DNA from: Thermogemmatispora sp.
GTDB taxonomy: Bacteria; Chloroflexota; Ktedonobacteria; Ktedonobacterales; Ktedonobacteraceae
Length of the DNA: 39,844 bases
Assembly (NCBI RefSeq): GCF_019683755.1
Contig: NZ_JADGHT010000006.1
Coordinates: forward strand, 1-39,844
Reading direction: 5' to 3'
The translations under genes and the position numbers were made by a program. Position 1 is the first letter of the stretch, and each line of letters begins with the position of its first letter. Below are positions 1 to 39,844 of the stretch, piece by piece. The notes beneath the pieces were generated by a model that saw nothing but the letters and a program-made list of their open reading frames with translations, was not told where the DNA came from and made no database searches.

Positions 1-715
1 CGGCCATGTGGTCGAGAGTGCACGTGATACCTTTACGTCGGGAACGACTCCGGTGGAGGGCTACAGTACGGCTATCGCCGATGCGCTGGCCCATCAGGCT
101 GATGTGATCTTTCTGGCCGGCACCGATGTCGATGCAGTGCGTCTAGCCCATGAGATCGGTATTCTGTCGCGGGCCCAGCCGGATAATACGGCGCTGGCCA
201 ATTTAAAGGTGTTGACGGGTCCGGCTGTTGCTACGAGCCTGCTCCTGGGCGAGGGAGATAGCGCCGATGCTTTCTTGGCCCGTTCCTTTCCCGAGGATAT
301 GCAGCGCATTTATGTCCTGGCCTATGCCGATCCAAGCGAGTGGAGCAATGTGCCGCAGTTGGAGCAGCCTACGCTCTTCACCGACTGGGCCGGTATTTTC
401 CAGAACCAGAAGGAGAGCGCTAATAATGCTCCACCCCCCGATCAAAATGCCATCATGACTTATGATGCGGTGCGTGTCCTGGCTCGCGCAGCCTCTTATG
501 TCAAGGGCGCGCTCAATGGCCCCAATGTGCGCGCTATGCTCAATGCCCTTGGCAACGGTCCCCTACCGGCCTTTGACGGCGCCAGCGGTCGCATTAGCTT
601 CGATTCGCTAGGGAACCCGGGCGATAAGGCGCTGGTGATGCTCCAGGTTCGCCAGGACCAAACGACTGGGGCTTCCACGTTTGCAATGGTTCGTCTGTTT
701 GGGGCACTACACTGA
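1..715 (+). CDS. ABC-type (branched-chain amino acid-like) substrate-binding protein, C-terminal part; 5' end outside window
   Basis: Open frame from the window edge to a stop at 713-715; periplasmic-binding-protein type 1 style sequence (AIADALAHQADVIFLAGTDVDAVRLAHEIG; ...IMTYDAVRVLARAASYVKG...; FDGASGRISFDSLGNPGDKALVMLQV). Confidence 0.75.
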   Translation, partial: GHVVESARDTFTSGTTPVEGYSTAIADALAHQADVIFLAGTDVDAVRLAHEIGILSRAQPDNTALANLKVLTGPAVATSLLLGEGDSADAFLARSFPEDMQRIYVLAYADPSEWSNVPQLEQPTLFTDWAGIFQNQKESANNAPPPDQNAIMTYDAVRVLARAASYVKGALNGPNVRAMLNALGNGPLPAFDGASGRISFDSLGNPGDKALVMLQVRQDQTTGASTFAMVRLFGALH

Positions 716-778
716 CGCATCTTCCCCTCGTCAGAAGGCCAGCCACGCTGGCGCATGAGGCGTGATCCTCTCCAGGAA

Positions 779-819
779 CTCCATGCCGATCGGCTGTGCC
801 CAGTCCGATCGGCATGGAG
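779..819 (+). terminator. Rho-independent-like hairpin downstream of the substrate-binding protein gene
   Basis: Perfect 15-bp inverted repeat CTCCATGCCGATCGG / CCGATCGGCATGGAG (779-793/805-819), 11-nt loop, followed by moderately T-rich ctgcttgtttgcttg. Confidence 0.65.
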
Positions 820-998
820 CTGCTTGTTTGCTTGTCGCCGTCTGACAGGGTCTTCACGCCTCTCTCCTCCTCGGATTCGCCTTTGAGAGGTGTATGCGGT
901 ATACTGAAAGCAGCTTTGCCAGTCTGGTCTGGCCGGAGCTGGCCTGGTAGGCCAGTATCTTGCTGGGAGGGCAATATAGCAGGAAGAAGGAGCGCACG

Positions 999-2078
999 AT
1001 GGTGATCGATCTGCGCAGCGATACGGTGACTCAGCCAACGCCCGCGATGCGTGAGGCCATGTATCGCGCCGAGGTCGGTGATGATGTCTATGGCGAAGAT
1101 CCAACGGTGAACCGCTTGCAGGAATTGGCAGCGGAGCGCCTTGGTAAGGAGGCGGCGCTCTTTGTGACCAGTGGCACGATGGGGAATACGACGGCCCTGC
1201 TGACGCATGTGGGACGTGGCGCGGCGGCTATTGTGGGTGACCAGGCCCATATCTATCGCTATGAGGGCGGGGGCGCGTCCCGCCTGGGCGGTATTCAACT
1301 CTGGGTGGTGCCCAATCAGCCAGATGGGTCCTTCGATCTGCAGCAGCTCGCCTCGGCCATCACCGATGAGAGCGATGAGCATACGCCGCCAACGGCTCTG
1401 CTGTGTTTGGAGAATACGCATAATCGCTGCGGGGGGTGCGTGCTTTCCCTGGAGCAGATGACAACTCTCTGCCGTCTGGCTCATGCGCACGGCCTCCGGG
1501 TCCACGTTGATGGGGCCCGGATCTTTAATGCAGCCGTGGCTCTGGGCGTGCCCGCCAGTCAACTTGTTGCTGAGGCCGACTCGGTAATGTTTTGCCTTTC
1601 GAAGGGTCTGAGTGCCCCCGTCGGTTCGTTGTTGGTTGGCAGCCGGGACTTTATCCGGCGCGCACGCAGGACGCGGAAGGTGCTCGGTGGCGGTCTGCGT
1701 CAGGCTGGCATCCTGGCCGCCGCCGGTATTGTGGCCTTGGAGCAGATGGTCGATCGTCTGGCCGAGGACCACGAGCATGCTCGCTTTCTGGCTCAGCGCC
1801 TGGCCGAGCTGCCCCAGGTGCGCCTTGATCCACCGCGTGTGCAGACTAATATCGTGCTCTTCCGTCTGCACGATGGCGAGCGCGTTCTGAGCGAGAAGGA
1901 TTGCAGCGAGTTTCTGGCTCGCCTCAAGGATGAGGGCCTATTGCTGAGCAGTATGGGTGATGGTCTGCTGCGGGCCGTGACCCATTATGGCATCGAGCGC
2001 TCACATCTTGAAAAGGCTTTGGTAGTAATAAAGCGCACACTGGATGCGATGCTGCCACGCAGTGCTCAGAGAAGATGA
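999..2078 (+). CDS. ltaE: Low-specificity L-threonine aldolase (PLP-dependent)
   Basis: MVIDLRSDTVTQPTPAMREAMYRAEVGDDVYGEDPTVNRLQE... is the characteristic N-terminus; HVDGARIFNAAVALGV and SVMFCLSKGLSAPVGSLLVG (PLP-Lys region). ATG at 999 preferred over upstream in-frame start. Confidence 0.93.
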   Translation: MVIDLRSDTVTQPTPAMREAMYRAEVGDDVYGEDPTVNRLQELAAERLGKEAALFVTSGTMGNTTALLTHVGRGAAAIVGDQAHIYRYEGGGASRLGGIQLWVVPNQPDGSFDLQQLASAITDESDEHTPPTALLCLENTHNRCGGCVLSLEQMTTLCRLAHAHGLRVHVDGARIFNAAVALGVPASQLVAEADSVMFCLSKGLSAPVGSLLVGSRDFIRRARRTRKVLGGGLRQAGILAAAGIVALEQMVDRLAEDHEHARFLAQRLAELPQVRLDPPRVQTNIVLFRLHDGERVLSEKDCSEFLARLKDEGLLLSSMGDGLLRAVTHYGIERSHLEKALVVIKRTLDAMLPRSAQRR

Positions 2079-2222
2079 GCAGAGCTACAGCCCTTTCCAG
2101 CGAAAGAGGCGTAGGGATTGGAAGAGCAGCGCACTCTTGCGTTCTCCTCCAAGAGGGAGAGCAGGCTCTCTCTCCCTAGGCTTTCCCAGGGGTAGAGGAG
2201 AGCCAGTCAAGCGAGGAATGGC

Positions 2223-2948
2223 ATGATGATGGGAAATTCGCCAGCAAACTGGCGTCAGCAGATGAAAGCCGCTCGCCGCCTGGCCCGCCAGCAAGCCCGA
2301 CTTTACCGCCACGAGGCACGGCGACAGGCGCGCGCCTATCGCCGCCAGCTCCGCGCAGATCAGCGGGGGCGTCTCTCTGCCAAGCCGCTTGCCGCCTTGG
2401 GCACGCTCATTATGATTGCAACTTTTGCCGGCATGGGGTATGTTCTCGTCCACGGGAGCTGGCATCTCCTCTTGACGATTTTCTTTGGCGGTTTGGCTAT
2501 GAGTAGCTTTTTGCATGCGCTGGCTCAAGGACGGTGGAGAGCGAGCCTGAACAGTCTTGTCTATCTGTTGGCCACTGCCGCTTTCTTCCTTAGTGGTTCC
2601 TGGACCTGGTTCCTGCTGGCGTTGCTCTGCTCTTTCACCATCAACAGCGTCGAACAAGGTCTAAAGAGCCTGTTTGGTAGACATCCCTCCCGATCATCTC
2701 CATCGCTCCCTATCAGCACAGCAGCGCCAGCGCCGGCCTCGGAGGCGAGCGCGAACAGCGCTCCAGAGCCGCCCTATGCGCCCTACCATCAGGGTTACTC
2801 TGCGCAGAGCAGGCGGGCAGTCAGCGCCGCGCCCGGTAGAGCCGTTGCAACACCAGAAGCGCAGGCTGCTTCCACAAGCCACTATACGCAGCCGCTGATC
2901 TCCTATCCTGAAGAAAGCCCCCAGGTCCTGCCGCCGCAGTCTCATTAA
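2223..2948 (+). CDS. Hypothetical membrane protein (two to three TM segments, Arg-rich N-terminus)
   Basis: 241-aa ORF; hydrophobic segments LGTLIMIATFAGMGYVLVHG, LLLTIFFGGLAMSSFLHAL and LVYLLATAAFFLSGSWTWFLLALL; Pro/Ser/Ala-rich C-terminus. Confidence 0.6.
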   Translation: MMMGNSPANWRQQMKAARRLARQQARLYRHEARRQARAYRRQLRADQRGRLSAKPLAALGTLIMIATFAGMGYVLVHGSWHLLLTIFFGGLAMSSFLHALAQGRWRASLNSLVYLLATAAFFLSGSWTWFLLALLCSFTINSVEQGLKSLFGRHPSRSSPSLPISTAAPAPASEASANSAPEPPYAPYHQGYSAQSRRAVSAAPGRAVATPEAQAASTSHYTQPLISYPEESPQVLPPQSH

Positions 2949-3100
2949 GGGTGGGCGCTCGCCCCCTCTTGGTGACCTTGCAGCTCCCTCTGGGACGCGG
3001 TAGAATCCGCACAGGAGCCTTGTTCTGCCTGTTTCTTTCCAGGGCAGAAGCCAGGGCGATTACGGTAGAGCTTGTTGAGAAGCAAGAGGAGCTGCGAGCA

Positions 3101-3952
3101 ATGACATTGACAGCGATCGCAGACGCTGTGGCCGTCGTGACGGGAGCGGCCAGCGGCATTGGTCTGGCTACAGCCCGCGCCCTCCGTAAGCGAGGCGCAC
3201 ACGTTGTGCTTGCCGACATAAACGCCGATGGCTTGAGAGAGGCCTCTCAACGCTTACAGCAAGAAGGTGACGCTCAGGAGCACGGCAAAGTGCTGGCCGT
3301 CGTCACTGACGTCACCGTTGCTTCTCAGGTTGAGGAACTGATGCGGCAAGCAGCGGCACTTGACGGCGGTCATCTCGACCTGGTAGTGACCAGCGCCGGT
3401 ATCGGACGCGGCGGGTCGATCGATAGCTTCTCCGCCCAGGATATGGAAGCCCTGCTGACAATCAACTTCATGGGCACCTTCCACTGTGTCAAAGCGGCCT
3501 TGCCAATCATGCGGCGCCAGGGCCGGGGTCACTTCATCTTTCTCTCGTCGGTGGCCGGTAAATTGCCGGTGCCCGCCCTCAGTGGCTACTGCGCAAGCAA
3601 GTGGGCTGTACGCGGCTTTGCTGCTGCACTGCGAGCAGAACTCTATGGCAGCGGGATCGGTATCACCACGGTCTATCCTTCCTGGGTCGATACACCAATG
3701 GTTCACCAGGCCGAGGCCGACTCGCAGCTCCTCAACATCCAAGCCCTGCTCACTCCCGAGCAGGTTGCTGACGAGATGATCCAGGCGGCCCTGCACGACC
3801 GACGCGATCTGACGCTGGCACCGGATCGCGATACAGCCTTGATCCTGCAAGTCATGCAGCAAGACCCTGAGAAGGCCGAAGAGCTGATGGGGCGCGCCTT
3901 TCAACAGCGCCTGGCCCAGCTTCAGGGATCAGGCCAGGAGCAGGCCTCTTAG
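3101..3952 (+). CDS. SDR family NAD(P)-dependent oxidoreductase
   Basis: VTGAASGIGLATARAL (TGxxxGxG), SAGIGRGG, SSVAGKLPVPALSGYCASKWAV (Ser-Tyr-x3-Lys). ATG at 3101 preferred. Confidence 0.92.
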   Translation: MTLTAIADAVAVVTGAASGIGLATARALRKRGAHVVLADINADGLREASQRLQQEGDAQEHGKVLAVVTDVTVASQVEELMRQAAALDGGHLDLVVTSAGIGRGGSIDSFSAQDMEALLTINFMGTFHCVKAALPIMRRQGRGHFIFLSSVAGKLPVPALSGYCASKWAVRGFAAALRAELYGSGIGITTVYPSWVDTPMVHQAEADSQLLNIQALLTPEQVADEMIQAALHDRRDLTLAPDRDTALILQVMQQDPEKAEELMGRAFQQRLAQLQGSGQEQAS

Positions 3953-4050
3953 CCGAGGGTGCCCAGGCAGAGAGCAAGAAGCCCTGAGAAAAGTGAAAGG
4001 AGGAGCTGGCTGCAGGGCCAGGCCAAGAGCAAGCGAGGAGAAGAAGACGC

Positions 4051-4962
4051 ATGACAGAGGCCAGACAAGCCAAGCCTAGCCAGAACGAGGTTGGCTCTTA
4101 CGGTTACTACGGACCCGAAAGCGTTACGTGGAAAATTACACGCGAGGCGGCGATTCTGCTAGGGGGAGCACGCGCCGTCTTATTGCAGATCGCTCATCCG
4201 CTCGTGGCCGAGGGCGTCTATACCCATAGCAGCTACCTCACTGACCCGCTGGCGCGCACCTTGCATACGTTCATGCTCGGCCAGATCCTTACCTTTGGAG
4301 ATCGGCCCGAGGCTCACGAGGCAGCACGCACCATCAACCGTCTCCACGCTGGCGTCTTTGGCCATCTGTCTCATGATGCCGGCGCTTTTCGTCGCGGGAC
4401 CTTCTACCGGGCCCGCGATCAGGAGCTCCTTCTGTGGGTTCATGCTACCCTGGTCGACACGGCGTTGCTCTTCTACACCAGTCTGATTGGATCTTTGAGC
4501 GCCGATGAGCAGGAGCGCTACTATCAGGAAAGCAAGGCTCAGGCGCGCTTACTGGGATTGCAGCCCAGGCATATGCCGGCGACGCTGGCCGACCTGCAGC
4601 GCTATGTGGCGGATATGGTCGAGAGCGATCGGCTGGCAGCCACGCCTCAGGCGCGCCGCCTGGCTCATACGGTGCTGTTTCCACCGCTGCCAACTGTCTT
4701 CCGCCCAGTGCTCCATCTCCATTTTTTGATCACTTGCGGCTTCCTGCCGGAGCCGGTGCGCGCCCTTTATGGCTATCCCTGGGGGCCAGGCCACCAACAA
4801 GCCTTTGAGCTGATTATCCAAGGACTACGGAGTACGTTACCTCATCTACCACTCAGGCTGCGCACCTTGCCGGTGACGCGCCACATCATGGAGCGTCGCC
4901 TCTCTTCAATCCGCCTACAAGCGTATGCCCGCTCGGTGCGCGAAGCACGCGCCTCAGCGTAA
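4051..4962 (+). CDS. Oxygenase MpaB family protein (DUF2236)
   Basis: YGYYGPESVTWKITREAAILLGGARAVLLQIAHPLVAEGVYTHSSYLTDPLARTLHTF... RTINRLHAGVFGHL; typical DUF2236 motifs. Confidence 0.88.
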   Translation: MTEARQAKPSQNEVGSYGYYGPESVTWKITREAAILLGGARAVLLQIAHPLVAEGVYTHSSYLTDPLARTLHTFMLGQILTFGDRPEAHEAARTINRLHAGVFGHLSHDAGAFRRGTFYRARDQELLLWVHATLVDTALLFYTSLIGSLSADEQERYYQESKAQARLLGLQPRHMPATLADLQRYVADMVESDRLAATPQARRLAHTVLFPPLPTVFRPVLHLHFLITCGFLPEPVRALYGYPWGPGHQQAFELIIQGLRSTLPHLPLRLRTLPVTRHIMERRLSSIRLQAYARSVREARASA

Positions 4963-5301
4963 GGAAGGCATACGAGGGAGGAGTGGGCCAGCGTCCAGAG
5001 CGATCATCAGCAGCATGAGAACAATGGAGAGTGGAGAGGCACCTCAACATCTTTAGATAAGCGACAATCGCAAGCCCGCAGAGAGATAGAGCACAAGATC
5101 TGCGAGAGGCGGATGACAAAGCAAGCAAGCAGCAAGCGGAGACCTGGCTGAGCCGGGACCAGACAGACCCCGGGACGGTCAGATCCCGCTGGCTGCTAGC
5201 CGGGCGCAGAGATAGCTGAGGGCGCCAGCGACGCAGGCGGCTATCAGTAAGCAACCTGGCAGCCATGAGGCAACCTGCGCAGCACGCAGCAGACCTCTCT
5301 G

Positions 5302-5457
5302 CTAGTGCGAGACAGCCCCACTTGCAAAGAACGCCAACAGCAGCAGCCAGCTTATCACAAAAGCCACCAGCAGGCGAATTGTCCAACTAGAGAGTATACG
5401 TCCTGGCTGACGACGGGCTGAGGCGCTCTCGTGCACAGATGAGCTTTCTCCACCCAT
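5302..5457 (-). CDS. Small (51 aa) single-TM protein
   Basis: MGGESSSVHESASARRQPGRILSSWTIRLLVAFVISWLLLLAFFASGAVSH; perfect AGGAGG Shine-Dalgarno (gggaaAGGAGGttctctATG) just upstream of the internal ATG at 5457. Confidence 0.55.
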   Translation of the reverse strand: MGGESSSVHESASARRQPGRILSSWTIRLLVAFVISWLLLLAFFASGAVSH

Positions 5458-5602
5458 AGAGAACCTCCTTTCCCAAAGACGGCGCTCACTCTTCTGCAGC
5501 GAGATATACATGTCTGCCACTGTCTAGATGTACTACATTTATTACTATGACCCAGAGGGCCGTCTTTGTTAAGGGGAACAGGACTTCTGGATTGTTCTTA
5601 TA

Positions 5603-5974
5603 TCACTTGTCGCTGGCACGACACTGCGGGCATTCACAAAGCTGGCGCAGTTTTTCAAAGGTAAAGATACCCGTGCGATGACCATCCTCCCAGATAGGAG
5701 TCAGGCCATAGCGTCCCACCGGTTCCAAGTTGACCAGCGTCGTTTCTTCCGTCGTCAGATGTTGCCGACGCTGCAACCTACCAGGCGCACCTCCCTCGCC
5801 AGCACAGATAGCACAGGGACAGGCACGGCGCAGCCTCTCCCAAGAGTAGATGCCTTCATGCCCATCGCTCCAGCTCAAGATCAGACGTCGCTGCTGGTCA
5901 TCCAGCAGAAAAGAAGTGGGAAAGACATCGCGTGCTTCTTGCATTGTTCCGCTCCTTGGAGCGAACTCTCCCAC
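5603..5974 (-). CDS. DUF971 domain-containing protein (gamma-butyrobetaine hydroxylase N-terminal-like domain)
   Basis: LILSWSDGHEGIYSWERLRRACPCAICAGE...NLEPVGRYGLTPIWEDGHRTGIFTFEKLRQLCEC matches the DUF971 consensus style. Confidence 0.85.
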   Translation of the reverse strand: MGEFAPRSGTMQEARDVFPTSFLLDDQQRRLILSWSDGHEGIYSWERLRRACPCAICAGEGGAPGRLQRRQHLTTEETTLVNLEPVGRYGLTPIWEDGHRTGIFTFEKLRQLCECPQCRASDK

Positions 5975-6090
5975 ACGGAGAACCAGCCAGCCGGCTCGAG
6001 TGGTGGCCGGCCTCGCTTATGGCTACTCGCTCCTCTTTTTGTACTCCAGCCCCATTATATCCCACCGTTGTTCTTGAGCAACTGTCAGAG

Positions 6091-6120
6091 CGGCCCGCTT
6101 GCTAGAAGAGGAGCGGGCCG
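6091..6120 (-). terminator. Hairpin spanning the stop codon of the CHAT gene
   Basis: 9-bp perfect inverted repeat CGGCCCGCT (6091-6099) / AGCGGGCCG (6112-6120); no strong T tract, so only terminator-like. Confidence 0.35.
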
Positions 6121-9100
6121 GGGTCGCCGATCAGCTGAAAAGCTGCCCAGAAATAGGGGTGAGCATCACACGCGCGTGCAGAGGCCCGGGTCCGGGCTAA
6201 AAAGGCACGCTGCGCCTCGGCCAGCGCCAGGGCCTTGGGGCGGCCAGCTAGCAGCCGTTCATAGAAGAGCGTCATCAGTTCAGCGCTACTGGCATCATCC
6301 ACCTTCCAGAGGGTAGGCAACAGCGAAGCCGCGCCCGCATAGAGAAAGCCACGTCCCAGTCCCATCACCTCATCCACTCCTCCTAAGACTACACGCCCTG
6401 TCTCACAGGCGCTCAGGGTGACTAGCGAGCAAGCAGCCAAATCAAGATTAAAGACCTCGATGCCGCTCAATTGACGATCAGCCAGTTGGATAAAAGAGAA
6501 ATTCGGCGCATCGAGGCGGAAGAGACCATGAGCGGCAATATGTACGAGCGGGGCCAGGGGTCCAGCCTCCAGCAGGCGCGCACTCGTAGCCTCCTCATTG
6601 ACATAGCAAGGGGCACCCAGCAAACGGGCAACGGCCTGGGCCTCCGCCACGGCCCAGGGCAGACGCCCGTGATCGGAGAGGCCCAAGACCAGAGCTTGGC
6701 GTAACGCCTGCCGGTGCGTGCGCAGGCACTGACCACGACGTTGGCAAATCTCCAAGAGCCGCAGCGAGGGCAGATACGAGACCGCCACGCGTTCTACTAA
6801 AAATTGCACGCCATCGAAAAGGCAATGGAACGGCAGATAATGCAGCAGGCCATAGGGGACGATCAGCAGGTGCTCGCAGGAGTAGAGAGCTGGTGCTGCC
6901 GGCTCTAACAGCAGATGATAGAGCTTTTGAAGCAGGCCCAGGCAGTTCTCCTGCAAAGCTACTAAGTCACGGCTGGCCTGCTCAGGCGAAGCCGCCGCCT
7001 GGCTCGCCAGATCAAGATTCAAGCGCCAGCGCGTATAGAGGCGTTCCAACTCAGGTAAGGCCCCAGGCAGACGTCGCCAGCGCAGATGGCCCTCCGCCAA
7101 CGAGAAGATGTAGAGGTCATCAGCGGCAAGATAGTACTCCAGCACCACTGTACGTGGTCCCAAGGAGCGCTCCAGCGCTGCCAGACGCCTCAGCCAGTCT
7201 TCCGTCCCCTCCCTGCCCCTTGTCCGAGAGGGTGACAGGCCTGCCTCAGCAGGCAGATGCAGCCGCTCTAGCAGGCGTTCGATCTGCTGCTCCCGCCGTC
7301 GCATCTCCTGCCGGGCCTGAGCTGGATCACTCAGTCGCAGACGCATAATCGCCGTCTCGCTCAAGTCAACTCGCTGCTCCGTCCCATAAAGGAGTGAACT
7401 AAACCAGGCCTGCTCTTCACGCAAACGTGCCAGCTCTTCTAGTAGCGCCTCCTGCTCCGGCTGTCCAGGACTTTCAAAGTGGACGCGGATCTCAAGCGTA
7501 TTGCGCACATAATCGCCAAGCACCCTCGACTTGGCCCGCTCTACATAGCCCAAAGCTTGCGCTCCATCGCCACGACGCAAGGCAAGGAGCACTGCTCTTT
7601 CATAGATCGCTCGCTTATCTTCGAGAAAGCTAGCGCGCGCATCGAAAACCAGACGCGCCTGAATCTCTTCGATACCCTGGACTGCCCGCTCATAGGCTTG
7701 AGCAGCTTCCGCCAGGGCCGCGCGTCGCTCTGCAAGCTGACCACGTAAATCCTCACAGCGATAGACCAGCTCGACCATCTCTTGCCCCTGCGCCAGTGCC
7801 AGAGCTTGAGCGCAGAGCGAGTCAGCCAGGGCCTCATCGCCGCAGCCGGCAGCAATCTGGGCCTGCAATAAGAGAGCACGCGCTAAGTAGGGGAGAGCAG
7901 CCTGTTGGGAGAAAGCGGTAGCGGCCAGACGTGCAGCGGCTAGACTCTCATCAAGTCGTCCACAGGCAAAGAGGAGTTCGGCTTGTAACAGCGCCAGGGA
8001 GGCAGCAGGGACCTGCAAGCCGCCTGCCTCCAGGAGCAGGCGCGCCTCCGCCAGTGAGCGTTCCGCCTGCTCTAGCTCTTTTAAGGCCAGGGCCGCTTGC
8101 GCCTGCCACATCAAAGCCTGGGCCAGATGATACTGCCCCCGACCACCAGGCACCGCCCGGAAAAAGGCCACCGCCTCCTCTGCCAGTTCAGCCGCCTCGC
8201 GTCCACGATTCAAGCGTAACAGGCAATAGCAGGCCTCACAGGCCACCTCGGCGGCTGCCAGCGCTAGACCGTGGCGCTGAAAAGTCGCGCGGCTGCGATC
8301 GAAGAGGGCAAGCGCTCTGCTGAAATAGCCCTGGGCAGCATAGATCTGGGCCATATTTAATTCCTGACGTGCGACCGCCAATTCCTGACCACGATAGGCA
8401 GCAAAGGTAGCTCGTGCCTGCTCATGGAGAGCCAGGGCCTCGCGAAAGTGACCTAGGGCGGCCAGAGTGACCGCCTTATTGGCCCAGGCCCGTGCTAGCG
8501 GTAGCTCTACCCCCTCGCCATGCTGGTGATAGGCCTCGATAGCCCGCTCAAAAAGCTTGAGCGCCTGGTGATAGTGACCAAGCTCATAGTGGACGATGGC
8601 CGCATTGGCATCCATTTGGCCTACCCGCAACCAGTTGCCATGCCGAAGAAAGATCGCTCGCGCCGCCGCAGCGTCTTGCAGCGCCTCCCCGAAACGGCCC
8701 ATCTGGAGACACACCGCAATGCGTCCGCTGCGCGTGCGAGCCCAGCCGAGCTGATCATTGCAGGCCAGAAATTCCTCACCAGCCGCATCAAAGTCCTGCA
8801 GGGCCTCCTCATCATGCTCCAGGCGCCGCAGGGCCTCAGCTCGGGTCAGCAAGCCAAGCCCACGGTAGTCGTGCCGTCCAGTGAGCTGCCCGATCAGCAA
8901 CAGGTAGGCAGCCAGACGCAAAGAAAGCAGCGGCTCGTCGTGCCAGCGTCGATCAGCCTCTTGCTTCAGGGCCGCCACGAGGCGCGCCAGGGCCAAGGGA
9001 GACAGCGAGGGGAGCTGCTGAATCAGCAAGCGCCGGCCCTCTTCCTCATCTGCACTCAAGAGCCGCTCAGCGAGCAGTTCCCAATCCGTCATATGGAATG

Positions 9101-9134
9101 CCGATAAAGGAACAGAATAGCGCTTATAAGCCAA
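6102..9134 (-). CDS. TPR-repeat CHAT-domain (caspase-like peptidase) protein
   Basis: N-terminal ~600 aa helical repeats of TPR type (e.g. YHQALKLFERAIEAYHQHG..., HFREALALHEQARATFAAY...); C-terminal CHAT domain with His motif LVHIAAHGLF and Cys motif LVTLSACETGRV, then GLGRGFLYAGAASLLPTLWKVDD. Confidence 0.92.
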   Translation of the reverse strand: MAYKRYSVPLSAFHMTDWELLAERLLSADEEEGRRLLIQQLPSLSPLALARLVAALKQEADRRWHDEPLLSLRLAAYLLLIGQLTGRHDYRGLGLLTRAEALRRLEHDEEALQDFDAAGEEFLACNDQLGWARTRSGRIAVCLQMGRFGEALQDAAAARAIFLRHGNWLRVGQMDANAAIVHYELGHYHQALKLFERAIEAYHQHGEGVELPLARAWANKAVTLAALGHFREALALHEQARATFAAYRGQELAVARQELNMAQIYAAQGYFSRALALFDRSRATFQRHGLALAAAEVACEACYCLLRLNRGREAAELAEEAVAFFRAVPGGRGQYHLAQALMWQAQAALALKELEQAERSLAEARLLLEAGGLQVPAASLALLQAELLFACGRLDESLAAARLAATAFSQQAALPYLARALLLQAQIAAGCGDEALADSLCAQALALAQGQEMVELVYRCEDLRGQLAERRAALAEAAQAYERAVQGIEEIQARLVFDARASFLEDKRAIYERAVLLALRRGDGAQALGYVERAKSRVLGDYVRNTLEIRVHFESPGQPEQEALLEELARLREEQAWFSSLLYGTEQRVDLSETAIMRLRLSDPAQARQEMRRREQQIERLLERLHLPAEAGLSPSRTRGREGTEDWLRRLAALERSLGPRTVVLEYYLAADDLYIFSLAEGHLRWRRLPGALPELERLYTRWRLNLDLASQAAASPEQASRDLVALQENCLGLLQKLYHLLLEPAAPALYSCEHLLIVPYGLLHYLPFHCLFDGVQFLVERVAVSYLPSLRLLEICQRRGQCLRTHRQALRQALVLGLSDHGRLPWAVAEAQAVARLLGAPCYVNEEATSARLLEAGPLAPLVHIAAHGLFRLDAPNFSFIQLADRQLSGIEVFNLDLAACSLVTLSACETGRVVLGGVDEVMGLGRGFLYAGAASLLPTLWKVDDASSAELMTLFYERLLAGRPKALALAEAQRAFLARTRASARACDAHPYFWAAFQLIGDPGPLLF

Positions 9135-9224
9135 GGATCACATAGAATAAAGTAGCAATAGCAAAAAGAGAAAAAGAAACCGAAGATAAGCGGGTAGGCC
9201 CGAGCCTTCTCTCTCTTAGCCAGA

Positions 9225-9240
9225 TTCCAAACGTTTGGAA
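9225..9240. promoter_or_regulatory. 16-bp perfect palindrome, possible operator upstream of the CHAT gene
   Basis: TTCCAAACGTTTGGAA, 91 bp upstream of the 9134 start on the minus strand, in an intergenic gap. Confidence 0.45.
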
Positions 9241-9364
9241 GGCCAAAAAATCACATCACCATCATCAGGTGCGGCCTGGCGGCAGAGCGAGACGTGCAGG
9301 ATAGAGGTCCCAAGGGTGAGAGAAGCCGCCAAGTCGCTCGCAGGCAGTTAGAGAAGAGACGGGG

Positions 9365-10303
9365 CTACTCTGGCAGTGCGAGCTGCAGCGACTCGATCAC
9401 CACAGTTCCCTCGGGGAACTGCAATTCCAGAGTATACATCTCGGGGGCCAGTGCCGAGAAGAGGAAATTACCCAACTCATCGATTTTACCAGAACGTACC
9501 GTACCTGAGGCAGCCGTCAGGCGCACCGGTGTTCCCTGGAGCGCCTCCAGGGCAGTTCCCTTGCGAGTCACAAAGCCGATCAGCTCCAAGCCATCCTGAT
9601 GCGAAGGGCCATATTCCACATGGAGAGAAATGCTAAAATCCTCAGCGCTATAGCGGCGGGGCCAGAGGGCCTCAGCCTGCTCCATCTGGGTCAGATCGCG
9701 CTGATAGGCCAAGCGCGGCTGAGGAGCCAGCAACGTAGCCACAATGCGGCGCGCACTGGAAGCCATCTGCTCTCCCAGCGACGCCCGCCCTGGTCGGGCC
9801 GCCGCCAGCGGGCGGGCCTGGGAAGGGCCATCATCCAGCGGCCAAGAAGAGGGCCAGGGCAGCGCCTCACTGGCCTCGGCCTCGGTTTCGGTCGAGGCTT
9901 CCTCTTGCTCGAGAGCTAGCGAGGCGGCCAGCTCCAACTCAGCCAGATCCAGTTCAGAGAGAGGCGAAGCCTCAGCAAGCTGAGTCTCTGCAGTCAGAAA
10001 GTGGGAGAGGATCGCCAGCTCTGCAGTACAATGCTGGCAGGTAGCCAGGTGGAAACGCACGGCCACAGCGACCTCCTTATTGAGCAGGCCGAGATAGTAC
10101 TCGCCAAGCACCTGAGCCGGGGGACAGTCCCAACGATACAGCGACTGGAGCAAAGTCAACTCAAGACGGCGATAGCTCTCCACCCGCGTCGCGCAGGTCG
10201 GACAAGTAGCCAGGTGCTCCAGCACAGCAGGTCGTACCTGCTCACCGGCAAGATAGGCGAGCATCTCCTCGTCGCTGATAGCACCCCGTTGACGACATTC
10301 CAT
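9365..10303 (-). CDS. Zinc-finger anti-sigma-factor-like protein, no predicted TM segment
   Basis: Two H-x3-C-x2-C motifs (HLATCPTC and HLATCQHC) in the N-terminus; acidic linker; C-terminal putative beta-sandwich region (GLELIGFVTRKGTALEALQGTPVRLTAASGTVRSGKIDELGNFLFSALAPEMYTLELQ). Upstream of CHAT gene and downstream of sigma-like gene. Confidence 0.75.
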   Translation of the reverse strand: MECRQRGAISDEEMLAYLAGEQVRPAVLEHLATCPTCATRVESYRRLELTLLQSLYRWDCPPAQVLGEYYLGLLNKEVAVAVRFHLATCQHCTAELAILSHFLTAETQLAEASPLSELDLAELELAASLALEQEEASTETEAEASEALPWPSSWPLDDGPSQARPLAAARPGRASLGEQMASSARRIVATLLAPQPRLAYQRDLTQMEQAEALWPRRYSAEDFSISLHVEYGPSHQDGLELIGFVTRKGTALEALQGTPVRLTAASGTVRSGKIDELGNFLFSALAPEMYTLELQFPEGTVVIESLQLALPE

Positions 10304-10760
10304 GAGCGTTTCCTCTGACCTTTAACTGAACTGAGTAAAACTGGCTGGTAGCCGCATCTTCCTCTTAGGCGTTCCCCACTCGCTCACACCTCAAGCCAAG
10401 GGAGCGAGCGCGACCACGCCAGCGCGGCAATTTCCGAGCATTGGTGCGTCCCTTGAAACGCCGGTCTGACCTGAGCCTTCCACGCCAATCTGTACCACGG
10501 GGCGAGACCTAGGGCCAACAGAGCAGGCTCCTTCTTTGTCTGCCCGCCTGTCTGCTTTCCTCGGTTTCATCCCCAATAAACGGCTACGCCTGCGATTTTA
10601 ACGCCTTTGAGCGTCGACTGCAAGAGCAAGGAGAGAAGGAGAAAGACCTGTCCAGCCAGGCCCCAGGGACTAGGACTTGACAACCCTTGACGAGGCCTAA
10701 CCAACCTTCCCCAGTCCGCACCTTTCTCCTAGGCAGACCGCGATGAGATACCCCCAAGAG

Positions 10761-11534
10761 CTACAGGCCCTTCACCAGCGCCTGCAAGCGACGATTGCGT
10801 CGGAGACGATCTAACATATTGCGCTTCAAACGATAGACATCATTGACCGACGGGAAGAGATGCCGAAAGCGCAGGCAGATCTCTGAGGGCTTCAAGCCCT
10901 GGACATAGGCCAAATAGATCAGCACGCGCTCCTCCTCACTATGCAGCTCCTCCATGATGGCTTGCCAGAGATCCTGAGCAGAGAGCTGAGTCAAGACCTC
11001 CTCAGCCGGGTCAGCGACCGCTGGCTCATGCTCCAGAGCCTCGAGCGCCTGCTCAAGCTGCTGGAGCTGCTGGGCACGCCCCTCATCGGTAACCACACTG
11101 TGCACGCACATCTTGAGATACTTCAAGAGCGCGGCCAGGGAATCGAACTGCTCAACCCGGGTCGGCGTCAGCGCCTGAGAGAACTTGGCAAAGACCAGGT
11201 TCACTACCGACTGCCCTCCATCACGCTCCACGAGGGAGGTGGCCGCCGGATGCTGATGCACCCAGCTCAATACGAGGGGGGCATACTGCTGATAGAGAGC
11301 GGCCCAGGCCTCCTCATCACGCAGCACTAAAGCCCGCCGGAATAGCTCTAGACAATAACGCTCATCCGCACGATTCTGCTTCAGAAAGCGGCTCGTCTCC
11401 TCAGCACAAGCACGCGCCAGAGCAGGAACAGACCACTGTGCCAAAGGCCGCAGCCGATCATCCCTATCCGGCTGGGCCGCGGCACCCGGCTGCGACTCGC
11501 TCTCGCCATGAGAAGAAGAGCCGCGAAACTCCAT
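10761..11534 (-). CDS. Sigma-70 family-like RNA polymerase sigma factor
   Basis: FRRALVLRDEEAWAALYQQYAPLVLSWV (region 2-like) and EERVLIYLAYVQGLKPSEICLRFRHLFPSVNDVYRLKRNMLDRLRRN (region 4-like). ATG at 11534 has GGAGGAG 9 nt upstream, so preferred over the GTG at 11552. Confidence 0.75.
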   Translation of the reverse strand: MEFRGSSSHGESESQPGAAAQPDRDDRLRPLAQWSVPALARACAEETSRFLKQNRADERYCLELFRRALVLRDEEAWAALYQQYAPLVLSWVHQHPAATSLVERDGGQSVVNLVFAKFSQALTPTRVEQFDSLAALLKYLKMCVHSVVTDEGRAQQLQQLEQALEALEHEPAVADPAEEVLTQLSAQDLWQAIMEELHSEEERVLIYLAYVQGLKPSEICLRFRHLFPSVNDVYRLKRNMLDRLRRNRRLQALVKGL

Positions 11535-11615
11535 AAGCAGACGCTCCTCCACAGGCCGTAGTAAGCGCTCACCAGCCAGCCGACCTGCTAGCAGGCTGGG
11601 TGCAAACGCTCTTGC

Positions 11616-11644
11616 AGTATAGCATCAGCCGCCGCGGCTGGCAA
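11616..11644 (-). promoter_or_regulatory. Sigma-70/SigA-type promoter for the sigma-like gene
   Basis: Minus strand reads TTGCCA - 17 nt (gccgcggcggctgatgc) - TATACT, about 80 nt upstream of the ATG at 11534. Confidence 0.55.
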
Positions 11645-11918
11645 GCCCAAAACGCCCGTCACCGCCCTCCTATCACCCTTTCAACTGCCCCTGGCCGCTG
11701 AGTCAATGTGCTCTCCATCAAATACCAACCATGCAGATTTTATCACAGCAAGCACCTGGAACAGAAACAGCCCCTGACGTGCTAAGAAAGATATCCCAGA
11801 AGATACGCTAGGGATGGTACATTTCCCTTGTCTATGCTATCATAGATTGGCGGTTGCTGCCGACATTCGACTCAATGGGGAGCGGAGGGCGGACATTATC
11901 GGGCAGAGCGAGGCACCC

Positions 11919-12662
11919 ATGCCACAGCAACGACAGACAGTCACTAATCGGCTCGCCGATGTGATCGAGGTCGTTCAGCTAGGACGAAAAACAGGCCTGC
12001 TGACGGTTGAGCGTGGGGAAGGGGCAGCCCTGGAAGAGGGTGCCATCACGTTTGTGAATGGACAGCCAGTGCAGGCACGGCTCGGGCCACATAGCGGCAT
12101 CGATGCCCTCAGACGCTTGAAGCTCTGGGGTCCTTGCCGCTTTGCCTTTGTGCCTTTCACCCCTCCATCGTCCTCACCACCGCCTCTGCTCGATGGTCAC
12201 GCTACTCCCGGCTCGCTGCCGGCCCTTCCGCAGCGCCAGGGGACCGATCCGCGCTTGCGCCGTGTGCCCACGCCACCATCCTCGGGCCCACTGGGTTCGC
12301 TGCCCTTCTCAGGTTCAGGTACAGGCTCAGGTACAGCGCCGGGCCTAGGCTCAGCGCCGGGCCAACGTGCTACCCCGTCGCTGCCTCTGCGCCAGACTGA
12401 ACCCCACCCGGACAGATGGGTGCCCCTGCCCGGAAGTGGGTCCTTTTCTCGTGCTCCTAGCCGCGTGTCGCTCTACGACGATGCTTTGCAACGCCTGGAG
12501 CAGCTCGGCTTCTCGCGTATCCACCGCCGGCTCTATCTGCTGATCGATGGTAACCGTACACCTGCCGAGCTGGCCCGCTTGATGGGCCGCAGCGAGGAGG
12601 AGGTCCTGCGCTTGCTCGCCGATCTGGAGCGCGCCGGCTTCGTCGTCTCTTCATCATCATAA
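11919..12662 (+). CDS. DUF4388 domain-containing protein with low-complexity linker and C-terminal winged-helix-like region
   Basis: RLADVIEVVQLGRKTGLLTVERGEGAALEEGAITFVNGQPVQARLGPHSGIDALRRLKLWGPCRFAFVP (DUF4388-like); C-terminus LYLLIDGNRTPAELARLMGRSEEEVLRLLADLERAGFV. ATG 11919 or upstream start 11814. Confidence 0.78.
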   Translation: MPQQRQTVTNRLADVIEVVQLGRKTGLLTVERGEGAALEEGAITFVNGQPVQARLGPHSGIDALRRLKLWGPCRFAFVPFTPPSSSPPPLLDGHATPGSLPALPQRQGTDPRLRRVPTPPSSGPLGSLPFSGSGTGSGTAPGLGSAPGQRATPSLPLRQTEPHPDRWVPLPGSGSFSRAPSRVSLYDDALQRLEQLGFSRIHRRLYLLIDGNRTPAELARLMGRSEEEVLRLLADLERAGFVVSSSS

Positions 12663-12980
12663 TAAATATATTCATAATAGATGAATATCTGCTAATTATA
12701 GAGAAATAAGGCATCCAACGCTCAATAAAGAAGATGCGGCGCGCAACAGCGCCAGCTCTGGCCTTCCCTTTGGCTCCATCTGGCCGTATTTGTTCGCTGT
12801 GCCAGTGGCTTTGTCGGGGATCTTGTGTAAGAAGGTGCCCCTTCCAGGCTTGAGAGCGAGATAGGCCAGTTGATCTCTCCCAGTAGCATGGTGCCAGCCA
12901 AGCACCAGCATGCCAGTGCCAGTAGATCGGGGCGGGGCGCTGCTGCCGCCCCTTGGATACCAAAGGACGGGTTTTCTTCC

Positions 12981-14498
12981 ATGCGTGATCAAGCGATGTC
13001 GTCATACCGCCGGCGGGGCCTCTCCCTGACCGCGCGTGTCTCTTTGCTCCTGGTCTTTGTCGCCATTGTTCCGCTACTCATCACGATCGTCGTCAGCCAG
13101 TTCGTCTCTCGCCCTGCTCTCACCGCTCAAGCACGTACCTCTCTGGATACCGATTCCAGCGAGCGCGTGCAGTTGATTAGTAACTATCTGAATGAACGAC
13201 TGCTTGACGCTGAGACCCTCGTCCAGGTGCCTTCGGTGATCCAGTTTCTGCTTGCTTCCCCAGCCGAACGCCAGGACCACGACCTCAGCGTTCATTCGCT
13301 CTACGCCCTTCAAGCTGGCATCAACCGAGACAATCGCTATACGCTCTGGTGTCTCTTTGATGCACAAGGACACCTGGTCCAGTATTGGCCGACCACTGTT
13401 CGGCCCCAGAATCGGGGCCAGTCCCTTGTTCCCCTTCCGTATCTGCGGCGCGTCAATGCCAACCAGCTCTTTATCTCCGGCGTCTACTACGATAGCGCCC
13501 ACAATAAGGCCTCGATCGATATTTACGCTCCTATTACTTTCCAGAAGCATGTGATCGGCTTCTTGCGCGCCTCACTCAATATCGACTTCATCTGGAACAC
13601 TGTCAACAGCGAGACGGGCGCTAATGGACCCGGCAGCTATGCCTTTCTGCTTGACGAGCACGGGGTACGCATCGCCGATCCTGATCCTACGCGTCGCTTC
13701 AAAGCTGTGGCTTCTCTCTCAGCCCAAGAGATGCAAGAGGTAAAGACCGAGGGTCTCTACGGCCTCCAGGGTAACCAGGACAGCTTGCCCCTGCTGGCTG
13801 ATCAGGCTCTGGCCGATTCGCTGCGCAGCAGCCAATTGTCTTCCTCCTTTGAGGCCACCCCTGCCAGCGAGAATGAACCATACGAGATCTTGCGCCATAA
13901 GATGACGGTCGTTCCCTGGACGTACTATGTGTTGAGTCCGGTCAGCACCGTAACGGCGGTGGTCAATAATCAGATGGTGAGCACGATTGTGATTGCGGCG
14001 GCCATGCTCCTGTTGGCGGCCTTTGTTGGTCTCTGGCTCGGTCAGCGTATTACGCAGCCGATCTTGCGCTCGGTTGACCACCTGCGCCGCAGTAGCGAGT
14101 CGCTGCAGACGCTGGCAGCGAAGCAGCAGAGCTCTTCCAGTGAACAGCAGTGGGTGATCGATTCGGCTCAGGTGGGCCTGCAGTCGGTACAGTACTATAC
14201 CGATGCTAGCAATGTGGCAGTCCGCCAGTTGATGTCGATGGTGACGGAGCTGCTGCAGCGCTGGCCACAGCTCGATGCGCGCACAGCTCAACGAGCGTTG
14301 CAGGAGATGGCCAATACGGCGCGCTATATCGAACAGGCCATCCAGTATCAGGAGACAAGCAATCAGAAGCTGGCCACAGCGATTAAGGTCACAACTCAGG
14401 TCAGCGAGCAACTGGCGGCAGGTGCTACCTCGGCCACCAGCGCCGCCGAGCAGTTGGAGCAAGTGGTGCGCCAGCTACGCCGTGTGGTGGGCCGCTAG
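12981..14498 (+). CDS. Cache-type two-TM membrane receptor, truncated methyl-accepting-like/coiled-coil C-terminus
   Basis: TM1 VSLLLVFVAIVPLLITIVVSQFV; extracellular Cache-like region (YTLWCLFDAQGHLVQYWP..., SGVYYDSAHNKASIDIYAPI, GSYAFLLDEHGVRIADPD); TM2 STIVIAAAMLLLAAFVGLWLGQRI; C-terminal helical region SEQLAAGATSATSAAEQLEQVVRQLRRVV. Confidence 0.75.
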   Translation: MRDQAMSSYRRRGLSLTARVSLLLVFVAIVPLLITIVVSQFVSRPALTAQARTSLDTDSSERVQLISNYLNERLLDAETLVQVPSVIQFLLASPAERQDHDLSVHSLYALQAGINRDNRYTLWCLFDAQGHLVQYWPTTVRPQNRGQSLVPLPYLRRVNANQLFISGVYYDSAHNKASIDIYAPITFQKHVIGFLRASLNIDFIWNTVNSETGANGPGSYAFLLDEHGVRIADPDPTRRFKAVASLSAQEMQEVKTEGLYGLQGNQDSLPLLADQALADSLRSSQLSSSFEATPASENEPYEILRHKMTVVPWTYYVLSPVSTVTAVVNNQMVSTIVIAAAMLLLAAFVGLWLGQRITQPILRSVDHLRRSSESLQTLAAKQQSSSSEQQWVIDSAQVGLQSVQYYTDASNVAVRQLMSMVTELLQRWPQLDARTAQRALQEMANTARYIEQAIQYQETSNQKLATAIKVTTQVSEQLAAGATSATSAAEQLEQVVRQLRRVVGR

Positions 14499-14651
14499 TC
14501 GCTGGGAGCGCTGTGTCTCTGCTCGCACAGCGCTCGCTTGGCGTTGCAAGAGCAGCAAGCAGGACGATGCCGCGTCCCATGCCTCGGCTATCGCCCTGCT
14601 CTTGTTTTGTTCGCTATTTTCTGTGTTGTCTTTCATCGAGGGGAGAACGCT

Positions 14652-15317
14652 ATGTCTGCTATGTTGTCTGCCGGCAGTGCAGAGAAGGGAGCAGAGCGCT
14701 GGCTGCCGCTGGGACCAATTGTGCGCTTGCAGGTTCAGACGGCCCCGCTCAAGGTGCCAGGAGATGCTGAGGAACTGCGCTATGATCCGGCTCCGCTGCG
14801 GCCTGTATCTCAGCTATGGTTATCTGCCGATGGAGTATTTGCGCTGCTGTCGGACGGCTCTCGCCTGTTGGATGTGCACCATCGCGAGCATCCACGCTCG
14901 CGCAATCGCGGCGGCAAGAACGGGGTTTCGCTGGGCTTCACGGCTCATTATCGGGCAATGCGCGCGCGTTTCGGCGAGCATCTGAGCGATGGCTGCGCAG
15001 GGGAGAATATTCTCATTGCCACTGAGCAGCCGGTCCGTCTGGAACTACTTCAGAATGGGCTGGTGATTATTGGGGCCGAGACGGGGCAAGCGGTGCGGTT
15101 GACGCGGCTGCGTGTGGCGACGCCCTGCCTGGAGTTTACGCGCTTCGCTCTGGGTCCCGAAGCGCTGTTCGCCTCTCCCTGCGAGCTGAAAGCAGCGTTG
15201 CAGTTTCTGGATCGGGGACAGCGCGGCTTTTATGCGACCTGCCCTGTAGAGGAGGCGCTTCCTATCGCCTGCGGCGACCAGGTTTTGGCTTTGGCAGCCT
15301 CGGCGGACCAGGGGTAG
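14652..15317 (+). CDS. MOSC-domain-like protein (divergent)
   Basis: FGEHLSDGCAGENILIATEQPVRL...GQAVRLTRLRVATPCLEFTRFALG resembles the MOSC core (GEN... and TPC motif). ATG 14652 preferred. Confidence 0.55.
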   Translation: MSAMLSAGSAEKGAERWLPLGPIVRLQVQTAPLKVPGDAEELRYDPAPLRPVSQLWLSADGVFALLSDGSRLLDVHHREHPRSRNRGGKNGVSLGFTAHYRAMRARFGEHLSDGCAGENILIATEQPVRLELLQNGLVIIGAETGQAVRLTRLRVATPCLEFTRFALGPEALFASPCELKAALQFLDRGQRGFYATCPVEEALPIACGDQVLALAASADQG

Positions 15318-15331
15318 ACCAAGGCCGAGGC
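15297..15331. terminator. Possible bidirectional terminator between convergent genes
   Basis: GCCTCGGC (15297-15304) / GCCGAGGC (15324-15331) inverted repeat spanning the stop codon of the MOSC-like gene; no clear T run. Confidence 0.3.
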
Positions 15332-15359
15332 CGCCGCTGCAGGATAGCAGGCTCACTGC

Positions 15360-16133
15360 TTAGATGGCCGTTCGCTTGAGGGAGTGCAGGCTCCAGAGAA
15401 AGGCCAGGAAGGTACACAAGCCAGCACAGAGGTAGCCCTGCCAGACGGCTACCTCTCCCAGCCTGCCCAGAAAGAGGGCCCGCGCCCCGTCAACGACATA
15501 GGCGAAGGGATTGAAGCGCGCTATCGCTTGCAACGGAGCTGGGGCCAGCGTCAGGGGAAGCATGATCCCCGAGAGGAGTAGGAGCGGAACACTGACCATG
15601 TTGAGCAGCGATGAGAGGGCTTCGGCACTGCGTAAGAGGAGGGCCAGGCTATAGGAGCAAGCCGCCAGACCCAGGCCTAGCAGGGCAAGTAGCAGAAGCG
15701 CTAGCAAGAGGCCGCTAGGGGAGACCCGCAGCCCCAGTGGTAGGGCTATGAGACAGATCAGGGACACTTGGATGAGCAGGGTCATTATGTCGAGCAGCAG
15801 GCGGCTGAGTAACAGGGCCGTCCGTGGGATAGGCGTCACTAGCAGACGCTCAACGAAGCCGCTCTGTAGCTCCACGACCAGTCCAAAGCCCACATAGCCC
15901 GCTCCAAAGATGGCCATCATGACCAGGAGACCTGGCACGTAGACGGCCATGGCTTCGCCCGCCGGCATAGCTGAGATGCCGCTCAGGTTCTGCAGCAACG
16001 GTGCAAAGAGGAGCAGATAACAGAGCGGCTGGAAAAGACCAAAGATGATCCAGATAGGATGATGCCAGGCCTGCCGAGCCTGGCGCAGCCAGAGATAGAA
16101 AACACAAGAGATAAGCTGCATGCTAGTGCTCAC
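15360..16133 (-). CDS. ABC-2 type transporter permease
   Basis: Six hydrophobic segments, LVTPIPRTALLLSRLLLDIMTLLIQVSL and ARFNPFAYVVDGARALFLG typical of DrrB-like permeases; overlaps ATPase gene stop by GTGA. Confidence 0.88.
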   Translation of the reverse strand: MSTSMQLISCVFYLWLRQARQAWHHPIWIIFGLFQPLCYLLLFAPLLQNLSGISAMPAGEAMAVYVPGLLVMMAIFGAGYVGFGLVVELQSGFVERLLVTPIPRTALLLSRLLLDIMTLLIQVSLICLIALPLGLRVSPSGLLLALLLLALLGLGLAACSYSLALLLRSAEALSSLLNMVSVPLLLLSGIMLPLTLAPAPLQAIARFNPFAYVVDGARALFLGRLGEVAVWQGYLCAGLCTFLAFLWSLHSLKRTAI

Positions 16134-17149
16134 TTTCCTTTCCAGGAGAAATCAGAACGGATATCAGGAGGGGCTATCATTGGCTCCCTTCTCAGAGAGC
16201 GACCGGTATAGCGGAGGAAAGCGTCATCTAACGAGGGGCGCTCCAGGGTCAGGCTGGTGACGGTTAGACTAGCTTCCTCAAGCAGACGGAGTACAGCCGC
16301 GAGGGCGACCTCCGGCTGCTCTACAGTCAGACGTAGTCGCTCGCCGTCGCCTTCTTGGTGAATGGCCCGGATATATGAACAGGGGCGCAGCAGGGCTGCC
16401 GCTTGCTGCCCAGGGTTGGAGGAGCCGGATTGCGCCAGAGTGAGGATGAGGGTCGCACCAGTGCTCTCTTGCTTGAGCTGGTCAGGAGTGCCCTCGACGA
16501 CAATGCGCCCCTGGTCGATGAGCGCCAGATGGGTGCAGAGTTGATCAGCCTCGTCGAGATAGTGGGTGGTCAGGAGGATGGTGACCCCTTGAGCCCGCAG
16601 GGCGCGCAGGGAGTCCCAGAGCTGGCGCCGGCTGGCAGGATCAAGGCCCAGGCTCGGCTCATCAAGTAGGAGTAGAGGAGGACGATGCACCAGGCCCAGC
16701 GCCAGATCGAGACGCCGACGTTGACCACCTGAAAGGGAGCCGACAGATCTTCCAGCTAGCTCGCTTAGCTCCAGTTGCTCAAGCACTTCGCTAACGCGCC
16801 GCCGCGCTGCTTGGCCTCTCAGGCCATAAAGGTGGGCTTGTAACATGAGGTCCTGAAAAACTGTTGCCCGGATATCTGTACCTCCTTGCTGACCGACATA
16901 GCCGAGCCGGCGGCGTAGCTGCTCCGGGTGACGGCGTAGCTCAATGCCGGCGATGGTCACGTTTCCCCGGTCCGCTGGGAGCAAGGTGGCTAGTATCCGT
17001 AGCAGGGTAGTTTTGCCCGCCCCGTTCGGCCCCAGAAGGCCAAAACATTCGCCTTCGGCGACGCTCAGCGAGAGGCCACGCAAGGCTTCAACGCTGCGCC
17101 CCCGCCAACGATAGCTTTTCCAGAGATCGCTAACGCTGATGAGAGACAT
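16130..17149 (-). CDS. ABC transporter ATP-binding protein (drug-exporter type)
   Basis: Walker A LLGPNGAGKTTLLR, signature SLSGGQRRRLDLALGLVHRPPLLLLDEPSLGLDP (Walker B), H-loop TTHYLDEADQL. ATG at 17149 with AAAGGAG upstream. Confidence 0.95.
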   Translation of the reverse strand: MSLISVSDLWKSYRWRGRSVEALRGLSLSVAEGECFGLLGPNGAGKTTLLRILATLLPADRGNVTIAGIELRRHPEQLRRRLGYVGQQGGTDIRATVFQDLMLQAHLYGLRGQAARRRVSEVLEQLELSELAGRSVGSLSGGQRRRLDLALGLVHRPPLLLLDEPSLGLDPASRRQLWDSLRALRAQGVTILLTTHYLDEADQLCTHLALIDQGRIVVEGTPDQLKQESTGATLILTLAQSGSSNPGQQAAALLRPCSYIRAIHQEGDGERLRLTVEQPEVALAAVLRLLEEASLTVTSLTLERPSLDDAFLRYTGRSLRREPMIAPPDIRSDFSWKGK

Positions 17150-17172
17150 CGCTTTGTCTTCTCCTTTCATTG

Positions 17173-17197
17173 TTATATACATACCGAATGTATGTAT
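17173..17197. promoter_or_regulatory. TetR-type operator copy 2 (in front of ABC ATPase gene)
   Basis: TTATATACAT-ACCGA-ATGTATGTAT: right half identical to, and left half 8/10 identical to, the operator in front of the TetR gene. Confidence 0.7.
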
Positions 17198-17217
17198 GGA
17201 AGCTAAAAAAAAGCCGA

Positions 17218-17829
17218 CTAGGGTGCACACAGGCCACGAATGAAGATCTCGACAGCCTCGGTGGCGCAGGTGCGCAGAGAAAAGGCGCGGGGATTGAGAA
17301 GCCAGAGGCTGCTGAGACCCATGATCAGGCTGTAAGCGGTTATGGCGGCTTGCTCGGGAACGACCTCGGGGCGGATCTCGCCAGCGGCACGGGCGCGTTG
17401 GAGCAGCTCGGCAAAGTGGCCAATCCCGGCCTGAACAGCCTGGATCTTCTCAGCGACGCCGCTCTCCAGCTCGGGCAGTAAGCCAGTGCGCATGGTGGTT
17501 AGCTCTAGCATGGCGCGAAAGTCGGCATCCTCTTCAGGGTAGCTCAGCCAGGCCAGGAGAATTTGACGCAGCTTCTCCAGCGGAGAGCCATCACGCTGAT
17601 AGAGCGGCTGTAGCTTGCGCGCGGCGCGCTCATACTGCTCACGTACCAGGGTATTGAAAAGATCAGCCTTGCTGCCAAAATGCCACTGAATGGCCCCCCG
17701 CGTTGTTCCCGCCCGGCGTGCAATTTCCTCCAGCGTGGTGGCGGCATAGCCATGCTCCAGAAAACACTGCAGGGCCGCCTGCAGTAACTGCTCACGTGTC
17801 CGGGCCGCTGCTTCCTGGGTTCTCCTCAT
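17218..17829 (-). CDS. TetR/AcrR family transcriptional regulator
   Basis: TREQLLQAALQCFLEHGYAATTLEEIARRAGTTRGAIQWHFGSKADLFNTLV - canonical TetR N-terminal HTH. ATG 17829 preferred. Confidence 0.95.
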   Translation of the reverse strand: MRRTQEAAARTREQLLQAALQCFLEHGYAATTLEEIARRAGTTRGAIQWHFGSKADLFNTLVREQYERAARKLQPLYQRDGSPLEKLRQILLAWLSYPEEDADFRAMLELTTMRTGLLPELESGVAEKIQAVQAGIGHFAELLQRARAAGEIRPEVVPEQAAITAYSLIMGLSSLWLLNPRAFSLRTCATEAVEIFIRGLCAP

Positions 17830-17852
17830 TGCTGGCTGCCCTCTCTTTCTGA

Positions 17853-17877
17853 ATACATACATACCACATGTATGTAT
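17853..17877. promoter_or_regulatory. TetR-type operator copy 1 (in front of TetR gene)
   Basis: Perfect 10-bp inverted repeat ATACATACAT-ACCAC-ATGTATGTAT directly upstream of the TetR start. Confidence 0.75.
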
Positions 17878-17919
17878 CTTTGTCAAGGGAGAAACCTCGC
17901 CAGGCGAGGGGGAGAAAGG

Positions 17920-20394
17920 CTACTCGCCGTAGGGCACCCAGATATTTTTGACCTGGGTTGCCTCGCGCAGAAACTCCTCACCTTCACCCTGGACGGGATC
18001 AAGCCAGTCGCGCGGATGGCCATAGTTCACCCAGGTGCGCTTCATATTGCTGGCGGCGGCCAGCTCGACGCGCTTGCTCCCTTCGGCGCTACCGAAGTAC
18101 CAGACCGCCTCAACATCCTCATGCTCGGCCAGCACCTGAATGAGCGGCTCGCGCTCGCCGGTGACGATATTGACGGCTCCGGCAGGTACGTCGGAGGTTT
18201 CAAAGACCTGGTAGCAGTCGGTGGCGCTCAGTGGGGCCTGCGGCGACGGGATGACCACCAGCGTATTGCCCATTGCCAGGGCTGGGGCCACGAGGGAGAG
18301 GAAGCCCAGCAGCGGGAACTCATCGGGGCAGGCAACGCCGATGACGCCCACCGGCTCGCGCACCGCCAGCACCATGCCGCGCAGGGGCGGACGGTGAATG
18401 CTGCCCTCGAATTTATCGCACCAGGCGGCGTAGCTGAAGAGACGGGCAATGGCAGCCTGGACCTCCGCCGCGGCCTCAGCGTAGGCGCGACCTGTCTGCT
18501 GAACCAGGCGCAGGGCAAACTCTTGTTCGCGGGCGGCCAGGTTCTCGCCAATATAGAAGAGGACCTGAGCCCGCTGGTGGGGAGAGGCCTCGCGCCAGGC
18601 GCGCGCGCTGTGAGCCGCCTCAACGGCATTGCGGATATCCTTGCGGTTACCGGCGCCGACCTGGCCAATGATTGTGCCCTGGGGATCACGGACCGGCAGG
18701 CTATAGCCGCTGTCCGGGCGGACCTGCTTGCCGGCGATGAACAGCTTGGGGGTGCGATCGATCGGCGGGATGCGCCCCGCCAGATCAGCAAAGACCTCGC
18801 TGCCGGCCAGAGCCACGCCATTGCTCCCATGCTCGGCATGGCCATTGCCGCTATGGGCCTTGCTTTCGCCGCCCGCTGAGGCTTCGGCCAGCCCACGCCG
18901 ACGCCCCGAGCGAGCCGCCGCGCCCTCCCAACGGGGACGTACGTACTCGTAGAGGCCCTCTTTGCCACCCTCGCGCCCAAAGCCGCTTTCGCGATAGCCT
19001 CCGAAGCCACAGGCGGCGTCAAAGAGGTTGGTCGCATTGATCCAGACAGTGCCGGCCTGCAGACGTGCGGCTACATCAAGGGCCAAATTGATATTCTCGC
19101 TCCAGACGCTGGCTGCCAGACCATAGCGCGTATTGTTGGCTAGGGTGACCGCCTCGTCCGGCGTGCGGAAGGTCATGGCGACAAGCACGGGACCAAAGAT
19201 CTCAACTTGGGCGATGGTCATGGCCGGAGCTACGTTGGTGAAGAGCGTCGGGGGGAAGAAATAGCCCTCGCGCGGACAGGCCGCTGTTGCCGGTTGCCAG
19301 AGCTGGGCTCCTTCCTCAACGCCGCGCTCGACCAGGCGCTGAATCTCGCGGAGCTGGGTCTCCGAGACGATGGCTCCGATGTCAACCGCCTTGTCGAGCG
19401 GGTCACCAACGCGCAGCTTCTCCATGCGCGCTTGCACTTTAGCAATCAGACGCTCGGCAATGTTTTCTTGGACAAGGAGGCGCGAGCCGGCACAGCAGAC
19501 CTGGCCCTGATTAAACCAGATGGCGTCGACAACCCCTTCGACGACGCTATCCAGGTCGGCATCGTCAAAAACGATGAAGGGCGATTTACCGCCCAGCTCT
19601 AGCGAGAGACGCTTGCCGGAGCCGGCAGTGGCGCGGCGAATGGCACGGCCCACTTCGGTCGATCCGGTGAAGGCGATCTTGTTGACGTCGGGATGACGTA
19701 CCAGGGCCTCACCAACCTGACCAGCCTCGCCGGTGACAATATTGACAACTCCCGGCGGGAGGCCAACCTCTTCGACGATCTCGGCAAACTTCATGGCCGT
19801 CAGGGGGGTGTAACGAGCTGGCTTGAGGACGACTGTGTTGCCCATCGCCAGGGCCGGGGCCACTTTCCAGGCGAGCATCAGCAGGGGGAAATTCCAGGGA
19901 ATGATCTGCCCCACGACGCCAAGCGGCTCGTAGCCGGCCAGCTCGCTCTCCATGAGCTGGGCCCAGCCGGCATGATAGTAGAAGTGGCGCGCAACCAGCG
20001 GAATATCGATGTCGCGCGTCTCTCGGATAGGTTTCCCATTATCGAGGGTCTCCAGCACGGCAAGCAGACGCGCATGCTTCTGGATGTGGCGGGCAATGGC
20101 ATAGAGATAACGTGCACGCACGTGACCCGGTGTTTTACTCCAGCTTGGGAAAGCGCGCCGTGCCGCCGCCACGGCTGCATCGACATCGGCAGCGCTGCCC
20201 GCCGCTACCTTTGCCAGTACTTTGCCTGTGGCTGGGTTGATCGTCTCCAGATACTGACCGCTGGCGGGCTTCACGCGGCGGTTGTTGATGAAGAGATCAA
20301 AAGGTTGGCGCTGAGCCAGCCATTGCAGCGCCGGCTCCGCCGCTTCGAGAGCCGGCCCATATTCCATCGATTCGAACAACTCTAACACGCTCAT
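17920..20394 (-). CDS. Aldehyde dehydrogenase with two ALDH domains, second degenerate (ALDH16-like)
   Basis: 824 aa. First domain: IIPWNFPLLMLAWKVAPALAMGNTVVLKPA, ELGGKSPFIVFDDAD, FNQGQVCCAGSRLLVQE (catalytic Cys). Second domain begins LFIAGKQVRPDSGYSLPVRDPQGTIIGQVGAG... with Rossmann-type region GNTLVVIPSPQAPL but no ELGGK or catalytic-Cys motif. Confidence 0.9.
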   Translation of the reverse strand: MSVLELFESMEYGPALEAAEPALQWLAQRQPFDLFINNRRVKPASGQYLETINPATGKVLAKVAAGSAADVDAAVAAARRAFPSWSKTPGHVRARYLYAIARHIQKHARLLAVLETLDNGKPIRETRDIDIPLVARHFYYHAGWAQLMESELAGYEPLGVVGQIIPWNFPLLMLAWKVAPALAMGNTVVLKPARYTPLTAMKFAEIVEEVGLPPGVVNIVTGEAGQVGEALVRHPDVNKIAFTGSTEVGRAIRRATAGSGKRLSLELGGKSPFIVFDDADLDSVVEGVVDAIWFNQGQVCCAGSRLLVQENIAERLIAKVQARMEKLRVGDPLDKAVDIGAIVSETQLREIQRLVERGVEEGAQLWQPATAACPREGYFFPPTLFTNVAPAMTIAQVEIFGPVLVAMTFRTPDEAVTLANNTRYGLAASVWSENINLALDVAARLQAGTVWINATNLFDAACGFGGYRESGFGREGGKEGLYEYVRPRWEGAAARSGRRRGLAEASAGGESKAHSGNGHAEHGSNGVALAGSEVFADLAGRIPPIDRTPKLFIAGKQVRPDSGYSLPVRDPQGTIIGQVGAGNRKDIRNAVEAAHSARAWREASPHQRAQVLFYIGENLAAREQEFALRLVQQTGRAYAEAAAEVQAAIARLFSYAAWCDKFEGSIHRPPLRGMVLAVREPVGVIGVACPDEFPLLGFLSLVAPALAMGNTLVVIPSPQAPLSATDCYQVFETSDVPAGAVNIVTGEREPLIQVLAEHEDVEAVWYFGSAEGSKRVELAAASNMKRTWVNYGHPRDWLDPVQGEGEEFLREATQVKNIWVPYGE

Positions 20395-20778
20395 AGCAGT
20401 GATACGCCCCCCGAACGTCTTGCCAGCGAGCCAGCGAGCGGATCATAAGCCAGGCCCGCTGGCAAGGGCTATTGTATCCCAGTTGGCTCCTCGGCGGCAA
20501 GCCCTCAGCCTTTCAAGCTGCTCGCTAGACCACTCCGCTCCTTGCTTCACACGTTCTCCCCTCGGCTGCGCACCGGAGGCGGCCCTCTGGCCAGGCATCC
20601 CAGCACGGCAAACGGCCGCCAGGCCTGTGGCCAGCTCTCACAGCCCATTACTTAGCCCAGTCAATGAGCTTGGCTGGCCAGTCTCTAGACTATACGACGC
20701 CAGAGGTCGGCGCAGTGCCCTGCACTAATCAGCAATTAACGAGCGGACAAACAGGCAAGCAGCTTACTAGCCTCTCCT

Positions 20779-22299
20779 CTACTCGTTATGAGGAAAGCCG
20801 GGTGAGAGCGTCCACAGGCCGCTTTCGCCAGTAAAATGGCCATTCTCATCGTGCACCTCGAAGCTACCGGCCATCTGACTGCCCACCTTGATCACGCCCT
20901 CAAAGACCAGAGCAGCCTTTCCTCCATAGATAGGGACCGTAAAATGAATCGATCCTCGGAGGTCCAGCGTCCCCGTGCAAGGGCCACTTTGGCCCAGTCC
21001 ACTAAAGAAGCCCGAGAAGCGTTCCTGATGCTGCTGAACGCGCGTCAGCGCCAGAGGGGTGCGTGTATTTGTCAGCAGATCCTGAACAGTGCCGACATAG
21101 TCGGCAAAAAGGGCCGGATAGGGATAGGCTGCACCTGCCAGCGGCACCTGCCCAGGAACGCTAGCTGTGGCATGAGCTGGCGAGACAGAGGTAACAGAAG
21201 AAGAGCGGCTGAGCAGCGAGCGTAGCGGGCTGCTCAGTCCCAGCGTTAAGGCACCTGCCACCAATGCCAGGAGCAGAGCCAGCACCAGACTGATGAGCAC
21301 CAGGCGGCGCTGTCGGCGTGGCTGACGGCTTGTCAGGGCCTTACGTTCCGAGAACAACTCGGTTGAGGCGGCCATGACTTCCAGCGCTGGTGTGGCTTCC
21401 TGGCGGCCAGCGGTCCTCTCTGCTGGCTCGGCCTGGGCATGGCTCACGAGAGAGCGCCAGAACTCGCGCACCCCAGCAAAGCGCTCTTGACTATTGATAG
21501 CCATTGCCCGCTGCAGATCCTCACTGACGGCCTCCGGCAGCTCGGGCACCAGCTCATGGGCGGGCCTGAGTGGATCACGCTCAGCCCCGTTCTGAAGCAG
21601 TAGCACGCGTTCAAAGGCGTCGCAGGGCAGGTGACCTGTCAGTAGCGTGTAGAGCGTGGCCCCCAGGCCATAGACATCGGTGCGTACATCGCTACGACCG
21701 TGCCCTCCGTACTGCTCAGGCGCCGCGAAGCCTGGCGTTCCCTGACGGAGCGTTGTCGTCATACCATCGGGGATATAGAGCTTGGCCAGGCCAAAATCAA
21801 CCAGTACGGCACCACGCCCAGCCGCAGGCACAATGATGTTCGAAGGCTTGACATCGCGATGGATAACTGGCGGCTGCTGGCTGTGCAAATAATCAAGCGC
21901 GTCGACCACCGGCTCTAGCGTCGTCAACAAGTGCACCAGAGGAATACGCCAGCCAGGGGTGAGGCGCCGCAGCTCCTCTAGATTGGCACCGCGGATATAA
22001 TCCATCACGAGATAACTACGCTGGGTGCGCACATCTTCAAAGAAGCGGTAGACACGCGGTAAGGCCGGGTGCTGCAGGCGCATGAGCAGGTTCGCCTCCA
22101 GTGCCAGGCTGCGCCGCTCGCGCTCAGTGGTCGTGATAACCTCCTTGAGGGCAAAGAGCCTGCCGGAGCCTCGCAGTTCCGTCACCAGGTAGACTGATCC
22201 GAATCCCCCTGTCCCCAAGCAGGCTTCGACACGATAGCGGGTCTGAGCGGGATCTTTAATAATCGACCCCGTCCTCAGCCTGGCCTGTGTTCTCTGCAT
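20779..22299 (-). CDS. Serine/threonine protein kinase with C-terminal TM and extracytoplasmic domain
   Basis: LGTGGFGSVYLV (P-loop), LFALKEV, VIHRDVKPSNIIV, VLVDFGLAK, GTPGFAAPEQY; TM LVLISLVLALLLALVAGALTLGL. ATG 22299 has GGAG upstream; ORF extends to 22407 without an RBS. Confidence 0.92.
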   Translation of the reverse strand: MQRTQARLRTGSIIKDPAQTRYRVEACLGTGGFGSVYLVTELRGSGRLFALKEVITTTERERRSLALEANLLMRLQHPALPRVYRFFEDVRTQRSYLVMDYIRGANLEELRRLTPGWRIPLVHLLTTLEPVVDALDYLHSQQPPVIHRDVKPSNIIVPAAGRGAVLVDFGLAKLYIPDGMTTTLRQGTPGFAAPEQYGGHGRSDVRTDVYGLGATLYTLLTGHLPCDAFERVLLLQNGAERDPLRPAHELVPELPEAVSEDLQRAMAINSQERFAGVREFWRSLVSHAQAEPAERTAGRQEATPALEVMAASTELFSERKALTSRQPRRQRRLVLISLVLALLLALVAGALTLGLSSPLRSLLSRSSSVTSVSPAHATASVPGQVPLAGAAYPYPALFADYVGTVQDLLTNTRTPLALTRVQQHQERFSGFFSGLGQSGPCTGTLDLRGSIHFTVPIYGGKAALVFEGVIKVGSQMAGSFEVHDENGHFTGESGLWTLSPGFPHNE

Positions 22300-22722
22300 C
22301 GCAGACTCCAGCTTATCGACACGCTTGTAGACGATACTTGCTTCATTATACGGGCTGATCGATAGATCAACAAGAGTTATGCAAGTGACCAGCTCATCAG
22401 CGTTCATATACCGATGTCAGCACGGTGAGATGAGTGGTGCGACAGCTTGATTGATAAGCTGATCATTGTCGCGATGACAGGCTCTCCTCTTTTGCTCCGT
22501 CAGCTTGCTCATTTCCACAAGAGGGGGTTAGTCTCTTCTCCTGCTCGCTGCGTGGGAGCCTAGCCGTCCGGTACCACGCTCTGGACAGGAGAGATACCAG
22601 CCAGACTGACTGCTGTCACTACTTTGTCTTACCTTTAACTATCTTTGTTCGTTCTAACAGCGGAAAGCGTCTCCAGTCTTTCCAAAGAAAAGCTGGGAGA
22701 GGTTGATCTAGGAGGAGTGTCC

Positions 22723-23580
22723 ATGAGAAATAGCGCGCATCGCTACCTCCAGCCGGGCAGTTTTCTGCCGCTCATGTTTATGGTGTTCTGGCTTATTTCA
22801 CTGGGGTGGATGCCAGGCCCCGGCGCCAACGCGAAGGCCGAGGCTGCTCCCTCAGCTTTCGTGCGGATTATGCACGCTTCACCCGATATCGGGGTGGCTG
22901 ACATTTTCCTCGACGGGCAACGTGCTCTGAGCAATTTCCAGTTTGGCACGGTAACCGACTACCTGGCTATTCCACCGGGGCCACATAAGGTACAGGTGGC
23001 CGTAATCGGTAAGGGAGCCAATGCCGCGGTGATTACGCAGACACTCTCGGTAGAGCCAGGCTTTGCCTATACGGTGGCAGCCATCGGCCTCCAGGCCACC
23101 GGCTTGTCGCTAGTGGTTTTTAAGGAGGATAATAGTCTGGTGACTGGCAAGGCGAAGCTACGCTTCTATCATCTTTCTCCCGCAAGTGGACCGGCAACCT
23201 TGTTAGTCAACGGGGCTCCTCTGATTAGAGATCTGGGCTATCTGCAGGCCAGTAATTATACACTGCTGACCCCAGGTCGCTATACTTTTGATGTGGATTT
23301 GACTCAGAAGGACATCTCTCAGCAGGTGACACTAGAGGTTCCAGCGAATCAGATTACAAGTATTTTCAGCATTGGCCTCCCAGCCGGACTACCGAAACTG
23401 GAGCTGGTGACGCGCCAGGTAGCGGGTACTCCCGGTTTACCGGACACGGGAAGCGATCCGTACGCCTCTCTTTCTAATGCTAATGAAGGGGGCGTACCGC
23501 TGGCCCTGCCCCTCTCCCTGACACTCCTGTTGCTGGTAGTCGGCGCTTCATCGGCCTTTGTCTTGCGCAGTCGCCGCTGA
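22723..23580 (+). CDS. DUF4397 domain-containing surface protein with LPDTG sorting-signal-like C-terminus
   Basis: AFVRIMHASPDIGVADIFLDGQRALSNFQFGTVTDYLAIPPGPHKVQV (DUF4397); N-terminal signal/TM; C-terminus LPDTGSDPYASLSNANEGGVPLALPLSLTLLLLVVGASSAFVLRSRR. GGAGGA RBS before ATG 22723. Confidence 0.88.
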   Translation: MRNSAHRYLQPGSFLPLMFMVFWLISLGWMPGPGANAKAEAAPSAFVRIMHASPDIGVADIFLDGQRALSNFQFGTVTDYLAIPPGPHKVQVAVIGKGANAAVITQTLSVEPGFAYTVAAIGLQATGLSLVVFKEDNSLVTGKAKLRFYHLSPASGPATLLVNGAPLIRDLGYLQASNYTLLTPGRYTFDVDLTQKDISQQVTLEVPANQITSIFSIGLPAGLPKLELVTRQVAGTPGLPDTGSDPYASLSNANEGGVPLALPLSLTLLLLVVGASSAFVLRSRR

Positions 23581-23637
23581 GCACCGTTCTCAGCGGTGGG
23601 TTTGCGAGTAGCCGCAAAGCCAGGCAGAAGGTTCAGG

Positions 23638-24306
23638 ATGCCAGCGCGAGCAGGAGAGCACTTTCAGCGAGGGCAGGCACGAAGTAGCTGGAAGGTGCTG
23701 GGCTGGGTCGTCGTCGTGCTAGTGTGGTCGCTGTTAATCGCTGGCTGTCACCAGCCCAAGACGGCGGCCACTCAGGTGCGCGATGGCAAACCATCGCCGA
23801 GCAGAGAGGCCTGGCTACCTGATCTCTCTCCCCAGAGAGGGAGTAGACAGGCGCCCGGACAGCCCCTGCATCTGCGCATTCCAGCCATTGGCGTCGATGC
23901 CGCCATCGAGCCGGTAGGGGTGACGACCAGCGGCGAGCTAGCGGTACCGGCACGTCAGCCCTGGGACGCTGTGGGCTGGTATCAGCTCGGCCCGCGCCCC
24001 GGTGAGCGCGGTAGCGCCGTTATCGATGGTCACCTCGACCGTCCAGGAGGGGCCCCGGCTGTTTTCTGGCGCTTGCGCGAGCTGCAGCCAGGCTCGCTTG
24101 TCCAGGTCCTCGATACGCAGGGGCAATGGTGGTCTTTCCGGGTGCGTGCCCTGGCCTTCTACCCGCCAGCGCAGGCCCCGCTGCAGCAGATCTTTGCGGA
24201 TACGAGTGGCCACTACCTTAATTTGATCACCTGCGCCGGCGACTGGATCGCCAGTCAGCATCAGACACGTCTGCGCCTCGTTGTCTATACAACGCTGATC
24301 AGCTAG
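23638..24306 (+). CDS. Class F sortase-like protein
   Basis: LHLRIPAIGVDAAIEPVGVTTSGELAVPARQPWDAVGWYQLGPRPGERGSAVIDGHLDRPGGAPAVFWRL (catalytic His in GHLD), YLNLITCAGDW (TLxTC-like Cys) and downstream Arg RLRLVVYT. Confidence 0.9.
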   Translation: MPARAGEHFQRGQARSSWKVLGWVVVVLVWSLLIAGCHQPKTAATQVRDGKPSPSREAWLPDLSPQRGSRQAPGQPLHLRIPAIGVDAAIEPVGVTTSGELAVPARQPWDAVGWYQLGPRPGERGSAVIDGHLDRPGGAPAVFWRLRELQPGSLVQVLDTQGQWWSFRVRALAFYPPAQAPLQQIFADTSGHYLNLITCAGDWIASQHQTRLRLVVYTTLIS

Positions 24307-24346
24307 AGCAGTCACAGGCTCCTCGAAAGCTATAGCTCTCCTGCTC
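24306..24346. terminator. Possible bidirectional terminator between convergent sortase and deoC genes
   Basis: GAGCAG (24306-24311) / CTGCTC (24341-24346) flanking AGCTATAGCT, followed by T-rich ccgtttgtttgctgtcagttctttg. Confidence 0.35.
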
Positions 24347-24419
24347 CCGTTTGTTTGCTGTCAGTTCTTTGTTAGCTAAGACAACAAGGCTGCGACCGCG
24401 GCGCTCGCTGACGACTCGC

Positions 24420-25469
24420 TCAGACCAGAGGATTATAATGAGCCGCGGCGTAGTGGCCGGTGACAAAGTAGGAGAGCTGGCGTTCAATGTCGGAGAGCAA
24501 GCCACTGGCACCAATGCGGAAGAGACGACTATTGAGCCACTCATCTCCTAGCTCTTCTTTCATGAGGATGAGCCAGTCGAGGGCCGCTTTGGCACTGCGA
24601 ATGCCGCCAGCAGGCTTCAAGCCGACGCGATAGCCAGTGCGCTCGTAGTAGTCGCGAATGGCGCGCGCCATGACCAGGCCGACCGGTAGGGTCGCATTCA
24701 CCGCCTCCTTACCAGTAGAGGTTTTGATGAAGTCAGCGCCGGCCATCATACAGACCAGGCTGGCCATGCCAACATTGCGCAGGGTAGCCAGCTCATGAGT
24801 CGCCAGGATGGTTTTCATGTGCGCCTCGCCGCAGGCGGTGCGAAAGGCCCGCACTTCATCGTAGAGAGCCTGCCAGTTCCCAGTGAGAACATGAGCACGC
24901 GAGATGACGACGTCAATTTCACGGGCTCCAGCCTGTACAGAGGCTGAGATTTCAGCTAGTTTCTGCTCTAGGGCAATTTGACCGGCGGGAAAGCCCGCGG
25001 AGACCGCCGCTACTGGGATCGCTGTGCCGCGCAGGGCAGCCACGGCTACCGGTACCAGGTTGTGGTAGACACAGACTGCCGCTACCTGGATGCGCTCTTC
25101 GGGAACGCCTAGCGCCTCCAGCAGCTCACTGCGCACAGGCCGGCGCGCCTTGGCACAGAGCCGGCGTACGCTGCCGGGTGTGTCGTCGCCAGCTAAGGTG
25201 GTCAGATCCAGACAGGTGATGGCGCGTAATAGCCAGGCAGCCTGCCACTCACGTTTGACAGTGCGGCGCGTCGGCAGGGTGGCAGCTCGCCGCTCAACGG
25301 CACTGCGGTTGATACGTACTTCGCGCAGCCAGCCCAGGTCGAGCGGTATGCCCGGATTGCGCTCATTGCGTGCTTGCTCTCGCTCCTCCTGAGCGATCCT
25401 CGGCTGCTGCTTCGACTCTAAACTCACGCTCTGTTTCTGCGCCTCTGGCTCTCTTTTGATCGTAGTCAC
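24420..25469 (-). CDS. deoC: Deoxyribose-phosphate aldolase, long form
   Basis: CLDLTTLAGDDTPGSVRRLC, EIDVVISRAHVLTGNW, ADFIKTSTGKEAVNATLPVG (Schiff-base Lys), VGLKPAGGIRSAKAALDWL. Confidence 0.93.
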   Translation of the reverse strand: MTTIKREPEAQKQSVSLESKQQPRIAQEEREQARNERNPGIPLDLGWLREVRINRSAVERRAATLPTRRTVKREWQAAWLLRAITCLDLTTLAGDDTPGSVRRLCAKARRPVRSELLEALGVPEERIQVAAVCVYHNLVPVAVAALRGTAIPVAAVSAGFPAGQIALEQKLAEISASVQAGAREIDVVISRAHVLTGNWQALYDEVRAFRTACGEAHMKTILATHELATLRNVGMASLVCMMAGADFIKTSTGKEAVNATLPVGLVMARAIRDYYERTGYRVGLKPAGGIRSAKAALDWLILMKEELGDEWLNSRLFRIGASGLLSDIERQLSYFVTGHYAAAHYNPLV

Positions 25470-25668
25470 TGTTCTTCCCCCATAACAAGGTGAGCATTAG
25501 CTGCGGGCTGGCCCTTCATCTCTGCTCACCATCCGATGCCGGTTGGCGCCTGTGGTCAGACCCGGCCTTCGTCAATGGCCTGGGTGTTGGTCTCAGCTCC
25601 CCTGGCATCTTTGCCCTCTATGATCTTGCACGAGCCAGGCTTTGTCAAGGTGCTGCTCACTTGCTCGC

Positions 25669-27354
25669 TCACCGTGGAGCTTCTGATGAGGAGGGGATGA
25701 CCGGCAAAACCAGCGCCGAGGGATGGGCGCGATCGTGATAGATACGCTGCTCGGCCACGAGCATCTCGCTGGTGAGACCCAAGGGCGCCCCCGTATTGAG
25801 ATTGCGGTCATATTTAGGGAAGGCGCTAGAACTAAGCTGCAGGCAAATCCGATGGCCCGCTTTGAAGAGTTGAGCGGTGTTCCAGCAGTCGATCTCGTAG
25901 CGGTAGATGCGGCCTGGCTCAATGAGCGAAGGCTGCTCCATGCCGTCACGGAAGCGAGCGCGTACCATGCCATCGCAGAGGCGCTGACGGTAGCCATTGG
26001 GCCAGACGTCGAGGAGCATGGCCATAAAGTCCGTATCCGGAGCCGATGAGGAGGCATACAGCTCGAGGCGTACAGGGCCGGTGACCTCCAGGTCCTCCTG
26101 TAGCGGCTCTGTGACATAGACGAGGACGTCATCGCGGCGCTGGATAGCGGCGTAGTCATCGGGTCCGCCGATCTGCGTCGAGGTCGGTTCCGTGATAAAA
26201 GGGACAGGCCGCGCCGGATCGTAGCGGTAGCTGTCATACGGTTCCTCGCCCGTCGGCGGCTCGATGGAGAGGTGCCCATCGCCAAAGCGACTGTTGGCGG
26301 CGCCGCCGCTGTGCAGGTAGAAGCGTGTCCAGCGCGTGCGCGCTAGCGGCCATTCCTGCTCATCGCGCCAGCAATTGGCTCCCATGATGAAGAGACGTAC
26401 AGGAGCGGGTGAAGGCTCCTGGTTTTCCCCCTTGAGGAAGCGATCGAACCAGCGCCGCTCTTCGGTCTCAAGATCGATCAGGGCCTGGGGACCGAAGTCG
26501 ATCTCTCCCAGCGTGCGGCTCGTGTTCACCTGATGGCCCCAGGGACCCATAATCAGGCGCTGATTGGCGCGGGCCTCGGGCGTGGCGGCCCTTCTTGTCA
26601 TACCGCGATAGTTAAGGGGTGTACCGATCTGCTCATCGTCGTACCAACCAGAAATATGGAGAACTGGCACGGCCAGCTCTTCGAAGCGGCGCTGATAGCA
26701 GAGGGGAAGCCAATAGTCATCAAGCGCGGCATGAGCGATCTGGGCGCGCCAGTGGGGATTGAAGCGTCCGGCTCTCTCATCCATTGTCAGCAGAGGCAGA
26801 TGCCAGTAGACCTGCTCCCAATCGACTAGCTCCATTGGCTGATTGACGCGTCCGCTGACATAATGCTCCCAACAGAGATGCATCGGGCTGGGAAGGCCAG
26901 TCGGTATCTCCACAAAGGGGTCGGAGGGGGTCACCTGGACGGCCATCGCCTTCAGGTGAGGTGGCTGCTCTAGGGCCGCCAGCCATTGAATGCGGCCCGC
27001 ATAGGAGGCTCCTAGAGTCCCTACCTTGCCGTTGCACCACTCCTGTGCGGCGCACCATTCGATGGCATCGTAGCCATCAGGCCCCTCGCAGCGATACGGG
27101 ACAAACTCACCATCCGAGTCGCCACGCCCTCGCACATCCATCGCCACGAAAGCATAGCCATGCTTTACAAAGGCCCAGGCGCGTTGAGCAACCTTGACCT
27201 GGGCCTTTAAATAGGGTGTGCGCAAGAGAAGAGTTGGCCACGGCCCCTGTCCCTGAGCCGGCAGATAGACATCGGCGGATAGCCTGACCCCATCGCGCAT
27301 CGGCACGCGACAATTGAAGAGTATACGCATATGATCTGGCACCAAGGAAGACAT
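25669..27354 (-). CDS. CocE/NonD family hydrolase (X-Pro dipeptidyl-peptidase-like)
   Basis: VPMRDGVRLSADVYLPAQGQGPWPTLLLRTPY, VAMDVRGRGDSDGEF, GTLGASYAGRIQWLAAL (nucleophile Ser region), C-terminal jelly-roll-like QLSSSAFPKYDRNLNTG. ATG 27354 preferred over 27516. Confidence 0.92.
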   Translation of the reverse strand: MSSLVPDHMRILFNCRVPMRDGVRLSADVYLPAQGQGPWPTLLLRTPYLKAQVKVAQRAWAFVKHGYAFVAMDVRGRGDSDGEFVPYRCEGPDGYDAIEWCAAQEWCNGKVGTLGASYAGRIQWLAALEQPPHLKAMAVQVTPSDPFVEIPTGLPSPMHLCWEHYVSGRVNQPMELVDWEQVYWHLPLLTMDERAGRFNPHWRAQIAHAALDDYWLPLCYQRRFEELAVPVLHISGWYDDEQIGTPLNYRGMTRRAATPEARANQRLIMGPWGHQVNTSRTLGEIDFGPQALIDLETEERRWFDRFLKGENQEPSPAPVRLFIMGANCWRDEQEWPLARTRWTRFYLHSGGAANSRFGDGHLSIEPPTGEEPYDSYRYDPARPVPFITEPTSTQIGGPDDYAAIQRRDDVLVYVTEPLQEDLEVTGPVRLELYASSSAPDTDFMAMLLDVWPNGYRQRLCDGMVRARFRDGMEQPSLIEPGRIYRYEIDCWNTAQLFKAGHRICLQLSSSAFPKYDRNLNTGAPLGLTSEMLVAEQRIYHDRAHPSALVLPVIPSSSEAPR

Positions 27355-27518
27355 CGCAGCCTGTCCTTTCTCGCCTGCGGTGGCATGAAACTCGCTGGCG
27401 CTCTGCGCCGGACAGGTTCGTGATTGTGGTCTCCCCTGGGCAGCAGGAGCGCCAGCTAACGAGAGAAGGAAGAAAGAAAGAAAGGCCTGTGTTTGCGCCG
27501 CAAGGCGCAGCCACAAGG

Positions 27519-28226
27519 CTAGGCGGGACAGTTGGCTTTCTGCTGGGCGTGGAAGGGCGCTAGAGCCTCATTGGCGGCTACACTGCCTTCCAGATGGGTG
27601 ACCAGCTCAGGGAAGTGGCTTCCCACAAGCGCCAGCACCATCTGCGACGGCTCCATGCCTACATAGGTACGCGCTCCTACGCAGCCAAAGCTGAGCGAGG
27701 GCTGGCCCGTACGCAGCGTGCGTGGAATGATGCCGCAGGTTGGGCGACCAAAGGCAAGCTGGCCACCCTGCAGCCAGTTGACCGCGCCCTGAGCTTCAGC
27801 CACCAGCATGGCCTGCCGGGCATCCAAGAGCGCCAGCACGATATCTGGCTCGACCGGAAAGCGGTCGAGGCGTCCATAGACAATGGCGCTGTGCTCCTTC
27901 TCCACCACTGGCAGACTGCGCAGCTCCTCGGGCGAGAAGTAACCAATGTTCTCCATCGTCTGCACCAGCGAACGCGCACGTTCGTCCAGAGCGGCAGGCG
28001 AGAGAAAGCCCATCGTGATCATGCCAATGGGACACTGCTGGTGATCATCTGCGGTTGCATAAAAGACGCTCTGCTCGGCCAGACGCCAGAAGGTGCAGGC
28101 CGAAGGAACACCAACCGTCGTATGTTCGACCCCTGGGGGGACCTCGTTGACAAAGGCCAACCCCACCGGCGGCCTCACCAGTCCTAGCAAGGCCGTAAAG
28201 CGCTCTACTAACTCCCGATCAATCAC
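27519..28226 (-). CDS. DUF169 domain-containing protein
   Basis: LLGLVRPPVGLAFVNEVPPGVE...SACTFWRLAEQSVFYATADDHQQCPIGMITMGF; FGRPTCGIIPRTLRTGQPSLSFGCVGARTYVGM. Confidence 0.85.
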   Translation of the reverse strand: MIDRELVERFTALLGLVRPPVGLAFVNEVPPGVEHTTVGVPSACTFWRLAEQSVFYATADDHQQCPIGMITMGFLSPAALDERARSLVQTMENIGYFSPEELRSLPVVEKEHSAIVYGRLDRFPVEPDIVLALLDARQAMLVAEAQGAVNWLQGGQLAFGRPTCGIIPRTLRTGQPSLSFGCVGARTYVGMEPSQMVLALVGSHFPELVTHLEGSVAANEALAPFHAQQKANCPA

Positions 28227-28328
28227 ACAATACCATCCTTCCTAGCAGCAGAACAAGCAAGGCCAGAAGCAGAAACGCCTTTATGCAGCCGCTTAGCGTG
28301 CTACCCTTCTCGCGACCTCTCCCCTCCC

Positions 28329-29180
28329 TCAGAGCGTCCGACGAGCACGAGCCGTGAGTCCCTTCAGCCAATTACGCTGGCCAGCCGTTGGGACGAAGTC
28401 CGGGTAGCGTAGGCGCTGAGCCATATTGTACAGAAATTGGCGCTCGTTGTCTTTCAGGGCAATGCGCCCGCTCTCCAGCAGCCTCAATAGCTCCTGGACC
28501 TGATCACGCATGTGCTCCAGCTCCGCCGCTGAGGGTCGCAGCGCGTCTGCCGCTTCCAGCTCTCCCCTGCGAGCCTCAATGTTTCTCACCCCAGAGCGCG
28601 CCTCGGGCTGCTGCGAGCGTAGCCATTGCTCATAAGCGGCACGATCGTCCTGCCAGGCCCCGAGACCAGCCAGCTCATCGGCGCGCTCGTTGAGCACCTG
28701 CCCCGCATGACCACGCACCCAGCCAAAGGACAACGGCGCCGTGCGATGGTTGACCAGCCAGCGGAACAATTGCCAAAGATCGGGGTTCATGCGAGCCTTG
28801 TAATCTCCCATCGCCACTTTGACCGTGTATTGGCTGTCACTCCAGATTTTGAGGGGCCGATCTGGCGGGGCCAGGCTTAAGGCAGCCAGCAAGGCCGCAA
28901 TCTCTGCCCGGTTGTTGGTTGTTGTCGCCGAGGGAGGAATATGGCCGTGGGCCTCAATGCGCTCAGCAGGTATTTCGGTTAGCGGCTGGTCAAGCCGCTC
29001 GACTGGTACCAGGATAGCGCTCCAGCCGGCGGGCCCCCCCGGGTTTTTAATACAGGCACCATCAGTATAGGCTACAACCCCCGCCTTGCGTCTGAGGGCC
29101 GAGCGCACCGCCTCAGCCGAAAAGCCGGCCAGGGCCTCTTTGACTGAACGCCACTCTAGCGATTCTGTCTCCTGACTCAC
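28329..29180 (-). CDS. rnhA: Ribonuclease H family protein with N- and C-terminal extensions
   Basis: AYTDGACIKNPGGPAGWSAIL, NNRAEIAALLAAL, KIWSDSQYTV, RGHAGQVLNERADELA (D-E-D-D catalytic set); ~90-aa extra C-terminal helical region. Confidence 0.93.
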   Translation of the reverse strand: MSQETESLEWRSVKEALAGFSAEAVRSALRRKAGVVAYTDGACIKNPGGPAGWSAILVPVERLDQPLTEIPAERIEAHGHIPPSATTTNNRAEIAALLAALSLAPPDRPLKIWSDSQYTVKVAMGDYKARMNPDLWQLFRWLVNHRTAPLSFGWVRGHAGQVLNERADELAGLGAWQDDRAAYEQWLRSQQPEARSGVRNIEARRGELEAADALRPSAAELEHMRDQVQELLRLLESGRIALKDNERQFLYNMAQRLRYPDFVPTAGQRNWLKGLTARARRTL

Positions 29181-29431
29181 TCACTGCACCATTCAAGCAG
29201 ATAATTGTGACTGGGTCCTCTCCCTCCACCTTCTTCGAGGGTCACGCCTCCCCACTATCGCCGTCGCCATCGCGCAGGCTGGGCCTGGTTCCAAGCGCTA
29301 GGGCATAGCAAGGTAGCGAGTGAGAGGGATAACGGCCGCCCTGCTGTCACGCTAGAAGCCAGCATATGGACTCATGATATGCCCGGAGCGGCTTGCCGTC
29401 AAGCCAGCTAGCCCTCGCTTTCTCTCCTTGT

Positions 29432-30136
29432 TCAGCGCAAGAGTCCCGCCAGCGCTTCCAGCAAACCCAGCCCCAGCGTGGCAAGTAGCAACGACCAGGA
29501 CGGCGGGACGCTGGCCCGCCGCTGCCTTATTCTCAAGGCCAGCTCAGGAGGGGGATTAAACCACTGGCGCGCTGCTGGCTGATGCAACCCCCAGATAATG
29601 AGCGGCGAGAGTCCTACCAGCGTCACCAACGTCACTAGCGGCCAATAGTTACCGCGACGCGCATCCAGCCAGAGCGTATAGACCCCGGCCAGCCCGGCCA
29701 GGGCAAGCAGCGTATTGAGAGCTACCTGCACATGGCGCGCCCAGACCAGACCCCGTCGCATTCCTTCACCGCACAGCGCCAAGAGCAGCGCGAAAGGTAG
29801 GGCCGAGAGCAGAGAGAGCAGGGTGTTAAGCGCAGGCGAAAGCCAGGGAAGGCTTAACGCTGGCGGTTGCCGCAGCCAGCGCGCCAGGAGCGGCATCGTC
29901 AGAAGTTGCACCAGCAGGCTCCAATCGAAGAGCACTGCCAGCACCACCATTCGTGGAGGCCGCAATAACTCCTCCACTCTCTGAACACCGGATCTCTCCG
30001 GGCCAGTGAACTTCTCCTTCACTGGCGCCTCCTCCTTTGGGTCCGCCCGATGCCTCAACCTTCTGGCCCAGTGCAGTGCAGTCCAAAGCTGCTCGTCCGG
30101 CTCCTCAATTGGCTGAAGCAGTAGCCGGACGAGCAA
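29432..30136 (-). CDS. Hypothetical multi-pass membrane protein
   Basis: 234-aa ORF with several hydrophobic segments (VVLAVLFDWSLLVQLLTMPLLA, NTLLSLLSALPFALLLALCG, NTLLALAGLAGVYTLWL, PLVTLVTLVGLSPLIIWGL, LLLATLGLGLLEALAGLL). Start uncertain. Confidence 0.55.
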   Translation of the reverse strand: MLVRLLLQPIEEPDEQLWTALHWARRLRHRADPKEEAPVKEKFTGPERSGVQRVEELLRPPRMVVLAVLFDWSLLVQLLTMPLLARWLRQPPALSLPWLSPALNTLLSLLSALPFALLLALCGEGMRRGLVWARHVQVALNTLLALAGLAGVYTLWLDARRGNYWPLVTLVTLVGLSPLIIWGLHQPAARQWFNPPPELALRIRQRRASVPPSWSLLLATLGLGLLEALAGLLR

Positions 30137-30189
30137 TCTGGCTTGCCCTGGCCTGCTGCCAAGCCAGCCAGATGAAACGATGGCGATAG

Positions 30190-32055
30190 CTAGCTATGGA
30201 TCAGAGCCTTAACCGCCTGAGCGATATGGTGGGCATCGATACCAGCTTCCTCTAGCTGCTCCGCAGGCTTGGCCGAGCCGGGCATCTCCTGGACAGCCAG
30301 TTTGACTACACGCGGCAAGGGACCAGCGCGCTGCGTAAAAGCCTCTAGTACGGCCTCACCTAGACCGCCCTCCGGCCAATGATCCTCCACCGTCACGATG
30401 CGCTGCTTGGTCTCATCAGCCGCCTGGAAAAGGGTCTCCTCATCGATCGGTTTCACCGAGTAGGCATCGATCACGCGCACCAGGATGCCCTCGGACTTGA
30501 GGTACTCATAAGCCTTCAGGGCCTCATGGACCGTGATACCCGCCGCCACGATTGTGGCCTGATCGTTCTCAGAACGGCGTAGAACCTTGCTGCCCCCAAT
30601 GGGGAATTCATCATCGGGGCTATAGATCACGGGCGTCTTCTCGCGCGTTGTGCGCAGATAGACGATGCCGCCGTGCTCGGCCATTTGAGCCACCAGTTTC
30701 GCCGTCTGGTTGGCATCGCAAGGATAAAGGACCGTGCTGCCGAAGACAGCACGCATCATGGCCAGGTCTTCCAGACCCATCTGAGAAGGCCCATCCTCAC
30801 CGATCGAAACACCGGCGTGCGAGCCACACAGGCGGATATTGGCCCGAGAGATAGCCCCCATACGGATAAAGTCGTAGGCGCGCGTCAGGAAAGCTGCAAA
30901 GGTCGAAGCGAAGGGAATGCGGCGACAAACGCTCATGGCGATCGCCGTTGCAATCATCTGCTGCTCGGCGATGTATTGCTCAAAGTAGCGCTCGGGATAA
31001 GCCTTAGCGAACTCCTCGGCATAGGTTGAGTTGCTGACCTCGCCATCGAGCGCCACCACATCAGGATAGGCGGCCCCCAAAGCTTTGAGAGCATCACCAT
31101 AGGCCTTGCGCGTCGGCACCTCCTGACCATTGGCGTAGCGGGGCAGCTCCAGGGGCTTGCGCTCACCCGCGCTGGCCGGCTGCAGAGGCTCCGGCTTCTG
31201 GACGGTAAAGGTCTGGCTACGCACATGGGGCAGCTCAGCAAGAGCCTTCTCCTCTTGCTCTTTGCTCAGGGCCTTCCCATGCCAGCCCTCGGCGTTCTCC
31301 AGGAATGAGACCCCTTTGCCCTTGAGCGTGCGAGCGATGATGAGCGTTGGCGCTCCCTCGGCCTTCACAGCCTGAGCATAGGCCCGATCGATCTCCTCGT
31401 AGTTATGCCCATCAATGACTAGCGTCCGCCAACCGAAGGCCTCAGCCCGCTCAGCATAAGCCGCCGTATTCCAGCCAAGCATGGTCTCGCCGCGCTGGCC
31501 CAGGCGATTGCAGTCAAGAATCCCTATCAGGTTATCGAGTTTATAGTGAGCCGCATGCTCGATGGCCTCCCAGATCGAACCTTCAGCCATCTCGCTATCG
31601 CCCAGCAGAACCCAGACGCGATACGGTAGCTTATCCAGATACTTGCCAGCCAGCGCGATGCCGACTCCGATCGGTAAACCCTGACCCAGCGAGCCAGTCG
31701 CCACCTCGACCCAGGGAAGGACCGGTGTCGGATGGCCCTCCAGGCGGCTACCACGCTTGCGCAGAGTCAATAATTCCTCATCGGTGATGGCGCCTGCTGC
31801 CTTGTACATGGCGTAGAGCAGTGGCGCCGCATGGCCCTTGGAGAAAATCAGGTGGTCGTTGTTGGGATGGCGCGGATTCTCGAAATCGTAGCGCAGGTAG
31901 CTGACCAGCAGAACTGCCATCAAATCAGCGGCGGAAAGCGATGAAGTTGGGTGACCCGAGCCCGCCGCCGTGGTACAGCGAATACTATCTACGCGCAACT
32001 GTTGAGCAAGGTTGGTCCATTGCTCAACCTGAGTCTGTGCCTGAGTTGTCGTCAT
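30190..32055 (-). CDS. tkt: Transketolase
   Basis: LRVDSIRCTTAAGSGHPTSSLSAADLMAVLL, HLIFSKGHAAPLLYAM, GSLGQGLPIGVGIALAGK, LLGDSEMAEGSIWEA, SHAGVSIGEDGPSQMGLEDLAMMRA. Confidence 0.96.
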   Translation of the reverse strand: MTTTQAQTQVEQWTNLAQQLRVDSIRCTTAAGSGHPTSSLSAADLMAVLLVSYLRYDFENPRHPNNDHLIFSKGHAAPLLYAMYKAAGAITDEELLTLRKRGSRLEGHPTPVLPWVEVATGSLGQGLPIGVGIALAGKYLDKLPYRVWVLLGDSEMAEGSIWEAIEHAAHYKLDNLIGILDCNRLGQRGETMLGWNTAAYAERAEAFGWRTLVIDGHNYEEIDRAYAQAVKAEGAPTLIIARTLKGKGVSFLENAEGWHGKALSKEQEEKALAELPHVRSQTFTVQKPEPLQPASAGERKPLELPRYANGQEVPTRKAYGDALKALGAAYPDVVALDGEVSNSTYAEEFAKAYPERYFEQYIAEQQMIATAIAMSVCRRIPFASTFAAFLTRAYDFIRMGAISRANIRLCGSHAGVSIGEDGPSQMGLEDLAMMRAVFGSTVLYPCDANQTAKLVAQMAEHGGIVYLRTTREKTPVIYSPDDEFPIGGSKVLRRSENDQATIVAAGITVHEALKAYEYLKSEGILVRVIDAYSVKPIDEETLFQAADETKQRIVTVEDHWPEGGLGEAVLEAFTQRAGPLPRVVKLAVQEMPGSAKPAEQLEEAGIDAHHIAQAVKALIHS

Positions 32056-32360
32056 CAGCCAATCCTCTTGCCTTCCTAATGTGTGTTGATCGTTCTCTTG
32101 CTACTCGACGGATACTGTTCTATTGTAGGACAACTGCCCCCCCAGGGCAAGCTGATGCTCGCGTCTTCGCTGACTCTGCCGTCTGTAGACGGACCAAGCC
32201 AGGGCGAGCCGCAGGCCGGGGATACCGGCACAAGCCTGTCTGCGCACTGGTCCTTGTGCGGCTACTCTCTCCTGTGAAGAATTATAGTGCTTCCTTGCAC
32301 CGGCTGAGCTGACGCCAATGCCATGCAATGGGGAGCGTGCTGCAGCCACGTCTATGCTTC

Positions 32361-33431
32361 CTACCGCTCGGCTCCGACATCGCTCTTCACCTCTGCTGTG
32401 GTAGGGGCGGAGGCCATGATCACCACCTTGAGCGCTTCGCCCGGCTGGGCTACCAGGCGAAAGGCTTGCGGCGCCTCGTGCAGAGGAAAGCGATGGGTGA
32501 TCACACTCTCTGCACGGATGCGGCCAGAGGCCAACAGATCGAGCGCCTGGCGCGTCTCATAAGGACCAGCGGAGTAGCTGGTGCGCAATGTGATTTCGCG
32601 GAAGAATAGCTCATTTGGCGTCAGAGGGAGCTGCTCCTCCGGCGGCGGTGGGGCAAAGAACAGGACCGTGCCCCCCGGTCCGACCAGCTCTAAGCCCTGA
32701 TGCATGGCCTGGACTTTTGACGGCGTGACAATGACCACATCGGGCTTGCGTCCCTCATTGGCAGCGAGCACGCGCGGCAGAAGCGGCTCCTCCTGCGGAT
32801 CAAAAGCGAGGTCGGCTCCCGCCTCTAGCGCCCGCTCACGCCGATAGGCAATGGGGTCCACGATCATGACACGCACCGCCCCTCGCAGCCGTGCCAACTG
32901 TGCAAGCAGAATGCCATTGCTGCCTGCCCCCAGAATGAGGACGCGATCACCAGGGCGCAGCATGGCGCGGTCAATACCACGAATACAACAGGCCAGCGGT
33001 TCAATCAGGGTAGCCGCTTCAAACGAGAGCGAGGCGGGGAGCAGCAGTACGTCGCGCTCGACGTTGGGGGCTGGCACCCGAATATACTCGGCTAGGCCGC
33101 CAGGCTCAAGGCGAGTAGCGCGGAAGGTCGGGCACTGCGAGAAGGCACCACGCTGGCAATAGTGGCAGACCATGCAGGGCACATGATGGTGTACAAAAAC
33201 GCGATCGCCGACTTTGAACCGCTCTACGCCTTCCCCGACAGCCTCGACGATACCCACCGGCTCGTGACCTGGATAGAGCGGCGCCCGCGGACGCATATAC
33301 CACTCCATGACATCGCTGGCACAGATGCCGCAGGCCACGAGCCGCACTAATAATTCACCGGGTCCGATGGTCGGCTGCGGCAGCTCCACAACCCGCACAT
33401 CTTGATTGCTATGATACTCAACAGCACGCAT
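32361..33431 (-). CDS. Zinc-dependent alcohol dehydrogenase / sorbitol dehydrogenase-like (MDR family)
   Basis: CGICASDVMEWYM, YPGHEPVGIVEAVGEGVERFKVGDRV, VHHHVPCMVCHYCQRGAFSQC (structural zinc-like), ILGAGSNGILLAQLARLRGAVRVMIVD (Rossmann). ATG 33431. Confidence 0.92.
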   Translation of the reverse strand: MRAVEYHSNQDVRVVELPQPTIGPGELLVRLVACGICASDVMEWYMRPRAPLYPGHEPVGIVEAVGEGVERFKVGDRVFVHHHVPCMVCHYCQRGAFSQCPTFRATRLEPGGLAEYIRVPAPNVERDVLLLPASLSFEAATLIEPLACCIRGIDRAMLRPGDRVLILGAGSNGILLAQLARLRGAVRVMIVDPIAYRRERALEAGADLAFDPQEEPLLPRVLAANEGRKPDVVIVTPSKVQAMHQGLELVGPGGTVLFFAPPPPEEQLPLTPNELFFREITLRTSYSAGPYETRQALDLLASGRIRAESVITHRFPLHEAPQAFRLVAQPGEALKVVIMASAPTTAEVKSDVGAER

Positions 33432-33454
33432 AGCGCTTGCTTGCCCCCGCCCGC

Positions 33455-33835
33455 TCACCTTTTGGCCGGGACGACACAGAGGAAGCCGAAAGCTTCGTCG
33501 CCCAAAGCAAAGAATTGATGGATCTCGTTGCCGGGAATATAGATGGCATCGCCCGCGCGGACCTCGTGCTCCTCGTCGCCCAGGCGCAGACGCGCCCGCC
33601 CATGTAGCACATAAACACCATGATCATGGGCATGCTGGTCTAGCGAGGTATGCCCCCCCGGCTGCACAGCAAAATAGCGCAGATGAAAGTTCTGCGCTCC
33701 TTCATCGTTGCCGATCAGGATCTGGCGCGTCGCATCCTTGGCCCGGCTATTCTCCGGCCCATAGGCGCGCACTGGTACGCCTTCCCAGCGTAGCTCTCCA
33801 TGCTCCTGAGACTGGAGACGATGGATGACACCCAT
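33455..33835 (-). CDS. Cupin domain-containing protein
   Basis: FHLRYFAVQPGGHTSLDQHAHDHGVYVLHGRARLRLGDEEHEVRAGDAIYIPGNEIHQFFALGDEAFGFLCVV - both cupin motifs. Confidence 0.93.
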   Translation of the reverse strand: MGVIHRLQSQEHGELRWEGVPVRAYGPENSRAKDATRQILIGNDEGAQNFHLRYFAVQPGGHTSLDQHAHDHGVYVLHGRARLRLGDEEHEVRAGDAIYIPGNEIHQFFALGDEAFGFLCVVPAKR

Positions 33836-33959
33836 GCCAATCTACTCCTTTTGCACAGCTAACAGCTTAGCAGATCACAAGCAGCTCAGGACAACCATGT
33901 TCATGCTCTGCCTCTCTCCAGCGGCCAGCCATCAACACGCCAGGGGCCAGACAGAGAGA

Positions 33960-34054
33960 GGCCAGGCGGATGAGTCTCTGTCGGTCTGCCGACCTGGCCT
34001 CACTGCCGTCGCCTCTTGACTGGCGGGTCAGAAGCCCTGCTGACCTGGCTTCTG
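33960..34054 (-). terminator. Two tandem hairpins downstream of ptsI
   Basis: CAGAAGCC/GGCTTCTG (34029-34036/34047-34054) and GGCCAGG/CCTGGCC (33960-33966/33993-33999); no T tract. Confidence 0.4.
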
Positions 34055-34073
34055 TCATCGCCGCCTGCCCGGC

Positions 34074-35942
34074 CTACGCTATAGATTCTAGCATATGCTG
34101 CAGCTCGCTGGCGGTCTCGGCCTGCAACAGGCGCTGAGCCTGGGCCTGCCAGTAGGCCAGGGGCTGACGTGCAAGCCGCTCCTTAACGGCCAGGAGGGCC
34201 GGCGGGTTCATGCTCAGCTCGCGCACCCCAAGGCCAACGAGGAGCGGGCCAATCAGGGGGTCGCCAGCTAGTTCGCCGCAGACAGCCACCAGGCGCCCAT
34301 GCTGCTGACCGGCCTGCGCAATTTGGGCGATGGCCCGCCAGACCGCCGGCTCCAGGCGCCCGAAGAGGGAGGCCACCCGTCCATTGGTGCGATCGACCGC
34401 CATTACATATTGATAGAGATCATTGGTGCCAATGCTAAAGAAATCCACCTCACGCGCCAGGACATCGGCCATCAAGGCAGCAGCGGGAGTTTCGACCATG
34501 ATGCCCACCGCCGGTTTCGCTTCGAAGTGCAGTCCCTGCCCTTCCAGCTCGGCGAGTGTCGCCTCTGTCACCGCTCGCAGGCGGCGCACTTCCTCGACGG
34601 CGGCAATCATGGGGAACATGATGTGAAGGGTCACTCCCGTGGCCCGGGCAGCACGCAGCAAAGCTCGAAGCTGCTGACGGAGCAGCTCCTCATGGAGCAG
34701 ATGAATGCGCGCCCCACGCAAACCCAAGGCCGGATTGGCTTCGTGCCAGGAGCCGATGAGGGCTGACAGAGCCGGGAAAGGCTTGTCGGCTCCGGCGTCA
34801 AGGGTGCGGGCAATAATGGTCTTGCCCGCTGGCTGCCCAGCCGCAAAGGCACGGAAGAGACGTCTGTAGGCTACCTCTTGCTCCTGTTCATCGGGAAACT
34901 GAGGCCGCCCGCTAAAGAGAAATTCGGTGCGCAGCAGGCCAATGCCTTCAGCCCCAAGCGCCGCAGCCTGCCTGGCTCCTTCTTCATCGCCAACGTTCGC
35001 AAAGATAGCTACCGCTACGCCGTCTGCTGTGGCCCCCGGACGTCCACGCCAGTGCTCGCGTTGCTGTCTCCGTTGCTCCCGCTCATAGTGTTGTTTTTGA
35101 AGATGTTGCTTCAGTTCACGCTCTTGTTCGGGTGTCGGGTTGAGATACAGCAGGCCACTCCCGCCGTCGAGAGCGATGCGCTGGCCAGGGGTGAGTTGGG
35201 CAAAGAGTTCGGGGGCCAGCCCGCTGACCGCAGGGATTTCTAAGGAGCGGGCGATAATGGCGGCGTGGGTTGTGGGGCCCCCAAAGACCGTACAGATACC
35301 AGCTACTAGCTTCGGATCGAGCGTTGCGGTATCGGAGGGGGTAAGATCATCGGCGACGAGAATCACTGGTTCGTGCACACTCTCGGCTTGTGGTAGCAGG
35401 GGAGCGCCGGCGGTCGCTCCGGCTCCAGAGAGCAGGCGCAGCACGCGCCCGGTGGCATCGCGCACGTCGCTGGCGCGCGCCGCGAGCAATTCATCATCAA
35501 GGGCAGCCAGCACTTGGGCATTCTCCTCGGCAACCTCGCGCAAGGCCTGCTCAGCCGGCAGGCCCTCTTGACTGATGCGTTCCAGGGCCGCATCGAGAAT
35601 CTCGGGGTCCTGCAAAATGAGCTGATGGGCCTCAAAAATAGCGGCCTCTTCCTTGCCCACCGTGCGGGCCACCTGGGCAGTCAGGGTCTGTAGCTCGGTC
35701 ATGGCTTGCTCAACCGCTGCCCGCAAGCGCTGCTGTTCCTCGGCTATTTGGTCGGGCTTCAGCCTGCTTTCACGGCTCGCGACCGTTGACTGGGGTTGGG
35801 ACTGCTCTTGTAACGCTGGCGAGCGATAGAGCCAGACAGGCCCAATGGCCAGGCCGGGTGAGAGCGGAACCAGGCGAAGCGGAGCTGACAATGGAGACGG
35901 GGAGAAAGTGGGCGCCTGGGATGTCTGTTGATGCTCAGACAC
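34074..35942 (-). CDS. ptsI: Phosphoenolpyruvate-protein phosphotransferase (enzyme I-like)
   Basis: GGPTTHAAIIARSLEIPAVSG (phospho-His), GIGLLRTEFLFSGRPQFPDEQEQ, DAGADKPFPAL, NPALGLRGARIHL, VGIMVETPAAALMADVLAREVDFFSIGTNDLYQYVMAVDRTN, CGELAGDP. GTG start with AGGAGG upstream. Confidence 0.94.
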   Translation of the reverse strand: MSEHQQTSQAPTFSPSPLSAPLRLVPLSPGLAIGPVWLYRSPALQEQSQPQSTVASRESRLKPDQIAEEQQRLRAAVEQAMTELQTLTAQVARTVGKEEAAIFEAHQLILQDPEILDAALERISQEGLPAEQALREVAEENAQVLAALDDELLAARASDVRDATGRVLRLLSGAGATAGAPLLPQAESVHEPVILVADDLTPSDTATLDPKLVAGICTVFGGPTTHAAIIARSLEIPAVSGLAPELFAQLTPGQRIALDGGSGLLYLNPTPEQERELKQHLQKQHYEREQRRQQREHWRGRPGATADGVAVAIFANVGDEEGARQAAALGAEGIGLLRTEFLFSGRPQFPDEQEQEVAYRRLFRAFAAGQPAGKTIIARTLDAGADKPFPALSALIGSWHEANPALGLRGARIHLLHEELLRQQLRALLRAARATGVTLHIMFPMIAAVEEVRRLRAVTEATLAELEGQGLHFEAKPAVGIMVETPAAALMADVLAREVDFFSIGTNDLYQYVMAVDRTNGRVASLFGRLEPAVWRAIAQIAQAGQQHGRLVAVCGELAGDPLIGPLLVGLGVRELSMNPPALLAVKERLARQPLAYWQAQAQRLLQAETASELQHMLESIA

Positions 35943-36294
35943 AGTGACTCAACCTCCTGAAGAATCGCAGCCGCGGATGGTGCCAACCCGGCGGCGGGTA
36001 GGCGATCTAGGCGCGCCGGGCTCTGGGCGCCGCGCGTGGGCATCGGTGCCAAACTGAAATGATGTTCTTATTATCCGGCAAAAATAGCGAGGCTGCAAGA
36101 GCGAGAGTTTCCTGGCTGGTAGCGAGTGCCAGAGCGAGAAGGGAGGTCTTCAATGCAGTGAGCGAGCCGACAGGCTCCCTACGCTGGGGGCAGAGACTCA
36201 GCAGATCTACGCATGTTTACAGGCCGTTTACCGGCGGTATATACTCCTCAGCGAAGCTATCAGGAAGCGACTTTACACCAGTCGGGAGGAACCA

Positions 36295-37368
36295 ATGCCG
36301 GGTAAACGCAAAGCCATTGTCATCCATAGTCCCCACTCCGGGCGAGCGCCGCAGCTTGAAGAGGCCCTGAAGCTCTTGCAAGAGGCGAGTATTGAGCTGG
36401 TCCAGGTCGAGCCAATTACGAGTTTAAACGAATTAGCCCCGCAGGGAGCCAATTGGCGCGCTCAGGGTCTCGACCTAGTCATTGCAGCGGGCGGCGATGG
36501 TCTGGTCGGTGGGGTAATCAGGCATGTTCTCAAAGAGGGGCCGCCGCTGGCCATTCTGCCGTTGGGTACGGCCAATGATACAGCGCGCTCGCTGGCTATT
36601 CCCCAGGACTTGGCCGCTGCCGTTGAGGTGATCGTGGCTGGTCATGAGGCGGCGGTCGACGTCGGCATGGCCCTCCCGGCAGCAACAGCCGCTGCTGACT
36701 CTGAGGCTGAGGCTGTAGAGCACGAGGGTGACTACTTCTGTCATACACTGACCATCGGCCTGAACGTTGAATTTGCTCGTTTGGCAACGAGCAGCGAGAT
36801 GCGGGAGCGTTTCGGCGCCATGACCTACCCAGTGGCGGCCTTCGAAGCACTGCGCTCGCACGAGCCACTCGAGGTAGTTCTACGCTTCGAAGGGCTATTT
36901 GTCCCTTCTGGTGTCGGACAATCCTGCGAGAGTATTTCGCTGCCAGCAGAGCTACGCTGTCAGGTCGTCCAGGTCGCCGTGATCAATGCCCCGATCTTCG
37001 GCGGGCCTTTGCAGTTGAGTATTCCAGGTGCGAGCATCACTGATCACCTGCTCGATATTGTGGTCGTGCAGGGACCTGACTGGAAGGAGATCGCCGGAGC
37101 CATCGGTCAGTTGTTCACCGGCGGCGAGAGCGAGCAGGATGAGAGGGGCGAGGGTTCGGCTCGCCATCCCGCGGAGCTGACAGCTCTTCCCGGCTTGCGT
37201 CACTGGCGAGCCGTTGGGGTTACGATCAGCACACCGGCGGGACCGTGCGAGGTGACGCTTGACGGCGAGGTCAAGGGGAAGACCCCTATCACGGCGCGCA
37301 TCGCTCCCGAGCGCCTGCGTGTCCTGGTGCCATCGACCTGGCAGGCTCAGGGCGCTGAAGCTGGCTGA
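36295..37368 (+). CDS. Diacylglycerol kinase family / YegS-like lipid kinase
   Basis: KAIVIHSPHSGRAPQLEEALKLL, LVIAAGGDGLVGGVIRHVL, PLAILPLGTANDTARSLAIP; C-terminal GPCEVTLDGEVKGKTPITARIAPERLRVLVP. GGAGG RBS before ATG. Confidence 0.92.
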   Translation: MPGKRKAIVIHSPHSGRAPQLEEALKLLQEASIELVQVEPITSLNELAPQGANWRAQGLDLVIAAGGDGLVGGVIRHVLKEGPPLAILPLGTANDTARSLAIPQDLAAAVEVIVAGHEAAVDVGMALPAATAAADSEAEAVEHEGDYFCHTLTIGLNVEFARLATSSEMRERFGAMTYPVAAFEALRSHEPLEVVLRFEGLFVPSGVGQSCESISLPAELRCQVVQVAVINAPIFGGPLQLSIPGASITDHLLDIVVVQGPDWKEIAGAIGQLFTGGESEQDERGEGSARHPAELTALPGLRHWRAVGVTISTPAGPCEVTLDGEVKGKTPITARIAPERLRVLVPSTWQAQGAEAG

Positions 37369-37710
37369 AGCTGGCGAGTGAGCGAGCCTTCAGTTCCGCC
37401 GCCTAGGTAGGAGCGGCTGCCCTCTGCTTTGATTTGAGCGACCGTGGCGGGATGGTGACTTCGCCGGGCCTGGGCGCAGAGAGGTCCGCGGCACACGCGC
37501 CGCGTTTCCTTGGCTCTTGTGATACCATAGAGGGAGCGCAGGGAGGCAAGGCCTACAGCACCGCTGCCGCCTGTGGCAGTGGGCTGCTGGTTGTATCTGA
37601 CGGCGTCGGCAGTCCCTGCCTGCCGACAAGCTCACGAGAAGAGAGTATTGGCCCGCCCAGGAGCAGCGACGCAACGCTGTCGCCGGCAGAGAAGAAGGGA
37701 GAGAGCAACG

Positions 37711-38667
37711 ATGCGTATTGTTTCCTTGCTCGCCAGCGCTACAGAGATGGTAGCGGCCCTTGGCTGCACAGAGCAACTGGTGGGGCGCTCCCATGAATGC
37801 GACTATCCGCCCGAGGTTCAGCGCCTGCCAGCCTTGAGCCGTCCCGTCATTGATATCAATACTAGCAGTGCAGGGATCGATGCCCAGGTTCGGCAGCTTG
37901 CAGGAACGCGTCAGCGTGGCAACGCCGCCGCACTGCAAGCCCTGAGCATTTATCAGATCGATGTCTCCCGCCTCCAGGAGCTGCAACCGGATGTCATTTT
38001 GACGCAGACCCAATGCGAGGTCTGCGCTGTCAGCGAGCGCGATGTTAGTGAGGCGGTGCGGCAGCTCACCGGCCTGCAGCCACGGATCGTTTCCCTGGCC
38101 CCCTATCGTCTCAGTGATGTCTGGGAAGATCTGCGACGGGTGGGGGCCGCCCTGGGACGTGAGGCCGAGGCCGAGGCGCTGATCGCTAGCTATCAACGAC
38201 GTCTGGAGCAGTTGCGTCAGCGCTGCGCCCGCCTGAGTGCTGAGCGTGGGCAACCACCACGCGTGGCGATCCTGGAATGGCTTGACCCGCTGATGGGGTC
38301 CGGCAACTGGACCCCCGAGCTGGTTGCCTGTGCCGGCGGTGAACCAGTTCTGAGCGCCGGCGGGCAGCACGCGCCGTGGGTGAGCTGGGACGAGCTGCGC
38401 CAGGCCGATCCCGAGGTGCTGATCCTTTCGCCCTGTGGCTTCGATGTGGAGCGCACCCGGCAGGACGCCTCTCTCCTCCAGCAGCACCCCTCTTGGCCTA
38501 CCTTGCGCGCTGTGCGAGAGGGGCACGTCTACCTGATCGATGGCAATCATTATCTGAACCGCTCAGGGCCACGGCTGGTCGAGTCGGCGGAGCTGATCGC
38601 GCTGGCGCTCTGGGGCGAGCGGGCAGAGGTACCCTTGCCGGCTGAAGGCTGGCAGCCTTTAGGCTGA
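37711..38667 (+). CDS. Cobalamin-binding / BtuF-like ABC substrate-binding protein
   Basis: MRIVSLLASATEMVAALGCTEQLVGRSHECDYPPEVQRLPALSRPVI; LQELQPDVILTQTQCEVCAVS; RVAILEWLDPLMGSGNWTPELVACAGGEPVLSAGGQHAPWVSWDEL. Confidence 0.9.
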   Translation: MRIVSLLASATEMVAALGCTEQLVGRSHECDYPPEVQRLPALSRPVIDINTSSAGIDAQVRQLAGTRQRGNAAALQALSIYQIDVSRLQELQPDVILTQTQCEVCAVSERDVSEAVRQLTGLQPRIVSLAPYRLSDVWEDLRRVGAALGREAEAEALIASYQRRLEQLRQRCARLSAERGQPPRVAILEWLDPLMGSGNWTPELVACAGGEPVLSAGGQHAPWVSWDELRQADPEVLILSPCGFDVERTRQDASLLQQHPSWPTLRAVREGHVYLIDGNHYLNRSGPRLVESAELIALALWGERAEVPLPAEGWQPLG

Positions 38668-38725
38668 GGAGTCACCAGGGCAAGCTGCGGGGGCGATTAG
38701 CGAGGCCAATCTCAGGCTAGCAAAG

Positions 38726-38859
38726 AGAGGGTCACTCTTCACTGCTTGCTTGCTGATTGGCCCTCGTTTGGCAGCGGCAGCGCCCTGAGTGCGTATGAGA
38801 GAGACTTGTCCATCAGGGCGCCAGCTCAAGGCCAGCCAGCAACAGCAGAGTGACCCTCT
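38726..38859. repeat. ~134-nt nested long-hairpin element (MITE-like or structured RNA/terminator)
   Basis: Terminal perfect 13-bp inverted repeat AGAGGGTCACTCT (38726-38738) / AGAGTGACCCTCT (38847-38859); middle arm TTGCTGATTGGCC (38750-38762) vs GGCCAGCCAGCAA (38830-38842), 11/13; inner perfect 9-bp GCGCCCTGA (38780-38788) / TCAGGGCGC (38813-38821). Confidence 0.6.
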
Positions 38860-38933
38860 TGCGCCTCCTGTTTGACCACAAGCAGTGGTAGCGGCAGCAG
38901 GAGCCAGGCGTGAGCGCCAGCCAGCGGCGCTCG

Positions 38934-39194
38934 TCAAGACTGCTCGCCGCGCCTGGGCGCCGAGGCCCAGAAGATCGCTACCACAAAGAGGGCGAACAGC
39001 AGGATAAGGAACCCCATCAGTCCGTCGACAATGGGGGCCAGGCTGAATTGAAAGAGGCCGGCGGAGGCAAAGAGCAGCACAACGAGAATCCCAACGACCG
39101 GGAAAAGATAGAGCCAGTTGTAGCGCCGTGTTGGATCAGCAGCCCGCCGGCGCCGGCTCGGCAACGGTGTATAGTCAGACTCCAGTGGCTCCAT
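38934..39194 (-). CDS. Small hypothetical membrane protein (two TM)
   Basis: 86 aa; RRYNWLYLFPVVGILVVLLFASAGLFQFSLAPIVDGLMGFLILLFALFVVAIFWAS; plausible RBS upstream. Confidence 0.6.
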   Translation of the reverse strand: MEPLESDYTPLPSRRRRAADPTRRYNWLYLFPVVGILVVLLFASAGLFQFSLAPIVDGLMGFLILLFALFVVAIFWASAPRRGEQS

Positions 39195-39558
39195 GAAACG
39201 CCTTTCTACGGCAACGAGCGCAAGTCAGAGGCAGACAGCCCAGACGAGCAGGCTATCTCTGGACCTTCCGGCTCGCACCCGCAGCGGATGATTTCAGCAT
39301 TCAGCTCAGTTCAGTTCCTGGTGAACCAGCGGCACCACTCTGAGCAGGCTCGCGCCGCTGCCTCGTTCCGTTCACCGGCCCTTATTATAGTGCGTCCTGG
39401 ACGCGAACGCAACTCTGCCAGCAGCCCGGTTGCTGACCCATCCCAGGTCACTGGCGGTGAAGCGGATCGCCAGCGCTTCTCACCGGTCAGCCCAGTGGCT
39501 GGCTGGAGTGCTTTCTCTGCGCGCCAGGCCGACTCAGGGGTGAAGAGAGGCATCTCTC

Positions 39559-39762
39559 CTACGAGGCGCGATGACAGCCAGACTCAGGAGAGGAGTGAAG
39601 TGAACGCCTGACCGAAATATAAGGAAGCGGGCGCAAACGATTGAGATAGCGACGCACCTCCAAGGCATTGACATGATAAGCGGAACCTTTCACGGTGGCA
39701 GGGATGCGGCCCTCAGCAATGGCAGTACAGAGGTCGGCAATGGTCAGGACACGCTCAGACAT
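39559..39762 (-). CDS. Small helix-turn-helix / excisionase-like DNA-binding protein
   Basis: 67 aa: MSERVLTIADLCTAIAEGRIPATVKGSAYHVNALEVRRYLNRLRPLP resembles HTH_17/MerR-like minimal domains; GGAGGT RBS (cctcatGGAGGTacctcATG). Confidence 0.5.
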   Translation of the reverse strand: MSERVLTIADLCTAIAEGRIPATVKGSAYHVNALEVRRYLNRLRPLPYISVRRSLHSSPESGCHRAS

Positions 39763-39844
39763 GAGGTACCTCCATGAGGACTGTGCACTCGTAGCCGGCC
39801 AGTCCCACCCGCCCGCTCGCCTTGCTTACTACCCTTTTCTTTTC

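Follow-up and report, generated by a model that had tools for sequence, protein, structure and literature searches.

A conserved sigma, zinc anti-sigma-like and TPR-CHAT gene set in Chloroflexota: a candidate CRISPR-free, protease-gated transcription switch

Can a caspase-like protease release a bacterial sigma factor from its inhibitor where no CRISPR system stands beside it? In the type III-E CASP (Craspase) module, which includes CASP-sigma, the TPR-CHAT protein Csx29 cuts Csx30, an inhibitor of the sigma factor (PMC10028731). The question is raised outside CRISPR by a locus in the window, by which we mean the whole stretch of 39,844 nucleotides analysed here. Its source is a Thermogemmatispora-like MAG of Chloroflexota (4.9 Mb, 537 contigs), and the closest named relatives are Thermogemmatispora species, with a sigma identity of about 86-88% in a search with the sigma sequence. 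A sequence-only reading had described three consecutive minus-strand genes, all of which were found where it had placed them. The features are as follows.

10761-11534, minus strand: divergent ECF-like sigma factor, 257 aa, starting at ATG 11534 (TIGR02937 below cut-off, orthologues in 18 loci, canonical ECF sigmas at the equivalent place of other, homologous operons)
9365-10303, minus strand: soluble zinc anti-sigma (ZAS)-like protein, 312 aa (zf-HC2, weak profile matches to known anti-sigmas, AlphaFold model, alignments)
6102-9134, minus strand: TPR-CHAT protease-like protein of 1010 aa if TTG 9134 is the start, 996 aa if it is ATG 9092 (PF12770, structure model, dyad)
11616-11644, minus strand: likely promoter of housekeeping type for the sigma gene, with TTGCCA (11644-11639) and TATACT (11621-11616) 17 nt apart, read from the sequence

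A TATACT-like element stands at the aligned position upstream of the sigma gene in many, not all, relatives, and no conserved promoter upstream of the ZAS or CHAT gene could be read from the alignment of relatives. The intergenic gaps measure 457 bp and 230 bp, the sizes given earlier. They are large in the genus Thermogemmatispora and shrink in relatives to a few bp, or the genes overlap. The earlier reading had remarked that no CRISPR component is visible; a search of window positions 1-20000 for a CRISPR-like array found none, and direct repeats occurred at chance level only. A PADLOC run gave no defence match for CHAT or ZAS. Two genes divergent from the sigma gene (11814-14498), one for a DUF4388 protein and one for a membrane protein with a dCache domain, are a possible input or regulon, and this pair adjoins the three genes in 16 of the 18 relatives. 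Further along, the palindrome TACATACATACC...ATGTATGTAT occurs in two copies (17174-17197 and 17854-17877) on either side of a TetR-like gene (17218-17886); they are likely operators.

The conservation of the gene order across Chloroflexota, proposed earlier as a check, proved strong. A search with the sigma alone gave 19 loci, 18 of which form the set considered here, all from Ktedonobacterales or labelled Chloroflexi. The order and strand of sigma, ZAS and CHAT are kept in 18/18, with CHAT ending at the contig end in some, and the nineteenth match (L049) is a distant pair of sigma and ZAS that has no CHAT. The same family carries a second, paralogous set in the order sigma-ZAS-CHAT-S8, S8 being a subtilase. 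When 400 Chloroflexota genomes were searched with the CHAT alignment, 59 gave a match. The phylum count was made on 35 subfamily CHATs outside the class, each with at least 1.4 kb of upstream sequence: a sigma gene lies nearby in 26/35, an anti-sigma-like protein in 27/35, both in 24/35, and one or the other or both in 29/35. Among the other CHAT loci, an ECF-like gene was near in 1/21, on the opposite strand (Fisher p about 5e-9, a guide only, as the loci are related). In a tree read without branch supports, the sigma-linked CHATs group apart from the others. The grouping of the three genes is not due to chance.

It might be argued that the cluster is an old neighbourhood whose genes share no mechanism, an account to which the large gaps in Thermogemmatispora and the DUF4388/Cache pair, which likewise adjoins the cluster in most relatives, lend something. 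We regard it as very improbable in view of the independent paralogous set, the recurrence across the phylum relative to the control loci, the near-zero or overlapping gaps and the gene fusions described below. The association is also not rigid. Sigma-ZAS pairs that keep the beta-domain of ZAS and have no adjacent CHAT occur (L050, L058, L126, Thermogemmatispora included), and therefore CHAT is not always needed nearby; CHAT-S8 pairs without a neighbouring sigma occur as well (L166, L168, L169, L198). Broken or remnant CHAT genes were seen beside sigma-ZAS or ZAS at L087, L064 and L128. The module decays in some lineages.

The sigma-like gene is the weakest of the three assignments and lies below every curated cut-off. 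Its match to the ECF model TIGR02937 (E=4.6e-8) reaches 32.9 bits, below the cut-off of 42.9; a Pfam search gave no sigma-domain match, and a PDB profile search found nothing. Profile comparison with canonical ECF sigmas was moderate, at 41% probability. In homologous operons this slot can hold a canonical ECF sigma, with 85.7 bits for TIGR02937 and a Sigma70_r2 match above cut-off. Because of this shared slot and the partial TIGR02937 match, the window protein likely works like a sigma, which agrees with the earlier sigma-70-like assignment. Two further observations concern this gene family. L043 carries a second sigma-like fragment (15-398), some 3 kb upstream of the sigma gene of the three-gene set, and paralogous sigma genes without ZAS stand just downstream of large proteins (L053:9265-12651, L054:7880-10603, L066:8401-11457), which by eye resemble NB-ARC-type ATPases that end in a LuxR-like HTH.

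The TPR-CHAT assignment is firmer. PF12770 matches residues 734-1004 (E=9e-63, 212.8 bits against a cut-off of 24), with TPRs before the CHAT domain, and the His/Cys dyad, earlier described as apparently intact, is H869/C910 in the 1010-aa numbering. The two residues line up throughout the subfamily tree, fusion loci included, save for one open reading frame from which the motif region is lost; the Cys is missing in two non-sigma CHATs of the same alignment. The structure model (pLDDT 82.8) has separase (top) and Csx29 as best Foldseek matches, with a TM score of 0.56 by target length to Csx29 in the Csx30 complex (8eey_B). The NCBIfam Csx29 model gives 61.5 bits, mainly over the CHAT part, below its cut-off of 300. 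Searches of plasmids returned distant CHATs only, mostly cyanobacterial and proteobacterial.

The middle protein passes the curated zf-HC2 cut-off and carries both H-x3-C-x2-C motifs, as had been claimed for an anti-sigma-like protein. Two zinc ASD modules (about 1-105) are followed by a variable or disordered linker (about 110-175) and a beta-sandwich (about 185-310). In the AlphaFold model the ASD modules are helical, prediction is poor over residues 144-173, and the beta-sandwich follows. Profile searches point to the anti-sigma structures RslA, ChrR, DdvA and RsiW, all weakly, while a PDB search with the ZAS sequence alone gave nothing useful and Foldseek matched the model only to generic Ig/CnaB-like beta-sandwiches. 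The C-terminal domain is CarboxypepD_reg-like, below cut-off.

Such a protein could be a classical redox- or zinc-sensing anti-sigma of the ChrR/RsrA type, released by conformational change, with CHAT serving as an effector in the sigma's regulon and not as the releaser. The intact zinc motifs in the window, weak profile matches that include ChrR and RslA, and the sigma-ZAS pairs without CHAT speak for this explanation. We consider it unlikely. The zinc ligands are gone from many homologues beside which CHAT persists. In profile comparison, distant middle proteins, many of them without the ligands, match the second ASD and beta-domain with 99.3% probability. Since these two parts are kept while the ligands are lost, what is conserved is not zinc or redox sensing. 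Nine short ZAS proteins have no beta-domain, and none of the nine has a CHAT gene next to it, which suggests that beta-domain and CHAT are linked. The redox explanation also has to accommodate loci where sigma and ZAS are one chain.

Indeed, a single open reading frame encodes both sigma and ZAS in three genomes (L197:8903-10450, L239:7214-8707, L240:7069-8595); it lies directly upstream of CHAT, with an 8-bp overlap with CHAT in L240. L197 and L239 belong to one genus and L240 to another of the same family. A linker motif, GPxSL[KE], is common to the three fusions and precedes an internal Met, possibly the former start of ZAS; the motif itself might serve for cleavage or for binding, or be a relic. 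These natural fusions beside CHAT, together with the conserved neighbourhood, lend indirect support to the earlier idea that the anti-sigma-like protein is the partner of the sigma. A tethered anti-sigma needs a release step, which we count in favour of release by a protease.

An alternative target for the protease is offered by the S8 subtilase, the fourth component of the wider system. CHAT might mainly cut something else, such as an S8 zymogen or cell proteins, with ZAS and sigma only controlling CHAT expression in a stress or cell-death module. S8 is adjacent in 21/35 of the phylum CHAT loci (outside the class) and in the paralogous set, one S8 homologue bears a fervidolysin-like prodomain, and the CHAT-S8 pairs without sigma would fit too. 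Against this, the window's clade has its S8 at an unlinked site and the fusion loci have none beside CHAT, whereas ZAS stays beside CHAT in both, and to us the proposal appears quite improbable. Unlinked S8 genes of the operon subfamily are present both in the window genome (G000:C197, 548-aa open reading frame, L254:6744-8387) and in the relatives examined, while G029 and G030 have such an S8 and no three-gene set. In several relatives the unlinked S8 lies near a gene that by eye is iron-sulphur insertion-like. Any connection of the unlinked S8 with the three window genes is a guess.

The reading that we favour, with moderate confidence, is a CRISPR-free protease-gated sigma switch. Given the phylum-wide recurrence of the three genes, in some genomes with a switch-inhibitor fusion, the protease would most likely free the switch by cutting the inhibitor. 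The sigma would be made from a housekeeping-type promoter, and the soluble double-ZAS protein would bind and hold it. CHAT would detect a cue through its TPR solenoid, which, once triggered, would realign the His869/Cys910 dyad. CHAT would then cut ZAS, the probable site being the disordered linker or the C-terminal beta-sandwich, or cut the linker of the fusion, leaving the sigma free for RNA polymerase and a presumed regulon. S8, the next gene in most relatives outside the window's clade, may finish the degradation or act downstream. A broader version remains tentative and is rather doubtful in our estimation: a phylum-wide, CRISPR-free Chloroflexota cascade in which TPR-CHAT frees the sigma from ZAS, or cuts the fusion, and works with S8. 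The signalling arm of type III-E CRISPR could then be related to such a stand-alone module, having been recruited.

What is new here is the middle gene as a probable anti-sigma, the sigma-ZAS fusions and the phylum-wide CRISPR-free distribution; no earlier report of these three points was found in the literature searched, the coverage of which was partial. If the proposed switch is real, bacterial transcription is widely under the control of caspase-like proteases, with no need for CRISPR, and the set may be a source module for the Craspase pathway. It would also be a tractable system, as a fused sigma-anti-sigma beside a likely protease allows cleavage to be tested directly. The notion that no anti-sigma exists in ECF54-type contexts would then have to be revised.

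Among known systems, separase and HetF, CHAT-type proteases of clan CD, share with the window protein a TPR-like solenoid joined to a caspase-like domain, and separase is its top structural match. Separase cuts cohesin in eukaryotes and HetF acts in cyanobacterial development; neither is known from a sigma/ZAS operon. The soluble ZAS anti-sigmas (ChrR, RslA, RsrA) and those of ECF270/ECF271 resemble the middle protein in being soluble, in their zinc anti-sigma modules and in lying beside a sigma, whereas the window family has two ZAS modules and a beta-sandwich, a CHAT partner and, in some of its members, a loss of zinc ligands. ECF271 has a Chloroflexi example (PMC8999054).

The company of CHAT, subtilase and carboxypeptidase genes has been noticed before, in Actinobacteria (PMC8999054). 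In ECF54 of that phylum these are the neighbours, and proteolytic control with no anti-sigma factor has been proposed (PMC8999054, section 3.3). A possible likeness in gene context lies in the carboxypeptidase-type domain, subtilase and CHAT: the window has CHAT and a CarboxypepD_reg-like protein, with S8 adjacent in paralogues and phylum relatives and unlinked in the window's clade. Apart from the different phylum, Chloroflexota here, the carboxypeptidase-regulatory-like protein of the window differs in carrying ZAS modules, next to the sigma and fused to it in three genomes.

Compared with type III-E CASP, the window system lacks a CRISPR-like array near the genes (1-20000), its inhibitor is a ZAS/beta-sandwich protein, its TPR solenoid is longer and its CHAT scores far below the NCBIfam Csx29 cut-off (61.5 versus 300 bits). 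The two have in common a TPR-CHAT protein with a His/Cys dyad, an ECF-type sigma and a similar CHAT fold (PMC10028731), and in both the sigma inhibitor is the expected substrate of the protease, in the window system by prediction.
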